Below the pieces are notes generated by a model. It saw only the letters and a list, made by a program, of their open reading frames with translations, was not told the DNA's origin and searched no databases. DNA of 64,000 bases from a virus: the IMG/VR virus record IMGVR_UViG_3300020470_005894, positions 1-64,000 of that record; one strand, written 5' to 3'. The position numbers and the translations under genes were made by a program. Positions within the stretch are counted from its first letter, which is position 1, and every line of letters starts with the position of its first letter. Of the stretch, positions 1 through 64,000 are shown piece after piece.

Positions 1-2979
1 CAACTCCTCAACAGTTTGAAGTCTGCCATACTCATCAGTTAGCTTATATATCCGGTCATATATCTCTTTATGCTTTTCAGGCGTAAGCTCACTCCACTTA
101 TCTGGACTGTCCATCGACCTGACAAAGCGCCCGATAGTTCTAAAGCCTCTGACTATCTCTACGCGGTCGTCCATAAACTGAGACATTGGTGTCGTCTCAA
201 ATGCTGTACCTAGATGCCCGTAGTACCACTGCATCCTACCTTCACCGCTAGTTGTGTGCTTATCTGGCAGTTGGAACTCACCATGAGCTAGTCTAGCAAG
301 ATTTAGCCGCTCTTTCTTCTCAGGATCAGTTCCCCACTCTCTCGCGACTTGAAAAATCTCTTGGTCTATCTTATGTACCATTTCATCAATACTTTTCAAA
401 AACTGTTTAATATACATACCAAGTTTTGCATATCCGCTCTCTTGCTTTGGCGATAGTGTCTGCAAAACTCCTGAAACTTCCTGAGTGAGCAAAGAAATGT
501 CCTCGTCCAGCATCTTTACAAAATTCAGTGCAGCCTTAAATAGTTCTTCTGTTTCCTGTATCGTAAACCCGTGGTGTGGCTCATCGTCGAGTGCAAAGCG
601 CACAATGGCGAGAACAGTTTTTCTTGGCACACCGGTCGGGGGAGTATATTCTTTGTATGAACTCTTCGTTCCCGATGCTCTCTCATAATCTACGTCCGCT
701 AGCGCAAGAGTAAAGCCCATCGCGATATAATCTTCAATATCCTGAGCAGTAACTTGTTTAGCCTGCTCTTCTTGTTCTTGAAGTGGAAGTCTAAGCTGCT
801 TCTTCGCAGACATGTGGGCCTGGGCAAATAACTTTGCCATGTTTCTGATTACTTGACGAGTAAACTTTGGTGAAATATAAGACTTGACTCGGAAATTACC
901 TGTGTTTCTTACGTCACCAAACTCTCCATGCAGTATTTCTTTTGTCGGCATCCTTCCTGCTGGGATCTGCACCACTACTTGGTCCTCCTTGTCGAGATCA
1001 TCTGGTAGTAGCGGATCGCCGTGCATTGGATAAGTGAGCGTATAGCCTCCAGTATTGTCTGGGCGAAGAATGAACTTTGAGAAGTTCTGCCTCTCCTCCT
1101 CTACATCTTTGCGGAGAAGATCAGTGAAGGTTGGCTTTGCGAAACCGCTTTGCTGCAGCACTGAAATCATCTCATCCCTATACTCGCTTAAACTTTTTTC
1201 ATCTTCAGCAAGTTGGTCGCAGAAGTGCTCAAAGTCGTCAGCGCCGCCATAGAAATCAAACCTGGCGATAAACTCTACATAATCCTCCATTGAATCTTCT
1301 TCTAGTTCGTAGTCAGATAGCTCGTGACTATAACTGCTGTGGTCAGCGTAGAAGTCGACTTGATCTCTTATGTCGTTTGCTAGTGGCTGCAGTGACCTCC
1401 AATCTGACGGAAAATCCTCTGCATTGGGGCCGTTGAGCATGGCTCTTATAATACATTCAGCAGTGGCCTGAATCACCGGGCCGCTCTGACCTTCTTCGTC
1501 GCCTCCAGCTTCAGCCCACTCGTAGGAACTGTCCTGAGTCCATTCCATACCGGTGTCTGGATCTATAACTTCGTATGAAAAACTTCTGACGTATACACCG
1601 CCGTCGTCAACGGTACCGGCATGGCGCTCGGCGGCGCTCTCCAATTCATATACGCGCTGGTCGATTACCTCGATTAAGGCATCGATACCGCCAACCATGC
1701 GCTCCTCTTCTTCTTCCCTGTCTTGCCAGGCACCGCCTTCTGCATACTCAAAACCTTCACCACCATAATCCTCGAAGGCGGCAGTAAACAGGCGCCTTGG
1801 ATTTGTATCCTGGTAGCTCCCACCTTTGAGCACGAAATCCCTGAGGTAGTCAGGATCCATCTTCATAGGGTCAGGGTTTTCATCGGTCTCGGCTTCAACA
1901 TCATGCACTAGAGCCTCGGACCACTTATCTTTCTGGGATTCCAGTGCCCAATCTCTAATGGCCTCATAAAACCCTGGCATGTCTTGGCCGTAGATTCTTT
2001 TTTCAGGCATTAGAAGAGAATACTTATTGTCAGATGTAAAGGTTCCGACCTTGTCGAACCTCCGAAGCCTTACTCTTCCGACTGGCTCGATGCCGTCGAC
2101 TCCACGATCATCGTCCTCAAATATTTCATTGTCCTCTAGATCAACCTGTTCTAAGTCCGCAGTCTCGATTATATAAGCAACGGACCCTGCGCCTTTGGCT
2201 TCCTTCACCGCACAGTGAAAATGCGAATTGCCCTCTGAGTGGCAAGAGCTTATGTTTCTGTGGTCAGACATTCTCAATACGTCGACTGGATGGCGAGAAA
2301 TAATAACCGAGTAATCAGTCATCATCTCTTCTGGGTTCTCACGAAAATACCTTGAATCTTTATTCCAAAACTCGACAAACTCATACAAGGTATCGCCATA
2401 AGTTTCATACTTAAAATGCTTCTTGTAATCTATCTGCGCCTTTTCCACCTCTTCGGAGGCTTTCTTGTAGTCTGGGTCGTTACTAAGGTCGTCGAGGACG
2501 CCGGGATCGGCTTGTGCTCTTCGTCTCTCAAAAAACTCTCGGCGCGCTGCGTTGGCTTCTTGCCTACTGTCGTCAATTCTTTTGTTTAGCGCTGCAGCTC
2601 GTTGCAAAACTTTACCAATCTTCTGCTGCTTCTTACGCATTATCTTCTTGGTGTTAGGGTCGTTTGGGTTGCCTGTAAAACTTTCAAACTCTTTTGTTGC
2701 TAATCCAGATCCAAAGTCTACTTCATAGCCCTGTTCTTCCAGCCATCTAATTAGACGATATATTTTTGAGCCCGGCTGTATCGTGCGGCCTAATGGTATG
2801 ACGATACGTGTCTTGCCGTCGAAAAGGTCATTGAATGGGAGGTTAAGCTCGCCTCCATTATCAGCCAGCCAGTCTTCAACATGTTCAGCAAACTCATAGG
2901 AAACTTCGTTAAGAATATTCTCCATGAGTATACCAGATTCAAACTTCTTCCAGCTTTCGAAAAACTTTTGCATCTTCAT
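1..2979 (-). CDS. Very large phage protein of unknown function, C-terminus outside the window
   Basis: The frame is open for 993 codons from an ATG at 2979 to the window edge. I do not recognise a known function. The N-terminus (MKMQKFFESWKKFE) is a short amphipathic stretch like those on head-targeted proteins of T4-like phages (inference). Residues 111-200 are rich in Lys, Arg and Glu and probably helical. Residues 222-310 form a distinctive block with Cys/His residues (RMSDHRNISSCHSE near 236-249) and an EIFEDDDRG motif near 285. I have seen this block in uncharacterised proteins of large marine phages but know no activity for it. A late-promoter-like element lies only 2 nt before the ATG, so Met19 (ATG at 2925) could be the real start. 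Size suggests a virion or injected protein, unproven. Confidence 0.75.
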   Translation of the reverse strand, partial: MKMQKFFESWKKFESGILMENILNEVSYEFAEHVEDWLADNGGELNLPFNDLFDGKTRIVIPLGRTIQPGSKIYRLIRWLEEQGYEVDFGSGLATKEFESFTGNPNDPNTKKIMRKKQQKIGKVLQRAAALNKRIDDSRQEANAARREFFERRRAQADPGVLDDLSNDPDYKKASEEVEKAQIDYKKHFKYETYGDTLYEFVEFWNKDSRYFRENPEEMMTDYSVIISRHPVDVLRMSDHRNISSCHSEGNSHFHCAVKEAKGAGSVAYIIETADLEQVDLEDNEIFEDDDRGVDGIEPVGRVRLRRFDKVGTFTSDNKYSLLMPEKRIYGQDMPGFYEAIRDWALESQKDKWSEALVHDVEAETDENPDPMKMDPDYLRDFVLKGGSYQDTNPRRLFTAAFEDYGGEGFEYAEGGAWQDREEEEERMVGGIDALIEVIDQRVYELESAAERHAGTVDDGGVYVRSFSYEVIDPDTGMEWTQDSSYEWAEAGGDEEGQSGPVIQATAECIIRAMLNGPNAEDFPSDWRSLQPLANDIRDQVDFYADHSSYSHELSDYELEEDSMEDYVEFIARFDFYGGADDFEHFCDQLAEDEKSLSEYRDEMISVLQQSGFAKPTFTDLLRKDVEEERQNFSKFILRPDNTGGYTLTYPMHGDPLLPDDLDKEDQVVVQIPAGRMPTKEILHGEFGDVRNTGNFRVKSYISPKFTRQVIRNMAKLFAQAHMSAKKQLRLPLQEQEEQAKQVTAQDIEDYIAMGFTLALADVDYERASGTKSSYKEYTPPTGVPRKTVLAIVRFALDDEPHHGFTIQETEELFKAALNFVKMLDEDISLLTQEVSGVLQTLSPKQESGYAKLGMYIKQFLKSIDEMVHKIDQEIFQVAREWGTDPEKKERLNLARLAHGEFQLPDKHTTSGEGRMQWYYGHLGTAFETTPMSQFMDDRVEIVRGFRTIGRFVRSMDSPDKWSELTPEKHKEIYDRIYKLTDEYGRLQTVEEL

Positions 2980-2981
2980 AG

Positions 2982-2992
2982 TAATAAATAGT
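2982..2992 (-). promoter_or_regulatory. Late-promoter-like element ACTATTTATTA
   Basis: Matches the shared element ACTATTTAYWA found before structural genes in this window. It ends 2 nt before the ATG at 2979, which is too close for a normal -10. Either transcription starts inside the annotated gene or the true start codon is further in. Confidence 0.35.
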
Positions 2993-3010
2993 TATTTTTT
3001 TGTTAATCTT

Positions 3011-3190
3011 CTATGTAATCAACTGTAGCTGTGAAGGACCATGAGTTGATTTAAATTCAGTGTCGAACCAATGTACTAGGTAAGTTGTATAAGTTGTACA
3101 AGATGACTTATTTCTCGACGACTTAACCTCAACAATAATACCTTGCGACCCGGGCATTGTTTTGTCTGTTACTAGGTCGCCTACTTCCAT
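3011..3190 (-). CDS. Small SH3/KOW-like phage protein, 59 aa
   Basis: Begins MEVGDLVTD and contains GSQGIIVEVK and THWF-like strands (LVHWFDTE), the pattern of a small beta-barrel of the KOW/SH3 type. Starts 3 nt after the stop of the 100-aa gene upstream, suggesting coupled translation. Two other short genes here (3895-4098 and 7937-8131) open with the same hydrophobic-xGDLV pattern. Function unknown. Confidence 0.65.
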   Translation of the reverse strand: MEVGDLVTDKTMPGSQGIIVEVKSSRNKSSCTTYTTYLVHWFDTEFKSTHGPSQLQLIT

Positions 3191-3193
3191 CAG

Positions 3194-3496
3194 TCAATCC
3201 GATACTATCTTATCAATAACTTCCAAAGTCTTTTCCATGACTTTTAAGGCCATAACATCTTTTACAGCCTCAGCTAGATCCTCTGCGCTGCTATTGTGCA
3301 GCTTCAAAAAATCTTCTGTACTCATGTTAGATTTAGAATTATGGCAATTAAACTTTTCACTGACAGCAGAATCTTGATCCTGTTGGGTGGGACGTTTATT
3401 TCTTTGTTCATTATTTACTTCTTGATTTTGTGATTGCACGCCTTGCCCGGGTCGTGAAGGTGATACAACCTGCGAAGTAACTGCGCTAACTTTCAT
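3194..3496 (-). CDS. Hypothetical protein, 100 aa
   Basis: Start chosen at the ATG at 3496, preceded by an AAAGAGG ribosome site at good spacing. The longer frame to 3547 has no ribosome site. The N-terminal half is polar and Gln/Ser-rich, the C-terminal half is a predicted helix (DLAEAVKDVMALKVMEKTLE). A late-promoter-like element lies 54 nt upstream, so this is probably a late product. I do not recognise the family. Confidence 0.65.
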   Translation of the reverse strand: MKVSAVTSQVVSPSRPGQGVQSQNQEVNNEQRNKRPTQQDQDSAVSEKFNCHNSKSNMSTEDFLKLHNSSAEDLAEAVKDVMALKVMEKTLEVIDKIVSD

Positions 3497-3550
3497 ATTG
3501 ATACCTCTTTTTTTATCTCTTGTATGTCCTGTTAATGGTAAATACATCGA

Positions 3551-3561
3551 TAATAAATAGT
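3551..3561 (-). promoter_or_regulatory. Late-promoter-like element ACTATTTATTA
   Basis: Copy of the shared element, 54 nt upstream of the ATG at 3496, a normal promoter distance. It separates the 76-aa gene from the last three genes of the window. Confidence 0.5.
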
Positions 3562-3576
3562 ACCTATACTAAAGAT

Positions 3577-3807
3577 TTAACGAGAACTCTCGTAGTAATT
3601 ACGATCAAAAACCGCGTAAGAAGACTTCATGTAGGCAATTGCTTGCTCTACTTTAATATCGTAACCTTGAGCGGCCATGGCTTCTACAATGCCAAGCGCT
3701 ATCTTTTTGGGAGGCTGATAATTTTTATCCTGCTCCTTAAGCAGTTTTCTATAGCCTTTGATGCGATCTTTTTTGTAATTGGAATATATTAACTTATTGC
3801 CTTTCAT
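3577..3807 (-). CDS. Hypothetical basic protein, 76 aa
   Basis: Begins MKGNKLIYSNYKKDRIKG. The start is placed at the ATG at 3807; the longer frame would need a TTG at 3843 inside the upstream small gene. Lys-rich N-terminal third, then a helix-forming segment with EQAIAYMKSSYAVFD. It starts 2 nt past the stop of the 29-aa membrane peptide. Family unknown. Confidence 0.6.
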   Translation of the reverse strand: MKGNKLIYSNYKKDRIKGYRKLLKEQDKNYQPPKKIALGIVEAMAAQGYDIKVEQAIAYMKSSYAVFDRNYYESSR

Positions 3808-3808
3808 A

Positions 3809-3898
3809 TTAATAACACGCGTGGTATGCCAATACCATAACAACGATCAACAGCATGTCAAGCATAAAAAACTTTAAAGCTGGATCAAAATCTTTCAT
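3809..3898 (-). CDS. Small membrane peptide, 29 aa
   Basis: Begins MKDFDPALKFF and continues with a hydrophobic span (MLDMLLIVVMVLAY), one likely membrane helix. Its ATG overlaps the TGA of the upstream gene (ATGA), a sign of translational coupling and the main reason for calling it. Confidence 0.5.
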   Translation of the reverse strand: MKDFDPALKFFMLDMLLIVVMVLAYHACY

Positions 3899-4098
3899 TT
3901 ACTCTCACTCACAACTTCTAAATCCTGAGCCATAAAGCTTATTATCCTATCTCCAACAGTAGGAAACATAACACTGTAAACGTCACATTTACTCTGAAGA
4001 ATTATTCCAATCGCATGGAAAGGTATTCCGATAATATCATTTATACCGCCGGTAAAGTGTGAATGGATATTCAATTTAACTAAGTCTCCTACTTTCAC
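3895..4098 (-). CDS. Small SH3/KOW-like protein, about 67 aa
   Basis: Core pattern VKVGDLVKLNIHSH followed by FTGGINDIIGIPFHAIGIIL and a closing beta-rich end suggests a small beta-barrel like two others in this window. The start is uncertain: a GTG at 4098 gives the natural N-terminus but lacks a good ribosome site, and the frame is open back to 4164. A late-type element overlaps the start region. Stop overlaps the next ATG. Confidence 0.6.
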   Translation of the reverse strand: MKVGDLVKLNIHSHFTGGINDIIGIPFHAIGIILQSKCDVYSVMFPTVGDRIISFMAQDLEVVSESK

Positions 4099-4102
4099 CT
4101 CA

Positions 4103-4113
4103 TAGTAAATAGT
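4103..4113 (-). promoter_or_regulatory. Late-promoter-like element ACTATTTACTA
   Basis: Copy of the shared element just upstream of the likely GTG start at 4098. Its place is ambiguous because the reading frame may run through it. Confidence 0.3.
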
Positions 4114-4129
4114 AAGGAAAGTAATTAGA

Positions 4130-4243
4130 TTAGAATTTCCAGAACATAAATAAGATGTAACCAAACATCGCAGAGGCGCTCACAGCAGCAAAAACTAATG
4201 TAAATCGCTCCATTTTTTCTATGTCTTTCTTAAAACTACTCAT
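4130..4243 (-). CDS. Small membrane protein, 37 aa
   Basis: Begins MSSFKKDIEKMERF and continues with about 20 hydrophobic residues (LVFAAVSASAMFGYILFMF), one membrane helix with a charged N-terminus. A GGAGG ribosome site lies 6 nt before the ATG. The ATG overlaps the stop of the upstream gene. Function unknown. Confidence 0.6.
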   Translation of the reverse strand: MSSFKKDIEKMERFTLVFAAVSASAMFGYILFMFWKF

Positions 4244-4451
4244 TCGAGTCCTCCGGGTAACTCTCTAGTGTTGTCAAACACTCTTCGGCCTCTGACAATA
4301 CTTTTGTCCAATGCGTTATTTCATCCAGCAACTTAGAATGCTCTCCAATACCCACTGAATTATTAAAATAAGTGTCTAATACTGCGCGCGCCTCGTCAGC
4401 TTTAGACTGGAAGTGTGTAATTGCTGCTCTATAATAAAGGTTATCTTTCAC
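4236..4451 (-). CDS. Hypothetical protein, 71 aa, GTG start
   Basis: The start is a GTG at 4451, with AAAGGAG 5 nt before it. The frame is open to 4472, but that would put the start inside the 3' end of the tRNA-Arg gene, so I reject it. Helical, with Glu/Asp-rich C-terminus (EECLTTLESYPEDSNE). Family unknown. Immediately follows the tRNA in the transcript. Confidence 0.65.
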   Translation of the reverse strand: MKDNLYYRAAITHFQSKADEARAVLDTYFNNSVGIGEHSKLLDEITHWTKVLSEAEECLTTLESYPEDSNE

Positions 4452-4466
4452 TTTTTCTCCTTTGTT

Positions 4467-4543
4467 TGGCACGCCCGACAGGATTCGAACCTGTGACCCT
4501 CGGCTTAGAAGGCCGATGCTCTATCCAGCTGAGCTACGGGCGC
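4467..4543 (-). tRNA. tRNA-Arg (anticodon UCU)
   Basis: A 77-nt cloverleaf with acceptor pair GCGCCCG/CGGGCGT, D arm GCTCAGCTGGATAGAGC, anticodon stem TCGGC/GCCGA with loop CTTCTAA, T arm with GGTTCGAATCC, and encoded CCA. Reads AGA codons. Confidence 0.95.
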
Positions 4544-4548
4544 ATGTA

Positions 4549-4680
4549 TTAATTAACCATGAGATAAACCATCAACGACATGAACCATCCTGATAAAATC
4601 AATGTGGCCAGCAACACTTCAGCAGACGCCTCTGTGTTGTTGTGATTAAATTTTCTTTTAAAGTATTTTCTAATTTTCAT
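4549..4680 (-). CDS. Small membrane protein, 43 aa, between two tRNAs
   Basis: Begins MKIRKYFKRKFNHNNTE, strongly basic, then a hydrophobic span (VLLATLILSGWFMSLMVYLMV). One membrane helix with a cytoplasmic basic end. It fills the space between tRNA-Arg and the CAU tRNA; the ribosome site is GGAGAT before the ATG. Function unknown. Confidence 0.6.
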   Translation of the reverse strand: MKIRKYFKRKFNHNNTEASAEVLLATLILSGWFMSLMVYLMVN

Positions 4681-4704
4681 AATCTATCTCCAAAGATTTT
4701 GTAT

Positions 4705-4781
4705 TGGTGGGCTCTCTCGGACTTGAACCGAGGACTACCCCGTTATGAGCGGGGGGCTCTAACCAACTGAGCTAAGAGCCC
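4705..4781 (-). tRNA. tRNA with CAU anticodon (Met or lysidine-modified Ile)
   Basis: A 77-nt cloverleaf: acceptor GGGCTCT/AGAGCCC, D arm GCTCAGTTGGTTAGAGC, anticodon stem CCCCG/CGGGG with loop CTCATAA, T stem CTCGG/CCGAG, encoded CCA. No mispaired first base as in initiator tRNA. Sequence alone cannot decide between elongator Met and Ile2 (which needs lysidine). Confidence 0.93.
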
Positions 4782-4788
4782 AAAAAAA

Positions 4789-4875
4789 TGGTAGCCGAGG
4801 CGGGACTCGAACCCGCAAGCCCAAACGGGCGACAGATTTTAAGTCTGTTGTGTATGCCAATTCCACCACTCGGCC
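4789..4875 (-). tRNA. tRNA-Leu (anticodon UAA)
   Basis: An 87-nt class II tRNA with a long variable arm (CGCCCGTTTGGGC), anticodon loop holding TAA, T loop TTCGAGT and encoded CCA. The first acceptor pair is G-U. Reads UUA codons. Confidence 0.95.
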
Positions 4876-4883
4876 AAAAATAA

Positions 4884-4899
4884 AGGGGCCGAAGCCCCT
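4884..4899 (-). terminator. Rho-independent terminator with UUCG tetraloop
   Basis: On the minus strand AGGGGC-TTCG-GCCCCT is followed by TTATTTTT. It sits 4 nt after the stop of the lipoprotein gene and just before tRNA-Leu, so it separates the protein operon from the tRNAs, although readthrough must occur if the tRNAs have no promoter of their own. Confidence 0.85.
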
Positions 4900-4903
4900 A
4901 CCC

Positions 4904-5224
4904 TTACGGGATTTGCGGTAAGAAGAAAGATGAATCGGGTACGGGATTATTCTCAAAACTTGTTGGATCCTCATCCAATCCCGGCTCATCCTCTTCGCTG
5001 ATCTCAGGTGTCTCCTCAGAGTCAAGGTTTTCCTCTGTGTCCTCTTCCACTGTAGGAACAACATCAGTCTCGTCAAGAGAAACATCTTCGCTCTCTAAAT
5101 CTTCAACCATGATATCCTCAACAGTCACTTCATACTCAACCTCCTCTGAAACTGCAGAGTCAACTGAACTACAACCAGACACACCTGAAATCATTAGCAC
5201 TAAAGCTGTAAAAAAAAGTTTCAT
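4904..5224 (-). CDS. Acidic lipoprotein, 106 aa
   Basis: Begins MKLFFTALVLMISGVSGCSS: a signal peptide with a lipobox ending at Cys18, so it should be lipidated by the host. The mature part is almost all Glu, Asp, Ser, Thr and Pro with no visible fold and probably disordered. Such phage lipoproteins sometimes act in superinfection exclusion or lysis, but nothing here shows which. Ribosome site AAAGGAG before the ATG; terminator directly after. Confidence 0.8.
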   Translation of the reverse strand: MKLFFTALVLMISGVSGCSSVDSAVSEEVEYEVTVEDIMVEDLESEDVSLDETDVVPTVEEDTEENLDSEETPEISEEDEPGLDEDPTSFENNPVPDSSFFLPQIP

Positions 5225-5285
5225 AATATTCTCCTTTTAAATTATGAAACATAAATATAGTTATTTTTTTAGAAAAGTAAAAAAA

Positions 5286-5444
5286 TTACCATCCTTGCTT
5301 AGATGCTTTATTTTGCACCTCGTCAATAACAATATTAGTTGTGCTTGAAACATCTTTAGCAATATCACCTACGGTTGTTTTGTTGTCTACACAATATGGC
5401 GCAGCCGTGGCCATAAATAAAACCAATAAAATTACATACTTCAT
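5286..5444 (-). CDS. Small exported protein, 52 aa
   Basis: Begins MKYVILLVLFMATAAPYC, a signal peptide, then a short polar mature part with VGDIAKDVSSTTNIVIDEVQ. AGGAGT ribosome site before the ATG. Neighbour of the lipoprotein gene, so both may act in the host envelope. Function unknown. Confidence 0.65.
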   Translation of the reverse strand: MKYVILLVLFMATAAPYCVDNKTTVGDIAKDVSSTTNIVIDEVQNKASKQGW

Positions 5445-5446
5445 TC

Positions 5447-5632
5447 TTACTCCTTTTTGTTTTTTTCTTCTTCACTTAATATGGTTTTCAGTTTATCTCT
5501 AATTGAATCGACCATACTCATTCTGCCATCAGCAGTTCCAGTCTGGTAATCAATTGCCTTCTTAAGCATATAGAGATCTTTAAGAACCTCACTTAAGACG
5601 TTCTCTCTTTTATCAGGAACGTACACTCTCAT
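5447..5632 (-). CDS. Hypothetical protein, 61 aa
   Basis: Begins MRVYVPDKRENVLSEVLKDL and ends in charged residues (EEEKNKKE). A long helix is likely. The ribosome site TAGGAGAG lies before the ATG. Its stop is 2 nt upstream of the exported 52-aa gene. Family unknown. Confidence 0.65.
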   Translation of the reverse strand: MRVYVPDKRENVLSEVLKDLYMLKKAIDYQTGTADGRMSMVDSIRDKLKTILSEEEKNKKE

Positions 5633-5643
5633 ACTTCGCTCTC

Positions 5644-5799
5644 CTATAAATCGATTATGATAACTCTTTTCTCTTCTTTTTCTTCAGGTGGCCGGTTATC
5701 TGGCCAGTCTTTGGGTTTGCTCCAATCATCCTCAGGTGGCACCGGAGGTGGAGCATAGATAGGTAACGGCGCATAAGGCCTAGGCTCCTTGCCCTTCAT
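5644..5799 (-). CDS. Proline-rich small protein, 51 aa
   Basis: Begins MKGKEPRPYAPLPIYAPPP and ends in charged residues plus VIIIDL. Its ATG overlaps the TGA of the upstream 61-aa basic gene (ATGA), and its stop is 11 nt from the next gene, so it fits the operon. No family recognised. Confidence 0.6.
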   Translation of the reverse strand: MKGKEPRPYAPLPIYAPPPVPPEDDWSKPKDWPDNRPPEEKEEKRVIIIDL

Positions 5800-5981
5800 C
5801 TGCCCTGTCCTCTGTAAGGCTTCTTGCGTCTGTGACGAGCGCTAGGAGTGGATCCCGCGCGCTTATTTTCATAGTGGGTCTCGCCTCCAGAATGAGACTT
5901 TTTTGTGTAAGTGCCAGACCCCTGCACTGTCTTCTTTTTGTTGTAAGATGTCGATCTCGACATGCCATAAATTCTAGCCAT
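5796..5981 (-). CDS. Small highly basic protein, 61 aa
   Basis: Rich in Arg, Lys, Gly and Ser (ends RHRRKKPYRGQGR), probably nucleic-acid binding, inferred from composition only. Starts 8 nt inside the end of the deformylase gene and hands over to the proline-rich gene by an ATGA overlap. The alternative frame over the same region has no support. Confidence 0.6.
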   Translation of the reverse strand: MARIYGMSRSTSYNKKKTVQGSGTYTKKSHSGGETHYENKRAGSTPSARHRRKKPYRGQGR

Positions 5982-6423
5982 TGAATATCTCCTTGTCTAC
6001 GGCTCGATCAAACATGGTTATACCATTTAAATGATCAATTTCATGTTGAACGCACACACACTCTAGTGCGTTATGTTCAAAAGAGAAGTATAGTTGATTT
6101 ACATGGTTATCATCCTTAACCACGATATCTGTCCATCTCTCAGTTAAAACATAGTCCCCAGGAAACGAAAGACAACCCTCTTGGAAAAAACTTTTTCCAA
6201 ATTTTCCTACTATCTTTGGGTTGATAAGCACAATAGGCTTTGCTACTTTTACAACACAAACGGCGCTATCGATACCAATCTGATTGGCTGCGAGGCCGAC
6301 GCCATCACCTTCAGCTAAGACCTCCAAAAGGCGATTGCCTAGGTGGATTCCTTCTGCCTTTGAAGGGCATGGTCTACATGCCTTAATGAGTGCTTTTTTA
6401 TCTGTCACATAAGTATAAGACAT
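5974..6423 (-). CDS. def: Peptide deformylase
   Basis: Removes the formyl group from the initiator methionine of new proteins. All three family motifs are present: GVGLAANQIG at 41-50, EGCLS at 82-86 with the metal-binding Cys84, and HEIDH at 127-131 with both metal-binding His and the catalytic Glu. At 149 aa it is short, lacking the C-terminal helix extension, as is usual for marine phage deformylases. It follows hsp20, and its ribosome site (GGAGGG) lies inside a 10-bp hairpin, so translation may be controlled. Confidence 0.95.
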   Translation of the reverse strand: MSYTYVTDKKALIKACRPCPSKAEGIHLGNRLLEVLAEGDGVGLAANQIGIDSAVCVVKVAKPIVLINPKIVGKFGKSFFQEGCLSFPGDYVLTERWTDIVVKDDNHVNQLYFSFEHNALECVCVQHEIDHLNGITMFDRAVDKEIFNG

Positions 6424-6433
6424 CTGTTAAGAG

Positions 6434-6478
6434 CCCTCCAGACCCACATCATATACTAATAACTATGAGTCTGGAGGG
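6434..6478 (-). promoter_or_regulatory. Hairpin covering the ribosome site of the deformylase gene
   Basis: A perfect 10-bp inverted repeat (minus strand CCCTCCAGAC and GTCTGGAGGG) with a 25-nt loop. The 3' arm contains the GGAGGG that would be the ribosome site, 10 nt before the ATG at 6423. No T run follows, so it is not a standard terminator. It could block translation of def or act as an mRNA processing or stabilising element after hsp20. Confidence 0.6.
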
Positions 6479-6492
6479 GTAAACGCTTTTAA

Positions 6493-6927
6493 TTAAGTAA
6501 TGTTAACATTAATCGCTTTAGATTCCGGCTTGGCCGGTAAACTGATTCGCAACAATCCGTTATCATAGCTAGCCTTGGCGCTGGCCAGATCCAAATCGCT
6601 GTCATAGTTAACAAAAGTTTTATGAAAAGCTCGTCGAGCAATCCGCCTTGATTTAAAACTATTCTGTTCCTCGTCACCATGTGAGTCCGCACTAACATGA
6701 ATTTCTCTCTTTTCAGGAATAATTTCGACATGAAGGTTCTCTTTTTCGAATCCTGCTAAAGCGAACTCCATGACAGTAGCGCCATCTTCAGCTTTGTAGA
6801 TATCGGCAACGGGATATCCCTGCGTTGTTCTCTGCATTAACTGTGGAAAATCCAACATAGAATCAAAAATATCCTCAAATACGCTGCGCCCTAATAGGCT
6901 CGGTCTGTAAGTAGTAAGTGTAGTCAT
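6493..6927 (-). CDS. Small heat shock protein (Hsp20 / alpha-crystallin family)
   Basis: 144 aa. The alpha-crystallin domain is visible: PVADIYKAEDGATVMEFALA, EKREIHVSAD, then SRRIARRAFHKTF, and the GLLRISLP signature near the C-terminus. The closing INVNI resembles the I-x-I tail that controls oligomer assembly. It should hold unfolding proteins for refolding, here possibly by the phage GroEL/GroES. Hsp20 genes are common in cyanophages. A sigma-70-like promoter and a ROSE-like leader lie upstream, and the deformylase gene follows. Confidence 0.93.
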   Translation of the reverse strand: MTTLTTYRPSLLGRSVFEDIFDSMLDFPQLMQRTTQGYPVADIYKAEDGATVMEFALAGFEKENLHVEIIPEKREIHVSADSHGDEEQNSFKSRRIARRAFHKTFVNYDSDLDLASAKASYDNGLLRISLPAKPESKAINVNIT

Positions 6928-6980
6928 AACAATTTTCTCCTTTTATAGCAAGTTATGTTCGATGGCCATAAAGCACCATC
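6928..6980 (-). promoter_or_regulatory. hsp20 leader, candidate ROSE-like RNA thermometer
   Basis: Two small hairpins fit in the leader. The first pairs GATGG (6980-6976) with CCATC (6965-6961). The second pairs TTGCT (6951-6947) with the ribosome site AGGAG (6941-6937) across a 5-nt loop, giving U-G, U-A, G-G, C-G and U-A. A UYGCU element paired to the ribosome site with a G-G mismatch is the hallmark of bacterial ROSE thermometers on hsp20 genes. Weak 5-bp stem, so tentative. Confidence 0.5.
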
Positions 6981-6986
6981 TTAAAA

Positions 6987-7014
6987 ACAATAAGAACAAA
7001 AAAGCCTAAGTCAA
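6987..7014 (-). promoter_or_regulatory. Sigma-70-type promoter of hsp20
   Basis: Minus strand TTGACT (7014-7009), 16-nt spacer, TATTGT (6992-6987). It predicts a start near 6980, giving a leader of about 53 nt that begins exactly at the first hairpin. The -35 is 5/6 to consensus and the -10 is 4/6. Confidence 0.5.
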
Positions 7015-7040
7015 CACTCTAATTAAAAAAATATTTTAAA

Positions 7041-7412
7041 TTAATGCAAGCTAACCGAATGAGATAGACGCATAAGTTCACTGACTGCATAATATCTAGC
7101 TAACATGAGACTCTGTAAATCATGTATCGTTCTTTCTGCAAAAATATATTCCTCTTCTCCTGTATCCTCATTGGTATGATAAATTGGATCCTTTATCTCA
7201 ACATTAATACTCTGAATTATAGAATAATTTAGCCATATCAGCTGCGCCACAATAGGCATAGCAACATGGCTAGAAACTGCCAAGCTGGCTTCACTCGTCA
7301 TATCTTTTATCAAATCTAGAGAAATTAATTTTTGCTCTTCAGTTTCTTCTAGAATTTCATCAACATAGCTCTTCGGCATTGCCAATATTGCTGGCTTTTT
7401 TTCTTCAGTCAC
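7041..7412 (-). CDS. Hypothetical protein, 123 aa
   Basis: Begins MTEEKKPAILAMPKSYVDEI; mostly helical, with VSSHVAMPIVAQLIWLNYSI in the centre and an acidic stretch (NEDTGEEEY). No signal peptide. Overlaps the end of the glutaredoxin gene by 8 nt, so it belongs to the same operon. Family unknown. Confidence 0.75.
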   Translation of the reverse strand: MTEEKKPAILAMPKSYVDEILEETEEQKLISLDLIKDMTSEASLAVSSHVAMPIVAQLIWLNYSIIQSINVEIKDPIYHTNEDTGEEEYIFAERTIHDLQSLMLARYYAVSELMRLSHSVSLH

Positions 7413-7647
7413 CGGAAAGCCACTTTTGCAAGTCAGTATATCCGCCTATCAATTTAATATCTTGGCCGTTGCGAGAGAAGATCATGGGTACTGTTTTCCA
7501 ATCGTAAGCTTTCTTCATCTCGCTTAGTAGTTCTAATTGATCCCTCTCAAATTTAACAACTTTATATTGCAACCCTTTTTCATTCAGCAAATCAATGGCC
7601 ATTGTGCAATACGGGCAGCTATCACGTATAAATACAACATAATTCAT
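7405..7647 (-). CDS. Glutaredoxin
   Basis: 80-aa thioredoxin-fold protein with the CPYC active site at 11-14, the cis-proline TVP at 52-54 and the glutathione-contacting GG at 68-69. In phages, glutaredoxins usually supply electrons to ribonucleotide reductase. That is plausible here because the class II RNR has a C-terminal Cys pair. Also likely to keep phage proteins reduced. Overlaps both neighbours by a few nt. Confidence 0.92.
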   Translation of the reverse strand: MNYVVFIRDSCPYCTMAIDLLNEKGLQYKVVKFERDQLELLSEMKKAYDWKTVPMIFSRNGQDIKLIGGYTDLQKWLSGD

Positions 7648-7934
7648 GTTTGAACACCTATCTTTTTTATTATATCTTGCAAGTCCCCAACAACATTGAT
7701 GTTGGAAACACGATTTCCGTAATCAACAACCATATTAGTATAGGGCACTTCCTTGCTCAGGCCAAAAACCAATTCGCCTTTCTGGGCGGTGTTGTATAAA
7801 GCACTATTATCTTTAGCCGTGATGATATACGACGGGTTAATATAGACAGCTCGTAACTCATAGGTAGCTACGTTCTCCTCAAGCTGCTCGTCATATACGA
7901 CTGGTCCTTGAAATATTTCCGTAAATTCAATCAT
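7644..7934 (-). CDS. Hypothetical beta-rich protein, 96 aa
   Basis: Begins MIEFTEIFQGPVVYDEQLEE; alternating hydrophobic residues suggest beta strands (YELRAVYINPSYIITA), with a final helix (LQDIIKKIG). The ATGA overlap with glutaredoxin shows coupling. Family unknown. Confidence 0.75.
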   Translation of the reverse strand: MIEFTEIFQGPVVYDEQLEENVATYELRAVYINPSYIITAKDNSALYNTAQKGELVFGLSKEVPYTNMVVDYGNRVSNINVVGDLQDIIKKIGVQT

Positions 7935-7936
7935 TT

Positions 7937-8131
7937 TTATCCTGTTTTGTATACATTGTTCTCTTCTACCTTCCAGGTCTTACTGTTATAAAAAACTTCA
8001 TAAAACCCATTTCTTTTGCCTGTTATTAACAGATTAACCGGGCGCGTAAGTTTTAACGTATTTTTTTCATTAAAAATAGTAACCTCAGAAGGTATATAAA
8101 CTAAATCGCCAATATTAAAAACATCAGGCAT
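7937..8131 (-). CDS. Small SH3/KOW-like protein, 64 aa
   Basis: Begins MPDVFNIGDLVYIPS and continues with beta strands (NLLITGKRNGFYEVFY, KTWKVEENNVYK). An in-frame ATG at 8149 is the alternative start, but 8131 lies after a GGGGAC. The pattern is shared with 3011-3190 and 3895-4098. Function unknown. Confidence 0.65.
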   Translation of the reverse strand: MPDVFNIGDLVYIPSEVTIFNEKNTLKLTRPVNLLITGKRNGFYEVFYNSKTWKVEENNVYKTG

Positions 8132-8417
8132 CTTGTTCTGTCCCCGCATTAGAAATTACACTTTCCTCTGCGACCTCTTCGTTAACTGCTTTGTACCATC
8201 CGGTGGCGATATTTATGATGTCTACTATTTTGCTTTCAAGCACAGAAACTCTAGCAGCTGCCTCTTCCAGGTTTTTAATCGTCGTCGACACATCGTCCAA
8301 ATCGACATTAATTTGCCCAGCTAACTTCCTCAAGTCTGCCTTACATCCTGAAACCATGCCATCAACTAATTCAGGTATTTCAGCAATGTCATGTGTGCTA
8401 GTAACTTTTACTTTCAT
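8124..8417 (-). CDS. Hypothetical helical protein, 97 aa
   Basis: Begins MKVKVTSTHDIAEIPELVDG. The centre (residues 38-75) is a likely coiled coil, TTIKNLEEAAARVSVLESKI. Its ATG overlaps the GroEL stop (ATGA-type), so it is translated with GroEL. A role as a GroEL partner is possible only by position. Confidence 0.7.
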   Translation of the reverse strand: MKVKVTSTHDIAEIPELVDGMVSGCKADLRKLAGQINVDLDDVSTTIKNLEEAAARVSVLESKIVDIINIATGWYKAVNEEVAEESVISNAGTEQDA

Positions 8418-9988
8418 TTGTTCACCTCCAATATTGCGTTACTTGTTGTTAAAAGTGTAGATGACACTGAAACTGCATTCTGCAACGCGACAACAGTTAC
8501 TTTCGCAGGATCAATTATTCCCTCGCTAAGCATCTCCACCAACGTACCTTTTTTAAAGTCCCAGCCGCTTCCATCGTCTTCGCTTCTAACAATATCATTT
8601 ATAATAAGATCAGCGCTGTCACCTGAATTTAGTGCCATCTGTCTTATGGGCGCTTCTAGAGATTTGCGTATAATATTTGCTCCGATATCTTGGTCTTCGT
8701 TATCGGGCTCTATTTTAAAATCTCGGCATTTAAGCAAAGTCGTGCCACCACCAGAAACAATGCCTGATTCTTGTGCGGAGTTAACAGCCTCCAAGGCATC
8801 CTCAATCCTGTGCTTTTTCTCTATCATTTCTATCTCAGTTGTACCGCCAACTTTGATTACTGCTATACCACTAGAAAGCCGGCTAATTCTACTTTGAATT
8901 TTAGCACACTCCTCGATGTCATCGGTCTGTTTTATTTCGCTCTTAAGAGAGTCAATCTTGGCATCGATTTTTTCCCAGTCAGCCAAGCCACCCATAATAG
9001 TTGTGTGGTTTTTAAGCACTTCAATCTTCTTGGCGACACCAAAATCAGCCAACTGAGCATCCTCCAGCTGACGTCCTGATGCTCTAGAGAAAAAAGTTGC
9101 CCCAGTCGCCAGACACAAGTCTTTCATAGTGTTCGAGCGTTCTTCGCCATATCCTGGAGCCTTCACTGCGGCAATCTTCATATTCCCGCGAACTGTATTC
9201 ATAATAAGTGCCGCTAGAGCTTGGCCCTCGACTTGTTCGGCTACGATAACCAATGGCTTTGATTCCCTAGCAGCTAGCTCTAAGATTGGCATTATACTCT
9301 TAACGCTTTCAATTTTATAGTCAGTAACTAGCAAAATAAGATCTTCATATTCAATAGAGTTTTTCCTTTCATTAGTAACAAATGTTTGTGAGAAATAGCC
9401 TGAATTAAATCTAAACCCCTCAACCAAATCTAGACTAGTCTCAACTGACTTTGCAGCCTCAATCAAAATCGAGCCTTCATGGCCAGCTTTGTCAACTGCT
9501 GCAGAAATAAGCGCACCAATCTCAACATCTCCATTCGCTGAGACTGTTGCAACATGCTCGATATCCTGCAAAGTTTCTACCGGCTGTGCCATGTCCATGA
9601 TCTTGGTGACGACCTGCGCAACTGCTTTGTCCATGCCCTTTTTAATTTCAACGGGTGATGAACCAGCAACTAGATACTTTTGTGTATTTCTTAGTATGTC
9701 TCTCGCTAAGACCGTAGAGGTAGTTGTCCCATCGCCTGCGTTAACATTAGTCTGTGCAGCTGCTTGCTTTAAAATCTGTGCTGCTGTGTTCTCAACTGGA
9801 TCCTCAAAATCTGTAAAATTAGCCACAGTGACGCCATCTTTTGTTATTATGGGTCGCGCTCCATCTTTGTGGAGAATTACATTGCGTCCTTTCGGGCCTA
9901 ATGTAGCTGCCACGTTATCAGCCAACTTGTTCACACCGCTCATTATTTTTTGCTGCAGCTCTAAGCCATCAGCGTATATTTTCTGCAT
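8414..9988 (-). CDS. groEL: Chaperonin GroEL (phage-encoded Cpn60)
   Basis: 524 aa, close to bacterial GroEL (about 548), but without the C-terminal Gly-Gly-Met tail. ATP site residues are intact: GPKGRNVIL at 32-40 and GDGTTT at 85-90. The equatorial return segment GGTTEIEMIEKKHRIEDALE and SGIVSGGGTTLL are present. It should form an ATP-driven folding ring. Phage GroELs are known from jumbo Pseudomonas phages, and some are reported to act without GroES; this phage also has a GroES-like gene (22180-22446). A TATAAT sits at 10023-10018 with a weak -35. Ribosome site AGAGAGG. Confidence 0.97.
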   Translation of the reverse strand: MQKIYADGLELQQKIMSGVNKLADNVAATLGPKGRNVILHKDGARPIITKDGVTVANFTDFEDPVENTAAQILKQAAAQTNVNAGDGTTTSTVLARDILRNTQKYLVAGSSPVEIKKGMDKAVAQVVTKIMDMAQPVETLQDIEHVATVSANGDVEIGALISAAVDKAGHEGSILIEAAKSVETSLDLVEGFRFNSGYFSQTFVTNERKNSIEYEDLILLVTDYKIESVKSIMPILELAARESKPLVIVAEQVEGQALAALIMNTVRGNMKIAAVKAPGYGEERSNTMKDLCLATGATFFSRASGRQLEDAQLADFGVAKKIEVLKNHTTIMGGLADWEKIDAKIDSLKSEIKQTDDIEECAKIQSRISRLSSGIAVIKVGGTTEIEMIEKKHRIEDALEAVNSAQESGIVSGGGTTLLKCRDFKIEPDNEDQDIGANIIRKSLEAPIRQMALNSGDSADLIINDIVRSEDDGSGWDFKKGTLVEMLSEGIIDPAKVTVVALQNAVSVSSTLLTTSNAILEVNK

Positions 9989-10058
9989 ATATACCTCTCT
10001 GAATATACAGTAAAAACATTATAAATTAAATCAAGAACAAATTTAAATTTATTTTAAA

Positions 10059-11831
10059 TTATTCCTCTGGAAAGGTAAAAGGCTTGAACTTCTTGCCCTG
10101 CCCGACTCTTCCGTAGTTTACCGGCGCCGGGCTTGGACTTTGAGCCTGTGGCGCTGTGGCTGGGGCAGCTGCCTCTCCAGCGCCTGGAGCTAGGGCTGAA
10201 GTCTTGGCTGCGACGTCGTTTGAAGCTTTGATTGCCTTACTAGCCTCTGCATCATCTTTCAACCCGCCGGCCATGAAAGCGTAGGTGCCCTCCTGAATAG
10301 CTTTAACGCTTTGAAAGAGGGAAAAAATACTCTCGTTAAGATCTGCTGTTATTTTATCTAGCATGGCCTGGACGTATACCGCGCCAATCTTAATTTCTCC
10401 AATATTCTCAGAAATATTATATACCTGCCCTCTGTTTAGATCGAATTGTAAGTTGCTCAACCTTCCTCTCATATTCAAAAGGGCGCGTTTTTTTATCTCT
10501 GGGTCAGTGAGGCTATTATAAAACTCTGCAGAAGTTCTAGGATCCGCGAAGACGCCTCCACCAGATAGCATCTCAGCGCGTTGAGATCTCAATGTCTTGG
10601 CTGAGTACTCTGTGTTGACCGCATCAGTTGCAGATGACACAGCTTTTTTGATGGCCCATTTTTGTAAATCATCGTATCCAATCTCACCAAACATTGTCTC
10701 AACTGCCGCATGCAAATCAGGATTGCCAATTTGTATGGGGCTACGGCCGCGTGCAACACGTCTATCCTCGCCTAGCTTTACAGGCTTAAACAGTTTATCG
10801 TTGTTAGCCCAATCGCATGGGCCCGTAAAGAATTGACTTATCTGCTCTTCTGACAAATCTAAATCAACTCTCTTGCCATATCTAACCATTGGATTGTTGA
10901 CGATCTCTTTAAACTCTTCAATAAATTTAGACTCCAGTACTTCTGTGGATAAGTTTTCCTGCGCAGGCAAAGTCTCACTAAAATCATAATCTGTCTCTCC
11001 GCCTCTGATCCTTCGAATAAATTCATTTGGTATCTCAATGCATTTTACAGATTTATCCATAGACCTAGCGACAATGTCGACAACGTTCTCTAGAGTAAAA
11101 TTAAATTTAAAAAACTTTAAATCGCCCTTGACGTCGAGGCCTTGCTTTTCGTCCTCAAAAGATTTCATGACAACTATGTATTGCATGAAGTCATGACCAA
11201 ATTTTGGCTCTGTTAAGTCGCCGACAAGATCGCTAAAGCTTCCACCAACAACAACAGACTTTTCAGAATATAGTTTTAAGCTGACAGGAGTGTTATCTTT
11301 GGTAATAAAATCTGCGATGGTGCCAGTATTGGCGGCGATCTGTTGGCCTTCGAGCAATACAGCTAAAAAAGCCTCAAAGTTAAAGCCGGCAGATGCAGCG
11401 TTAAAATTGGAAATAACCTTTGTCAGAGTCTTGTAGAAAACCAAATAAGAAAGAACATTTGCTATCCTGTCGCCCAAGTTAGGTGAGTCAAGCCCAGCAG
11501 CATCTGGATCGTCGTAGAAATCGGAAATAGATTGAAGTTTTTGTTTAAGATCCGCGCCCGGAATATTAGCTAAGAACTGTAGCAATTGAGTTCTCGCAGG
11601 ACCGTCGATCTCTTGGTTGCCTACCGTCCGCACATCAGTCCACCCTAATTCTGTAACAGATATGTCCGGAATTGCCGCAAGAGTCATCGAGGCGCCGTCC
11701 ATCTGCTCTAACAAAAGAGATTTCTGAAGATTACTATCTAACGCATGCCCAACAGCTTCAAAAAGAGAATCTAAGCTGATGCCCGGGCTAAAATATCTTT
11801 CTACAACAAAATTCAACTCATCTTTATTCAT
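10059..11831 (-). CDS. Large protein of unknown function with a possible nuclease-like core, 590 aa
   Basis: No function recognised. Residues about 150-193 read FNFEAFLAVLLEG, then GTIADFIT, then PVSLKLY and VGGSFSDLV. This E...D...(S)LK spacing resembles the core of PD-(D/E)XK nucleases, and similar blocks occur in uncharacterised marine phage proteins; inference only. The C-terminal 70 residues are Ala/Pro-rich linker ending in GQGKKFKPFTFPEE. Lies between clpP and groEL. Could equally be a virion protein. Confidence 0.75.
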   Translation of the reverse strand: MNKDELNFVVERYFSPGISLDSLFEAVGHALDSNLQKSLLLEQMDGASMTLAAIPDISVTELGWTDVRTVGNQEIDGPARTQLLQFLANIPGADLKQKLQSISDFYDDPDAAGLDSPNLGDRIANVLSYLVFYKTLTKVISNFNAASAGFNFEAFLAVLLEGQQIAANTGTIADFITKDNTPVSLKLYSEKSVVVGGSFSDLVGDLTEPKFGHDFMQYIVVMKSFEDEKQGLDVKGDLKFFKFNFTLENVVDIVARSMDKSVKCIEIPNEFIRRIRGGETDYDFSETLPAQENLSTEVLESKFIEEFKEIVNNPMVRYGKRVDLDLSEEQISQFFTGPCDWANNDKLFKPVKLGEDRRVARGRSPIQIGNPDLHAAVETMFGEIGYDDLQKWAIKKAVSSATDAVNTEYSAKTLRSQRAEMLSGGGVFADPRTSAEFYNSLTDPEIKKRALLNMRGRLSNLQFDLNRGQVYNISENIGEIKIGAVYVQAMLDKITADLNESIFSLFQSVKAIQEGTYAFMAGGLKDDAEASKAIKASNDVAAKTSALAPGAGEAAAPATAPQAQSPSPAPVNYGRVGQGKKFKPFTFPEE

Positions 11832-11849
11832 GTAACCACCTCTATATAA

Positions 11850-12521
11850 TTAGAAAATAATATCTGCAATGCCCAATTTTACTGCTTCCTCAGCATCAAT
11901 ATAAACATTAGTTTTTCTATCAATCATTTTTTTAATTTGTTTTTCAGTCATGTTTGTTTCTTCGGCTAGCGCTTTTACATACATTTTCTGGGTAAACTTG
12001 GTCTCTGCAAACTCATTTTCAACATCAGCTATGTGACCGTGTGAACCAGCAACCACACCATGAATCATTACTCTGCAGTATTTTCCGATACGTCGCTCAC
12101 CCTTGGTGCCGGCAGCCAATAAAAGTACGCCAGCTGACATGACCTTGCCTATACCACAAGTATGAATAGGAGTTAAATCTCTCATGCCCCTGATTGTATC
12201 GTAAACCGCGAACATCTCAGTAGCTAACCCGCCATAAGTAGAAACAACAAAATCAATTGGCTCATAGGAGACTAAATATCCTTTTTCCTCGTCTTCAGGA
12301 TCAATTAAAGTTTCTTTTCTACCTGTCAAATGAAGCGCGTGAAGACCATAGATTGTTTCTGAACACTTCTCTTCTTCAATGCTGCCATAGACTCCGGTCA
12401 GGCGCAGTTCTGGCTTCTCTGGTAGGCTCAAAACAGACATTAAGTCAACCGCATCTTGCCCCTCTGATGCATCATCTTTCTCGCCTTCATCGTTAAAACG
12501 TCTTTTGTTGTATTTTTTCAT
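11850..12521 (-). CDS. clpP: ClpP-like serine protease
   Basis: 223 aa. Catalytic triad visible: Ser129 in GKVMSAG, His154 in RVMIHG, Asp201 in DRKTN, with AEEAVKLGIAD near the end as in ClpP. The first 35 residues are an extra polar tail. Start at the ATG at 12521 with AAAGGAG; the longer frame to 12560 runs through the terminator hairpin. A separate gp21-type prohead protease exists (60867-61502), so this one probably degrades or processes other proteins, perhaps with a host ClpX/ClpA. The helix and loops for binding those were not checked. Confidence 0.9.
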   Translation of the reverse strand: MKKYNKRRFNDEGEKDDASEGQDAVDLMSVLSLPEKPELRLTGVYGSIEEEKCSETIYGLHALHLTGRKETLIDPEDEEKGYLVSYEPIDFVVSTYGGLATEMFAVYDTIRGMRDLTPIHTCGIGKVMSAGVLLLAAGTKGERRIGKYCRVMIHGVVAGSHGHIADVENEFAETKFTQKMYVKALAEETNMTEKQIKKMIDRKTNVYIDAEEAVKLGIADIIF

Positions 12522-12549
12522 GCTAACTCCTTTAAATTTAATAAAAAAA

Positions 12550-12572
12550 AAGCAGGCCACAAGGACCTGCTT
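12550..12572 (-). terminator. Rho-independent terminator
   Basis: Minus strand AAGCAGG-(9 nt)-CCTGCTT followed by a run of T. It lies between the acidic 226-aa gene and clpP, which would therefore need its own promoter or readthrough. Confidence 0.8.
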
Positions 12573-12594
12573 AAAACAACTTTATATTACCTTA

Positions 12595-13275
12595 CTATTG
12601 CAATCGTCGCTTAGCGTTCAAAAGACGACGTGCAACGCGGCGTGTGACTTCAGAAACAATTTGCTTCTGCCTTCTCTCTGGGGAAAGCTTTCGCTCATAG
12701 AGTTGTATATTTGACTCTTCAAGTTCTTCTTCGTCACCAGCTGCAGCTTCTAAGCCGCCGAGATCACCACCACCAAGATCGCCACCTTCATCACCAGCCT
12801 CGTCGCCCATATCCATCATATCCATGTCCATGTCTTCGGCGCCGGCGTCATCTTCTTCGCCTTCTTCGCTCTCAACGTCAAGCTGAATAGCTGCAGCGGC
12901 TTCAGGGTCAAGCTCCTCAAGTCCAATCTTAAGGGCCTTAAGAGCGGTTACAGCGCTGGCCAAAGGCTCATCACCTTCATCGCCGCCCGCAGCATCCAAA
13001 TCTTCTCCGCCTTCTTCTTCGTCGCCTAGGCCAAGGTCATCTAGCTGCTCTTGCAATTGTTCTTCACTATAGATATCTTCTTCCATCTGGTTAACAATGC
13101 CGGCCAATTCAGGATCAACAGGCGCTGCAGCGGGCATACCAGCGTGAGCTGCACCCATTTCATCTAAAATTTCGTTTTCGTTTAGCTTTGTGATAAAACT
13201 ATCACTAAGTGCACTGATGTTCGCAAATTTCATCATTTTGCGAATTTGTTTTTCGTTTAATAGCTGCTTTTTCAT
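12595..13275 (-). CDS. Highly acidic phage protein, 226 aa
   Basis: N-terminus MKKQLLNEKQIRKMMKFANI is a basic helix. Residues about 60-190 are a low-complexity Asp/Glu/Gly/Ala/Met region (EDMDMDMMDMGDE). The last 30 residues are strongly basic (ERRQKQIVSEVTRRVARRLL). This basic-acidic-basic plan resembles scaffold or capsid-internal proteins, but I cannot name it. A terminator follows directly. Confidence 0.75.
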   Translation of the reverse strand: MKKQLLNEKQIRKMMKFANISALSDSFITKLNENEILDEMGAAHAGMPAAAPVDPELAGIVNQMEEDIYSEEQLQEQLDDLGLGDEEEGGEDLDAAGGDEGDEPLASAVTALKALKIGLEELDPEAAAAIQLDVESEEGEEDDAGAEDMDMDMMDMGDEAGDEGGDLGGGDLGGLEAAAGDEEELEESNIQLYERKLSPERRQKQIVSEVTRRVARRLLNAKRRLQ

Positions 13276-13309
13276 TTACTGACTCCTTAGACGCATCTCA
13301 CGATACAAA

Positions 13310-13549
13310 TTAAATAGCTATATCTTTTAATAAAAGACTAATTTTTTTTAGCGCTTGGTCTTCAATTTGTTTCACTCTAACATAACTTATGCCCAAGCGC
13401 TCAGAAGCCTCTCTTAATGTTAGAGCCCCATTATTATCAATGGTCTCGAAAGTACAATTTAAATCTTTTGGAAAATCTATCCAATATCGACATTCAGTTA
13501 TAGGACAAGTAGTTCCAATATCCTTACAGGTTTGCAAGCACTTCTTCAT
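13310..13549 (-). CDS. Sigma factor region 4-like protein with a Cys-rich N-terminus, 79 aa
   Basis: Residues 43-73 (ALTLREASERLGISYVRVKQ, then IEDQALKKI) closely match the helix-turn-helix of sigma-70 region 4, which reads -35 elements. There is no region 2. The N-terminal half carries five cysteines (positions 4, 8, 15, 20, 32) that could bind zinc. It may be a phage transcription factor acting with host RNA polymerase, for instance at the ACTATTTAYWA late element; the link is inference. Overlaps the upstream gene by 4 nt. Confidence 0.8.
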   Translation of the reverse strand: MKKCLQTCKDIGTTCPITECRYWIDFPKDLNCTFETIDNNGALTLREASERLGISYVRVKQIEDQALKKISLLLKDIAI

Positions 13550-13884
13550 AGTCCTGTCTCCATCTCAATAACATCAAATATATCCTCTATCTCTTCACCC
13601 TTTAAGGCAAACTTTTTTTCTGTTTGTTTTGAGTGTTTTCTTAAGCCTTCAATTTTGTTGATTTTTTGTTGACCTTGCATACCACAGCGTTGTTTGTATT
13701 CTTTTATAAACTGGTATATTAAATCGTCATTATCAATATATCCGCTTATCATCATCCTAAAAAACTGTGACTGAGTGATGCCGTCGTGTGTGCATCTTAT
13801 TTTTAGTCTAGCTTGCCTGTCAGATGAATCGTAAAACATCATCTTCTTCCTATCGTTTGAGGGTGGTGCAGTTGGGTCCTTCAT
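13546..13884 (-). CDS. Hypothetical protein, possible ribbon-helix-helix regulator, 112 aa
   Basis: Residues 24-50 (ARLKIRCTHDGITQSQFFRM) look like a short strand and two helices of the ribbon-helix-helix fold. The rest is charged and helical. Lies between the IMP dehydrogenase-like and sigma-like genes, overlapping both by 4 nt, so the two small proteins are coupled and may act together. Low certainty on fold. Confidence 0.65.
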   Translation of the reverse strand: MKDPTAPPSNDRKKMMFYDSSDRQARLKIRCTHDGITQSQFFRMMISGYIDNDDLIYQFIKEYKQRCGMQGQQKINKIEGLRKHSKQTEKKFALKGEEIEDIFDVIEMETGL

Positions 13885-14903
13885 CTATCCCTCCACAAAA
13901 TATGTGTATTGCTTTCTAGCTGTGCTGCACTTGATTGTAGGATGAAATCTCTTCTACTTTGAAGTTCTTTAATGCTTCGCACGCCTGTATAAGACAAGCC
14001 ACTGCGAATGCCACCATCGATATCTTGAAGGATATCCTTAACGGACCCTTTATAAGGTACCACAGCTGCGACGCCTTCTGGAGTGGATGACTTACCACGC
14101 CAGTCGCGTTGGGCTTCTTTCGATGCCATACCTCTGTACTCTTTGTATTTCTCGCCTTTTGCACCAGACAACACCTTCCCAGGTGTCTCATCGGTTCCAG
14201 CTAGCATAGAGCCAACCATAACAAAATCGGCTCCGGCTGCTAGCGCCTTGACCATGTCACCTGTTGTTTTTATACCGCCATCGGCGATAATTTTTGTGTC
14301 ATAACTAGTCTTAGCACAATCTAAAATACTTTGAAAAGTTGGCACGCCATGGCCAGTAACGATTCTAGTCGAACAAATAGAGCCTCCTCCAATGCCCACA
14401 CGAATTGAATCTGCACCCCACTCTGACAGGTCTTCAAAGGCCTCTAGAGTTGCAACATTACCGGCCATTAGATGCACCTTATCACCATAAACATCCTTTA
14501 AAGTTTTAAGACAACGTTCCATCATCTCATGGTGCCCATGCGCGACGTCGATGCACAGTACATCAACCCCAGCGCTCCATAAAGCAGCCGACCTCTCCAG
14601 GTAATCACCAGACATGCCCACTGCAGCTGCAATTTTTGCATTTGCGGCATCCTCTTTCACATAAAAAGCTAGCTGCTGTTGTTCATCGATTGTGTTATAT
14701 CGATGCAGAACCGCCATGGCACCCTCCTTGCTGAGAGCCTTGGCCATTCTTGATCCAGATACAGTATCCATGGGAGATGCAATCAACGGCAATCTAAGTT
14801 TATACCCAAATAGCTCAGAAGAGATATCAACTTCGCTTCTTGACCGAATTGCACTTTTTTTAGGTACAAGTAGTACATCATCAAAAGAATATGTTTGTTT
14901 CAC
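13881..14903 (-). CDS. guaB: IMP dehydrogenase / GMP reductase family enzyme without CBS domains
   Basis: 340 aa TIM barrel. Begins [11 protein letters not shown], with SPMDTVSG at 43-50, [12 protein letters not shown], the catalytic loop [15 protein letters not shown] with Cys177, IIADGGI, and the flap (YRGMAS... [11 protein letters not shown]). [10 protein letters not shown] is closer to IMP dehydrogenase than to GMP reductase, so conversion of IMP to XMP is the better guess. The two regulatory CBS domains of bacterial GuaB are absent, so it should escape nucleotide feedback. Works beside dUTPase, RNR and dCMP deaminase. Confidence 0.9.
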
Positions 14904-14912
14904 GATAGCCTC

Positions 14913-15443
14913 CTAAAAACCGTTTGGGATATACTCTTTAATAGATTGAAACTTTTTGGGTGTTTCTTCAAAAGACAATTGACTGTTTTGATCAGTGCTG
15001 CCCAGTGCCCCTGCGCCTCTATTTGAAATAGTGATGTCCTCGCCATATAGTAGACCATCGTCAACCTCCCTAATCCTAAAATGCACCACTGGTACAAGAA
15101 TTAATTGAGCTATTTTTGCACCTTTCTCAATAAATTGCGTTTCACTACCAATGTTGTGCAGATCAATAAACACTTCTCCGTCGTATCCGCTATCAATAAT
15201 ATGAGCACCCACAATTAAAGATCTCTTTGCACCCATGCTTCCACGATTACAAGCTTGTAGCATGTATCCATGTGGGATGCCAAATTTCAATCCAGTGCCA
15301 AGCATCATATTATCTCCAGGCTCAATTTTTACAGCCGAGATGTCTGGGTCAGATGGACAGTAAAATACATCTAAACCAGCGTCACTCGGATTCGCTCTCT
15401 CCGGTGCTTTCGCATCTACTCTCTTCGTGAATTCTAAGATCAT
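14913..15443 (-). CDS. dut: dUTP diphosphatase (dUTPase)
   Basis: 176 aa with all five motifs: DAGLDVF 21-27, NRGSMG 66-71, IDSGYDGEV 83-91, EKGAKIAQLI 106-115, and RGAGALGST 142-150. Splits dUTP to dUMP and pyrophosphate, keeping uracil out of DNA and supplying dUMP. Motif 5 has Ala in place of the usual second Gly and Leu in place of Phe at the stacking position. A 26-residue tail follows motif 5. Overlaps the upstream gene by 62 nt, which is long; the ATG at 15443 is nevertheless where the family begins. Confidence 0.95.
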   Translation of the reverse strand: MILEFTKRVDAKAPERANPSDAGLDVFYCPSDPDISAVKIEPGDNMMLGTGLKFGIPHGYMLQACNRGSMGAKRSLIVGAHIIDSGYDGEVFIDLHNIGSETQFIEKGAKIAQLILVPVVHFRIREVDDGLLYGEDITISNRGAGALGSTDQNSQLSFEETPKKFQSIKEYIPNGF

Positions 15444-15702
15444 TTTCTATCTCCTTTATAACTTTATTTGCTTTGCCCCAACAATCAGGACAATATAATC
15501 TTACAACTTGCTCTTCCTCTCGCACAACAACCTTCCAAGTTGAAGCGTGTTCTTTTGATTTTTTGTCAAAAGGTTTTTCACAGGCAGCACACTCATCTTC
15601 CAGCTTGTCAAACATCATCATTTGCTGCTTTAATCTTTTTTTGAAGTCTTTTTTAAATTTCTTCATTTTATTGCGCTGCATCTTTCTTTTTAAACTTCCC
15701 AT
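15382..15702 (-). CDS. Zinc-ribbon protein of unknown function, 106 aa
   Basis: Very basic N-terminal third, then CAAC (38, 41) and CPDC (71, 74), a four-cysteine zinc site. Similar small proteins occur in marine phages without known function. The start ATG shares one base with the stop of the HNH gene. Confidence 0.75.
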   Translation of the reverse strand: MGSLKRKMQRNKMKKFKKDFKKRLKQQMMMFDKLEDECAACEKPFDKKSKEHASTWKVVVREEEQVVRLYCPDCWGKANKVIKEIENDLRIHEESRCESTGESESE

Positions 15703-16364
15703 TATTTATTTTTTCTCCTGCCTGCTCTGGTTTTTTTACACCCCACCCAAGAAGCGCAAGGCTCGGTGCCGTTCAGTTTTGCAAACTCGCCATGCGATTC
15801 AAGCGCTTGCCTGTCATAAGCTGCTGCAGCGCAAATCTCGCAGCTAAAATAACCAAGTATCTTTGTCTTGCCTTCCAGATTTATTGATGAGAGCCATCTT
15901 TTTTCCCTGCTAAGCCAACAGACGCCCTTGTATTTTGATGTACTTTTAGTTGCCCGCTTTCTTGAATTTCTCATGTTTTGTGCATGAGTTACTTGTCTTA
16001 AATTTTCTTTCCTGTTATCTAAGCCATTATGGTTTATGTGGTCATACATCATTTTTTGCCCGGGCTTGCCCATGATTAAATGATGCAGCAATAAACCTGT
16101 TTGTCTTGGTCGCTTGCCATTCTGATCGGTTCTTTCAATCAAAGTTCCGTCTGGATGTAGGATGCTAGTTTGTACATATGGTCCCTGTGGGCGCGTGCTG
16201 TTGCCGCGCGGCTTTTTGATATCGACGCGCCAACGATAATCTTTCACTTTATGCCAATCATCGGTGTCAATAACAGCCACATATTTTCCGGGTTGGTACC
16301 CATTCTTTTTTTCTAAGAAAATATGTGTTGTACCATCCGCATTATGCTTAAATTTATTTTTCAT
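15702..16364 (-). CDS. HNH homing endonuclease with AP2 domain
   Basis: 220 aa. The HNH core is HH at 94-95 and DHINHNGLDNRKENLR at 108-123. A C-terminal AP2 DNA-binding domain spans about 143-197 (KYKGVCW, LGYFSCEICAAAAYDRQA, GEFAKLN). Free-standing genes of this type spread by cutting uninfected alleles. It sits 5 nt after dnaE and directly before the zinc-ribbon gene, so its target is probably in the dnaE or dut region of related phages. No intron or intein is seen in dnaE. Confidence 0.93.
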   Translation of the reverse strand: MKNKFKHNADGTTHIFLEKKNGYQPGKYVAVIDTDDWHKVKDYRWRVDIKKPRGNSTRPQGPYVQTSILHPDGTLIERTDQNGKRPRQTGLLLHHLIMGKPGQKMMYDHINHNGLDNRKENLRQVTHAQNMRNSRKRATKSTSKYKGVCWLSREKRWLSSINLEGKTKILGYFSCEICAAAAYDRQALESHGEFAKLNGTEPCASWVGCKKTRAGRRKNK

Positions 16365-16368
16365 AATT

Positions 16369-19300
16369 TTATCCTAGTAATTTAAATGTGTGTCGAATAG
16401 ACCTAGTGCTAAAACCCCACTCTTCACTATGCTGCAACTTAGCTGCATAAGGCCTGTTGATATAAATTTGATCATCATCTTTGATGCCCCAACATTTAAT
16501 CGCAGTGGTTGTTGATGTCTCATCAATTACTTTAACAATCCAGTATGGTTTGTCGTTTTTAGTTCTTTTTTGTATGACTTCTCTAGGGATGAACCAAGCA
16601 ACCCCGAGATCCTTATCCCAGTTTCCAAGAGCCGGAACACAATGACGATCGATAGATTCTCTTATTTGCCTAGTAAGCACAAGATCAAATGGAAACATTC
16701 CAGTTAGGTCCGAAACGTACTCGATCTTTTCCTCGCGAGTGAAGTCTTCCTCAGGCGAGTATAGCTTAATATTTTCCAGAAGCTTTTTCTCATTCTTTGG
16801 TTTGTCTTGAATACAAGCCATCCAAAAGTGCTTGCAGCCATTAAATCTCTCATCAATAATACAGTCCATCGCTCCGGAGCGACACAGCACATCCAAAGCT
16901 TTCTTGTTTAGTTTTGCATGAGTGATGCTTTCATTAAACAAGATATCTTCAATTTTCTCAAATGGTCTATTGGCCAAAATTTGATCGATTGCTTTATCAC
17001 CTAGGCCCTTAATAGAACTAAAAGGTTGGATCAAAGTTACACCGTCGTCGCCAATCTCCCAGTGGCGATTAGAGGTGTTGATATTGATGCTCTCAATGTA
17101 AAAGCCCATCTTCTGTGCGATCGCAATTGCAGCTTCTTTCTTAGATTCTGGCTCTTTGTCTAAAAAGGCAGCAGTCCAGCACTCTGGGAAATAATTTAAG
17201 AGCCAAGCACATTGGTATGATAAGATAGAATAAGAAACAGCATGAGACTTATTAAAGCCATATCCAGAAAAATATTCAAACTTTTGCCATAGGTCCTCTG
17301 CGTCTTTCTTATCCATCCGCTTGCCAACGCAACCCTTGATGAATCTATCTCTAATACTAGTCTTTTCTTCATTACCTTTCCCTGTTCCTTTCTTTGTAAG
17401 GAGCTTTCTTAGTTTGTTTCCCTCCTCCAGAGTAATGCTATCACCCAGCTTGTGCGCCAATAATGCAATCTGCTCTTGGAAAATAAGAAAACCGTAAGTT
17501 TCTTTAGTTACTTCCTCGATAATATCGTTATGATAAAAAGTATCTCCGCTTCTTTTCGCTTTTACATAAAGTTTATCAACACCCGCACTTAGTGGGCCTG
17601 GACGATAAATAGATGTAATCGCAGAAATATCAATAATATCTGTTGGTTTTGATTTTATGCTAAGCTTTTGAGCACCAGTGTTAGTGAACTGAAAGACACC
17701 TGCAAATTTACCTTTGTGAAAGATGTTCTTGTAAACCTTTTGATCATTCAAATCAATATTGTCAGGATGTAATGTCTTATCGTAATAATCTTTAATATCT
17801 GCAAATGTTGGGTTTTCAACACCAAAATGTCTCTTGAGAACATGTCCAATGGCAGATTCTATCATCTCAAGCGTTGAGAGACCCAAGAGATCAAACTTGA
17901 TGTGCCCAAGCGGCTCTAGATGGCGCACATTCTGACCTTCTGACCATGGAGTCTGAACGACACCGCGAGAACAAATCAGTGGCATATGTCTGTCTAAATC
18001 TTCGCCGATTACAACGCCACCAGCATGACGACTAGTAGAGCGTACTTGCCCAACTAGCGCTTGAACGTGTGTTTTGACATCTGGGTACTTTTCCAAAAAT
18101 GAAATAAGAGACTCTGAATATTTCATAACTTCTTCAAAGTTTGGCGTGTACATACCAGCTCGAATTCCACGATCTGCCTTTGCTTTTGGAGTCGCCTCAC
18201 GAACCATCCTGCTAGTGACGGCGTTAACCTCCTTGAAGGGGATATCATAAAGCTTACTGATATCTTTGATAAGAGAGCGCAGCTGTAATGTATTGAAGTT
18301 TGAGATAGGCACAACTGTAGTCTCGCCCCATTCCTCTGCTAGAATCTCCTTGAGACCAAAGGCATCGCTGACATCATAATCAATATCTGGATAATCAGTT
18401 GCATCTGATCGCAGAAAACGACTGAATAGAAGTCCATATTTAATCGGATCAACCTGAGTAATCCCGAGCACGTAAGCCACTAGTGAGCCAGCAGCAGAGC
18501 CGCGCCCTGGACCAGCAAGCATATACTTGCTAGCAGTATCGCTAATTGCCTTCATGGTAAGGAAATATTTTGCAAACCCACGCTCGTTGATAACAGTCAG
18601 CTCATGCTTCAGACGATCAATATACTCTTGGTTGTTCTCAAAACCAAACTTGCGTAAACCGCCAATAGATTCTTTGATCAGCGTCTCAGCCGCCGAGGCG
18701 CCTTCAGGCACAACAAAGCCAGGTAAGCGAACTGTGTCGTCGGGCATAAAATCTTCAATGCGATTATTAGCGATCCAATGTGTTTTCACAATAGAATCGT
18801 AAATTAGGTCATCATCATAAACAAACTCACATTCCTCAGAATATTTTTTGTAAGCAGCCCACATCTGATCGCCATTCTTTGGGTAGAGTTCCATCCCCAT
18901 CTCATCAACTTCAATTGGAAGTTCCGTCTTGGCCCACTCAGGGAGTTTCGAGCCCAACCAGCCTAGGCGCTTGTAAAGCTCGCGATCCTTCCAGGCCTCC
19001 GGGCTAGGATAGTGACTGTCAGCTGTTGAGATAAGTTCAATTCCAAATTCTTCGTGCATTTGGATAACATACTGATTGAGCTTGTGCTGGTTAGGTACGT
19101 TATTCCATTGAAGTTCACCGTACCAACGATCGCCCAACACCTCCATCATGCGCTTGGTTGTTTCGCGCATAGCATTAAGGATAGCTTCTTCGCCATCTTC
19201 TTGATTGTCCCAAAAGTTTCTAGCATAGACTCCGCCTAGGCATGCCGAAGAGGCGATGATACCCTCCCCATGCTCTTCAAGCATCTTGTAATCTAGACGA

Positions 19301-19794
19301 GGCTTAGTGTAAAAGTTATCGCCTCGATGAGAATCAGAAACAATCTTGAAGATATTGTTAAGCCCAGTTTGGTTTATTGCAACTAAAACAATATGTGCCT
19401 TGTTGTTGACTTTTTCCTTAGTCTTGCTTTTCGAAGCGCTTTCGTCTTCAAAAGAAACTTTATTTGAATCATCAATAATCTTTCTTGCTTTTTTCTTATC
19501 TGCTTTAATTCTTTCATATTCCTCCTTCCACTCCTTGATAGAAGGCACAAAATAAGCTTCAACGCCGAAAATAGGCTTAAAGTCTTTGCCTTGTTCTTTC
19601 ATCTTTTTGGCATGCAGGACTTGATAAGACATGCCATTCATATTTCCGTGATCAGTGAGCGCTAAGGCGCCCATGCCATTCTTGTACGCAAAATCCATGT
19701 GGTCTTGCGGATAGCCAAACCCATCAAAAACTGAACCAGCAACACTATGTGCGTGCAATCCCACAAATGGGATTTTAGATATATTTCTTTCCAA
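16369..19794 (-). CDS. dnaE: DNA polymerase III alpha subunit (family C)
   Basis: 1141 aa, nearly the length of E. coli DnaE. Order seen: PHP domain with HAHS at 14-17 and LTDHGN; palm with GPGRGSAAGS near 428 and the catalytic PDIDYD near 468; FDLLGL third Asp region; NKSHAVSYSILSYQ; helix-hairpin-helix region with IKGLGDKAIDQIL; a short OB-type C-terminus. It should be the main replicative polymerase. The start is a TTG at 19794 after AGAGGA, as no ATG fits. Family C enzymes are rare in T4-like phages, and this genome also has a family A enzyme. Confidence 0.97.
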   Translation of the reverse strand: MERNISKIPFVGLHAHSVAGSVFDGFGYPQDHMDFAYKNGMGALALTDHGNMNGMSYQVLHAKKMKEQGKDFKPIFGVEAYFVPSIKEWKEEYERIKADKKKARKIIDDSNKVSFEDESASKSKTKEKVNNKAHIVLVAINQTGLNNIFKIVSDSHRGDNFYTKPRLDYKMLEEHGEGIIASSACLGGVYARNFWDNQEDGEEAILNAMRETTKRMMEVLGDRWYGELQWNNVPNQHKLNQYVIQMHEEFGIELISTADSHYPSPEAWKDRELYKRLGWLGSKLPEWAKTELPIEVDEMGMELYPKNGDQMWAAYKKYSEECEFVYDDDLIYDSIVKTHWIANNRIEDFMPDDTVRLPGFVVPEGASAAETLIKESIGGLRKFGFENNQEYIDRLKHELTVINERGFAKYFLTMKAISDTASKYMLAGPGRGSAAGSLVAYVLGITQVDPIKYGLLFSRFLRSDATDYPDIDYDVSDAFGLKEILAEEWGETTVVPISNFNTLQLRSLIKDISKLYDIPFKEVNAVTSRMVREATPKAKADRGIRAGMYTPNFEEVMKYSESLISFLEKYPDVKTHVQALVGQVRSTSRHAGGVVIGEDLDRHMPLICSRGVVQTPWSEGQNVRHLEPLGHIKFDLLGLSTLEMIESAIGHVLKRHFGVENPTFADIKDYYDKTLHPDNIDLNDQKVYKNIFHKGKFAGVFQFTNTGAQKLSIKSKPTDIIDISAITSIYRPGPLSAGVDKLYVKAKRSGDTFYHNDIIEEVTKETYGFLIFQEQIALLAHKLGDSITLEEGNKLRKLLTKKGTGKGNEEKTSIRDRFIKGCVGKRMDKKDAEDLWQKFEYFSGYGFNKSHAVSYSILSYQCAWLLNYFPECWTAAFLDKEPESKKEAAIAIAQKMGFYIESININTSNRHWEIGDDGVTLIQPFSSIKGLGDKAIDQILANRPFEKIEDILFNESITHAKLNKKALDVLCRSGAMDCIIDERFNGCKHFWMACIQDKPKNEKKLLENIKLYSPEEDFTREEKIEYVSDLTGMFPFDLVLTRQIRESIDRHCVPALGNWDKDLGVAWFIPREVIQKRTKNDKPYWIVKVIDETSTTTAIKCWGIKDDDQIYINRPYAAKLQHSEEWGFSTRSIRHTFKLLG

Positions 19795-19842
19795 ACTGTC
19801 CTCTCTTGTTACAGCAACAATATAATCATGCCGTATCTAGAG

Positions 19843-20043
19843 TCAACCTTCAAGTTCATTATTTTTTTCAAATAGATATAATGCCATCGATTCTAAATTT
19901 AAATTATAAGGAATCTCAACAAATGGCAATATTGCATGTATGAAAAAAGCTGTTGATGAGACAGTCAGCATCAAGCTAACCTTCATTGCAAATACAAGGT
20001 GCTGTATATAGGTTGTGTTTCTTTCTTTCAAGTGTTTAAACAT
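19843..20043 (-). CDS. Small membrane protein (DUF6356-like), 66 aa
   Basis: Starts MFKHLKERNTTYIQHLVFAM at the ATG at 20043, 1 nt after the upstream stop. A hydrophobic span follows, then HAILPFVEIP. The pattern (TYxxHLxFA ... HAxLPF) matches the DUF6356 family of unknown function as I remember it. Confidence 0.7.
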   Translation of the reverse strand: MFKHLKERNTTYIQHLVFAMKVSLMLTVSSTAFFIHAILPFVEIPYNLNLESMALYLFEKNNELEG

Positions 20044-20044
20044 T

Positions 20045-20899
20045 TTAGACCTCCTCGTCAATACCAATTCCGTTCCATTCTTTGGCATTTAATATTTTTG
20101 GCTTTTTAATTGATGGTTTAAGAGATAAAAAGTGACAATAATCAGACCAATTATCTAAGTTATAATACTCCTCAATTTCAAGCTTCCTATAACTAGAACA
20201 TTGTAGCGTTTCAAACACTTCTTGTAAAGTAAAATTTTTATATGAAAATCTTTCTTTCAAAGAATATCTTTGTTTTCTAGTTTCTGGGTCGACCCACATG
20301 CCAGTTGATCTAGTTTTTGATTCAAGTATAAGCTGGTCAATCTGCTCCTTATCGAGAGTCATCCCCAGGTGCAAATTGTGTTTAGCCGTCTGCCCTTTGT
20401 AAGACAACATAAGATGGCCTTTATCTATCTCCTTTCTTGCCTCGCGTAGAGAGCGGGGATCGCAATAACCATACGGCCAAGATATCCAAAATTTATCTGG
20501 CTTTAAGTGCGAGCTAATATTTCGTAAAATTTTATCTGCGATTTTTGCGCCATGCAGCGCTGACCAAGCCAGATTATCCCTTTTATTTATATCTCTAATG
20601 TTTAAAGGTGTATAGTATATTCTTATCGGACGTTTAAAATCTTTCTTGTTGTGCTCAAAATGTCTGTAATTATAGACAGGATCTTGAATAACTTCACCAA
20701 CCTGATACCTGATCAAGGGAGTGACGTCATCATTGCACACAATCCATATTGTATTGCAACCAGCATATGCGCACTCAAGTACTGAACGCTCAATTGCTAG
20801 GTAGTTTGGAGCGATAGGCATCAGGCTTTCATGCCATGGCATATTGAAGTCAGTCTTAACTCCCGATACTGGAATAATTCCTGCTAAGTGTTTCTTCAT
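20045..20899 (-). CDS. Nucleotidyltransferase-like protein, 284 aa
   Basis: The N-terminus resembles the GT-A fold of sugar-phosphate nucleotidyltransferases: HLAGIIPVSG, then MPWHESLMPIAPN, then ECAYAGCNTIWIVCNDD at about 45-62. The usual GxGxRLxPLT signature is altered, so substrate and activity are open. With GDP-mannose dehydratase nearby it may act on a nucleotide sugar. Start at 20899, where ATG overlaps the previous stop as ATGA. Confidence 0.65.
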   Translation of the reverse strand: MKKHLAGIIPVSGVKTDFNMPWHESLMPIAPNYLAIERSVLECAYAGCNTIWIVCNDDVTPLIRYQVGEVIQDPVYNYRHFEHNKKDFKRPIRIYYTPLNIRDINKRDNLAWSALHGAKIADKILRNISSHLKPDKFWISWPYGYCDPRSLREARKEIDKGHLMLSYKGQTAKHNLHLGMTLDKEQIDQLILESKTRSTGMWVDPETRKQRYSLKERFSYKNFTLQEVFETLQCSSYRKLEIEEYYNLDNWSDYCHFLSLKPSIKKPKILNAKEWNGIGIDEEV

Positions 20900-21534
20900 T
20901 TGTATACCGGAAAAACATCCCTCTTCCAAAGAGACACTCTAGGATTGTCGACACCGCGTTTCCTGAGCATATCTACAACTTTGAACCTTGCCATTGTATC
21001 ACTAAAATCAAAGTTTTTTAACTGTCTATCGGTTAAAAATGACTCACATAGCAGATCTAAGTACTTCTGGTTACCATCGATGCGTAGAGACTTAAAAAGT
21101 TTGATCTTATTAACAAATTTGTCTTTTGTCTCTATCTCATCGAAATCTAAGTCATAAAGACCCCGGCAATCAAACCAGTCAATTACACGATATCCAACTA
21201 ACTCGCGATCTAGTGAGAACCCCTCAATATTCTCATCGTCATACACATGTAGTTTATCATACTTTACTACAAAGACGTTACGATCTGTAAAAACCTTAAG
21301 AAAATTTTTTTCTGGAAATATCCTTAGGTTATTCGATTTATCCGTAAAGGGTACAAGGGTCATCTCATAAAGCTGGTAGATTTTCTCAGCCCATTCCTGC
21401 TCGATGTCTTCATAAGAATGATGATACGGTGAACGATTCTTAATTAAATGGTATTTGTTGTCGTAAGCGAATCTAACAGCATCCAGATCAGCGCCGATAA
21501 CAACATCTCCCCAATCATAGTCAACAACCGCATC
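20896..21534 (-). CDS. Hypothetical protein, about 212 aa
   Basis: Start placed at the ATG at 21534 (MDAVVDYDWGDVVIGADLDA). The frame is open to a GTG at 21630, which would overlap the transglycosylase gene by 110 nt. Mixed alpha/beta with many Asp and aromatic residues; no known domain. Coupled by ATGA to the nucleotidyltransferase-like gene, so they may work together. Confidence 0.7.
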   Translation of the reverse strand, partial: DAVVDYDWGDVVIGADLDAVRFAYDNKYHLIKNRSPYHHSYEDIEQEWAEKIYQLYEMTLVPFTDKSNNLRIFPEKNFLKVFTDRNVFVVKYDKLHVYDDENIEGFSLDRELVGYRVIDWFDCRGLYDLDFDEIETKDKFVNKIKLFKSLRIDGNQKYLDLLCESFLTDRQLKNFDFSDTMARFKVVDMLRKRGVDNPRVSLWKRDVFPVYK

Positions 21535-22165
21535 CATCTTGGCCTGCGCAATCTGCTGTAGCTTTTCTTTCTTTCTTGATATTTCTATGCCATCGATTAA
21601 GAATGTAAGTAAATTTAGGTCGCTCACCACAGCGGCCTTCTTTCTTGGGCGCTCTTATCGCCGTGGCCCATGCTGCTAACCAAGTTCTTTTTTTGTCTTT
21701 AATACGACACTTCTTTTTTACTTTGGGAAGCATTTTTTTAACATGCTTTAGATAAGCATCTGCAGCCTCTTCGACGCTTCTTCTATTAATGTTATAAGCT
21801 TTCTCCCACCATGGCCACATTTGAAATAATCCTTTTGCCATTGGTTTTTTTGTTTTTGAAAACTTATGATCACCGTCAGCTTGATTATTAAAGCCAGACT
21901 CATGGCATGCGGCGGCTAATAGCATACCTCTTAGTTCTAGAGGTAAATTATGCTTCTTTTCAACCTCGATTAGTTGCTCTATGATTTTTTGTTTTTCTGT
22001 AGAAGGTTTTGCAAATGGGCAGTTAAAAACCGCTTGATCATGGATCTCATCATAAGTAATTGTTTGCACAGTTATCTTTTTTATTGGGTTCACAAAATCA
22101 TTTGCAATCATAGTGTCAACTGAATGGCTAGCTAATACCAAAAATAAGCCGGTTATGTAATTCAT
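21521..22165 (-). CDS. Lytic transglycosylase, exported
   Basis: 214 aa. An N-terminal hydrophobic stretch (MNYITGLFLVLASHSV) is a likely signal peptide or anchor. The SLT domain follows: LLAAACHESGF with catalytic Glu89, GLFQMWPWW at 112-120, and AADAYLKHV. It cleaves peptidoglycan glycan strands, perhaps for lysis or DNA entry. The C-terminus is Cys-rich (CAGQDGCGC). No clear ribosome site. It stands in the replication region rather than beside tail genes, which favours a role in the infected cell. Confidence 0.85.
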   Translation of the reverse strand: MNYITGLFLVLASHSVDTMIANDFVNPIKKITVQTITYDEIHDQAVFNCPFAKPSTEKQKIIEQLIEVEKKHNLPLELRGMLLAAACHESGFNNQADGDHKFSKTKKPMAKGLFQMWPWWEKAYNINRRSVEEAADAYLKHVKKMLPKVKKKCRIKDKKRTWLAAWATAIRAPKKEGRCGERPKFTYILNRWHRNIKKERKATADCAGQDGCGC

Positions 22166-22179
22166 AATATCTAATTAAT

Positions 22180-22446
22180 TTATTCATCTTCGTAGAAACC
22201 TACGACATAATTTTCTAATACTAAATAGTATGTTTTATCAAAAAAGCTAGTCTCTTCTATCATATGTGACGGAACAATAATTTTCATCCCAGGAAGAAGA
22301 AGTGAGTCTTTGTTTGGCTGTATGACTTTAGCCATTTTAAATTTTCTCTCATCAATTTTAAAATTGTCAGGCACCAAAACACCAGTCTCAGTCTTCTTCT
22401 CCTCTATGGGCTGCACCACCAAATATTTATTTAAGGGGTAAAGCAT
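22180..22446 (-). CDS. groES: GroES-like co-chaperonin
   Basis: 88 aa, the Cpn10 length. Pattern fits GroES: NKYLVVQPIEEKKTETG then VLVPDN at the N-terminus, a mobile-loop region before KMAKVIQPN, LLPGMKIIVPSH (compare VKVGDIVIF), and a closing YYLVLENYVVGFYED. It should cap GroEL rings. T4 uses gp31 in the same role with host GroEL; here the partner may be the phage's own GroEL, 12 kb away in a different gene group. Sequence divergence is large, so the family call rests on pattern and length. Confidence 0.8.
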   Translation of the reverse strand: MLYPLNKYLVVQPIEEKKTETGVLVPDNFKIDERKFKMAKVIQPNKDSLLLPGMKIIVPSHMIEETSFFDKTYYLVLENYVVGFYEDE

Positions 22447-22447
22447 G

Positions 22448-22696
22448 CTAAGACACTCCTACCTTTTTTGTTAGCTGGTCAAAGAAATCTGTAAATTGGT
22501 TTAAGTCATCACCCTTCTTGAGCATTCGATATGCTCGTACCGCTTGACGCATCTCTTCTTTTGTAAGCCATCCATTTTGAGCATAGTTCTTACGTAAATC
22601 CCTCTTGTGCTCCTTGTAGGGCTCCATTTCATCCTCAACGGCCTTAAGCGCCTTAATATACTCAACAACATATTCTTTTGTAGTCAAATCACTCAT
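22448..22696 (-). CDS. Hypothetical protein, 82 aa
   Basis: Helical throughout: ALKAVEDEMEPYKEHKRDL and WLTKEEMRQAVRAYRMLKKG. The arrangement loosely recalls GapR-like (DUF2312) DNA-binding proteins, low certainty. First gene after a sigma-70-type promoter and coupled to groES, with a GGAGC ribosome site. Confidence 0.75.
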   Translation of the reverse strand: MSDLTTKEYVVEYIKALKAVEDEMEPYKEHKRDLRKNYAQNGWLTKEEMRQAVRAYRMLKKGDDLNQFTDFFDQLTKKVGVS

Positions 22697-22723
22697 CTCG
22701 TTTGCTCCTTTGTTTGCAAATAT

Positions 22724-22752
22724 ATTATAGTTACTTTTTGCAAGATGTTAAA
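22724..22752 (-). promoter_or_regulatory. Sigma-70-type promoter before the groES group
   Basis: Perfect TATAAT (22729-22724), 17-nt spacer and TTTAAC (22752-22747) on the minus strand. Start would be near 22717, about 20 nt before the ATG at 22696. The -35 is weak (3/6) and overlaps the end of the RNR gene. Confidence 0.5.
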
Positions 22753-24604
22753 TTATTTCGCATGATCCACCTGAACAAGCCAACTCTCCAGACAAATTTG
22801 TTCCATCCTCAAGTTCAATAACTTTGCTAAGATCAACCTCCTGTAGCGACTCTAAGAGAACTTGGAATTTCTCGCGAGAACAATCTTCGAAAGGAGGTTG
22901 TTTGTAGGTGTGCTCAGAGAAGGGCAGGACTGATAAACCATTGTAAAAGTTTCTGTTTTCCCACATCCAATCTCCAACATCCGCCCATTCGGAATCCTTA
23001 ATAGAGATAGTAGCTGACACATTGTGGCTGTTTTGACCCCTGCCATGGCCAGTGTTAACCCACTCGCTAGTAACAGTCTTAACTCTCCTAAGCAATTGTA
23101 AGGCGCTCTCTGATCTCGTTATAGCACCCTCTGGGGCTTTTTGTGGCACTGAAATAACTGCAGTGTCGTGCGGCCTAAAATACTCATCCTCTAAAAGCTC
23201 GGGGTGGTGGATGGCTAGATGAGTGTAAATAGACTCATTTTTGCCAACTCGCAGACGTCGTATATAGTGCTCATTATGCCACGCGTGAATACCACTGGAG
23301 GTACCAAGAGTTAAAGAAGTAGTGCCAGCCGGCTTTACACAAGTAGTTCTGGCTGCTGGCTTAATTCCTATCAGCGAGGCCACGCGCTTGTTTTCTTTGC
23401 GTACGATAGAAGCTGCAGACTTCATATCTAAGCTCAGCACACCACCGGAAGCAATTCCCGTCATAGAGACTCCTACCAAAGCATCCTTCTCTGTAGTGCG
23501 ACGCCAAACATCTCTAAGATAGTGAAAATCTGTATAGCCAGCTTGCAGGGTTCCTATAAAAGCAGCTGCCTTTGCCCTTAGGTTGTACTCCTCTTGTGTG
23601 CTTAAATCAGAAACATTGATTTCAGTTAAATTACAAAACTGATACGGCCTTAGCGCGATCTCACAACAAGGATTTGTGCCCCAGTCCTTATCGTTGGAAA
23701 GATAAAAACCTGGCTCACCAGATCCTGACTCTTTAATTCGTTCCCATATCTCCATAAAGAAATCACGAGTCATCAAGTGCCTCATTAAGACGACTGAATT
23801 ATTGGCTCTTCCTCGCTGTGGATTTGTCTCCCACCAGCTTCCTGTTTTTGCTGCGAGCATTTCTTCATCGTCCGCGGAAAAAAGTGAAATAAGAGCAGCC
23901 CTACGGATCCCCCCGGCAAGAACAGCATCAGCAATATGACAAATGATATCATGTACTTCGATAGGTTCAAGTTTATCTCCATTCTCTTTTTCGTCAAAAA
24001 TGCCCTGTACTTTTAGCAAGCATTCTTTTAGCGGCTGAGGGCCGGGAGCTTTACCTCCACTTGTAACTAGTCTGCTGCCCTTCAGACGGATGTCAGAAAA
24101 ATCAAATTTTATTTTTGAGCCACCTTTAAAGTAAGAATGAATTAAAACTTTTATTGAATCGGCCCATCCTTCGATCGAATCTCCGATAAGAAATCTGCGA
24201 GATCTTTTTGAATTTGGCTTCTGAATTTCTGGGAGCTTATCAACATGATGCCTTTGGACGCTGAATCCAACACCAGTGCCACCGAGAAGGAGAAACATGC
24301 ACTCAGAAAAAGAAGCGACATTATCGATAGGCATATAAGCACAGTTGTATATCCTGTTAGGTGCCACTTCAATCGGCTTGCCGCCGAATTGCATGGATCG
24401 CATTGATGGTAAGACTTTTCTTTCATAGACATAATTATACGCTTCCTCGATTTCGTTCCTTAAATCGGGATATTTCTTAATATGCATATTTTTGTTTCTA
24501 GTGACTAGTTCATCCCAAGTTTCTCTCCTTTCTAGCTCTGGGATGTACCTAGAGTATTTCATGTGTACTGTAATATCTGATAAAATTTTATTCTGTAACT
24601 CCAA
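22748..24604 (-). CDS. nrdJ: Class II (adenosylcobalamin-dependent) ribonucleotide reductase
   Basis: 618 aa. Reduces ribonucleotides to deoxyribonucleotides with B12 instead of a metal-tyrosyl subunit. Visible: PSMRSMQFGG near 67, NCAYMPIDN, the active site NPCCEI at 311-316 with the thiyl Cys, the CNLTEINVSDL strand, and the C-terminal redox pair CSGGSC at 610-615. Length and lack of an NrdB gene fit the monomeric triphosphate reductase type. Start is a TTG at 24604 with AGGAGG 8 nt before it; the frame is open further. Needs host or scavenged B12. Confidence 0.93.
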   Translation of the reverse strand: MELQNKILSDITVHMKYSRYIPELERRETWDELVTRNKNMHIKKYPDLRNEIEEAYNYVYERKVLPSMRSMQFGGKPIEVAPNRIYNCAYMPIDNVASFSECMFLLLGGTGVGFSVQRHHVDKLPEIQKPNSKRSRRFLIGDSIEGWADSIKVLIHSYFKGGSKIKFDFSDIRLKGSRLVTSGGKAPGPQPLKECLLKVQGIFDEKENGDKLEPIEVHDIICHIADAVLAGGIRRAALISLFSADDEEMLAAKTGSWWETNPQRGRANNSVVLMRHLMTRDFFMEIWERIKESGSGEPGFYLSNDKDWGTNPCCEIALRPYQFCNLTEINVSDLSTQEEYNLRAKAAAFIGTLQAGYTDFHYLRDVWRRTTEKDALVGVSMTGIASGGVLSLDMKSAASIVRKENKRVASLIGIKPAARTTCVKPAGTTSLTLGTSSGIHAWHNEHYIRRLRVGKNESIYTHLAIHHPELLEDEYFRPHDTAVISVPQKAPEGAITRSESALQLLRRVKTVTSEWVNTGHGRGQNSHNVSATISIKDSEWADVGDWMWENRNFYNGLSVLPFSEHTYKQPPFEDCSREKFQVLLESLQEVDLSKVIELEDGTNLSGELACSGGSCEII

Positions 24605-25985
24605 TGCTTTTTCCTCCTGAATTTTTTTGATTTTTTGCAATTCTAAATTGTTTATACTTATCTCTAAGCGCAGTTGCTAACTCGTTGGGCGCCATGGCAG
24701 GAGAAACAACTGGTGTATCAACTTTTGCTAAAACTTTAATATTAACGTTGCTGGTGTCCATAAAGATAGGAAAAACAAGCCCATCGGGCCCATTTCTATT
24801 TTTTGCAATAAACATTCTACCTGTATTAGCATTCTTATCTTTAATGGTTCTAGAAATAGAACAAATAAAGTCAGATACAAAGCACTTGTTAAAAGCTTCT
24901 GAAATAGATTCCATAGTTACAACTTCTGCGTTCAATCCTGTTCTGTTCGTCTGTGATGCCGTCCATAATGGGCATTTGTATTCTTGAGCTATAGCTCTTA
25001 AGTTTTCATAAATAGACTCTAATTCATTACGTTTCTCTTTAAAATTACTGACCGGCCTAAGCAAATCAGCGTAATCTACTAAAATCATATCGATTTTATG
25101 ATTTTTATTTTTTAATTTTTCTAAGTGCGACCTTAGCGTATTGGTAGAAGCTGTTTTAGTTGGGTATTCTTTAATCACCAAAGAGCCCTCAACCTCACTG
25201 ATCAATTCTAGAACTTCATCTTTTTGATGAAAAAGTGTATTCAGTGGTACACCACTGATGCAGCTATCATATCTTTGGCCTGTTACAGCCTCTGAAAGCT
25301 CCAGTGTATAGTGCACTACGTTTTTTCCAGCCTTAACAGCTTGTGAGCCTAAATGAGCTAATACCATTGATTTTCCAGCTCCAGTCGGAGCAATTACAAC
25401 GCCAAGCTCACCTGAGCCTAGACCTTTCTTCATTAAAGAATCTACCTTTTCCCAACCTGTTGAGACCGGGTTTCTAGCTTTAATTTCATAGCGCAATTCA
25501 AAATCCCTAATAAAATCGTGTCCAAAGTTATTATCATTTCCTAGATTTAAGGCAACGTCAATCACTTGTCGCACCTCATCGTATGAGGAATTTTGTATCA
25601 AATCAACAGAAGTCATAAGTGCTTCTTTAAGTTTTTGTTTCTTGCAAAAATCTAAACTAGTCTCTTTGATATATTGTCCATCTTGTACCGTCTTGACGCA
25701 AATTCTGGCAAAATAGTCTCTTACCTGTTTTTTTGCTGAATCATTTAAGTTTTCAAGTTCCGTCCTCAATATTGAGGCTAGAATCTTCTTTGTAGGATGC
25801 ACACCATATTTTCTACGATAATCATATATTCTAGATACAAAAATGCGAAGATAGCTCAACTCGAAAAACTGAGTGTCTATTACCTCTTCAATCTGATCTG
25901 CGAAAGGACGATCTTCTAGAATCATCTGCGCCAAAGTCTCTTGAAACTGCTTTCCATACTTAGAAAAGCTTAGCTCTTTAGTCAT
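24588..25985 (-). CDS. Replicative DNA helicase (DnaB / T4 gp41-like)
   Basis: 465 aa RecA-fold helicase. Walker A APTGAGKS at 199-206, Walker B DMILVDYA at 299-306, then QTNRTGLNAE (motif H4 type) and a final arginine region FIAKNRNG. The first 150 residues form an all-helical N-terminal domain as in gp41. It should unwind DNA 5'-3' ahead of DnaE. No separate DnaG-type primase is seen in the window. Start at the ATG at 25985 after GGAGGAG. Overlaps RNR by 17 nt. Confidence 0.93.
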   Translation of the reverse strand: MTKELSFSKYGKQFQETLAQMILEDRPFADQIEEVIDTQFFELSYLRIFVSRIYDYRRKYGVHPTKKILASILRTELENLNDSAKKQVRDYFARICVKTVQDGQYIKETSLDFCKKQKLKEALMTSVDLIQNSSYDEVRQVIDVALNLGNDNNFGHDFIRDFELRYEIKARNPVSTGWEKVDSLMKKGLGSGELGVVIAPTGAGKSMVLAHLGSQAVKAGKNVVHYTLELSEAVTGQRYDSCISGVPLNTLFHQKDEVLELISEVEGSLVIKEYPTKTASTNTLRSHLEKLKNKNHKIDMILVDYADLLRPVSNFKEKRNELESIYENLRAIAQEYKCPLWTASQTNRTGLNAEVVTMESISEAFNKCFVSDFICSISRTIKDKNANTGRMFIAKNRNGPDGLVFPIFMDTSNVNIKVLAKVDTPVVSPAMAPNELATALRDKYKQFRIAKNQKNSGGKSIGVTE

Positions 25986-26016
25986 ATTCTCCTCCAATAA
26001 ACATATTAGCTACATT

Positions 26017-26991
26017 CTAGCGATTGTCTATAGAAATTCTGTTTAAGTGCTGAAAAAGTTCAATGAAATTAATTTCTCCAAATCCATCTTTTAACATCAT
26101 CTTAATTAACTCGGTCTTATTAAAGCTCAAGTCAGGGTTCTCAATTGTCTCACGAATTGTTTTCTTCATAGCGGGATCTAAAATTGGTGCATAAAGTTGC
26201 ATCATCTTATAATTCCTTCTTAAAGTTTCTTCGTTCTCTAAAACTTTCTGATAAGCTTTCACACTTGATTGTTCTAAAGAATCTCTGCAGTGTCCTAAAA
26301 GCTCGTCAAAAGTAACTGATTTTTTTTGTTTTAGAAAGGGGAAGCGCTTAGCAATTGTCTTTAGGCCTAGGCCTTCAATCCCCTCAATGTTGTCTGATTT
26401 GTCACCCTCCATGGCTCTTGCCATGGCAAAATTTGCGGGATGGATATTAAACTTATTCAAAATTTTGTTTTCGTTTAAAACCTCTTTTTGAATTGGTCTA
26501 TACTGTACGGTTTTAGTGCCTAAGAGCTGAAAGAAGTCTTTGTCACTTGACACAATTAGTTTTTCTGCATTTTCAAGTGATTTAAGCTGTGTAACATAAG
26601 CGATTATATCATCTGCTTCTGTGCTTTTAAACATCAATTGAATTATAGGGACTTGATTATAATATTCAATCAGACGTGATTGTTGCCAGATTTTGTTCTC
26701 AATCTCCTGGGATTCTGACATGTTTCTAATGCCTCGGTTTAATCGAATCGGCTTTCTGCCGTCTTTATAATCCTTTTTCATTAGCTTGCGCTTAGCAGAG
26801 CCACCCTCGCCGTCCCAGCAAACAATAATTAAATCTGGCTTTGACTCTCTGCATATTTTTTGAATGCTCTGAAAGCAACCCTTAAGGCCACCGATCGGTG
26901 CACCATTCGCTGACAAGCTAGGATTAACTATGTAATTACGAAAAAAAAGGTTCAATTGATCAATAATTAAAACTCTCTTACCATCATACAT
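26017..26991 (-). CDS. 5'-3' exonuclease (flap nuclease family)
   Basis: 324 aa of the PIN-like nuclease family that includes the Pol I N-terminal domain and T4 RNase H. Metal residues visible: [12 protein letters not shown] with Asp11, [18 protein letters not shown], and [10 protein letters not shown]. The helix-3-turn-helix [14 protein letters not shown] follows. It should remove RNA primers. It complements the family A polymerase, which lacks this domain and is encoded 5 kb upstream. Overlaps gmd by 8 nt. Confidence 0.93.
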
Positions 26992-27970
26992 AAATACCTA
27001 CCTTATTTAGTTTAAAATCTGATTCGTACATCATCTCTACTAAATCTAGAAACGATACCTTCGGAGTCCAGTTTAATTTATTTTTTGCTTTAGTAGGATC
27101 TCCCAGCAGCACTGGTACTTCATGAGGCCTAAAGAGCCTCTCGTCAATCTCGACGTGCTTATTGATAGATAATTTAGCAATTTCAAAAACCCTCTCTAAA
27201 AACTCTTTTACCGTGTGTGTCTCTCCAGTGGCTATCACATAATCATCCGGCTCGTCTTGTTGCAACATAAGCCACATAGCCTCAACATAATCTCCCGCAA
27301 ATCCCCAATCTCTCTTTGCGTCTAGATTTCCTAAATATAATTTATCCTGCATGCCTAATTTAATTCTAGCTGCAGCTTTTGTTATCTTTCTGGTGACAAA
27401 TGTTTCACCGCGTCTAGGCGACTCGTGATTAAACAAAATACCAGAAGAAGCATGCATGCCGTATCCAATCCTATAATTTCTCACTAAATTATGTCCAAAT
27501 AATTTGGCGCATGCGTAGGGTGAGGCTGGGGTCATCCTAGTATTTTCATCCTGAGGCACTGAGGGATTATCACCAAACATTTCTGAAGAAGAAGCTTGAT
27601 AAAATCTTGCATCAGGTGCTAGAAGACGACATGCTTCTAGAAATCTTAATGTGCCCATCGCAACAGAGTCTACCGTCTCCTCTGGCACCTCAAAAGAAAC
27701 TCTAACATGCGATTGTGCTGCTAGATTATAAATTTCAGTCGGCTGTGCTTCATGAATAATTCTGTACAAAGAGGCAGAATCATGCATATTTCCGTAAACC
27801 ATTTTAAAATTTGGGTTGTTGTATATATGATCAATTCTATCTGTAGCTATAAGGGAAGTTCTTCTTTTTATTCCAGTGACCTTATAGCCCTTACTTAAAA
27901 GTAGCTCTGCAAGATAAGAGCCGTCTTGGCCGGTTACACCACTAATTAAAGCACTTTTGCTGCCATACAT
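26984..27970 (-). CDS. gmd: GDP-mannose 4,6-dehydratase
   Basis: 328 aa short-chain dehydrogenase fold. NADP site [14 protein letters not shown] at 11-24, [12 protein letters not shown], catalytic SSSEMFG with Glu130, and the Tyr152/Lys156 pair in YACAK. Converts GDP-mannose to GDP-4-keto-6-deoxymannose, a precursor of fucose, rhamnose and perosamine type sugars. Gmd is found in many marine phages and may alter host surface sugars or decorate phage parts. Ribosome site AGGAAA before the ATG. Confidence 0.96.
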
Positions 27971-27986
27971 TATTTTTCCTTTTTTG

Positions 27987-28319
27987 TTAGCGGTATATTC
28001 TACTAACTACCTTAGTCGCTCTTCTAGGTATGAAAGAATATATTCCATCGATTTTTATTGATTCATCAGCCATTTTTTTTAATTGCTGCGCAACAGTTGG
28101 CTCTTGTCTAAAAAATTTTACTTTAAGCTCTGTTCGCTCTACCGTTTCACTAATAGACCGTGCTGGCCCAGTAATTGTTACAACTGTTATACCACAAACT
28201 CCACGTAAATTATCGGTAATTATGGTAATGTTTTTACTTCGATCAGAGCGTAGCACACACTCTGCCTCCCAAAGAGTTTCGTTTAAATATTCTTTTACTA
28301 CACTTTTCAATGATTCCAT
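27987..28319 (-). CDS. Hypothetical protein, 110 aa
   Basis: Alternating beta pattern: [34 protein letters not shown], then a helix and [13 protein letters not shown] small alpha/beta fold is likely but no family is recognised. Position between gmd and the deaminase suggests no clear role. GGAGG-type ribosome site before the ATG. Confidence 0.75.
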
Positions 28320-28345
28320 AGGACAACCTCCACAATCTAAGTAGT

Positions 28346-28786
28346 TTATAGTTTATACATTTCTATGCTGTTATCGTCAACAGTGTAGTAGACTCTCTTG
28401 ACACCCACATGTTTAAGCGCTTCGTGGCACATAGAACAAGGCTTACTATTACGAAACTCTCCTTTTTTGTTAACGCGGCAAACATATACGTCCGCACCGG
28501 TCGTAACTGCTCTAGACAAGCCTAGTATGCAACCAAGCTCAGCATGTATTGTAGCATACCCCCTATCTGGATCTCTAAATCGCGTACCAAAAGAACAAAA
28601 CTTATCCTTATTATAACAGGTATTAATAACAGACCCGCCCTTGACTAATATTGCACCATGTCTTATTTTGCCATACTGACTTCCAAAAGCCACATTCTTT
28701 GCGAGATTAAAATATCTTTCGATCTTTTTCGTAGGCTTTATGACTGTCCCAACGTAAGGAGTGTGGTTTTTAAATTTCGTACTCAT
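28346..28786 (-). CDS. Cytidine/deoxycytidylate deaminase family protein
   Basis: 146 aa. Zinc site HAE at 81-83 and PCSMC at 116-120 (Cys117, Cys120), with catalytic Glu83. The HAE form with PCxxC is shared by dCMP deaminases. In phages the usual job is dCMP to dUMP, feeding dTMP synthesis, and the dUTPase gene fits. Substrate is not proven. Starts after recA in the same operon. Confidence 0.88.
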   Translation of the reverse strand: MSTKFKNHTPYVGTVIKPTKKIERYFNLAKNVAFGSQYGKIRHGAILVKGGSVINTCYNKDKFCSFGTRFRDPDRGYATIHAELGCILGLSRAVTTGADVYVCRVNKKGEFRNSKPCSMCHEALKHVGVKRVYYTVDDNSIEMYKL

Positions 28787-28798
28787 GTAACAAAAAAA

Positions 28799-29911
28799 CT
28801 ATTCCTCTTGATCAATATCATAAAAATCTTCTGCCCGTCCTTGCTTGCTGTCAAAACGCATGATAATGTCTTCATCCATTACTTCAAGCACTCTATCCTT
28901 GAACTTATCGTCTTTTAATTTGTCTAGCCATTTGGCAGCTTGAAATTTTTCCTCTCTTCCGTCCTTGTATACAAGGCTGTACCAAGCGCCTGATTGTTTA
29001 AGGTTGTCAGAGCCCTTAATTGCCTCAAGCCAGCTTTCTTCGTCCTTAATACCGACATCACCACCCCAAAGAATCTTAAACGTACACTGTCGTCCTTCAG
29101 TGCCAAACCTGCTTTTCTTGAGAGTTACTTTAACTTCTGAGCCAACTCTAAAGCCGTTATCATCTACAATAAAGCTAGCCTTAGCCTTCCTCTTTGTAAG
29201 CCATATTCGCAGCGAATAAGCATAGTGCATTGCTTTGCCGCCCGGAGTTACGTAGGGAGTTGTCATAGCTTCTGCTACATTGCTAGTGATATTAGTTTTT
29301 AATTGATTGAGCACTAAAAATGTCGATTTCGAAGCAGCGATAGGCACTGTCAGTTTAGACATGCCTTTAGCTAAAATTCGCGGCTTGACAGCCATTGAAG
29401 ATTGTGGGTTGAAATCTCCCTCTACATCACTGACTGAAGGTGTCAAGGCAAGAGAATCCCAGATAAATAACATCCTGTTGTCGTTAGATCCTAATAGCTC
29501 CTCAATGGTTTCCAACACATACTCAACACTAGTTGGCTGCAAATAAAGAATGTTGTCGACATCACAACCAGCACTAGCTAAAAAATCAGGATCGATAGCT
29601 GATTCTGCGTCAAAGTATACTACATCAATACCCATTTTTTGAGCGTTTGCAGCAATTTGCGCGGCCATAAAAGACTTTCCCGAACCCTCAAGGCCGGCAA
29701 TTTCAACAACCTTGCCGACTGGTATTCCTGCTAGCTTTCCTCTACAAATAACACTGTCAAGCCACCTTGATCCAGTTGGAATCCAATCTTTTACCTGTGT
29801 CGGATTTTCTTTGGTCAGGTCAAAAGCTACTTCCATACCAGCTTTTTTATTGATGAGATTTCTCATCTCGCCAATGCTTAATCTTCCTAATTTTCTTGAT
29901 TTTTTAGCCAT
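28799..29911 (-). CDS. uvsX: Recombinase RecA / UvsX
   Basis: 370 aa. Walker A GLEGSGKS at 73-80, DAESAIDPDFL, LFIWDSLAL as Walker B, and LVLNQLKTNI as the L2 DNA-binding region, then GGKAMHYAYSLRIWL. It should drive strand exchange and recombination-dependent replication. Features are between bacterial RecA and T4 UvsX. The C-terminus is acidic (GRAEDFYDIDQEE). Overlaps the membrane protein gene upstream by 25 nt; SSB is two genes upstream. Confidence 0.95.
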   Translation of the reverse strand: MAKKSRKLGRLSIGEMRNLINKKAGMEVAFDLTKENPTQVKDWIPTGSRWLDSVICRGKLAGIPVGKVVEIAGLEGSGKSFMAAQIAANAQKMGIDVVYFDAESAIDPDFLASAGCDVDNILYLQPTSVEYVLETIEELLGSNDNRMLFIWDSLALTPSVSDVEGDFNPQSSMAVKPRILAKGMSKLTVPIAASKSTFLVLNQLKTNITSNVAEAMTTPYVTPGGKAMHYAYSLRIWLTKRKAKASFIVDDNGFRVGSEVKVTLKKSRFGTEGRQCTFKILWGGDVGIKDEESWLEAIKGSDNLKQSGAWYSLVYKDGREEKFQAAKWLDKLKDDKFKDRVLEVMDEDIIMRFDSKQGRAEDFYDIDQEE

Positions 29912-30180
29912 GTTTCCTCTTGTACTTTTGGTAATTCTAAAGTTATATCTGGATCTTGTATCGAGTATATAACTGGTGTGTGATTAACATAATCACGCTT
30001 TATCTGATCAGCAAGTGAAATAAGCAGAGGTTCTATTTTTTTTACTTCCTCAACAACTTCCTCACTTTGGGTTTTAGCTTCTACTCGTATTTTAAGCATT
30101 CTATTTTCTAATATCGCGCCAGTAGCTAACCCTAGGCAGAATAAAGATATTCCAAAACCAGTGTACAATAAGGCTTCCAT
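29887..30180 (-). CDS. Membrane-anchored hypothetical protein, 97 aa
   Basis: Residues 5-25 are one membrane helix (LLYTGFGISLFCLGLATGAI), then a charged coiled-coil-like segment (RVEAKTQSEEVVEEVKKIE) and a soluble tail. Located between the SSB and RecA genes, so a membrane-tethered replication factor is conceivable, but nothing else supports that. Confidence 0.7.
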   Translation of the reverse strand: MEALLYTGFGISLFCLGLATGAILENRMLKIRVEAKTQSEEVVEEVKKIEPLLISLADQIKRDYVNHTPVIYSIQDPDITLELPKVQEETWLKNQEN

Positions 30181-30213
30181 AGCTACTAATAACTAGTGAT
30201 AAAACTAAAATTT

Positions 30214-30237
30214 GAGGCCTCTGTAAACCCAGGCCTC
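30214..30237 (-). terminator. Rho-independent terminator after the SSB gene
   Basis: Minus strand GAGGCCT-(10 nt)-AGGCCTC followed by AAATTTTAGTTTT. It ends the single-strand binding protein transcript, allowing it to be made at higher levels than the genes downstream. Confidence 0.75.
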
Positions 30238-30254
30238 CCTGCGGTGGAGGAGCG

Positions 30255-30998
30255 TTAGCTAAGCAATTCAGCGAAAGCTTGGTCGACAGCACTACCATCA
30301 GTTGTACCATTATACTTGGATGATTCGTTTGACACGCTCTCGGCATCACTCTCCGAGAGCAGGAACTCATCAAGCATTGCTTGCACCTGCTCAGGCGTCT
30401 TGCGTTCAAAAACCTCATCAAAGTTAGGAATTTGGTCCAAGAAAGTAGCTACCTCGTCTTGACTCTTCATCATTGGAGATGGCTTACGACGCGGTGTGAT
30501 AGTCGTCTGTGGAAACTGCGCTCCAGCTGGCTTACCATAATTAATTGTAAGATCTGTCCCTTCAGCAACATCGGTGATATCACCATACTCGGGATTTAGT
30601 ACTAGATTCAATAGCTCCTTATAGGCAGTCTTTCCAAAGCCCCATAGACGTACGCCCTTCTCTTCTTCTCCACGAACAAGAACTGGAGCGAAGAAGCGTT
30701 GACGAGCGGAAAGATCCTTTGCCATCTTGATGGACTCATCTGTACCATCCTTATAAAGTTGACGGACAAAGTCGTTCAACGGATCATCTTCACCAAAATT
30801 TTTCTTTGGACTAAGAAAACCAGCGTTCTTGCCTAGGTTGTAATGAAACCAGTATTCCTTAAATGGATCACCGTCAGGAGTTGGTACGATACGAATCGTC
30901 TGCTCTCCGTCCTCAGGGCGCCAAAAAACACTCTGTCCATTCCCGCGATTTTCCAAGGCATCGCGCTTTGCCTTCATCTTTGCTAAATCAATACCCAT
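30255..30998 (-). CDS. Single-stranded DNA-binding protein (T4 gp32-like)
   Basis: 247 aa. N-terminal basic segment, then an OB-fold core with FWRPEDGEQTIRIVPTPDGD and KEYWFHYNLG, VRLWGFGKTAYKELL near 125 and an acidic Asp/Glu/Ser C-terminal tail as in gp32. The zinc cysteines of gp32 are absent. It coats single-stranded DNA at forks and helps UvsX. Own leader with hairpin and AAGGAG ribosome site; terminator after it. Confidence 0.88.
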   Translation of the reverse strand: MGIDLAKMKAKRDALENRGNGQSVFWRPEDGEQTIRIVPTPDGDPFKEYWFHYNLGKNAGFLSPKKNFGEDDPLNDFVRQLYKDGTDESIKMAKDLSARQRFFAPVLVRGEEEKGVRLWGFGKTAYKELLNLVLNPEYGDITDVAEGTDLTINYGKPAGAQFPQTTITPRRKPSPMMKSQDEVATFLDQIPNFDEVFERKTPEQVQAMLDEFLLSESDAESVSNESSKYNGTTDGSAVDQAFAELLS

Positions 30999-31033
30999 TG
31001 TATTTTCTCCTTTTTGCTTTTAGCTATAGTACA

Positions 31034-31051
31034 GTCGGCCAATCTCCCGAC
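31034..31051 (-). promoter_or_regulatory. Hairpin in the SSB leader
   Basis: GTCGG/CCGAC stem with an 8-nt loop, about 35 nt before the ATG at 30998. T4 gp32 represses its own translation by binding a leader structure, so an autoregulatory site is possible. Short stem, tentative. Confidence 0.3.
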
Positions 31052-31095
31052 CGTCTGTTAATAGAATAAAAACCGTCTTTAATAAGTAAAATAAT

Positions 31096-31929
31096 TTATT
31101 CTACTTTTTGTTCTTGAATAAAAGACGCATGCTGCACGGTATATACGTAATCGTGCTCATAAGTTGTAGAATAAATGGCAAAGCCAGCGTCGTTCTTATC
31201 TGAAGAAGCTTCTTTTACAAAAGACCTTATCTTATGTAAGATATTCTTATCTTCTTCAAGTGTTTTTTCGTTTATACCATAAAAATAATTTTTTGTACGC
31301 GCAAATTTTAAATCATAAAAAAGCTTTTCACTGCCAGTTTCGTAGTTTACAACGCCAAAAGTTGAAATTCTAGCAGTTTCTGGCTCCTTAGAGACAGATG
31401 TCAATAGCGGCTCATTGTTTTCAAAAACATTGATCATATTATACGTGCTTGAAATAACATTGTTGATGTCTTTCCAGTAGTCTTTAATTGATATATTTTC
31501 CACTATTTCTTCTACTAAATTATTTGAAACCACATACATCTTCTTCAACAACGCAGATCTGGCGTAGTTTTGCAAAATATTAAATGTAACATTACATTTA
31601 AGCTTCTCTTCGTTAGACATTTGACTAATATCAGGCTTTATAAACAAAACGGTTGTAGGTTCGCTTTTAATTTGTTCAAGGAGACGCAGAGCGCACCCAC
31701 TTATGTTTCCGCTACCACACATTATGAGAGTTGTGTCTCCCTTACATTTTGATAAACTTAACTTTTTATAGTTTTTTTCATAATCTTCATGAGAATTTTG
31801 ATACTTAACCGGCAGAAATGTATCATACCCCTTGTTTTCTGTGTCAACACAAAAAACCTTATATTGTTCATAATTTTTAAAATTATTAGCTATTTGACAG
31901 CCAGCGTTTCCTAATCCTATAATATTCAT
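31096..31929 (-). CDS. Divergent FtsZ/tubulin-like protein, 277 aa
   Basis: Several segments align by eye with FtsZ in order: IIGLGNAGCQIANNF at 3-17 (FtsZ GVGGGGxNAVN), VFCVDTE at 25-31 (AVNTD), MCGSGNISGCALRLLEQI at 70-87 in the place of the GGGTGTG loop, TVLFIKPD at 93-100 (VVTKPF), and VVSNNLVEEIV at 133-143 (IPNDxLLEI). The T7-loop acidic residues are not obvious, so GTP hydrolysis may be weak or lost. At 277 aa it lacks the long C-terminal tail. ATGA overlap with the polymerase gene. Alternative: an unrelated Rossmann-type protein. Confidence 0.65.
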   Translation of the reverse strand: MNIIGLGNAGCQIANNFKNYEQYKVFCVDTENKGYDTFLPVKYQNSHEDYEKNYKKLSLSKCKGDTTLIMCGSGNISGCALRLLEQIKSEPTTVLFIKPDISQMSNEEKLKCNVTFNILQNYARSALLKKMYVVSNNLVEEIVENISIKDYWKDINNVISSTYNMINVFENNEPLLTSVSKEPETARISTFGVVNYETGSEKLFYDLKFARTKNYFYGINEKTLEEDKNILHKIRSFVKEASSDKNDAGFAIYSTTYEHDYVYTVQHASFIQEQKVE

Positions 31930-33104
31930 TTAACTTCCCTCATAACACCAAAATTCTTTCCTATTCGTAAATTTGTTTTAATTTTGCCCAGCTTTGTATC
32001 TCCAAACTGCTGTAAGATCTCTTCAACTAGTGGTCGATCTTCCAGAGAATAATCAAGCACTAGGCTATCGTGCACACAAAAAGAAACAGTCGATTTTCTA
32101 TCTGATAGAATTTTATTAATTTTCATTGCTGAGTGTAAAAACATATCGCTAGCAGTGCTTTGCACAAGGTAATTAACTGCCTTATCCCTACCAACATCAA
32201 TATTGCGCCCAAAAGGCGTATGAACGGCGTTATTGAGATAGTATTTTTCATATAGGCGGTCGCGATCTAAAAATTGATTTAACTTTTTATTTTTAGCTTG
32301 GGGGTTATAAAGCCATGCAAATACTTTTTTCTTTGCTTGTTCGCGAGTATACTTCCCAGCAAAAATATTTTCAGAAATCCACTGATGAATATCTTCAGCG
32401 GGCTGGTCTTGTCCCAAAAGATAAAATAGAACTCTGATCTCTGCAGCATTGTAGTCCAACTCAATAAAACAGTCATTTGTAGGCTTAATTGCTCTTCTAA
32501 GGCTCTTGTTGAGAGTAAGAATAGGAAAACTATTTTTATTTGTAGTCAAACGACCTGTCACTGTACCAAAGGCGTTATAACTAATAAAAGGCGGTGAGCT
32601 TTTTATTTTTTGTACAACTTTCCTTACCGCACTTTCCGACATGTCTAGATTGTGTAAATCTATATTTAATTTTTGTTTCTCAAGGACCTTTAAGAAAATT
32701 ATTAAATCATACAAAAAATCATGATTTTCAGGTTTTTTTTCCTCTTTAAATACATGTTCAGTAATCTGATTTTTTACTTCAAAAAACTCCAGTAAAAACC
32801 AATCAGGCATTAAATCATAAAAACATATATCTTGTAAATTAATTTTACTTTTTTGGAATGAATTTAGAAAAGCAGATGCCTTTTTGTTTAAGGCCAGCCA
32901 ATATGGCTTCAAGTCCTCTGGGCAACAATCATCTAGTGTTTTGCCCATAGACCATATAATGCCACAATCGTAACGCTCATTGGCAAAATTAGATGCAGGA
33001 AACCAAGTTCGTGTTAAATTTAAATCCTCGCTAGCTTCTTTAATTTCACCGTCGACATACACACTGGTACATTGATTTTTATTATCAAGAACTTGAAAAA
33101 GCAA
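31926..33104 (-). CDS. Family A DNA polymerase, polymerase domain only
   Basis: 392 aa. TGRLTTNK at 183-190, motif A DYNAAEIR at 217-224, motif B as R254-x3-K258-x7-Y266 followed by Asn where Gly is usual, and motif C VHDS at 344-347 with Ser instead of the usual catalytic Glu. No 5'-3' or clear 3'-5' exonuclease domain, and the 5'-3' nuclease is a separate gene. It may finish primer gaps after DnaE, or be catalytically altered. TTG start after GAGGAAAAA. Confidence 0.9.
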   Translation of the reverse strand: MLFQVLDNKNQCTSVYVDGEIKEASEDLNLTRTWFPASNFANERYDCGIIWSMGKTLDDCCPEDLKPYWLALNKKASAFLNSFQKSKINLQDICFYDLMPDWFLLEFFEVKNQITEHVFKEEKKPENHDFLYDLIIFLKVLEKQKLNIDLHNLDMSESAVRKVVQKIKSSPPFISYNAFGTVTGRLTTNKNSFPILTLNKSLRRAIKPTNDCFIELDYNAAEIRVLFYLLGQDQPAEDIHQWISENIFAGKYTREQAKKKVFAWLYNPQAKNKKLNQFLDRDRLYEKYYLNNAVHTPFGRNIDVGRDKAVNYLVQSTASDMFLHSAMKINKILSDRKSTVSFCVHDSLVLDYSLEDRPLVEEILQQFGDTKLGKIKTNLRIGKNFGVMREVK

Positions 33105-33111
33105 TTTTTCC

Positions 33112-34422
33112 TCATTTTATGTTTTTTGTAGCAGTTACAGAGTGCTGTACTAGATTTGGCTCAGACGCCACGTCGAGTGCTTGTCGGCGAATTCGCTGAT
33201 ATTCACTTTCTTTAACACCATGCCAATATGATCCTTTCATGTTAAAGGTAGTTACGTTAAATCCTTTTGTCAAATTATTAATATATTCTAAAGCAGCTTC
33301 GGGGCCAAAAAGTCTTTTATTATCAAGCATTTCATTAACAAAAAAATTAAAATTTTGATTCGTATGAGGCCTTTCTGCTTCCATTAACCTTAGCTTAAGG
33401 ACAATTTTCAACCAGTATTCATAATAGGCTTCTCCAGATAACTCTAGAGGTGGATTTCTAGGCTTTCTATCACTTATAACTCTTAAATCTCGTGTGTCTT
33501 CTCTCTTTACGCACTTAACATAATCCACTACTTCATAAGTGGCAAATTGTTTGTAAAAGCTATCATAAAGAGAGAAAAATAAATTTCTTAAATTTAACAT
33601 CTCCTCTAAATGTGCCTTTCTGTAATAATATTTAAATACATTATCATAGCTAACCCCAAAGCGATCCATAAATCTTTGAGCGCCCGTTACGTTTGGGCGG
33701 TCTTTTTGCCCTGAGGCCAAATTAAAAACTAGTCGCCATGGCGCGTTTTTATCAATCATGAAACCAAACTTCTTAGCTTCGTTTGAGAAAAAAACGAAAT
33801 TTGGGTCTTTTACATAACTTAAGATCCTAGCATTCGTTGGCAGCCCATGTCTTTCGCGTGCTATCTCTATCATCAAACCACTTATAAAAGGGCTGCAGTG
33901 ATTTGATAAAATATATCCAGTTTTCGTTACAGGAAAGTATTTTGCATTTCTTATCGCATAGCGCATGAACTCTTTTATAAATGAAAATTGATCTGTTATA
34001 GTTGCATGCCTCCTATCAACCTGAAGATAGTTACTAACAAAATCTGTGTAAAGGTTATTAATATGTTGATTATAGTTGTATTCTAAATCGCCATGACCCC
34101 AAGCTTTCTCTACTTTTAAATTAGTTGGAAAAACACCATTGTTATCTAGCATGTTGCCATTTGCAGCCTTTCTCACATTTTTTCGAAAATCTTCAAAAGC
34201 TTCTGAAACAAAATCTGCAGCAAAATGTGTGCCACGTGCGCCACCATAAATTTGTTTTAAATTACCATCGTCTAAATAAACAGCGTCGCCATCATTGTCT
34301 ATCCTACCATAAAATAAATGCTCACGCTCTAAATCAAAATTTACCACACCAGCAAGACGCGGATAAAAATCATTCAAATTATTTTTAGAATTAAAAATTG
34401 ATTCTGTAATATTCTTTGACAT
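33112..34422 (-). CDS. Virion-associated protein of unknown function, 436 aa
   Basis: No family recognised. Rich in Asn, Phe, Tyr and Arg, with mixed helices; the C-terminus holds GSYWHGVKESEYQRIRR. It is the last gene of the tail module and shares a base with the stop of the 979-aa gene, so a baseplate role is likely by position. The next gene is the polymerase, 7 nt away. Confidence 0.75.
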   Translation of the reverse strand: MSKNITESIFNSKNNLNDFYPRLAGVVNFDLEREHLFYGRIDNDGDAVYLDDGNLKQIYGGARGTHFAADFVSEAFEDFRKNVRKAANGNMLDNNGVFPTNLKVEKAWGHGDLEYNYNQHINNLYTDFVSNYLQVDRRHATITDQFSFIKEFMRYAIRNAKYFPVTKTGYILSNHCSPFISGLMIEIARERHGLPTNARILSYVKDPNFVFFSNEAKKFGFMIDKNAPWRLVFNLASGQKDRPNVTGAQRFMDRFGVSYDNVFKYYYRKAHLEEMLNLRNLFFSLYDSFYKQFATYEVVDYVKCVKREDTRDLRVISDRKPRNPPLELSGEAYYEYWLKIVLKLRLMEAERPHTNQNFNFFVNEMLDNKRLFGPEAALEYINNLTKGFNVTTFNMKGSYWHGVKESEYQRIRRQALDVASEPNLVQHSVTATKNIK

Positions 34423-37361
34423 TATCTAGGTTTCCCAGGTGTTTGCTGCCAGCCGGTAACTTTTGTTGTGTATGTCCCAGCGCTAAAAGTATTAGTAACA
34501 GTGCCAATCAAATGATAACCACCTAAATTCATTTGATACGCTAAAGAGGACGCGTCTTCAACACTACCTAAGCCAGCCATGCTTGGATTGACATAATAGA
34601 ACATTCCAGGTGTAAATAAGCTATTACCCACCAAATCTAGGTTTGTGTGATAAGGAAACTTTAACTGTTCTAGATTGCTTCCGCCATTTTCTATGGCCTC
34701 TCTGTATCTTGCCTCTGCAAGCCCGGGCAAAGCGACTCTTTCAAAATTCATCTTTGTCAATAGGCCGCGGTCGGATCCAATGTTAAAATGGTATATACCA
34801 TCCTTAAGGTCTTCATTTGGATTCCCTCTTCTGTCGCGAAGATTCTTAACTGTAGTAACATATATTAGCAAATAATCATACGAAGTTTTTATCATTGACT
34901 CGGAAGATTGTCCTTGGCCTAAAGCATTTAGATAAAGTTCTTTAAAAACAGGCCCGTCTACGTCAATAGTCCTGTGTAGTGGTAAAAGTTCTTTTGTTTT
35001 ACCAACCATCCGACCACAAATATTTATTGGTGCTTCGTCGGTTTGCCTACCAGGTAGAGCCATGGCAACAATACTAGACATGCTTTTTGGTAGTCTAATG
35101 CTGCTAGGCATGCCAACACCCATAGCAGGAATAACTAAATCATTGATACACTGAGTTAAAAAGTCACCCAAGGGCATCGACGCTCTTTTTTTTCTAATAA
35201 TTGTTTTTAAAAACCATGCTCTGAAATAATTAAAAGATATTGGAAACTGTGCCAAATTAATAGTTTTAATTTTTCCAGTCTTTTCGTCAAAATATTCTAT
35301 GGGCCCTAATAGTATTCTCATGTTGTTCAGGCCATAATTCAACCCAGCATCCTTATTTAGCTCCCCCTTTTTTTTGTTATAGCCATAGTAAGAAGTCTCA
35401 GTAAATGGTGGGTAAGCGCGATCTGATGTTTGCTCTCCAGAATCATTAGTCTGCACAGAGCCATATTGAAAAAATTCGTCTCCCACAGCGTTAGCATCAA
35501 TCAAATCAAGGGCTTTAAATCCGGCATTTTTACATGCTAATTCTATTATATCTCCCAGGTAAACAAAATAAAATTTATAATTTTCTCCATCAAAATTTAA
35601 AGTCGTTGTTCTGGAGGGGTCTTTTTTCCTATCGCCAGTATTTTTATCAGTTGAACCAGTTTGATTTTCAGATAGAGCGTTGATATCTTGTGCAACTTCA
35701 CTCTTTAAATTGGCATCTGATGATATCAGCTGGTTACATCTACCAACTTTTATTTGTGGTTGCCCCTTGGGGATTGCAGTGGTGCCACCCTCTAGTATCT
35801 GCTGCATCGCTTCTTCGTAGCTAGCTCCTTGATTAGTCAACGACTCTACTGTTTGCTGTCGCTTAATCGGAGTTTCCTCTATCCCACCTAAATGTTTTAT
35901 AACTTCATGCTTGGGTACGTTTATACAAAAAAGCCTAGTTTCTGGAGGTCCGTCGCCTCTCTGATCATTGCCAGTTATTAGTTGGTCAACAAAAGTTTTA
36001 TATATGTCTTTCTTGAACATACCAACTCTTCTGCGCGTTATAGCTAGCATCTTATCTGCATTCGCTTTCTGCTTAAACCACAGATATATTTCTTCACCGT
36101 CTCCAATAATCTTGGTGACTCCCTTCCTTTTTGTTGTGGCTGGCCCACCTGCCTCTTCGAAGACAGAGGAGAACACTAAATCGCTTTCTAATACTTCTCT
36201 TAGCTTTTTTCTAGAAGTGCACTTATCATCTTTGCAGCCGGGCTCGTTTAGTTCCTTATAAAACGAGTGGATCATCGAAATTATTTTATAAATATGCGCA
36301 GGGTTGTTTTTTGGATCTGCTGTTTTGGATATCTGACCTTTCCCTGCCTTTCCCATTCTTCTAGTGTCTTGAAAAATATTAACTTGGTTTGTGCCCACCA
36401 TGGTCTCTAAGTGGCCGCGGTAATTGGCAGTAAGTAAGACTTGACCATCTTCTTGTATATCAAGATTGTAATCAACAAGTGTTAACGAAACAATTGTGTT
36501 TAATTTTTCAATTTCATTAACCATTTTTACTTCTTCTGCAGATAAATTTAAGCTTTGTAGTGCCTGCTTCGATGGCGAGGTATACCCCATGAGCACTTTT
36601 ATGATATAATGTTTGGGATTGTAAGTTTCAGCGTCCTTGACGTATCTTGAGGGTGGCCATAATATTAAATCAACATATCTTAAGCCTCCTTTTGTAAAAT
36701 GAGGCTCACCTGGAGGCTGCGCATTAACGTCTTTCAGAGATTTAAAAATTATACTCATGGAGCACTCTATGTTATTTTCCAATACGCCTAGAGACTCACC
36801 GTCTTGTTTGATTGTAAAAGATTTTAATCCTACATTACGCCAGTTTGGCTTTGTGGTTTCGTGCTTTAGATATTCGCTGACACTTACAACACTACCTAGT
36901 CCAAAACTATCTGCAAATTTAAACTCTTTGTAGCATGGGGTAGGGAGTGGTTCTGTCTTTCCCTGATCTGGGGTACCGTCCTCTGCAAATACTGTTTCTT
37001 CGAAGTTCACCTTATAAATTCTAACTTTTGGCTGCATGAGGGATAAGACTGTATTCTTAATATTATAAAAAACACCTACATTATCAATGCCTCTTAATTT
37101 GTTCACAATTTGCGTACCATCTCCGTTAACTTGCCTGAAGGTCAAATAATTAAACAAGTCTTTTCTTGAGTTATAAAAATTATTAACTTTATCAATATTT
37201 TGACTCAATATGTATTGTTCAATGTTGCCGCGATCACGGTTATCATTTGTTAAATTCTTTTTTCTGCGGATCGTCTCCTCAACAGTCAAGCCTTCACCAG
37301 GCTTAGATATTGAGTCTAAATCGCCCGAACCACCGGGGCTTGTTATATCTTTAGAAGCCAT
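34422..37361 (-). CDS. Large baseplate-region protein, 979 aa
   Basis: Function not recognised. Mixed alpha/beta along the full length, with disordered N-terminal 30 residues. Placed after the gp53-like LysM protein and before the 436-aa protein, so a baseplate hub or wedge part is the best guess. Segments such as VVSVSEYLKHETTKPNWRNV and YFRAWFLKTIIRKKRASMPL are distinctive but I cannot assign them. No motif of a lysozyme or tail spike is visible. Confidence 0.75.
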   Translation of the reverse strand: MASKDITSPGGSGDLDSISKPGEGLTVEETIRRKKNLTNDNRDRGNIEQYILSQNIDKVNNFYNSRKDLFNYLTFRQVNGDGTQIVNKLRGIDNVGVFYNIKNTVLSLMQPKVRIYKVNFEETVFAEDGTPDQGKTEPLPTPCYKEFKFADSFGLGSVVSVSEYLKHETTKPNWRNVGLKSFTIKQDGESLGVLENNIECSMSIIFKSLKDVNAQPPGEPHFTKGGLRYVDLILWPPSRYVKDAETYNPKHYIIKVLMGYTSPSKQALQSLNLSAEEVKMVNEIEKLNTIVSLTLVDYNLDIQEDGQVLLTANYRGHLETMVGTNQVNIFQDTRRMGKAGKGQISKTADPKNNPAHIYKIISMIHSFYKELNEPGCKDDKCTSRKKLREVLESDLVFSSVFEEAGGPATTKRKGVTKIIGDGEEIYLWFKQKANADKMLAITRRRVGMFKKDIYKTFVDQLITGNDQRGDGPPETRLFCINVPKHEVIKHLGGIEETPIKRQQTVESLTNQGASYEEAMQQILEGGTTAIPKGQPQIKVGRCNQLISSDANLKSEVAQDINALSENQTGSTDKNTGDRKKDPSRTTTLNFDGENYKFYFVYLGDIIELACKNAGFKALDLIDANAVGDEFFQYGSVQTNDSGEQTSDRAYPPFTETSYYGYNKKKGELNKDAGLNYGLNNMRILLGPIEYFDEKTGKIKTINLAQFPISFNYFRAWFLKTIIRKKRASMPLGDFLTQCINDLVIPAMGVGMPSSIRLPKSMSSIVAMALPGRQTDEAPINICGRMVGKTKELLPLHRTIDVDGPVFKELYLNALGQGQSSESMIKTSYDYLLIYVTTVKNLRDRRGNPNEDLKDGIYHFNIGSDRGLLTKMNFERVALPGLAEARYREAIENGGSNLEQLKFPYHTNLDLVGNSLFTPGMFYYVNPSMAGLGSVEDASSLAYQMNLGGYHLIGTVTNTFSAGTYTTKVTGWQQTPGKPR

Positions 37362-37363
37362 CT

Positions 37364-37699
37364 TTAATATCCTATGCAGTATAAAATTGATTCTAGCGGA
37401 GTTGGAATGTAAATCACTTGCCCTATTTCAAGGTCAAACTCAGTGGGCTTTTGATTGTAGAAGGCAATAACCCACCACATTGTTGGATCTCCATAATATT
37501 CGTCTGCTAACTTAAAAAACCTATCGCCCGTGCTCCAAATATATTTAACAGTTGTAAAATCTTCTCGGGCTTGCAAATCTGTAGGGTAGAACATTTTTGG
37601 TGTATTATATTGACGTACACTCTCCAAGCCTCTTTTTTTTAAATAACTTTTGTATGTCTCAACGTCATTGATGAAAACTCTTTGATTTTTGTGCCTCAT
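37364..37699 (-). CDS. Baseplate wedge protein gp53-like with LysM-type domain
   Basis: 111 aa. Residues about 54-100 (WSTGDRFFKLADEYYGDPTM, then WWVIAFYNQKPTEFDLE and GQVIYIP) match the LysM-like pattern of T4 gp53 and related baseplate proteins. It should join wedge units or contact peptidoglycan. Flanked by tail genes on both sides. Confidence 0.82.
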   Translation of the reverse strand: MRHKNQRVFINDVETYKSYLKKRGLESVRQYNTPKMFYPTDLQAREDFTTVKYIWSTGDRFFKLADEYYGDPTMWWVIAFYNQKPTEFDLEIGQVIYIPTPLESILYCIGY

Positions 37700-37710
37700 C
37701 TCAATCTCCT

Positions 37711-38655
37711 TTAAATATTAGACTGCTCTATTCCAACGTTAGCACTGGTATCATTTATAACTGTTGTCCCTGTTTGACTTTGTTGCGCCTCAGGACTACC
37801 AGGTAGCGCACTATTATCTGCAGTATTAACTGCTGCATCCTCTTGGACCCTGCCTGTTTCAGACGCGCTTTGATAGTCTTGTGTATCGCGCACCAATCCA
37901 AATTTGTATGGAAAACCTGGAGCACGATGGCCGCCGCGCCAATTACCAGTTTGATGATCCCACCCAGCTGAAAAATCGTTAATAATCTCCATGTTAACAG
38001 TTAGCTTAATCACTTTAGGAATTAAGATGCGCTCACCCTCTCGTACAATATTATCAAAACCAGCTGATTTAATTAAACTTCCAGCTGTGTTTCCTCCACC
38101 TGCGGCCATGCCTGCTGGCACTGCGCCTATAAAACCTTCGCGGTGGTCGTGTGCGACGCGTACGCTTCTTATGACACAAAGAGCGCCGACACCTCCGGCC
38201 GCTGTTGACATGATTAGATTTGCATATCTTACCCTAAAGAGTGGAGAAGCGGAAACTGATGTTGCAGACAAACTATCTTTATAGGATGGATATAGCGAAG
38301 CTAATAGCCAACTTAAGTTATTTAGGTTGTCCAGACCCTTAGAGATAGAACTAGAGGGTATTGTAAATCCTAAATTCATAGTTCTTGAGTTGCCTTGCCA
38401 TACATGATATCTGTCGTTTCTACCGAATGGCTGCTCAGACTTATATTGCACGTTATAGCTATCGCCTAAAGTTGACACATAAGCCAAAAACTGTATTATA
38501 GGTGGATTTTTTATATGAACTGGTATTATCTCCAACACTGCGCCGCTTTGTGCAGCGCTGCTATTAATAAAGTCACGTTTTTTAAACTTAACATTCTGAA
38601 ACTTATTTTTAGCGCCGTCGTATCCTGCTATTTCTGATTGAAAAAATTTAGGCAT
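37711..38655 (-). CDS. Tail tube/baseplate junction-like protein, 314 aa
   Basis: Beta-rich core with YVSTLGDSYNVQYKSEQPFG, RTMNLGFTIPS and IKLTVNMEIINDFSAGWD; C-terminal 50 residues are Ser/Thr/Gln-rich. T4 places gp48/gp54 after the tape measure, and this gene has that position and about that length. The family is not certain from sequence. Confidence 0.65.
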   Translation of the reverse strand: MPKFFQSEIAGYDGAKNKFQNVKFKKRDFINSSAAQSGAVLEIIPVHIKNPPIIQFLAYVSTLGDSYNVQYKSEQPFGRNDRYHVWQGNSRTMNLGFTIPSSSISKGLDNLNNLSWLLASLYPSYKDSLSATSVSASPLFRVRYANLIMSTAAGGVGALCVIRSVRVAHDHREGFIGAVPAGMAAGGGNTAGSLIKSAGFDNIVREGERILIPKVIKLTVNMEIINDFSAGWDHQTGNWRGGHRAPGFPYKFGLVRDTQDYQSASETGRVQEDAAVNTADNSALPGSPEAQQSQTGTTVINDTSANVGIEQSNI

Positions 38656-38675
38656 TATATTTTATTCCTTTTTTA

Positions 38676-40811
38676 TTAATTGGCAAAATCTGTTTCCATA
38701 CCAATGGTTGGCCGGCCCTCTGCGCGGGCCTTCATTATTGCTTTAGTTCGGTTAACTGCGTCGACGCTAGCGCTTTCTTTAATTGACTGTATTGTTTTTC
38801 CATCTAATATAATATTAGATGTTATATCAGCTTGCAGTAATGAACCATTTTCAAGCGCTTCCGCAATACGAACTAATTGGTCCCCGGCGGGACCGCCTGT
38901 AGCGCCACGCATTCTTTCAGCTGCTAGCTCCATTAATCCGGGTGTCTCAACAGTACCGGGTGCTCCCGCTGCAGGCTTAGGTATCGCCTCTAGGCCTACT
39001 GCCTGAGCTACTGTAGGTGCTACCTGGCCTGCTAAACCAACAGCTGTCAAGCCTAAAGCTTTACCAGCTGCTTCTGAAAAGTTGCCCTCTGCGAGTGCAG
39101 CTGCAGCATCCGTTGTTCCGCCAACCAATAATTCATAAGCTGCCACGGTGCTAATTGCAGAAGCTTCAGCGTCTTGTAACATTGTGTATATTTTATTGAA
39201 AGAGTTGCTCATAATATTTGAGCCCTCTACAGCCATCTTTCTAGTTCTGTTGACCCACTCAGAAAAACCTGCTTCAAGTTGTGAAAAGCTTCTAGTAGCT
39301 TGCTCAGTGGTAGTGAATGTGCCTTGAATCTGCTTTTGCATGTCTGCTGTTGATTTTGCAGTCGTATCAATATTTGCTGCTCTTACTTCATAATCGTCAG
39401 CGGCGCCTTCTCTCAACAAACGACCTGCCTCTTCGGCGTTGGTTAAACCAAGAGTGTTCATAATAGCCATTTTTTGATGCTTATTAGCTGTCTCAAAAGT
39501 AACGCCAGATCTTTCCATTGCATCTTGGATCATCAATATTTTCTCATCAGCGTCAGCCATGGCTAAATCAGTCATTGACAACAAGTTATCACCCATAACT
39601 GCATTAAACTTAGCAGCTGCTTCTGCGGCGCCCTTGAAAGTATCGAGGCCTGAGGCAATTGTACCGAGTCGCTCGACGCTGATACCCGTCGCTATAGACT
39701 GAGCCTCTAAGTTAGAAAACACGTTGATTGCTTCATCACCATACAAGCTCATTTGTGGAAACGTTGTGGAAAAATTATCAAATGCACGATTAGTAGAAAT
39801 TTCCAAGCTGTCAGCAACTGAAACTAGCGATCTTGTTGACAAAACTGATGCTTCTGGTGTTAAGCCCAAGCCTTTATTAAACTTATCAATAATCCCGGTT
39901 GATGTATTGGCGCTGACATTAAGTTTTTCCAAACCAACGATGTTATTAGTTGTAAAAGCAGTTAAACCTTCGTTTGCGTCCATGAAAGATGGTCTAAATT
40001 CATTTACATTATTTAAAATTGCTGTTAAAACTGGACCTGTATCAGACGCGTTAGTGCCGATATCTTGCAAGCCGCCGCCTAAGTCTTGAAAAATCTTAAC
40101 TTGCTCTGGATCTGCTATTCTAGAAAAATAGACTGGATCTGCAGCTGCTGACATTGTGGTGTTCCAATCGCCAATTAAGCCAGTTTGCTTAGCAATTGCT
40201 GCGCTTTGTTGGTCCATGGCAGGCAGGCCGGCTGCCATATCTTGTTGTAAACCTCTTACAAAATCTTCTCCAAAAGTGGCTGCGAGAAAAGCCATTTCAG
40301 CGTTTAACCCAGATATACCCTCTGAGAATCCAGTTGCTATGCCTGGTGCAACTTTAGCACCTAACTCAACTAGATTGTCCGTATCTTGTTCTTGCTGCTG
40401 CATCAACCTAAGACGATCTTCATTGACTTCGTTCATGCCTTGACGTTGTCTTCTGTAAAATTCTTCTGTTTTTTCTCTAGTGCCTTGAAGAGCAGCATCA
40501 ATTTCAGCCTGATTGGCTGTATAGGCCTCTGCTTTAGCTTGGTTCTCAAGTACTTCGCGCTTGATAGACTGTATTTTTTGCTGATCTATCACGCCCTCTT
40601 GCTTCATCAGCTCTATTTTTCTCTGTTGAGAGGCTAAAAATTGTTGCTGTTGTTGGCTAGCAGCTTTAATTTGATTAAGTATAACAGCGTACTGAGCCAA
40701 TTGTCTTTGTTGCTCAGGACCAAGCTCATCACCAAGAGCCTTAAGTTTCGTCAACTCAGCAGCAATTTGCTTTGCTATTTCAGCGACTTCTTCTGGTGTT
40801 CTCTGTGACAT
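38676..40811 (-). CDS. Tail tape measure protein
   Basis: 711 aa, overwhelmingly helical and rich in Ala, Gln and Glu. Residues 1-150 look like a coiled coil (AVILNQIKAASQQQQQFLAS). Two hydrophobic patches lie near residues 150-185 and 560-610. It follows the gp26-like gene, as gp29 does in function and place. It should set tail length and be expelled on injection. Its own late-type element lies 22 nt before the ATG, after a terminator-like hairpin. Confidence 0.8.
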   Translation of the reverse strand: MSQRTPEEVAEIAKQIAAELTKLKALGDELGPEQQRQLAQYAVILNQIKAASQQQQQFLASQQRKIELMKQEGVIDQQKIQSIKREVLENQAKAEAYTANQAEIDAALQGTREKTEEFYRRQRQGMNEVNEDRLRLMQQQEQDTDNLVELGAKVAPGIATGFSEGISGLNAEMAFLAATFGEDFVRGLQQDMAAGLPAMDQQSAAIAKQTGLIGDWNTTMSAAADPVYFSRIADPEQVKIFQDLGGGLQDIGTNASDTGPVLTAILNNVNEFRPSFMDANEGLTAFTTNNIVGLEKLNVSANTSTGIIDKFNKGLGLTPEASVLSTRSLVSVADSLEISTNRAFDNFSTTFPQMSLYGDEAINVFSNLEAQSIATGISVERLGTIASGLDTFKGAAEAAAKFNAVMGDNLLSMTDLAMADADEKILMIQDAMERSGVTFETANKHQKMAIMNTLGLTNAEEAGRLLREGAADDYEVRAANIDTTAKSTADMQKQIQGTFTTTEQATRSFSQLEAGFSEWVNRTRKMAVEGSNIMSNSFNKIYTMLQDAEASAISTVAAYELLVGGTTDAAAALAEGNFSEAAGKALGLTAVGLAGQVAPTVAQAVGLEAIPKPAAGAPGTVETPGLMELAAERMRGATGGPAGDQLVRIAEALENGSLLQADITSNIILDGKTIQSIKESASVDAVNRTKAIMKARAEGRPTIGMETDFAN

Positions 40812-40833
40812 ACAACAAAACCTCTCCTAGACT

Positions 40834-40844
40834 TAATAAATAGT
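40834..40844 (-). promoter_or_regulatory. Late-promoter-like element before the tape measure gene
   Basis: Minus strand GACTATTTATTAAG, a copy of the shared element, 22 nt upstream of the ATG at 40811 and just after a terminator-like hairpin. Confidence 0.55.
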
Positions 40845-40870
40845 CAACAAAAAGAAATTAAAAAGCACAA

Positions 40871-40886
40871 CAAGCACTATAGCTTG
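40871..40886 (-). terminator. Terminator-like hairpin before the tape measure gene
   Basis: CAAGC-(6 nt)-GCTTG followed by TTGTGCTTTTTAATTTC on the minus strand. The stop codon of the small chaperone-like ORF lies inside it. Short stem. Confidence 0.4.
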
Positions 40887-41071
40887 CTATTATTGACAGC
40901 GTCAGCCTCTAGCTCAAATTGATGTTTTAATTTACCTATATACCATCTTCGAAGTCCAATAGGTAAGTTGTAAGCCTCTAAAAAACTAAAAATACCATGA
41001 TATTGCAATATAAAAAATTCTTCATAGACAGTTTCCATGTACTGCTCATCTAGGCCAAAAAAATTCCGCAG
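40877..41071 (-). CDS. Small tail assembly chaperone-like ORF, shifted +1 from the gp26-like gene
   Basis: The frame reads NFFGLDEQYMETVYEEFF, then HGIFSFLEAYNLPIGLRRWY and ends ADAVNNSKL. This is the pattern of the short protein that follows gp26-like genes in myophages. No good start exists: the first ATG (41038) lacks a ribosome site and would cut the conserved N-terminus. A CTG at 41071 lies 9 nt after a GGAGG. Alternatively it is made by a +1 (or -2) frameshift at the run of seven T (41063-41057) in the last codons of the upstream gene. Confidence 0.65.
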   Translation of the reverse strand: MRNFFGLDEQYMETVYEEFFILQYHGIFSFLEAYNLPIGLRRWYIGKLKHQFELEADAVNNSKL

Positions 41072-41888
41072 AAAGCGGCACCTCCATTTCCTTTTGGTGA
41101 AAGCATCTTTTGCAGGTAAAATCCTCTTTAAGCTCCACCGATGGCACTAGTTTTGCATAAATATTACGCAAATATCTTGAATCTTTTGCTGGCATGTTGT
41201 CAATAAATTGTTCTACTTCTTTTCGGTCATAAGAGCCGTCGACAGACTCAATAAATGCAGAAAGAGCAGTAGTTATTCTTCTTTCATCGTTCTCAGAAGA
41301 TAGTTTAGAAAATTCTCTTTCTGCGTGGCTATCTAATAATCTAAGACCAATCTTTAAATTTGTAACTGGAGGCCTAACTACTAGCAAGTTTGTAGAATAA
41401 TCAATATTGACAGAATTTTCTTCCATAAAAGTTTCGTCAAAACAGTTTTGGTTTATAGTCGCCTTTTCTAGATCAAATAAAAGATCGTTTTTGGTGCCAC
41501 AATTTGGACATGTAATTTTAGTTTCGTATATATTACCGTATCCTGAAATTCTAGCAGCCAACATGATAGCTGACCGGTCGCCAATAAATAAAGTAGAAGG
41601 ATCTACCTCTGTAACCAGCAAACTTTCAAACAACCTGTCCAAAACTAATTTATTTTTAATTAAGGCCGTCGAAGCTAAAATATCTTCTTCTTTAGCCGTC
41701 ATGTATCTTATTTCAACTGATGACTGACCATGTAAAGGGTGCCCCTCAGGGTAGAAGGCGCCTCTAGAAGGTAAATCAACAAATTCAGTTGGTACTTGAT
41801 ACGATAAGCTGGCACTACTTACGGGAGCTTTTGGAGTAGGAGTGGCATTTTGCCCGGGCCCGCTCAGGCGCCTTTGATTATTTCTCAT
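41046..41888 (-). CDS. T4 gp26-like baseplate hub assembly protein
   Basis: 280 aa. Two Cys pairs, CPNC at 127-130 and CKRC at 259-262, form a likely zinc ribbon split by the middle domain. The ending EMEVPLSAEFFWPR is typical of this baseplate chaperone family (T4 gp26/gp51 group). The first 30 residues are disordered. Found between tube and tape measure genes, as expected. The last codons cover a T7 run where a +1 shift would enter the next ORF. Confidence 0.8.
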   Translation of the reverse strand: MRNNQRRLSGPGQNATPTPKAPVSSASLSYQVPTEFVDLPSRGAFYPEGHPLHGQSSVEIRYMTAKEEDILASTALIKNKLVLDRLFESLLVTEVDPSTLFIGDRSAIMLAARISGYGNIYETKITCPNCGTKNDLLFDLEKATINQNCFDETFMEENSVNIDYSTNLLVVRPPVTNLKIGLRLLDSHAEREFSKLSSENDERRITTALSAFIESVDGSYDRKEVEQFIDNMPAKDSRYLRNIYAKLVPSVELKEDFTCKRCFHQKEMEVPLSAEFFWPR

Positions 41889-41902
41889 TTAAGCCTCTTT
41901 TT

Positions 41903-42499
41903 TTAACCGTTGTAAACCAAACCGCCAGCAACAGACTGATAAGTAGCATAATCGTAGATGATTGTAGTGGAGATACTAACCAAATCTTCTGAGGCATACG
42001 TTAGTTTACCAAACATAACATTAGAAAGCCAAGCATTTTTTAAAGTCCACTCTTCAACAATTCTAGTATCGTCGACGGCGCCTTCCATGTCACCAGGATC
42101 AACGCCAACGGGCAATATAATCCCACCGCCGTCTAGTTGTTTAATTCTTACCTCGCCAAGCGCAGAGGTTGATTGAACTTTGGTAATACCGGTTAAAAGA
42201 CTAAGATTAGACTCTGGGTTGACATATCCAGCGTTTAACAGCGCGTTGTAAAACTTTGAACCAACATTTGGATCGATAGCATCCACAAATTCCATTTTAG
42301 TTGGCTGCCACTTTACCTTGCCTGGAAATTTAAAATCATGATTTAAAACACTGTGAGTGGATTCTTTAATTTGATAGCTCGGCTTGTCGCATGTCTTAAC
42401 CATAAAAGATAGATTAGACAGCTCTGTAAAAGTAACTATAAACCTAAATTGTCTCTTAGGTTGAAAACCTCCAGGTCCTGAATTTCCAAAAAATGCCAT
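41903..42499 (-). CDS. Tail tube protein (gp19-like)
   Basis: 198 aa. RQFRFIVTFTELSNLSFMVK at the start, then KPSYQIKESTHSVLNHDF and KVKWQPTKMEFVD, the usual order of gp19-type tube proteins, closing with ISTTIIYDYATYQS. It forms the inner tube. Directly after the sheath gene as in T4, with its own late-type element 21 nt upstream and AGGAGA. Confidence 0.93.
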   Translation of the reverse strand: MAFFGNSGPGGFQPKRQFRFIVTFTELSNLSFMVKTCDKPSYQIKESTHSVLNHDFKFPGKVKWQPTKMEFVDAIDPNVGSKFYNALLNAGYVNPESNLSLLTGITKVQSTSALGEVRIKQLDGGGIILPVGVDPGDMEGAVDDTRIVEEWTLKNAWLSNVMFGKLTYASEDLVSISTTIIYDYATYQSVAGGLVYNG

Positions 42500-42520
42500 T
42501 TATTTAGTCTCCTAATTCTC

Positions 42521-42531
42521 TTATAAATAGT
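42521..42531 (-). promoter_or_regulatory. Late-promoter-like element before the tube gene
   Basis: Minus strand AACTATTTATAAG, 21 nt upstream of the ATG at 42499. With the sheath gene ending at 42543, it sits in a 43-nt intergenic gap. Confidence 0.55.
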
Positions 42532-42542
42532 TCGTCTTAAAA

Positions 42543-45500
42543 TTAATCGTCAAAAGAAGCCCCGCTTCTCGTGATAATAAAGTCAAGTGCAATAAACTCA
42601 ATTGCTCTTGCAGGCTTGAGGAAGATCTTCGCATACATAATATTTCTATCCACCAAATCAGGGGTGGTTGTATCTTCATCTAGCACAACCTTAAAGTCTG
42701 TCAAACCTAAGCCAGCTTGCACGCCTTCCAGGAAAGGCACAACTTGTCCAGTAAATCTATCCCAAGTTTGCTGTACATTTTGATCAAAAAGAACTCTAGA
42801 AGCGATTCTTGAGATTTCTTTCTTTAAGAAGATTAGCAATCTTCGTACGTTAATTCGATCAAGCGCTGACTGAGTAACTTGTAGCGTCTTCTGGCCAAAA
42901 ATAACGATTCCTTCAGCGGGGAAAGAGGCAATTGGGTTGATGTTAGCATCGTAGAGTGTATCTCTATCAGCTGAAGTTATCCTCTCTCTAACACCGATCA
43001 CTGGAAGACCAGCTGAGCCCTCGCTAAGTCCGCCGCGTGTAAAGCCAGCTGGTGCAAACCAGACAGCCGATTTACGCTGTGAGCTTGAGAAAGTGCCTAG
43101 TGCAACAACAGAAGGCGGTACGTAAAGTACAGAATCATTAATGGTGTCTCTAATTCTAACAAACGGGTAGAAAGTACAGCCGTAGCTTGAATTAATATTT
43201 AAACCTTGTAGGTTTGTAACCACACTTGAAACTGAGCCAGCTTTTGCAGCATCAGTCGGTAGTAAAGCATGCTCATGAGGCGGCTCATAGTTGCCCTCTA
43301 GGTCAATAACTGCCATGGCATCGCCTCGTTCTTCACAATTCTCAACCATTGCAACGTTGAGTGTCGAGTTGGTAACACCAGGTATGGCTGAAACATCATA
43401 TTCGATAAATTCCTTATCAGAAGCTATGTCTAAGGCCTTTTTAATACTGTAGAAAGCATAATTTGATTTTTCTGATCCACCACTCAAAACTCTGTTTGCT
43501 AGCGGATCTTGCTCAGTAATATCAAATCCATCGAATCCACCAAACATTGGAGATGTAAATTTGTTAAATCCTTTGTCTAAAATTCCGCTCACCGAACCAG
43601 ACTTGGAAGTCCAAGACTGCTGATTAGCTCTAGAACCGGATATCCAAAGTGAGTGATCAGCATCAGATAAAGATTCAGAGACATCGTCTAAAGTAAATAC
43701 CCAAGACCATTGGCTCTCCGCGGAAACAATTGCATGTGGATCATGGCCTGCAGGTGAAGACCTCAAAAGATCTAAATTCGTCTCATCAAAGCGCTTGGTA
43801 TCTTTGATACTGGGCTGATAGCCAAAGTATGCTTTTGTTGGTAATACCAATGAACCCTCGGAAGAAGAAACTCGCAACCTAGCAGTTGGAAATTCAAAGC
43901 TAGCTGTGATATGGTCCTGTGTGTATACCATGGTGCCGGCTACCCAATCCTGTAAGCTTTGGCCACTTCCAGTCAGAAGCGCAGTTGGCAATGATCCGCT
44001 GCCTAATGCATAAGGTGAGTCAGTTTGAGACCCACTGGCTAGGCTCCATGTTTTTGGTACGGACGGGCCGTATACACCAAATGGATGAAGGCCTCTTGCT
44101 TCGCCTGAGTCAACAACAGGCGAAGTTTCAACTCTTATGTATTTTGATCTATTCTCATACTCGCCTAAATCAGTTATAGTTTTGTTCGTAGTGTTGTAGC
44201 CGTAATTTCGATCACCAATTAATCGTTTAATAAAGTTAGCAGATTTTGGATTTAAGTTAACATTTGAAAAACGCTCCAAAATCTCTGGACGGTTATCATT
44301 GTCAGAAGCCTTACGAACAACAATGCTAAAGTTACCATAATCATTAAAGTTATCAGTTGGTGCTTTAATAGCCTCAATGGAGACTTTCACGTCTCTGTTC
44401 GAAGATGCGCCGCAGCCAGGATCTTGAGTTGCCCCAGCCCCGCCCAAAGCATGAAGCTTGAACAATCTCTCAGTGTGCTGTGTTGGGTCGAAACCTGCGT
44501 AAGTGTCGCCTCGTGTGTCCTGTGATATAAACCAGCCAGTTGCCGCAGCCCGGGCATTCTGGCGCCGATCGTGCCAATTTAAATTAGAATCACTGTAGGT
44601 TCCAGCAGAAGGTGAATTTAACTGCAATATTACACCCAGCATATTTGTTTTTTGTGGTGACGATCCAGTAACTTTTAATTTGGGATTTTCTGAATCGAAA
44701 AGAGCAGATTCGTAGGTCTCGCCTAGCCAATATTTTTCTACAGTCGTCCCACCGCCAGTGTATACAACCTCACTATTAGTCTTTGTTGGATCAGTGTTAA
44801 AGACGCGTCTTGCAAAAAGCTTAGAGTCTCTGTTAAAATTAAAAGTAGTCGTTTTGAGTTCATTCTCGGTAGCACCTATAACTTTTGCCGTAAACTGCGG
44901 CCCAGACGTTGCTGTGCCAGAGCTTTTAATCAAAACACCTGCACCCTGTCGAGCAGCTCCGTCCCTAGCTGTACCGGTAAGCACTACGCCGCCATTTTGC
45001 ACATACCAAACAGCAGCCAATGTACCTGTTACAGGATAATGTGCTCCGCCGTAAAGAACATTGCTAGCACCAGGAGCACCGGTGCCCATTGTAACTTGAA
45101 TGTCATTTCCGACCGGGCCCGTAGTTGTTGCAGTTAGCTTAACTTGAGTGCTGCTAAGAAGTGATGCGGTGACACCGGCGATACCTGTATTGACTCCAGA
45201 GTTTGCTGCAGCAAAGTTGTGCTTGTATTGCCCGTTGCCCGTTCCAAAGTTACCGTTGATAGCGTCGACAACCGTTTCTGCAACGGTGCCAGCAGAGGGA
45301 GTAGAGCTTACTCCAACAGCTATAACTGTAGAAGTCGTCGATGAAGCGCCTGTCGCGTCCGCACCAGTTAACCTAACTGTCATTGCAGTTCCAGAGCCTC
45401 CAGCATTGCTAGGCACCAGCACCGTAAAATCGTCACTAGCGCCGTAGCCGGAAAATTGAATTGTGCCGGCTAATGTAGAGGCAGCGGTACTACCATAAGC

Positions 45501-45938
45501 GTCTGGATCAGGCATGACAAATAAGCCATATGCTCCGCCGGCTGACTTGAGCGCGGTATTTGGGGTGTTGTCTGTTATCCATCCAGCTAAACCAGGAGCA
45601 GTTGAGCTAGCATCAGAGGGATTTTGGCCCAATACGCGGTATACTGTACAAGGGGAGTTATTTCTCAACCAAGCTTGCACCGCATATGCTGCGTATGTAG
45701 GCGCTGTTAGAGCACCATGCCTCCATACTTCAGTCGCTGGGCTACCGTCTGATGGGTTTCCAAAGATTGAGACAAATTCACGAAAAGAATTGACCCGTAC
45801 AGGCCTGTGGGCTGGTCCTTTTTCAAAGCGCCCAATCACTAAAGGCCCCATACGCTCTGGAAGTGCTGGAATGCCTGATTCATCTATCTCATCAATAAAA
45901 ATACCGGGCGATACAAACTTAAATTTATCTACTGACAT
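42543..45938 (-). CDS. Tail sheath protein (gp18-like), unusually long
   Basis: 1131 aa against about 660 in T4. The N-terminus (FVSPGIFIDEIDES, GPLVIGRFEKGPA) and the C-terminal domain (IVIFGQKTLQ, INVRRLLIFLKKEI, KIFLKPARAIEFI) are the standard sheath core. The extra length is in the middle, about residues 120-800, with Gly/Ser/Thr-rich beta domains probably facing outwards. Contracts to drive the tube. Start at 45938 (MSVDKF) after AGGAG; a TTG at 45953 is rejected. Late-type element 50 nt upstream. Confidence 0.95.
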   Translation of the reverse strand: MSVDKFKFVSPGIFIDEIDESGIPALPERMGPLVIGRFEKGPAHRPVRVNSFREFVSIFGNPSDGSPATEVWRHGALTAPTYAAYAVQAWLRNNSPCTVYRVLGQNPSDASSTAPGLAGWITDNTPNTALKSAGGAYGLFVMPDPDAYGSTAASTLAGTIQFSGYGASDDFTVLVPSNAGGSGTAMTVRLTGADATGASSTTSTVIAVGVSSTPSAGTVAETVVDAINGNFGTGNGQYKHNFAAANSGVNTGIAGVTASLLSSTQVKLTATTTGPVGNDIQVTMGTGAPGASNVLYGGAHYPVTGTLAAVWYVQNGGVVLTGTARDGAARQGAGVLIKSSGTATSGPQFTAKVIGATENELKTTTFNFNRDSKLFARRVFNTDPTKTNSEVVYTGGGTTVEKYWLGETYESALFDSENPKLKVTGSSPQKTNMLGVILQLNSPSAGTYSDSNLNWHDRRQNARAAATGWFISQDTRGDTYAGFDPTQHTERLFKLHALGGAGATQDPGCGASSNRDVKVSIEAIKAPTDNFNDYGNFSIVVRKASDNDNRPEILERFSNVNLNPKSANFIKRLIGDRNYGYNTTNKTITDLGEYENRSKYIRVETSPVVDSGEARGLHPFGVYGPSVPKTWSLASGSQTDSPYALGSGSLPTALLTGSGQSLQDWVAGTMVYTQDHITASFEFPTARLRVSSSEGSLVLPTKAYFGYQPSIKDTKRFDETNLDLLRSSPAGHDPHAIVSAESQWSWVFTLDDVSESLSDADHSLWISGSRANQQSWTSKSGSVSGILDKGFNKFTSPMFGGFDGFDITEQDPLANRVLSGGSEKSNYAFYSIKKALDIASDKEFIEYDVSAIPGVTNSTLNVAMVENCEERGDAMAVIDLEGNYEPPHEHALLPTDAAKAGSVSSVVTNLQGLNINSSYGCTFYPFVRIRDTINDSVLYVPPSVVALGTFSSSQRKSAVWFAPAGFTRGGLSEGSAGLPVIGVRERITSADRDTLYDANINPIASFPAEGIVIFGQKTLQVTQSALDRINVRRLLIFLKKEISRIASRVLFDQNVQQTWDRFTGQVVPFLEGVQAGLGLTDFKVVLDEDTTTPDLVDRNIMYAKIFLKPARAIEFIALDFIITRSGASFDD

Positions 45939-45988
45939 GTCATTGCTCCTCAATTAGACAGTTCTTAAAAATATACGAACTTTTTCTT

Positions 45989-45999
45989 TAATAAATAGT
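45989..45999 (-). promoter_or_regulatory. Late-promoter-like element before the sheath gene
   Basis: Minus strand GACTATTTATTAAAG, 50 nt upstream of the ATG at 45938, in the gap after the gp15-like gene. Confidence 0.55.
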
Positions 46000-46020
46000 C
46001 ACACCTAGCTACAAAACCCT

Positions 46021-46872
46021 TTAAAATCTAAATTCACCGTCCTCTCCGTCAACCAAAACTCTCTCGCGAGCAAATCTGATCTGCACAGGATTCTCTCGAC
46101 GAACAACTCTGGGCTGTTTTTGGTTCTTGCCATCTCCAATTAAATAGCCGAAAACATTAATGGTAATCGCTGTTTCATACTTTCTTTCATTAACCTGATA
46201 GTTTGAAATATTATTAGAAGCCGCGTAATTTTCCTGTATAAACGCTTCGTATCTATTTAAATTGTGCTGTATCATAACTCTTTTGTGTCCATTAGAGACT
46301 CTTATGAAAGGTGTCATCAAATCATTCATCTGTTCTTGGTACTCTGTTCTAAGCGTTAATCCGTACTCAACATCAACATAAATTGGTATTGGAATCGTTA
46401 TGGTCTCATAGACAATTTTTTCATTCTTCTTAAAACGATGTAAAGGAAAATTTAGCTGTTTTTTTCTACGTAAAGCGTCTGCATTAGCAAAGTTACTTGT
46501 TTTTTCTTGCTGTATTACTTTATTTATGGTTAAATAGCCGCCCTTGAGATCGCCAATTGGGTCAACAGTTGCGTATGGAATAGATCTGGACTTTTCACTT
46601 TTTTTAACTGCTTTTCGCTCGACAGATATTACAGGCAAAACAACCTGGCCCGTAGCGTCACGCTCGACGTTACTAGTTTTTATATTTTGTGAGCGCTCAG
46701 AGCCTGACCATATAACAGGAACTTTTCGAAAACCTTTGTTAGTTCGTGTTTGTATTGCCAAAGTATCATTTAAAAAATTATACAATGCAAAATCTATATC
46801 TTCTAATTCAGACTTATAAAACAATACATCGCGTGAAGTTTTCTCTTCATTTCTTGTTTTTTTAGGTGCCAT
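46021..46872 (-). CDS. Proximal tail sheath stabiliser (gp15-like)
   Basis: 283 aa. Segments KVPVIWSGSERSQ, VLPVISVERKAV, IPIPIYVDVEYGLTLRTEYQ and TINVFGYLIGDGKN are the kind seen in the gp15 family of T4-like phages. The gene order gp13-gp14-gp15-gp18 supports it. It should cap the tail end where it meets the neck. Start at 46872 (MAPKK) after GAGAGGG; the open frame to 46911 would overlap the gp14-like gene more deeply. Confidence 0.72.
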   Translation of the reverse strand: MAPKKTRNEEKTSRDVLFYKSELEDIDFALYNFLNDTLAIQTRTNKGFRKVPVIWSGSERSQNIKTSNVERDATGQVVLPVISVERKAVKKSEKSRSIPYATVDPIGDLKGGYLTINKVIQQEKTSNFANADALRRKKQLNFPLHRFKKNEKIVYETITIPIPIYVDVEYGLTLRTEYQEQMNDLMTPFIRVSNGHKRVMIQHNLNRYEAFIQENYAASNNISNYQVNERKYETAITINVFGYLIGDGKNQKQPRVVRRENPVQIRFARERVLVDGEDGEFRF

Positions 46873-47356
46873 CGAAATATCCCTCTCTTGTCTTAATACA
46901 CTGTGCTGCAACTTCTATACGACGATCCGCTTGGCCAAATATTTCTTTGGGCTCTTTTAAGCTTACAATTTCATAAAAGTTTTTTCCATAAGCGACAAAA
47001 TCGCCCTCACGCACAAACAAGTTTTGATCTTCTGTTAATCTTCTCTTGTGAAAATGCACCGTTAGCTTTATTGCTTTATCAACTCCAAATTTATCCGTTG
47101 CTGTCTCCTCACCATTAAATTCAACTAAAGCATGTACTCTCACAGGTGGAAGAAAGGTTTTTACAACTGCTTCATTATATAAATTATGATAATCTGTATG
47201 ATCTAAGTCTATAGCATAATAAACAATTGTCTGGCCTACAACACGCTCTATTAATTCATCATTAACTTGTTTTACAAGATCTCGCTCTTTTTTACCAACA
47301 AAAAGAGGAGGTGGAGGCGATGAAGGTTGTGACCATTTGTTTTTTTCTTGTGCCAT
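46862..47356 (-). CDS. Neck protein (gp14-like)
   Basis: 164 aa. The pattern FVREGDFVAYGKNFYEIVSL, KEIFGQADRRIEVAA, is like the gp14 neck family, although shorter than T4 gp14 (256). The first 20 residues are Pro/Ser-rich. It lies between the gp13- and gp15-like genes, matching T4 order. Should help join head and tail. Confidence 0.7.
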   Translation of the reverse strand: MAQEKNKWSQPSSPPPPLFVGKKERDLVKQVNDELIERVVGQTIVYYAIDLDHTDYHNLYNEAVVKTFLPPVRVHALVEFNGEETATDKFGVDKAIKLTVHFHKRRLTEDQNLFVREGDFVAYGKNFYEIVSLKEPKEIFGQADRRIEVAAQCIKTREGYFDGT

Positions 47357-47361
47357 TTAAT

Positions 47362-48654
47362 TTACCCTACATAAATGTACATGGGAATAGTTTTTCCCGT
47401 GTTCAGAGTGTTTTCTGTTATAGTTTTTTGTATCTCTGTCATTTTCTGATAAGTCAATTCGTCAAGCACTTTCTGCAGATCCTCTCTAAGCGCTTTTTGC
47501 TCATTTTGACCCTCGGTGACCAGCTCCTTACCGTTTAAATTAACATTATTACCTGGTATTGGAATTGTCCCAAACTTAGAGCGAATATGGCCAAGTGTCT
47601 CTTTAGACAAAGCCAGCGCAAACCTGCGGATCCACTGTTTGCCAATTGAGTTTATATTCTTATAAGGTATATTTGCTAATGGCAAAGTATTCATATTGTT
47701 AACGCCCCCCACACGATCTGATCTGTCCTCTTGATCATCCCAGGGCTCTGGATCAATTGAGAACTCAAACCATATTTTTGTAGGCCCAACTGAAGTTGGC
47801 AAGGGGTTAATTCTTAATTTATTATTTTTAATTTGATAGGAATAATGTGAATTTCTCGTATAGATAGCGTCCTCATATGCCATGGCTTGGGCTTTGTTTT
47901 GCCATGGAGGAATTATCTCAAATGATGAATCATCTGCGTACATTCCGTAGGTTGATAAGTTACCTACGGTGTTTAAACCACCATAATACCCATAAAATCT
48001 CCACATCGCATGAGGAGTCTTATAATAGACTCTTCTAATTATAATTCTTTTGTCGCCAACCTTATTGTAGTAAGGCATACTGCTATCACTAGTGGCAGAG
48101 CTAGAAATAATACTCTGCAAATCATAATCTTGTGTTTGTGTAACAGTGTCGACAGAACCAGAATATATTGGTACCGTGCCACCTAGACCCGTCTCACCAA
48201 TACTTGAGTCCATTACTTTTTTAGCATAACCTAAAATATATTTTGGGTATTTCAGTTCTACGTTAGAATTACTCAAAGAATCAGTTCTCTGACCATCAGA
48301 ATCAAAAGTTCCAGTAACAGCACCTAGAGAACTATGGAGTATATTTTTTGACTGATGTACATTAACAATGAAAGAATATTCTAAAGTTGCCTCTTCATAA
48401 GCAGCGTAGATGTTGCCAACTGTTAACTCAATGTCTAATACATCGCCGCCTAATTTTTTGTAAGTATATGCTACCTGATCAGCAGCGCCTGTCATAAAAT
48501 TAGCGTCGGCTAAGTCACCGCCAGAAGCTACGTATATACCAAAAGGATAATGACTGGTGTTTTCAGATCCATCGGCTCCCGTGCCTAGCGTGCCTGTAAC
48601 TGGCAATACAACAGCTGAAGTTTGTGCTCTGGGCGTTAAAGTGGGTGTTGCCAT
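47362..48654 (-). CDS. Neck protein (gp13-like)
   Basis: 430 aa against 309 in T4. The C-terminal half holds KIWFEFSIDPEPWDD, then KQWIRRFALALSKETLGHIR and SKFGTIPIPGNNVNLNG, typical of gp13 of T4-like phages. The N-terminal 60 residues are Thr/Gly-rich. Forms the portal-proximal neck ring. First gene of the neck-tail module, after a terminator; ribosome site AGGAGA. Confidence 0.85.
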   Translation of the reverse strand: MATPTLTPRAQTSAVVLPVTGTLGTGADGSENTSHYPFGIYVASGGDLADANFMTGAADQVAYTYKKLGGDVLDIELTVGNIYAAYEEATLEYSFIVNVHQSKNILHSSLGAVTGTFDSDGQRTDSLSNSNVELKYPKYILGYAKKVMDSSIGETGLGGTVPIYSGSVDTVTQTQDYDLQSIISSSATSDSSMPYYNKVGDKRIIIRRVYYKTPHAMWRFYGYYGGLNTVGNLSTYGMYADDSSFEIIPPWQNKAQAMAYEDAIYTRNSHYSYQIKNNKLRINPLPTSVGPTKIWFEFSIDPEPWDDQEDRSDRVGGVNNMNTLPLANIPYKNINSIGKQWIRRFALALSKETLGHIRSKFGTIPIPGNNVNLNGKELVTEGQNEQKALREDLQKVLDELTYQKMTEIQKTITENTLNTGKTIPMYIYVG

Positions 48655-48727
48655 TCATCTGGTCTCCTATCAGTATAATTAGTTAGAAGAGAACGTTTTG
48701 TCCTGAAGACATTGGGGTATATAAAAC

Positions 48728-48761
48728 AAAACCCCGCCATGATAACTCAGGACGGGGTTTT
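48728..48761 (-). terminator. Terminator before the neck module
   Basis: AAAACCCCG and CGGGGTTTT as inverted repeats with T-rich flanks on both strands, so it could work in either direction. It ends the transcript of the Lys/Ala-rich small gene. Confidence 0.75.
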
Positions 48762-48781
48762 TTCTCACCAATTTTATTATT

Positions 48782-48922
48782 TTACTCTTCTTTCTTCTTT
48801 TTTGCAGGAGCTTTTTTAGGAGCAGCTTTTGCTTTTTTAGGAGCAGCCTTGGCAGCTACTGCTTTTTTTTCACGCTCAGCTTTTCTCTCCTCTATCTTTC
48901 TGATATCATTTATAATTCCCAT
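48782..48922 (-). CDS. Lys/Ala-rich histone H1-like small protein, 46 aa
   Basis: Begins MGIINDIRKIEERKAERE, then a tail of AAPKKAKAAPKKAPAKKKK, the composition of histone H1 tails and of bacterial nucleoid proteins. GGAGA ribosome site 5 nt before the ATG. Made late, next to capsid genes, so it could bind packaged DNA or be an internal head protein. Only composition supports this. Confidence 0.7.
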   Translation of the reverse strand: MGIINDIRKIEERKAEREKKAVAAKAAPKKAKAAPKKAPAKKKKEE

Positions 48923-48931
48923 GATAATCTC

Positions 48932-49756
48932 CTAGACTTCCCAAGCGACGCGAATGTAATTAACTTGAATATTGTTAGTCGCACCGGTTGTCTCTTGGAA
49001 AAGAATTGGCCTTAAGGAACTATCATCTGGAATATTTGAGCTGATAGTTTTAACTAAAGTCATATCTCCAGGTTCAGTACCAGATGCAGCCTGAGAATGA
49101 TAAAGTTTAACTACCGAACCATCCCAGTGAAGAGCCATATTCAGGACATCATTATCAGCAGCATAAGTCAAGGCAGTCGGAAAAGCTGCAGCGATCGTCC
49201 CATCACCATTTTTGTTGTGTGCATACTGAATTGCATCAACGTTATGCGCAGGCTTGACAAATCCAATTCTGTCGGTGCCGCCGCCGGCAGCTTCAAGGTG
49301 AATCGAGTCGACGGTAATAGCATTCTCCGTAACACCGAAAAAGAATTCAGCGTCGTCATGATTTGCGACCTTAATAGAAGCTTCCATCCACCATCTTTTT
49401 GTGCTTGATGCGCAGCTAATCGGCGCAGCATCAAGGCCGATTGCTGTTTGATTTCCTGCAGAGTTGCCACCAGCTAGCTGAATAGAGCCATCTGTAAAAT
49501 CACTATCACTATTAATAGCAGTGACCGCGCCAGAGTTGGCATCGTCAAAAAGCCAGATACCAGTTGTTGCGTTATCAGCAACCGGAAGCAAATCAACCAC
49601 GCCGCCTGCGTGCATTTGTCCCATACATGCGACTTTTAAATTACGGCGCAAGCCAGGCACCATCGGAGGGCGGACATACCCCCACTCATCGTTTTTACTA
49701 CGAGGTACTTCCATAAGGCTATCAAGCCTCCTACGTCCTAATCTTCGACTTCCCAT
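48932..49756 (-). CDS. Putative virion surface protein, 274 aa
   Basis: Residues about 70-274 are beta-rich with WWMEASIKVANHDDAEFFFG, LNMALHWDGSVVKLYHSQ and NNIQVNYIRVAWEV, the look of a jelly-roll, lectin-like domain. The N-terminus is Arg-rich. Located between capsid and neck genes; a head decoration protein is a reasonable guess. Late-type element 124 nt upstream and a leader with two hairpins. Confidence 0.72.
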   Translation of the reverse strand: MGSRRLGRRRLDSLMEVPRSKNDEWGYVRPPMVPGLRRNLKVACMGQMHAGGVVDLLPVADNATTGIWLFDDANSGAVTAINSDSDFTDGSIQLAGGNSAGNQTAIGLDAAPISCASSTKRWWMEASIKVANHDDAEFFFGVTENAITVDSIHLEAAGGGTDRIGFVKPAHNVDAIQYAHNKNGDGTIAAAFPTALTYAADNDVLNMALHWDGSVVKLYHSQAASGTEPGDMTLVKTISSNIPDDSSLRPILFQETTGATNNIQVNYIRVAWEV

Positions 49757-49807
49757 TTTTTGTTTCTCCTTTTTTAAGTTATCGATAACTTGATTTTAAT
49801 CACGAAA

Positions 49808-49858
49808 CATAGCCAGCCACCTCGGCTATGAATCTTCAAGGGTCAGTGGCCCCGACCC
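49808..49858 (-). other. Two hairpins in the leader of the 274-aa gene
   Basis: CATAGCC/GGCTATG (49808-49830) and GGGTC/GACCC (49840-49858), both downstream of the late-type element, so probably in the 5' leader of the mRNA. They could stabilise it. No T run. Confidence 0.4.
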
Positions 49859-49880
49859 GGGAGAATAATTTCAAGTTGTA

Positions 49881-49891
49881 TTATAAATAGT
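49881..49891 (-). promoter_or_regulatory. Late-promoter-like element before the 274-aa gene
   Basis: Minus strand AACTATTTATAATAC, 124 nt before the ATG at 49756, in a 220-nt gene-free gap. Confidence 0.5.
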
Positions 49892-49976
49892 TGATTTAAA
49901 AGTCAAAATCTCAAAAATTAGCAGCGATATTTTTTTGAGTATTCTGATTTTTTAAAGGTTAAAAGTTTTGTGACTT

Positions 49977-50180
49977 TTATTCAGACTCTTCCTCTTCAAC
50001 TGTCTCCTCTGAATCTGATACTTCTTCAGATGATTCTGGGTTAAGGGCAGATAACAAGCCAATTGCTTCTGCTAATAAACCAGCTTCTTCAAGACTAAAA
50101 GCTCCTCTTTTCTGAGCTAGCTGCGCAGCTTGAACCAATAAATCGACAGCTTGTCCCGGTGTTTCAACTCTTTGTGACAT
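49977..50180 (-). CDS. Small acidic virion-region protein, 67 aa
   Basis: Residues 6-48 are helical with AVDLLVQAAQLAQKRGAFSL, and residues 50-67 are nearly all Glu, Ser and Asp. Lies directly after the capsid gene, between its terminator and the next module, with its own promoter and AAGGAGA. A head-associated accessory protein is possible. Family unknown. Confidence 0.78.
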   Translation of the reverse strand: MSQRVETPGQAVDLLVQAAQLAQKRGAFSLEEAGLLAEAIGLLSALNPESSEEVSDSEETVEEEESE

Positions 50181-50211
50181 TTTATTCTCCTTCTAATATG
50201 TCGGTGTCACC

Positions 50212-50240
50212 ATTATATAGGCATAAGATATTAATGTTAA
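50212..50240 (-). promoter_or_regulatory. Sigma-70-type promoter of the 67-aa gene
   Basis: TTAACA (50240-50235), 17-nt spacer, TATAAT (50217-50212) on the minus strand. The -10 is perfect and the -35 is 5/6. Start near 50205, 25 nt before the ATG. It lies just after the capsid gene terminator. Confidence 0.65.
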
Positions 50241-50257
50241 ATTTTTTTTAAAAAAAA

Positions 50258-50284
50258 CCCCGCCAAGGAAAACCCAAGGCGGGG
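50258..50284 (-). terminator. Strong terminator after the major capsid gene
   Basis: CCCCGCC/GGCGGGG 7-bp GC stem followed on the minus strand by a run of eight T, 27 nt after the capsid stop. Confidence 0.9.
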
Positions 50285-50311
50285 CATAATTTAATCAACC
50301 TTTATTGGTGA

Positions 50312-52180
50312 TTAGCTAGAGCCTTCCTCACCGAGGAGGCCGCGGACAACAACAAGACCATACATATCAGGTCGGACCATCTTCTTGGCGTATCGAGTCA
50401 TGACTCCCTTACGGGGCACGAAATCCTCGGTACCGAAGATCGTCGGAGTGACCTGGAGAGGCACATATGGAGCGTAAACATAGCCACTTTCAAGGAAGCT
50501 TCCGCCGCGTCGTCCAACGAGAACGAGATTACGGGGGAAGTAGGGATCGACATATACGTCCCACTTCTTGGAAAGTGAACCAACGTTGACAGCGCCAACA
50601 GAGCCCTTGTCAGAATCATGAGTAATGCTCGCACGGAAACCAGCAGTAAACTCAAGGATATTAGCAACTTCAGGTGACGTCACCAAGAAGTTAGCTCCAC
50701 CGCGAAGAGTTTTTCTGTGAATCTGAGCTGAAACATCATTAATGGTCTCAACAAGAGTCTCATACCACTCGCTAACCGTACCGGTGAAGTCCGGAGCAGC
50801 GGCAGCTGCACCAAGCTCGGAACCAGTGTTACGGCTAACAAACAAACCAGGCGAACGTGACCAGTAGAAAGTACTAGCAGTGGCGCCTTCGATGAGGTCC
50901 TTAACAATCTCACGATCGATCTCAAGAGCAATCTGCTCGGAGAGAATCTGAGTAAGCTCAACCTCGGCGTCGAGGTTGTGGTAAGCGTTGAGGTCCTGAC
51001 CAAGTTCAGGGGTCCACTTAGCTTTGAGCTTCTTCGTCATCGCGGTAACAGCAATGCTGTCGACCTTGATGTCAATCTCAGGAATCTCATCTTTTGCAGC
51101 AGCTGAAGCGCGATTTGTATCCACTCCGGCAGTTGCACCAGCTTCTTCAAGGCCCCAGTTATCAGTTCCCTTAATCGCGCCGAGAGCATCAGCAGTCGTA
51201 AATGCGTCGATCATTGGGTAGGTCAAAAGTAGAGCTGCCGCGTCGATGTCGCCGGCAGTAAGAGCTGAACCCTGCACGTAGAAAGTAATACCGCAGTTGT
51301 TTTTACCATGGTAAAGATTCTCTAAAGTCACACCATTGGAGGCCTTTGTGCCCAGGTGGGTTAACCTACGAAGAATCTTTGCTCCGGTACCAGGAACAGG
51401 CGTACCATCAGCCTCAGTAAGATTGAAAGCACCCATGTTTCTGAAGTTCATTTTAGCAGCCTCAGCAGCAGTAACATGAACAACAACTTCACAAATTTCA
51501 TCAGTAGCCGTGCCTCCTAGGACATCGGGGTCATGACGAATAGCGTTTTTCTGTGCCTCGGTCAAGTTCTGAACCTGAACCTCAGAGCCTGCAAACGCCG
51601 TAAAGCTAGTGTGCGTAGAGCTGAAAGCAGGCGCAGTAGCAATTGTCGCGAAGGTTGTACGAGCACTAGAATCAGCAGCAAGCGCAAGAGCACCAGTCAC
51701 GTGTGAGTAAGCGTTGGAAAGGTCATAGAAACCGCCGCCTTCTTCAGTGATGTCGGAAACACCACCAGTCAGCTGGCTACCAACAACTCCGCCACCATAT
51801 AGCGAGTCGCTCTGATCAATACCGAGACGAGCTGCGGTTTGGTCACTGTACTGGAAATCCAGGAAGAAAATGAGACCGGACGGCAAGCTCATTGGCTGAA
51901 CCGACACGAGATCATTTGCAAGTAGTCCACCGAATACACGACGGACAATCGGGAACGCTACGGAAGCGAATCCCTCAACATCACCAGCTGCCATAGATGA
52001 AGCCTCTTTAAGAAGCTGAGCAGCCTGATTTTCTAATAGACGGGCCATGCCCTGTCTTGAGCTATCGTCTTCAAGACCCTCAAGAAGTCCGGTGCGTTCC
52101 CACTTCTCTAATAGAGCAGCACCTTCTCTCTGGAGGCTTCTTTGTGCGATGCCTTCAGTTAGCTTTTTTAATACAGACAT
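50312..52180 (-). CDS. Major capsid protein (gp23-like)
   Basis: 622 aa. HK97-fold capsid protein of the gp23 family: FASVAFPIVRRVFGGLLAND at 70-89, LIFFLDFQYSD, LKAKWTPELGQDL, EIALEIDREIVKDL, FLVTSPEVANILE and a C-terminal YAPYVPLQVTPT. The T4 gp21 protease cuts after (L/I)xE, and LLKE-A at 56-60 gives a fitting site (after Glu59), so the N-terminal peptide is probably removed in maturation. Between scaffold gene and a strong terminator. Confidence 0.96.
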   Translation of the reverse strand: MSVLKKLTEGIAQRSLQREGAALLEKWERTGLLEGLEDDSSRQGMARLLENQAAQLLKEASSMAAGDVEGFASVAFPIVRRVFGGLLANDLVSVQPMSLPSGLIFFLDFQYSDQTAARLGIDQSDSLYGGGVVGSQLTGGVSDITEEGGGFYDLSNAYSHVTGALALAADSSARTTFATIATAPAFSSTHTSFTAFAGSEVQVQNLTEAQKNAIRHDPDVLGGTATDEICEVVVHVTAAEAAKMNFRNMGAFNLTEADGTPVPGTGAKILRRLTHLGTKASNGVTLENLYHGKNNCGITFYVQGSALTAGDIDAAALLLTYPMIDAFTTADALGAIKGTDNWGLEEAGATAGVDTNRASAAAKDEIPEIDIKVDSIAVTAMTKKLKAKWTPELGQDLNAYHNLDAEVELTQILSEQIALEIDREIVKDLIEGATASTFYWSRSPGLFVSRNTGSELGAAAAAPDFTGTVSEWYETLVETINDVSAQIHRKTLRGGANFLVTSPEVANILEFTAGFRASITHDSDKGSVGAVNVGSLSKKWDVYVDPYFPRNLVLVGRRGGSFLESGYVYAPYVPLQVTPTIFGTEDFVPRKGVMTRYAKKMVRPDMYGLVVVRGLLGEEGSS

Positions 52181-52221
52181 TTTTTTAATCTCCTTTATAG
52201 TTTATAATCTGTTTAACCTTG

Positions 52222-53385
52222 CTAGGATTTTATTCCTGCAAGAGATTTCCAACGATCATACGTTGGACTACTTTCTTTTTGCCTGACAGGCTCTCTTCTC
52301 CTGTTAGACAAAATCATTGAAGAGGATTTTTCGACTGCTTCGCCTAGTGATTCCGGCCGCTTTTTACGAGAGGTGCTGCCCACTGTGCCTTCAAGGGTCT
52401 CAAATATTACTTTTGCTTCTTCAATTGTACTAGCACTAGACAGACTTTCGACAAGTTTTTTCTTTTGCCGCTCATTCATGGAGTTGCTGTTTAATACTTT
52501 GTTCTGATAAAGTAGTTTAGCATTTGCTAAATTAACCTCATCAAGTTTTTCTTTTAATTGTAGTACAGCTTGACTAAATCTAGCCGCTTGTTTATGCGAC
52601 TCCTCAATAACTGTTCTAAATTGTGTGTTTTGTGTTGTTAAGTGCTCGTTAACACTTTGCAGCTTTTTCACTGCATTGTTAATCTCTGCTCTGTGCTCTC
52701 TTCTAACAGAATCTTGCTCTAGGGCTAATAATTCTTCTTCTGCCAGTCTGACGGTTGATTCTGGCAGGCCGGCCCAGCCTCCTTTACGAGTAGCCAGGGG
52801 ATCAATATCAACTATTAATGCTTCTTGAATTGCTTCCTCCAGGGTTGCCTCAAAATCTGCCTCATCAAGAACAATTTCTTCATCCATCACATCACCCTCT
52901 TCCAAACTATACTCTTCCAAGCCATACCCTTCTGTGAAAGACGCTTCGGGAGCGCCTAAACCAGGTACATTGGGATCTTCCCCGACCATTTCCTCCAGAT
53001 CAACTTTGTCCATCTCAAGAAGCACATTTTCTTGTATTTCTGGGTCGTCAATAAAGTCGCCGCCGAAGCGCATTGTTTCACTTAGTTTTGTGACCTCTTT
53101 CATTAATTGTTCCAAAGGAATCTCGACTTCTTCATCTAAATCTTCTGTGGTGACTGCAAGAGGAATATGCTCCATTACTTTTGGAGGCTCTCCAGTTTCG
53201 CCCTCTTCAGCAGGATTAGGCCCAGCGCCCATAGCAGCTGCTGGGTCTTCTTGCTCAAGCAAGGATGAAACAGCATTTTTAATTTGATTTGAATACTTTT
53301 CTAAAACTAAATTTTCAGCATTTCTAACTGCAGCCTCTTTTAAAGCAGCGGCATCAATTATCGCTTTTTCTAACATGTCAGACAT
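52222..53385 (-). CDS. Prohead core scaffold (gp22-like)
   Basis: 387 aa, acidic and largely helical, with LEKYSNQIKNAVSSLLEQED at 29-48 and a coiled coil near residues 235-300. Position directly before the capsid gene and after the protease is that of T4 gp22. Several LxE/IxE sites suit digestion by the gp21-like protease. C-terminus is basic (YDRWKSLAGIKS). Late-type element 27 nt upstream. Confidence 0.8.
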   Translation of the reverse strand: MSDMLEKAIIDAAALKEAAVRNAENLVLEKYSNQIKNAVSSLLEQEDPAAAMGAGPNPAEEGETGEPPKVMEHIPLAVTTEDLDEEVEIPLEQLMKEVTKLSETMRFGGDFIDDPEIQENVLLEMDKVDLEEMVGEDPNVPGLGAPEASFTEGYGLEEYSLEEGDVMDEEIVLDEADFEATLEEAIQEALIVDIDPLATRKGGWAGLPESTVRLAEEELLALEQDSVRREHRAEINNAVKKLQSVNEHLTTQNTQFRTVIEESHKQAARFSQAVLQLKEKLDEVNLANAKLLYQNKVLNSNSMNERQKKKLVESLSSASTIEEAKVIFETLEGTVGSTSRKKRPESLGEAVEKSSSMILSNRRREPVRQKESSPTYDRWKSLAGIKS

Positions 53386-53412
53386 TTAATCTCTCCTAGA
53401 AACAATAGGTCA

Positions 53413-53423
53413 TAGTAAATAGT
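53413..53423 (-). promoter_or_regulatory. Late-promoter-like element before the scaffold gene
   Basis: Minus strand CTACTATTTACTATG, 27 nt before the ATG at 53385, so it would drive the scaffold and capsid genes together. Confidence 0.55.
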
Positions 53424-53481
53424 AGGTAGAAGCTTTAAATGACTGTTTTTTGAAAACGTAGCTTTGTCCACTCAACCACTC

Positions 53482-56400
53482 CTAAGATGTTATAGTGTAA
53501 GCAGGGCCATCGGGAACAATTTGTACCGCCTCGCTGCTGCTGGCGGCGTTTGTAACTCGAAACAAGAAATTACGTGCTTGGCCAGGTGTAAGTGTATAGG
53601 TGGTTGCCGCTTGTCCCTGAGGATCGGTGACACCAGTTCCAAGATCTAGAACAATATTATTAGCGCCGTCGCCTCCACCTGTGTCGAAATCAAAATTACA
53701 ATATTTAAAAGTGAATATCTGGTTGTTAACACATCCTGGAATTGCAGCAACTATTTGAGCTGCAGTTGGTGTGATATCGGTACGCGTGCCTGATAGGGCA
53801 CCGTTCGTACCCCGGGCGAGAGCTGCATAAATCAATTGTGCGACAGTTATGGTGTGATTACCATCGGTGTTGACTTGATTGAGAACTTGCGTTGTTATAA
53901 TTGGGCCGTTCGCGCGTATGGCAAGAGCCGGCCAAGCTGAGTCTTGCTGAATGTCTAGAGGAACAGTCTTGGTAGCAGATCCATTGTCATTAACAATTTT
54001 AACTATTTGTTGAAGATTGGTTGATGTGCCGTCATATTCTGCATAAATCAAGTTACCGCCATTTAAACTATTATTCGTACATGTCAAGTTTATTACTTTA
54101 CCACTCGTAAGAGCGTCGGCCGATACATCAATAGCGGTACCAGTTGTCAGTGCATCACCGTTAAGTTCTAAGATTATACCATCTGTTTGCTCAGAGTCAA
54201 TTCTAAAGGCTCTTGCTGCGGTACCGTCTGTTCCATCAAAATCAATATCCAAGCCAACAATTGCGTTAGAATCAGATGCATTTGAAGCATCTTTAGTAAT
54301 CTTAACGATTGTGTAATCATCTGTTGAAGTACCTGAGCCATTGATATCCAAAAGGACAGCGCCATTCAAGTTGTTGCTTGTGCTAGCTAGGGAGATACCC
54401 TTACCAGTAGTAAGGCCATCTGCTGAAATATTTATAACATTCGAACTAGTTAATGCGTCAGCTGTAATATCAACAACGTTTGCATCTTCATTCCCGGCGT
54501 CAATGTCAAGCGCAATTGCGTCTGGGTCGTCATTGTCAATTAACAAAGCCGGCGCGCCTGAGTCTGAATCGTTTTCAATCTCAACTCCGTCACCATCAAG
54601 TTTAATGGCGCCGTCAATAGTGAATGTAAGATCAGCCGCATGCCCGCCGTCATCAACAGTGGTGATAGTAGTGGCGCCAGCAGCACCGACTTGAATTTTG
54701 AATAAATCATCTGCGTCTGCGGAACTTTGTATTGTTAAATCATCGCCACCATCAGCGCACTTAAGCACAAGGCCAAGATTGTTGTCGCCGCCTGTTGCAG
54801 TAATCTCCATGCCAGTGGCGGTACCGGCACCATTCGTGCCAGCAGTTGCAGTAATAATAGCACCTGTAACAGCTGCAGTTCCTGCATCTGCATCATGTGT
54901 CAGGGTCGGGGTGATACTGGCACCAATCATTGTGTTAGTGCCGTTGGTCGCAGAAGTGTTGTCCATATCCAAAAACAAGCCATAAATTGTATTATTGGAC
55001 GTTGTATTGCCTGTCTTGTCAAAGTTTATGTCCAAAGCTTTTATGGTTGCCGCGCTTGTATCAGTGTAAGTATGTGTAATTACAACACCATCTGCGTCGG
55101 CGGCGCCGGGATCAATAGTCGCTTTACCATCTAGATTAAAACCGCCAACACATTTGATGGCGTCGGTAGCATCACCAGTGACAATAAGTGAGTCAGCTGA
55201 CATGTCCCAATGTATATGATTGCCTGCTGACTCTCCATAGAACTTAAAGTCAATACCATGATTATCTGCGCCACCGATAAGAATACCCTCAGTTTCACCA
55301 TCGTGATCCCATGTAATTCCTACATGTGCCGCTGTAGCAGAATGCAATACAAGATCTGCGCCGTCGCCGCTGGTACCGACGTTAAGTGTGGATCCATCAA
55401 AAGTAAGTTGGGCTTCGCCGTTTAGAGCGTCCGAAGAGCTAAACGTTGCTATTCGATCATCTGAACCATTTGCGACAGCAGAAACTGCACCGCCGCCGCC
55501 ACTGGCCCAAGAAGGTATACCGCTGGCTAACTTAAGGACTTGGCCATCCGATCCTTTTGCCAATCTTACATACTTAGTGCCATTATAATATAAAATGTCA
55601 CCAGATGCATCTGAGCCGACAGCAAAGCCACCTGCAAAAGTAACCAACTGTGCTTCACTGATCGTAAGGGCTGTTTGGAGCCCAGAATCATTATTAGTTT
55701 TAAGAATCAGCTGGCCTTTTTCATCGTCGGATGAACCAACATGGCTAACTTCAATCTGACCTAATGCGTTATTACCATGATCCTCAAATATAATCTTGGT
55801 TTCACACCCTCCAGCAGAGTTCTCAGAAGTGCTGTTCTGCAAAGTTAGATAAGCATCGGCGCCTTTAAGCTGAAGTAGGGTGCCTGGAGCTGAATCGCCA
55901 ATACCAACATTGCCATCAGTATGAATTCGCATGCGTTCTGCAGGGGTGGCAGCTGCTGTACCACTTGATCCTGCTACGGCAGTCTTGAATTGTATTGATG
56001 AAGTGCCAGTGCCTGTAGCTGCTCCAGATGATAATACTAGATCTCCGCCAGTCCTATTTGCTGTGCCGGAACCAGCTGTTACACCGCCTGAAGTAATTGT
56101 CAGACTCTTGCCTGCTGTTCCTGCAGCCGTAGCAGTAACGCCAAGTGTTGCGTTCTGGCCGTTTCCATAAGTGACGTCTCCGCCAGAGACAGTTAGGTCA
56201 CCAGTTAATGTAACATCATTTGGTAGACCAATTGTGACAGTGGTGCCGGTGGCCGAGGTGTTAACCTCATTGCTTGTGCCGACTATTGATAAAGTCTCGC
56301 TGTTGAGATCAATATCAATCGTTCCTGAATCTGCAGTAACATCCAGATCTTCAGCTGTGATTAGAGCTTCAATCTTATCTTGAATAGCAGCAGATGTCAT

Positions 56401-59157
56401 TAGGCTTGTGTTATTATCCGCAAAGGATTCTCCAGACGTTTGTATAGCTGTCACACCGACACTGTCAAAAGTTAAAGTACCGCCACTAATAGTGACGGCG
56501 CCGGCGAAGGTTGCTAGTTTATTGCTGTCTAGCCTTAATACTTCGGATTGTGAGGCGTCAGCATCGGTTGTGTACATAACCAAGGCTGCCCCATTTTCAC
56601 TTGCGCTCCAGCCGGCATCACAGATTGCTTCAATTCTTGCACCAACGGTGATTGTACCTGATCCGTCTTCTGCGCCGGCAAACTCAATAACACCTAAGCG
56701 ATCGTCATCGGCCATCGCGGCGGTGTCGTCGGAGGCTAGCCTTATAAAGCCACCTGATGAGCCTCCGCTGGCAGATCGATCAGTTATTGTAAGTTCCGGA
56801 TCGGTGCCGGCAGACTCCATTTTGATATCCCCAGTAAAAGTAGCCAAGCCATCGTCGTCAATTGTAAGTCTTACGGTGGGCACATGGTTGTCAGCATCAT
56901 GTGTCGTCGCAAAAACAATTTTCGATGGAACTGCACCTTCTCTGGCAACTGCATCGCCGGCAAACTGAATATAAGCAGCTAATTTTGCTTCGTCACTAGA
57001 TCCATCACCGTCATTCGTGACTCCCCAAGCAGCGATCTCGCCAATAACCTCTCCTGCGGCTGTGTGACTGCCAGCCCCAAAAGTATTAATAGTGTCATTT
57101 GCTACTTTTTGAAATAATAGGCGGCCAGCTCCGCTGGCTCCATCGGTAGCATCTGACCAGCTGCTAATTTCAATTGTTGGACGAGATGCATCGCTGCTGG
57201 ATTCTGTGTTAGAAACCTCCAACATATAGCTCGGGTAGGGGTTGCCAATACCAACGAGACCTGTGTCTAAAATTCGCATGCGCTCGGCAATAGTTTCCCC
57301 ATTGGTTGTAGAAAAGCTTAAATATGCGTCATTTTCATTACCATCCCATGTTTGGGCTGCATGTGCTGAGATTCTTGCTCCTTCACTAATTGTGTTCGAG
57401 CTATCTTCAGAAGCACGGAAAGAAATGGCCCCTATATTATGAGTTGAAGTAATTGGAGCGTTGTCGTCTTGGACTAATATCAGGTAAGCGCCGTTGGCCG
57501 AGGAGGTGCCAGAGCCGCTGGTGTTTTTAACAGTCAAATCTCCAGCACTATATGTTAATGTAGACTCCGAAGTAACCGTACCATCGCCATCGTCTGTAAG
57601 AAGTTGATTTGCTGCCCCGTCGACGCCAACGGGATGCAAATCAGAAACAGAAAGTACGCCGCTGCTGGCGCTAAGACCAGTCGCAGAGGCAGTGCCGGCG
57701 ATTGCAGTAACCAAATCAGAGACTGATTCAGCTTTTGGTACGCCCGTGGCGCTGCCATCCAAGATTACTAAATGATCATCAGCTACAGCAACAGCTGCAG
57801 CTGCAAGGTTAAGTTTGGTCACCTGGCCAGAGCTATTTACTACTATTGCTGTGTTTGTTCCATGGGCAGAGCCATGGCCAATTTCGAGCGTATTGTCTCC
57901 GTCATCAAGTCCGATTCGATAGTCTTGTTCGTTTCCGTCGAACACCAGCATTGTATCTTCTGCGCCAGCGTCACCGATGGTAAGCTTAGGGCTTGCTCCA
58001 GCTAATATAACTTCTCCGTCACCAGATGTTATAGTTAAGCCACCGTCTGAAGCAACTGCCAAAGTAGAAGCGTTACTTCCGTCATATGAAAGCTTAAGTT
58101 GCGTGCTAGCGCCATATACTTCAAGTAAAGAATCCGGGTCGGAGACACCAATACCAACGTAGCCATCTTCGTCAATAACCATTTTTGTAGTTGCTGCCTC
58201 GCTCTTCCCAGTTTGGAAGACCAAAGCAGTTGAATTGACAGTATCTGAAAACGTGGCTTGTGCTATTGCTGCAATGGACGCCCCAATTTCATCTGAATCC
58301 GTACCAGTATCAAGAGGCGCGTAGAAATTAATACGTCCTAAGACATCATTTGCTACGACCGTAGGCTCTTTTGTTGCAAGCGTCAATACCGCGCCTGTTG
58401 TAGTAAGCCCACTCCTTATTTCAAGATCTGATATGGGGTCGACTGTTCCGATACCAATTTTGCCGGTAGAGCGTACAGTTAAATGTGTATCTGTAGCAGT
58501 AGAACTACCGTGAAGATTAAAAACACCACCTTGTGTATTCATCCCTCCAACGATGGAACCGTCTCTTCTAACTGATACGTGGCCGTGGCTATTGGCTGAT
58601 GTTCCTCCAACAATATTTCCAACAACATCTAACTTGTATGCTGGAGTTGCGGATCCGATGCCGACTCTATCATTTGTGTAGTTGTATACAAAATTGCTTG
58701 ATCCGCTATGAACATTGTTTTTAGCAAAAATTACATGCTTATCATTTTCATAGCCCATATGAAAAGAAGAGGAACTTAAGCTACCAAGTACTATAGAACC
58801 GATAGTATCTTCAAAAGATAATTTCACCCAAGTGCCAGCGGCTCCCGCTGAACCAGAATAAATAACCCAATCATTATAATTCCAACTAGTGTAGCCCTCG
58901 ACGTTGTGTGTGCCAGAGCTAGTAACTTGCCAATAATCACCGGCGGCTGCGGTTAACGGATATGTTACATCTGCAGAATAACCGCTAGCTCTGGTGCTAC
59001 TACCTGTCTGAAAAAGACCTGCCAAAGGACCACCGTATTCACCATCGACGCCGGATCCGGTGCCAAAGTTTTTAGTAGCATCCCAATAGCCTCTAAACCT
59101 AGCGGCGCCTAAAAAGGCAATACTTCCTGTTGCTATGGCATCATATTGTGTTGGCAT
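53482..59157 (-). CDS. Very large repetitive fibre protein, 1891 aa
   Basis: The N-terminal 110 residues (MPTQYDAIATGSIAFLGAAR) are a distinct head. Then come stretches such as VGIGSATPAYKLDVVGN and VGIGTVDPISDLEI that recur in tail fibres and phage-derived adhesins, and long Asp/Gly/Thr/Ala repeats near 1470-1720 (DITADALTSSNVINISADG) of beta-helix type. The end (LTPGQARNFLFRVTNAASSS) is a separate tip. Probably host-recognition or capsid fibre. Lies in the head operon, upstream of scaffold and capsid, not with tail genes. No chaperone domain is visible. Confidence 0.82.
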   Translation of the reverse strand: MPTQYDAIATGSIAFLGAARFRGYWDATKNFGTGSGVDGEYGGPLAGLFQTGSSTRASGYSADVTYPLTAAAGDYWQVTSSGTHNVEGYTSWNYNDWVIYSGSAGAAGTWVKLSFEDTIGSIVLGSLSSSSFHMGYENDKHVIFAKNNVHSGSSNFVYNYTNDRVGIGSATPAYKLDVVGNIVGGTSANSHGHVSVRRDGSIVGGMNTQGGVFNLHGSSTATDTHLTVRSTGKIGIGTVDPISDLEIRSGLTTTGAVLTLATKEPTVVANDVLGRINFYAPLDTGTDSDEIGASIAAIAQATFSDTVNSTALVFQTGKSEAATTKMVIDEDGYVGIGVSDPDSLLEVYGASTQLKLSYDGSNASTLAVASDGGLTITSGDGEVILAGASPKLTIGDAGAEDTMLVFDGNEQDYRIGLDDGDNTLEIGHGSAHGTNTAIVVNSSGQVTKLNLAAAAVAVADDHLVILDGSATGVPKAESVSDLVTAIAGTASATGLSASSGVLSVSDLHPVGVDGAANQLLTDDGDGTVTSESTLTYSAGDLTVKNTSGSGTSSANGAYLILVQDDNAPITSTHNIGAISFRASEDSSNTISEGARISAHAAQTWDGNENDAYLSFSTTNGETIAERMRILDTGLVGIGNPYPSYMLEVSNTESSSDASRPTIEISSWSDATDGASGAGRLLFQKVANDTINTFGAGSHTAAGEVIGEIAAWGVTNDGDGSSDEAKLAAYIQFAGDAVAREGAVPSKIVFATTHDADNHVPTVRLTIDDDGLATFTGDIKMESAGTDPELTITDRSASGGSSGGFIRLASDDTAAMADDDRLGVIEFAGAEDGSGTITVGARIEAICDAGWSASENGAALVMYTTDADASQSEVLRLDSNKLATFAGAVTISGGTLTFDSVGVTAIQTSGESFADNNTSLMTSAAIQDKIEALITAEDLDVTADSGTIDIDLNSETLSIVGTSNEVNTSATGTTVTIGLPNDVTLTGDLTVSGGDVTYGNGQNATLGVTATAAGTAGKSLTITSGGVTAGSGTANRTGGDLVLSSGAATGTGTSSIQFKTAVAGSSGTAAATPAERMRIHTDGNVGIGDSAPGTLLQLKGADAYLTLQNSTSENSAGGCETKIIFEDHGNNALGQIEVSHVGSSDDEKGQLILKTNNDSGLQTALTISEAQLVTFAGGFAVGSDASGDILYYNGTKYVRLAKGSDGQVLKLASGIPSWASGGGGAVSAVANGSDDRIATFSSSDALNGEAQLTFDGSTLNVGTSGDGADLVLHSATAAHVGITWDHDGETEGILIGGADNHGIDFKFYGESAGNHIHWDMSADSLIVTGDATDAIKCVGGFNLDGKATIDPGAADADGVVITHTYTDTSAATIKALDINFDKTGNTTSNNTIYGLFLDMDNTSATNGTNTMIGASITPTLTHDADAGTAAVTGAIITATAGTNGAGTATGMEITATGGDNNLGLVLKCADGGDDLTIQSSADADDLFKIQVGAAGATTITTVDDGGHAADLTFTIDGAIKLDGDGVEIENDSDSGAPALLIDNDDPDAIALDIDAGNEDANVVDITADALTSSNVINISADGLTTGKGISLASTSNNLNGAVLLDINGSGTSTDDYTIVKITKDASNASDSNAIVGLDIDFDGTDGTAARAFRIDSEQTDGIILELNGDALTTGTAIDVSADALTSGKVINLTCTNNSLNGGNLIYAEYDGTSTNLQQIVKIVNDNGSATKTVPLDIQQDSAWPALAIRANGPIITTQVLNQVNTDGNHTITVAQLIYAALARGTNGALSGTRTDITPTAAQIVAAIPGCVNNQIFTFKYCNFDFDTGGGDGANNIVLDLGTGVTDPQGQAATTYTLTPGQARNFLFRVTNAASSSEAVQIVPDGPAYTITS

Positions 59158-59172
59158 TCACTAGTTCTCCCC

Positions 59173-59781
59173 TTAGGTCTCAGCCATGCCAGAAACGAAG
59201 TACTTCGTTATTGAATCAGTTGCTAGCACGCAAATAACATCAACAAAATCCCCAGCAATAGCTTTATTATCAACAAAAGTAACCACATTACTACCAACAG
59301 TAATACCCTGAGCCGCATTAGCGTCTCCTGTACAGGACGCTATTCTTCCTATTATTAAATCATTAGAAGTATCGCCACGAACTATAGTTATATTATTACT
59401 TCCAGTGCCTGCGTTGTTAATAGCAAATCGACAGTGCCAACCAATGAGCTGCGCAGCTTCGGCAGCATTGGTGGCAGTAGGCAAGGTGACAGCGAAATTA
59501 CCTTGATTTAAAGTTACAATGCCCCCACTGTAAATTACCGCGTTGTTTACATTAGATAGATCTAAAGCGCTATCTCTGCCTATGACAGCATATTTAAAGT
59601 GAGCAAAGCCTCCAGAACCGCCTCCGTCTAGAGAAAAAGCGTTGGCGACGCCATCATATTGTTTAAAACACAATAAAGCAGCGTTATCATTTACATTGTG
59701 TGTGAATACAGCCTGCGTGGCAACGGTATCTGTGTCCAATGTCACTATAGTATCAAGTTTTTCTCCCGGTTTAAAACCCAT
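59173..59781 (-). CDS. Putative virion protein, 202 aa
   Basis: Beta-rich, Asn/Thr/Ala/Gly-rich, with NFAVTLPTATNAAEAAQLIG and WHCRFAINNAGTGSNNITIV. The C-terminal style resembles the fibre tip domain downstream, so the two may pack together. 15 nt before the fibre gene. Family unknown. Confidence 0.72.
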   Translation of the reverse strand: MGFKPGEKLDTIVTLDTDTVATQAVFTHNVNDNAALLCFKQYDGVANAFSLDGGGSGGFAHFKYAVIGRDSALDLSNVNNAVIYSGGIVTLNQGNFAVTLPTATNAAEAAQLIGWHCRFAINNAGTGSNNITIVRGDTSNDLIIGRIASCTGDANAAQGITVGSNVVTFVDNKAIAGDFVDVICVLATDSITKYFVSGMAET

Positions 59782-59792
59782 TGCGTCTCCTC

Positions 59793-60236
59793 CTACTCAG
59801 TTATACCTGAGCCAGTCATAGCATACATCGAACCAGTTGGAATATTGGTTAACGAGGCATAAATTTGAAATCCTGCTGCGCCACCCGGTGCAGAAAGATA
59901 AAGTTCCTTGCACTTAACATCAAAATCCATAGAGTCCTCATGGCTATCTAAGCGAATGTAATGACCACGGTCTACGATTGACTCTGGACCACCGGCTGAG
60001 CTAGTAGAGACAAAATGAATCCTAAGACCTGATGACGCAGCTGCCATCGAGCCTGAAAGTATAACTGTTACTTTTTTTGTCACGTAAGGAAACTGAACTC
60101 TCATCTCATTGTCTGCCGGTATGACAGAAGCAGTAACATAAGGGTGACCAGAAACCTGATATGATCCTACATTTCTTAAGCCAACACGCGTGGAACCCTG
60201 AAATATACGTGAATTTGAATCTGTTGGGTTTGCCAT
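59793..60236 (-). CDS. Putative virion protein, 147 aa
   Basis: Beta-sandwich pattern: MRVQFPYVTKKVTVILSG, LRIHFVSTSS, MDFDVKCKELYLSAPG. Ser- and Gly-rich, no charge clusters. Lies between bS21 and the next virion protein in the head operon. A head or fibre attachment protein is possible. Confidence 0.7.
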   Translation of the reverse strand: MANPTDSNSRIFQGSTRVGLRNVGSYQVSGHPYVTASVIPADNEMRVQFPYVTKKVTVILSGSMAAASSGLRIHFVSTSSAGGPESIVDRGHYIRLDSHEDSMDFDVKCKELYLSAPGGAAGFQIYASLTNIPTGSMYAMTGSGITE

Positions 60237-60245
60237 TTTTCTCTC

Positions 60246-60476
60246 CTACTTTATATTTAGTTTTTGATTTCTTTCTCGCTCTGCTTTTCTAGCATTGCGC
60301 TTTTTTTTAAGTTTTTCTCTTCTCTTTTTCGCAGAAGGCTTTTCAAAAAATCTTCTATCTAAATAGTCTTCTATTATTCTTTCTTTTTTAACCTTTTTCA
60401 TGAATTTTTTTATAAGACGGTAACCATCGCCTTTTGTTTCTCTTAGAGAAACCTCAACGTTAACTGCTCTTTTCAT
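60246..60476 (-). CDS. rpsU: Ribosomal protein bS21 homologue
   Basis: 76 aa, very basic. Begins MKRAVNVEVSLRETKGDGYR and holds RRFFEKPSAKKRREKLKKKR, close to the bS21 hallmark (RREFYEKPT... RKRAKAxAxKR). bS21 binds the 30S subunit near the anti-Shine-Dalgarno site, and phage copies are known in some marine phages; they may replace host bS21 and steer initiation. Start at 60476, where ATG overlaps the previous stop as ATGA. Its place inside the late head operon is unusual. Confidence 0.88.
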   Translation of the reverse strand: MKRAVNVEVSLRETKGDGYRLIKKFMKKVKKERIIEDYLDRRFFEKPSAKKRREKLKKKRNARKAERERNQKLNIK

Positions 60477-60865
60477 TTTTGCCCCATTAAAGTTTTCCAC
60501 TTACCACTCGAAAGTTTCTCTATAGCACTAATATCTACGCCAGTGTCTCCGGGAGAAACTCCTGACATAGGGCCACGCGAGTCATCAGGAATTTGTCTTG
60601 TTCCTGAAAATACATCACCAAATTTATTGGATTCGTTTAATCTTTTTATCTTTTCCTGTCTTTTTCTCTCTGCGCGTTCTTCCCTCAGAGCCATTTCTTG
60701 CTGAGTGATAGAAGAAGTATTTTTTTGTTCGACAATAGTATTATTGTTTAATCCACGTGCGACTTCTGCGACAACACTAGACAGCACGCCTTCTTGCAGC
60801 AACACTTCTTTAACTGTCTGCACTATTAATGGTTTTAAAATTTTTTTAAATTCTGATACTTTCAT
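60473..60865 (-). CDS. Hypothetical head-module protein, 130 aa
   Basis: Begins MKVSEFKKILKPLIVQTVKEVLLQEG, an amphipathic helix, then a charged helix rich in Glu/Arg (ALREERAERKRQEKIKRL), then a disordered tail. Directly after the protease gene and coupled to bS21. In T4 this place holds small core proteins (gp67/gp68), so a core component is possible. Confidence 0.72.
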   Translation of the reverse strand: MKVSEFKKILKPLIVQTVKEVLLQEGVLSSVVAEVARGLNNNTIVEQKNTSSITQQEMALREERAERKRQEKIKRLNESNKFGDVFSGTRQIPDDSRGPMSGVSPGDTGVDISAIEKLSSGKWKTLMGQK

Positions 60866-60866
60866 T

Positions 60867-61502
60867 TCAATCTCTCAATATTGAGTCTATTAGCTGATCT
60901 ATTTTTTTATCTTTTGATTCATTTAAATAAGCACCAATACCTGGATCCATATTGATCTTGGTGGTGACGTTCATAGAGGGTGAGAGATATGCGTTAGGAG
61001 TGGAAGGCTCAGACACCATATCAAAACAAATTAATTGAAAATCGTCTTGCACTTCTGTAATGCCATTCTTCTCATCAGTTGAGCCTAATCCTCTAGAAGA
61101 TATTCCCAGCTTGCATCCAGCTTTTACTAATTCTTTTAATATCTTGCCTGAAGGAGTTTCTAAAACCTCAATCTTTCCCATTACATTGTCACCTTCCCAC
61201 CACATTTTAGTGACAAGATGAGAGGCATTCTTTAAATTAATTACTGAATCATCGGGATGGTCTAATTCTCCTAGAGACCTCCTCTCTCTAATTGCTTTTT
61301 GGTAGTTTTCTACCTCTCTTTTCAAGGTTTCTCTACGATACACTCGTCCATTGCCGTTTTTTGTACCAGCTTTTTGACATATGCCCACAAGGTAGACTGC
61401 CCCCTCCATAACGTTTTTCTTCTCAGATTCAGATAAAACGTGCAGAGGACATCTACCTTCAGGACATAATTCGAAGTATTCCTGTAGAAGCTCCTTGGAC
61501 AT
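60867..61502 (-). CDS. Prohead core protease (gp21-like)
   Basis: 211 aa of the T4 gp21 (S80) type. SLGELDHP at 76-83 carries the catalytic His82, and LGISSRGLG at 132-140 the catalytic Ser. GRVYRRETLKREV and NMDPGIGAYL also fit. It should cut scaffold and the capsid N-terminus during head maturation and then itself. Precedes the scaffold and capsid genes as in T4. Confidence 0.93.
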   Translation of the reverse strand: MSKELLQEYFELCPEGRCPLHVLSESEKKNVMEGAVYLVGICQKAGTKNGNGRVYRRETLKREVENYQKAIRERRSLGELDHPDDSVINLKNASHLVTKMWWEGDNVMGKIEVLETPSGKILKELVKAGCKLGISSRGLGSTDEKNGITEVQDDFQLICFDMVSEPSTPNAYLSPSMNVTTKINMDPGIGAYLNESKDKKIDQLIDSILRD

Positions 61503-61506
61503 TATT

Positions 61507-61671
61507 TTACTCGCTTCCGTTGCTGTTTGATTTCATACCTTTCTGACCCCAGTTTTTAGGGTATTTATTGGCACACTTGCCAGCGTTTCTAACACCCCAA
61601 GTCGTGCTTCCTGGGCCGTGGCCTTTAGGCGCGCTTGAATTTTCTTTTACAACTTTCTTCTTGTCAGACAT
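61507..61671 (-). CDS. Hypothetical small protein, 54 aa
   Basis: Starts MSDKKKVVKENSSAPKGHGP at the ATG at 61671 after AAAGGAG; the longer frame to 61737 crosses a hairpin. Ends with CANKYPKNWGQKGMKSNSNG. Gly/Lys/Asn-rich and probably disordered. Family unknown. Confidence 0.6.
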   Translation of the reverse strand: MSDKKKVVKENSSAPKGHGPGSTTWGVRNAGKCANKYPKNWGQKGMKSNSNGSE

Positions 61672-61704
61672 TTTATATACTCCTTTTAAAATGTTTAATA
61701 AAAT

Positions 61705-61721
61705 GCGAGGCTCACCCTCGC
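61705..61721 (-). terminator. Terminator-like hairpin between the membrane protein gene and the 54-aa gene
   Basis: GCGAGG-(5 nt)-CCTCGC followed by ATTTTATT on the minus strand. The stop codon of a 21-codon ORF lies within it. Confidence 0.5.
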
Positions 61722-61777
61722 GTGTTATGACTACCATTACAGCAGCGTCTTACTTGTGGTCTATTTTGCCGTTTCAT
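61712..61777 (-). CDS. Possible 21-aa leader peptide
   Basis: An ATG at 61777 has GGAGGTGAT at ideal spacing, one of the best ribosome sites in the window. It encodes MKRQNRPQVRRCCNGSHNTRG and stops inside a terminator-like hairpin. The arrangement resembles an attenuator, but the strong site also overlaps the end of the upstream gene and may be chance. Confidence 0.35.
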   Translation of the reverse strand: MKRQNRPQVRRCCNGSHNTRG

Positions 61778-62088
61778 TAGTTATCACCTCCTTTTGTATT
61801 TCTAAATTTTAAGCCGAAATCATTCAATATCATGCTCAAGAAATAACTTGTCCCGGCAGCAAGCCATCCTAAAAGTAATCCGTTAATTAAATTGTAGTCG
61901 TAAGTAAATAGTTCTGTGTAACAATTGATGCTCCACAAAAACACTCCTGACCAAAAACCTAAACAAAGAGGGCAGTGAAACAATTCACCTAGCTTTCCTT
62001 TAGAAGGTCTAACAGAATTAAAAATAGATCCGTATACTAAAATATACGTTAATCCATAAGAACATAATACAAAATACAATAATTCCAC
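61777..62088 (-). CDS. Membrane protein with CPLC motif, 103 aa
   Basis: Three likely membrane helices (residues 1-24, 43-60, 67-90). FHCPLCLGFWSGVFLW with Cys39 and Cys42 is a signature seen in small membrane proteins of marine phages, function unknown. It lies between head genes, which is unexpected for a membrane protein. Confidence 0.72.
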   Translation of the reverse strand: MELLYFVLCSYGLTYILVYGSIFNSVRPSKGKLGELFHCPLCLGFWSGVFLWSINCYTELFTYDYNLINGLLLGWLAAGTSYFLSMILNDFGLKFRNTKGGDN

Positions 62089-62095
62089 ATATCAC

Positions 62096-62674
62096 CTATA
62101 ATCTATATATTGAATTAATACCATAACTTATCATATTGGGTGGTAGCGAGCCTTTGTTTTGCTGATGTCTACTAGGATCAAATTCTGTAAACTCATCCGG
62201 CTCAGGCTGCAAGAATTGTTCTTCGCTTTCCTTCTCAAATTCTTCTTTATCTTTGTAGAAAGGAAGTTCTTTGTCAATAAATTTAGACAAAGAGTATAAA
62301 ACATATTCTATTTTATCACCCTCGCCTGCAGCTTCTGGTATTTTTGCTTCCATAGACATAAAAATATTTCCAGCCTGTATACTATCATAAACTATGACAC
62401 CTTGTGAAGCAAGATGTTTAAAAAGTCTTTTTTGGCTAGTGTGTAACTCATCGTCTAAGTCATCTTTTGGGATGGAAACAATCTTACTAAGCTTACTCAT
62501 AATAAATATATCCATTTCTGGATGGTCTGAAATTATTATATTGCCATCAATTGTTGCGCGAGCTTTAAGAAATACTTTCTCTACTTCTTTATCTTGAATT
62601 TTTATTTTCAAAACTAAAGCTTTTTTAGGCTCTTGATCTGCAGGCCCGTCGAGTACTTTTATCTTAATTGCCAT
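62096..62674 (-). CDS. Hypothetical head-module protein, 192 aa
   Basis: The first 90 residues look like a compact alpha/beta domain (ALVLKIKIQDKEVEKVFLKA, IIISDHPEMDIFIM). The C-terminus is acidic then polar (ESEEQFLQPEPDEFTEFDPS). Overlaps the upstream gene by 11 nt. Family unknown; part of the portal-to-protease interval. Confidence 0.72.
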   Translation of the reverse strand: MAIKIKVLDGPADQEPKKALVLKIKIQDKEVEKVFLKARATIDGNIIISDHPEMDIFIMSKLSKIVSIPKDDLDDELHTSQKRLFKHLASQGVIVYDSIQAGNIFMSMEAKIPEAAGEGDKIEYVLYSLSKFIDKELPFYKDKEEFEKESEEQFLQPEPDEFTEFDPSRHQQNKGSLPPNMISYGINSIYRL

Positions 62675-63488
62675 TATTGTTTAACTCGCTAACTAGAGAC
62701 TGAATTTTTAAAAACTCAGTCAGAAGGCTTTTATCAATTGCCCTACTATCGTAATTATCTACTCTTTCTATAATTTTCTTTAATTTTTCAGATGTGTTGC
62801 TGTCAGTCTCGTTCAACTTTTCTTGTAGAGATTCTTTAACTGCTTCAATTTGCTCATAAAGAGCTAATTTAAAATCCAGGCCACCGTCTTGATATGAGGT
62901 TATGTATTTGCCCAAAAGCTTCTTTTGGCCCTCGTTTAATTTTTCTGTATACTGGTCATTAAATTTTTCTATAAATTTTTTGACTGTTAAGTTATCAATA
63001 TTTTTAATTGTTTCTGCGCCATCAGATAAATTAGAATTAGAAGTCAGCCTTTTAACTATTTTCTCTTCCAACAAGACTTGATCTCGCGGCCCTAGTTTTT
63101 GTTGCAAAATTTGATTTAAAGTTGCTAAATCTTTAAAATTAGAAACAAAAATATTCCATGAATCCTTGCCATATTTTTTATTTATTTCATTTATTAACCT
63201 AGATTGCTCAGAAAAAATCTTTCTTTTATCTAAAGATGCATATTGTTTTTTTGCTTCAGCTAAAATCTTAATAACCGTCTGGGTATCTGTGTTTTCTAAA
63301 TCTTGAAAAGAATTATATATAGCCAACTCTTTACCTAGCGTTCTGTCCTTAGAGAAAAATTCTTTAATAACATTTATAGTGTTATTTTTTCTAGTAAAAT
63401 TTTCATTTATTGCAGAAACAGTCAATTCTTTTATAAGCACTTCATATAAAAAAGCAGTGTTTCTTTTCTTATTATGATTCAGTCTCAT
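62664..63488 (-). CDS. Hypothetical helical protein, 274 aa
   Basis: Starts MRLNHNKKRNTAFLYEVLIK at 63488. Helical throughout, with a charged coiled coil near the end (EAVKESLQEKLNETDSNTSE). Overlaps the upstream gene by 17 nt. Located between a portal-region protein and gp21; no family recognised. A structural or assembly factor is plausible. Confidence 0.75.
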   Translation of the reverse strand: MRLNHNKKRNTAFLYEVLIKELTVSAINENFTRKNNTINVIKEFFSKDRTLGKELAIYNSFQDLENTDTQTVIKILAEAKKQYASLDKRKIFSEQSRLINEINKKYGKDSWNIFVSNFKDLATLNQILQQKLGPRDQVLLEEKIVKRLTSNSNLSDGAETIKNIDNLTVKKFIEKFNDQYTEKLNEGQKKLLGKYITSYQDGGLDFKLALYEQIEAVKESLQEKLNETDSNTSEKLKKIIERVDNYDSRAIDKSLLTEFLKIQSLVSELNNNGN

Positions 63489-64000
63489 TTTTATTATTCT
63501 CCAAAGATTCAATCAAATTTTTAATTTCAATATTATTTTTTAGTATTTCTCTTTCTTGATCGTCGTAGTAATTAGGTTCTAATCCTTCAGAAAAACTGTA
63601 ATTAAGCAAACCACCATCTTTTAAGAAAGATCTTTTGCTCTTTCCAGTGTTCTGCATGCCAGCCATGGCTTTCTGCGATTGTGTCAGGCCTCTTCTTTTG
63701 TCCAGGCCAGGCTTGTTGGGCTTGTACCACTTACCCTTTGATTTTTTTGTGCTTGTTTCAATTCTACCATATTCATCTTTCTTCGCTACTAACGAGTTGT
63801 CGTCACGCTTTCCTAACGGAGGTTCGTCTCCGCCACCAGGGGTGGCTAAAAGAGCACCTTCTTCTTCAGCGGGTGGTGTATCTTCTGCCGCAGGAGCCTC
63901 GCCGCCCATGTCAGCGCCCATATCAGCGCCCATATCAGCACCCATATCAGCACCCATATCAGCACCCATATCAGCACCCATGTCAGCGCCGCCGCCGGCT
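63472..64000 (-). CDS. Low-complexity protein, 5' part outside the window; possibly portal C-terminus
   Basis: Only the last 175 codons are inside. They begin with seven copies of GADM (about 28 residues), then Glu/Pro/Ala linker, a basic region (KSKGKWYKPNKPGLDKRRG) and a helical end (REILKNNIEIKNLIESLENN). T4 places the portal gene before the protease, so this may be the portal C-terminal tail; the window cannot show it. Confidence 0.6.
   Translation of the reverse strand, partial: AGGGADMGADMGADMGADMGADMGADMGADMGGEAPAAEDTPPAEEEGALLATPGGGDEPPLGKRDDNSLVAKKDEYGRIETSTKKSKGKWYKPNKPGLDKRRGLTQSQKAMAGMQNTGKSKRSFLKDGGLLNYSFSEGLEPNYYDDQEREILKNNIEIKNLIESLENNKNETES
63907..63990 (-). repeat. 12-bp tandem repeat, 7 copies, coding GADM
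   Basis: Seven contiguous 12-nt units, differing only at two third-codon positions, encode repeated Met-Gly-Ala-Asp. Copies 3-6 are identical, so recent slippage is likely, and copy number may vary between related genomes. Confidence 0.9.

Follow-up and report, generated by a model that had tools for sequence, protein, structure and literature searches.

The window analysed here is a stretch of 64,000 nucleotides at the start of a virus record of 93,914 bases (IMG/VR IMGVR_UViG_3300020470_005894). Present once in that record is an open reading frame, here called tub, which begins with ATG and encodes a protein of 277 residues with a predicted tubulin/FtsZ fold. It is preceded by polA, whose end overlaps it by four bases (ATGA), and followed by a gene for a gp32-like single-strand DNA binding protein and then by uvsX/recA (Table 1).

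Table 1. Features of the tub locus and of its replication module, in window coordinates
Feature	Position	Strand	Basis
tub, 277-aa protein of predicted tubulin/FtsZ fold, without T7 motif and, in the prediction, without H8/H9	31096..31929	minus	ORF, family, AlphaFold2 model, Foldseek
T1 nucleotide loop MNIIGLGNAGC, residues 1-11	31897..31929	minus	G5, G7, G10 invariant
T4-loop equivalent GSGNISG in place of GGGTGTG, residues 72-78	31696..31716	minus	family pattern
Region after H7, expected site of T7 NxDxxD/E, residues 171-180	31390..31419	minus	motif search and model
polA, 392-aa family A DNA polymerase	31926..33104	minus	PF00476 (DNA_pol_A) 5.4e-15
gp32 leader with covarying hairpin, separate from tub	30999..31095	minus	
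gp32-like single-strand DNA binding protein (SSB)	30255..30998	minus	PF08804 2.1e-12, phrog_1192 2.9e-26
UvsX/RecA recombinase, same module	28799..29911	minus	PF00154 2.6e-37, phrog_97
Separate 5'-3' exonuclease, same module	26017..26991	minus	PF02739 4.8e-25
DnaB-like replicative helicase	24588..25997	minus	phrog_19 9.5e-75
DnaE/Pol III alpha, likely replicase	16369..19794	minus	PF07733 1.2e-51, PF17657, PHP

The major capsid protein matches those of the Far-T4 relatives immuto, Mel-JY01 and Rhodothermus RM378. The phage is Far-T4-like by these matches, a refinement of the plain T4-like assignment in an earlier note on this DNA. DnaE is encoded in the window and in nine of 11 long relatives, and no PolB was found in 12 records. 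PolA had been considered as the replicase, an idea dropped once DnaE was found; because the replicase is DnaE/Pol III alpha, we regard PolA as an accessory polymerase. No exonuclease domain was recognised in its 392 residues. The polymerase motifs are kept, namely the Asp of motif A, R-K-F-Y of motif B and His-Asp of motif C; R, K, Y and the Asp/His residues are invariant wherever aligned, and F of motif B is present in 115/118. An AlphaFold2 model of PolA has a pLDDT of 91.7, and Foldseek matches it to Pol I, apPOL and KlenTaq.

Three features of the phage lie outside the question of tub. The hairpin of the gp32 leader, just upstream of gp32, has ten pairs and is kept in 13 phages, with five pairs changed on both sides and the pairing preserved. 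It is followed by a conserved TACTATAGCTAAAAGC and then by the ribosome site. No Rfam family matches it over the family's cut-off, and the leader is possibly autoregulatory. The phage also carries its own GroEL-like chaperonin (window 8414-9988; phrog_5725, 6.6e-135) and an unusually long tail sheath protein of 1136 aa (window 42543-45953), in which the sheath match is limited to residues 587-1134.

No tubulin match to Tub was returned by Pfam, PHROGs or NCBIfam, or by phmmer and hmmsearch against the PDB, and the Pfam Tubulin profile found nothing in the virus record. The earlier note had proposed a divergent FtsZ/tubulin-like protein on the strength of five segments, GLGNAG, VDTE, GSGNISG, TVLFIKPD and VSNNLVEEIV, all of which are present in the ORF, and had named structure prediction and HMM-HMM comparison as checks. 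Structure prediction bears the proposal out. AlphaFold2, run on a 51-sequence alignment, gave a model with a mean pLDDT of 94.1 and a pTM of 0.91, for which Foldseek returned 546 PDB matches at E <= 0.001, the best 50 of them all FtsZ or TubZ. The best match (E 8.8e-14, TM-score about 0.67) covers the whole chain, and the N- and C-terminal tubulin domains are both full in the model. Among viral models the best match is an annotated FtsZ from an uncultured Caudovirales phage (A0A6J5RW92; E 2.1e-13, TMq 0.76). Tub is predicted, on this model, to have the two-domain tubulin/FtsZ fold along its whole chain. The HMM-HMM comparison gave a more qualified answer. When seven profiles or sequences were compared with Tub by hhalign, FtsZ came first, with 159 columns and an E of 4.6e-4 for the deeper alignment pair, and the register holds at T1, T4 and T6/H7. 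Against a 17-sequence FtsZ profile E was 0.013, and against a single FtsZ or PhuZ the comparison was not significant. FtsZ is therefore the top profile, but profile evidence by itself is suggestive of kinship with FtsZ, not decisive.

The 51-sequence alignment has 18 invariant columns. At T1 the pattern G-x-G-x-A-G is kept across the family, G5, G7 and G10 being found in 95/95 sequences and A9 and C11 in 91. N136 and N156 are present in 94/95 and Y151 in 93/95, at positions that hhalign pairs with T6 and H7 of FtsZ. We presume that the two Asn residues contact guanine, an inference from the alignment for which there is no bound structure. Both are gone in two members of the family (L122 and L125), which have V and Y there and in which nucleotide binding may perhaps be lost. 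The remaining signatures depart from FtsZ. The T4 loop is changed, as had been claimed: GGGTxTG occurs in 0/94 members, and the family pattern is G-x-G-x-[IV]-[ST]-G. The T7 acids, described in the earlier note only as not clear, prove to be missing family-wide, with NxDxxD/E after H7 in 1/94 members, a chance match, versus 31/31 FtsZ controls. An acid at position 173 is not fixed either (E in 65, D in 8 and K in 8 of 95, with others besides). In the model, H7 (residues 151-170) is followed by a loop, a strand at 188-194, further strands and then the next helix, and no helix lies between H7 and the next strand. Set against the FtsZ topology of general knowledge, helices H8 and H9 are predicted to be missing, a judgement made from the order of elements in the model and without residue-by-residue superposition.

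Tub can be set beside each tubulin relative we considered. It shares with FtsZ the whole-chain fold, the T1 pattern G-x-G-x-x-G, Asn at T6 and H7, and the hhalign register from T1 to H7. It differs in having neither GGGTGTG nor the T7 NxDxxD/E, in the modelled absence of H8/H9, in its lack of a C-terminal tail, in its length of 277 aa and in going unrecognised by sequence families. With the defining motifs of T4 and T7 both unmet, Tub is not FtsZ proper, as far as primary structure can tell. An FtsZ homologue has been reported in an uncultured circular phage contig (PMC7452251), and the FtsZ of other uncultured phages, such as A0A6J5RW92, includes the best viral structural match to Tub. In 79 viral-contig loci of phage FtsZ (L243-L321), however, GGGTGTG is present in 79/79 and T7 in 76/79, unlike Tub, and the polA, gp32 and uvsX neighbours of the tub family are absent. 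Most of these FtsZ-like proteins share about 50% identity with E. coli FtsZ across some 300 aa. PhuZ of the phiKZ-like jumbo phages is likewise phage-encoded, of tubulin fold and about 300 aa long. Tub is not PhuZ: it has no match to phrog_4733 at E <= 1, whereas phiKZ PhuZ as a control matches at 4.6e-118, hhalign between the two covers just 28 columns, and Tub belongs to a different phage group, is encoded beside PolA and gp32 and has no T7 motif. TubZ, of type III partition (TubZRC), is matched in fold (4ei7, E 1.7e-12). The neighbours of tub, however, are PolA and gp32 of a replication module; no TubR-type adjacent DNA-binding partner was identified, and no TubZRC-like iteron or repeat array was found in 30.1-33.3 kb of the window.

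Successive IMG/VR scans, by protein and then by alignment, gave 13, then 235, then at least 595 confirmed relatives of tub. The gene is under purifying selection, with a median dN/dS of 0.11 over 125 related pairs. The relatives, the invariant columns, this selection and a gene order shared by 134 loci mark tub as a genuine gene and no accident of sequence. Queries with three different family members found no match in cultured phages among 50,697 deposited phage records, and a scan of 84,980 species genomes gave one match, in a WOR-3 MAG. There (L086, about 7505-12864) orf436-polA-tub-gp32-RecA forms a short block between bacterial genes, with a RecA of only 277 aa, and is either what remains of an integrated phage or a chimera made in assembly. 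Being short, of phage type and surrounded by bacterial genes, this one match was not taken as evidence of a cellular tub family. The gene is thus very common in uncultured Far-T4 marine phages, yet unannotated.

The order orf436-polA-tub-gp32-uvsX is found in 134 loci selected by tub, wherever the contigs reach, and the commonest spacing of polA and tub is a four-base overlap, seen in 59 loci. In one subclade (L053, L062, L080, L110 and others) the two genes are separated by a further ORF of about 103 aa. It starts KLVRDxIPEII and by eye resembles a MazG/PRA-PH nucleotide pyrophosphohydrolase; it has no match in Pfam or NCBIfam. Because the 134 loci had been chosen by tub, we added two PolA scans blind to it. 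The scan with PolA of the window type found tub in 79/80 loci, and the contig of the exception ends 463 bases past polA, so that tub lies next door in 79/79 assessable loci. The other scan used PolA of the type found in immuto, Mel-JY01 and LR756508, and the motif DxDAFH was present in all 83 loci that it gave. None of these 83 has tub, including 0/56 with gp32 in reach. Flavobacterium phage immuto and Microcystis phage Mel-JY01 resemble the window phage in having PolA, then gp32, then RecA, and the immuto module continues with a 5'-3' exonuclease, DnaB and RNR; they differ in the DxDAFH type of their PolA and in having no tubulin gene between PolA and gp32. In this other Far-T4 PolA (L138, L139, L140, L322-L401) the usual Glu of motif A is His, and the catalytic Asp residues remain. 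The association of tub with PolA type has a Fisher p of about 2e-39, an overstated figure in which related sequences are treated as independent. The split between PolA types possibly marks two phage clades, and the association may then be partly phylogenetic.

Tree distances point the same way. Across 44 taxa those of tub and polA correlate at 0.83, and with gp32, uvsX and orf436 removed a partial correlation of 0.65 remains (permutation p 0.001). The partial correlation with tub is -0.04 for gp32, 0.06 for orf436 and 0.25 for uvsX. Linkage alone is insufficient to explain the correlation with polA, because gp32 is equally near tub. Linked genes can nonetheless recombine together, and coevolution of Tub and PolA is no proof of contact. 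The coupling to a family A polymerase proposed in the earlier note has thus come out stronger than it was claimed to be.

Taken together, our results are best explained if Tub is a non-hydrolysing, nucleotide-binding accessory or scaffold of PolA, of tubulin fold, in gap filling or repair. We hold this most likely reading tentatively. The ORF, its family, the missing motifs, the gene order, the exclusive link to one PolA type and the residual coevolution are observed in the sequences, and the fold is predicted; that Tub binds nucleotide, does not hydrolyse it, touches PolA physically and has a role in replication or repair is all inferred, without an experiment. Classical tubulins hydrolyse the nucleotide of a neighbouring subunit through the T7 acids and H8. 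Tub would bind nucleotide, probably GTP, through its conserved T1-T6 loops but, without T7 acids and H8, would not complete the active site of a neighbour in the classical way. Since both are lacking, Tub is probably not a classical dynamic filament. It would instead act in a nucleotide-dependent manner on the small, exonuclease-less PolA encoded just before it, and the two might fill gaps, mature Okazaki fragments or carry out repair, together with gp32, UvsX, the separate 5'-3' exonuclease and the DnaE replicase. A bolder form, in which the fold has become a dedicated nucleotide-gated polymerase subunit and the minimal PolA depends on a non-polymerising relative of tubulin, is possible but rather unlikely in our estimation.

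Tub might still polymerise, perhaps as a static GTP-bound filament, and position or gather replicating DNA in the manner of PhuZ or TubZ. Full N- and C-terminal domains, nucleotide loops that are kept and a place in the replication module would all suit such a phage cytoskeleton. We find it rather doubtful: the missing T7 motif and the H8 absent from the model are the builders of the classical longitudinal contact, the PhuZ family of PHROGs is unmatched, the 30.1-33.3 kb region holds no iteron-like array, and tub is single-copy in the record.

The tie to PolA could also reflect only ancestry and tight linkage, if tub is a core gene handed down within one Far-T4 clade and does something unconnected with PolA. 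The coincidence of its presence and absence with two PolA types, perhaps two clades, is what one would then see, and the small ORF that separates polA from tub in one subclade fits as well. However, gp32 and orf436 are equally linked and show no residual correlation with tub, whereas polA does, and the four-base overlap is the commonest arrangement; we consider descent alone an unlikely account.

Less likely again is a decoy or cap for host FtsZ, in which the nucleotide face of Tub would dock on the T7 face of FtsZ and block division, leaving the cell as one factory. Retention of the top (nucleotide) face with loss of the bottom face is what a capping subunit should show, and there are known examples of phage proteins directed at FtsZ, such as T7 Gp0.4 (PMC13423816). 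A decoy aimed at the host would not be expected to keep strictly to one PolA type or to coevolve with PolA beyond background, though; the location in a replication operon fits poorly, and the hosts of these phages are unknown. That Tub is no tubulin at all, merely a Rossmann-type dehydrogenase-like protein resembling FtsZ at the first loop, is hardly credible. Weak Pfam matches at that loop (3HCDH_N, 0.015; TrkA_N, 0.028) speak for it, but in hhalign two Rossmann families (E 0.002-0.005) align only with the first 31-32 residues, versus 159 for FtsZ, and the model matches FtsZ/TubZ from end to end, none of the best 50 of 546 matches being a dehydrogenase. The outcome named in the earlier note as refuting its proposal did not arise.

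Most of what is known of phage tubulins comes from jumbo phages that form a nucleus and from partition systems. The Far-T4 papers PMC4360716, PMC7198788 and PMC13037479 mention no tubulin or FtsZ, and we found no published report of the tub family in open-licence literature, the only literature covered. Tubulin-fold phage proteins are thus already known; Tub is one that lacks the catalytic motif by which tubulins are defined and whose gene is fixed next to that of a polymerase, which suggests that phages have taken over the tubulin fold for replicating or repairing their DNA. A family of this fold, hundreds strong and unannotated, that is fixed in the replication module of widespread uncultured marine Far-T4 phages and bound to a single polymerase type would show the fold working without that motif. 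PolA offers a concrete, testable partner, and those Far-T4 phages that carry the other PolA and lack tub form a natural comparison group. If Tub is indeed a polymerase subunit, the tubulin fold would be in use outside the cytoskeleton and cell division.
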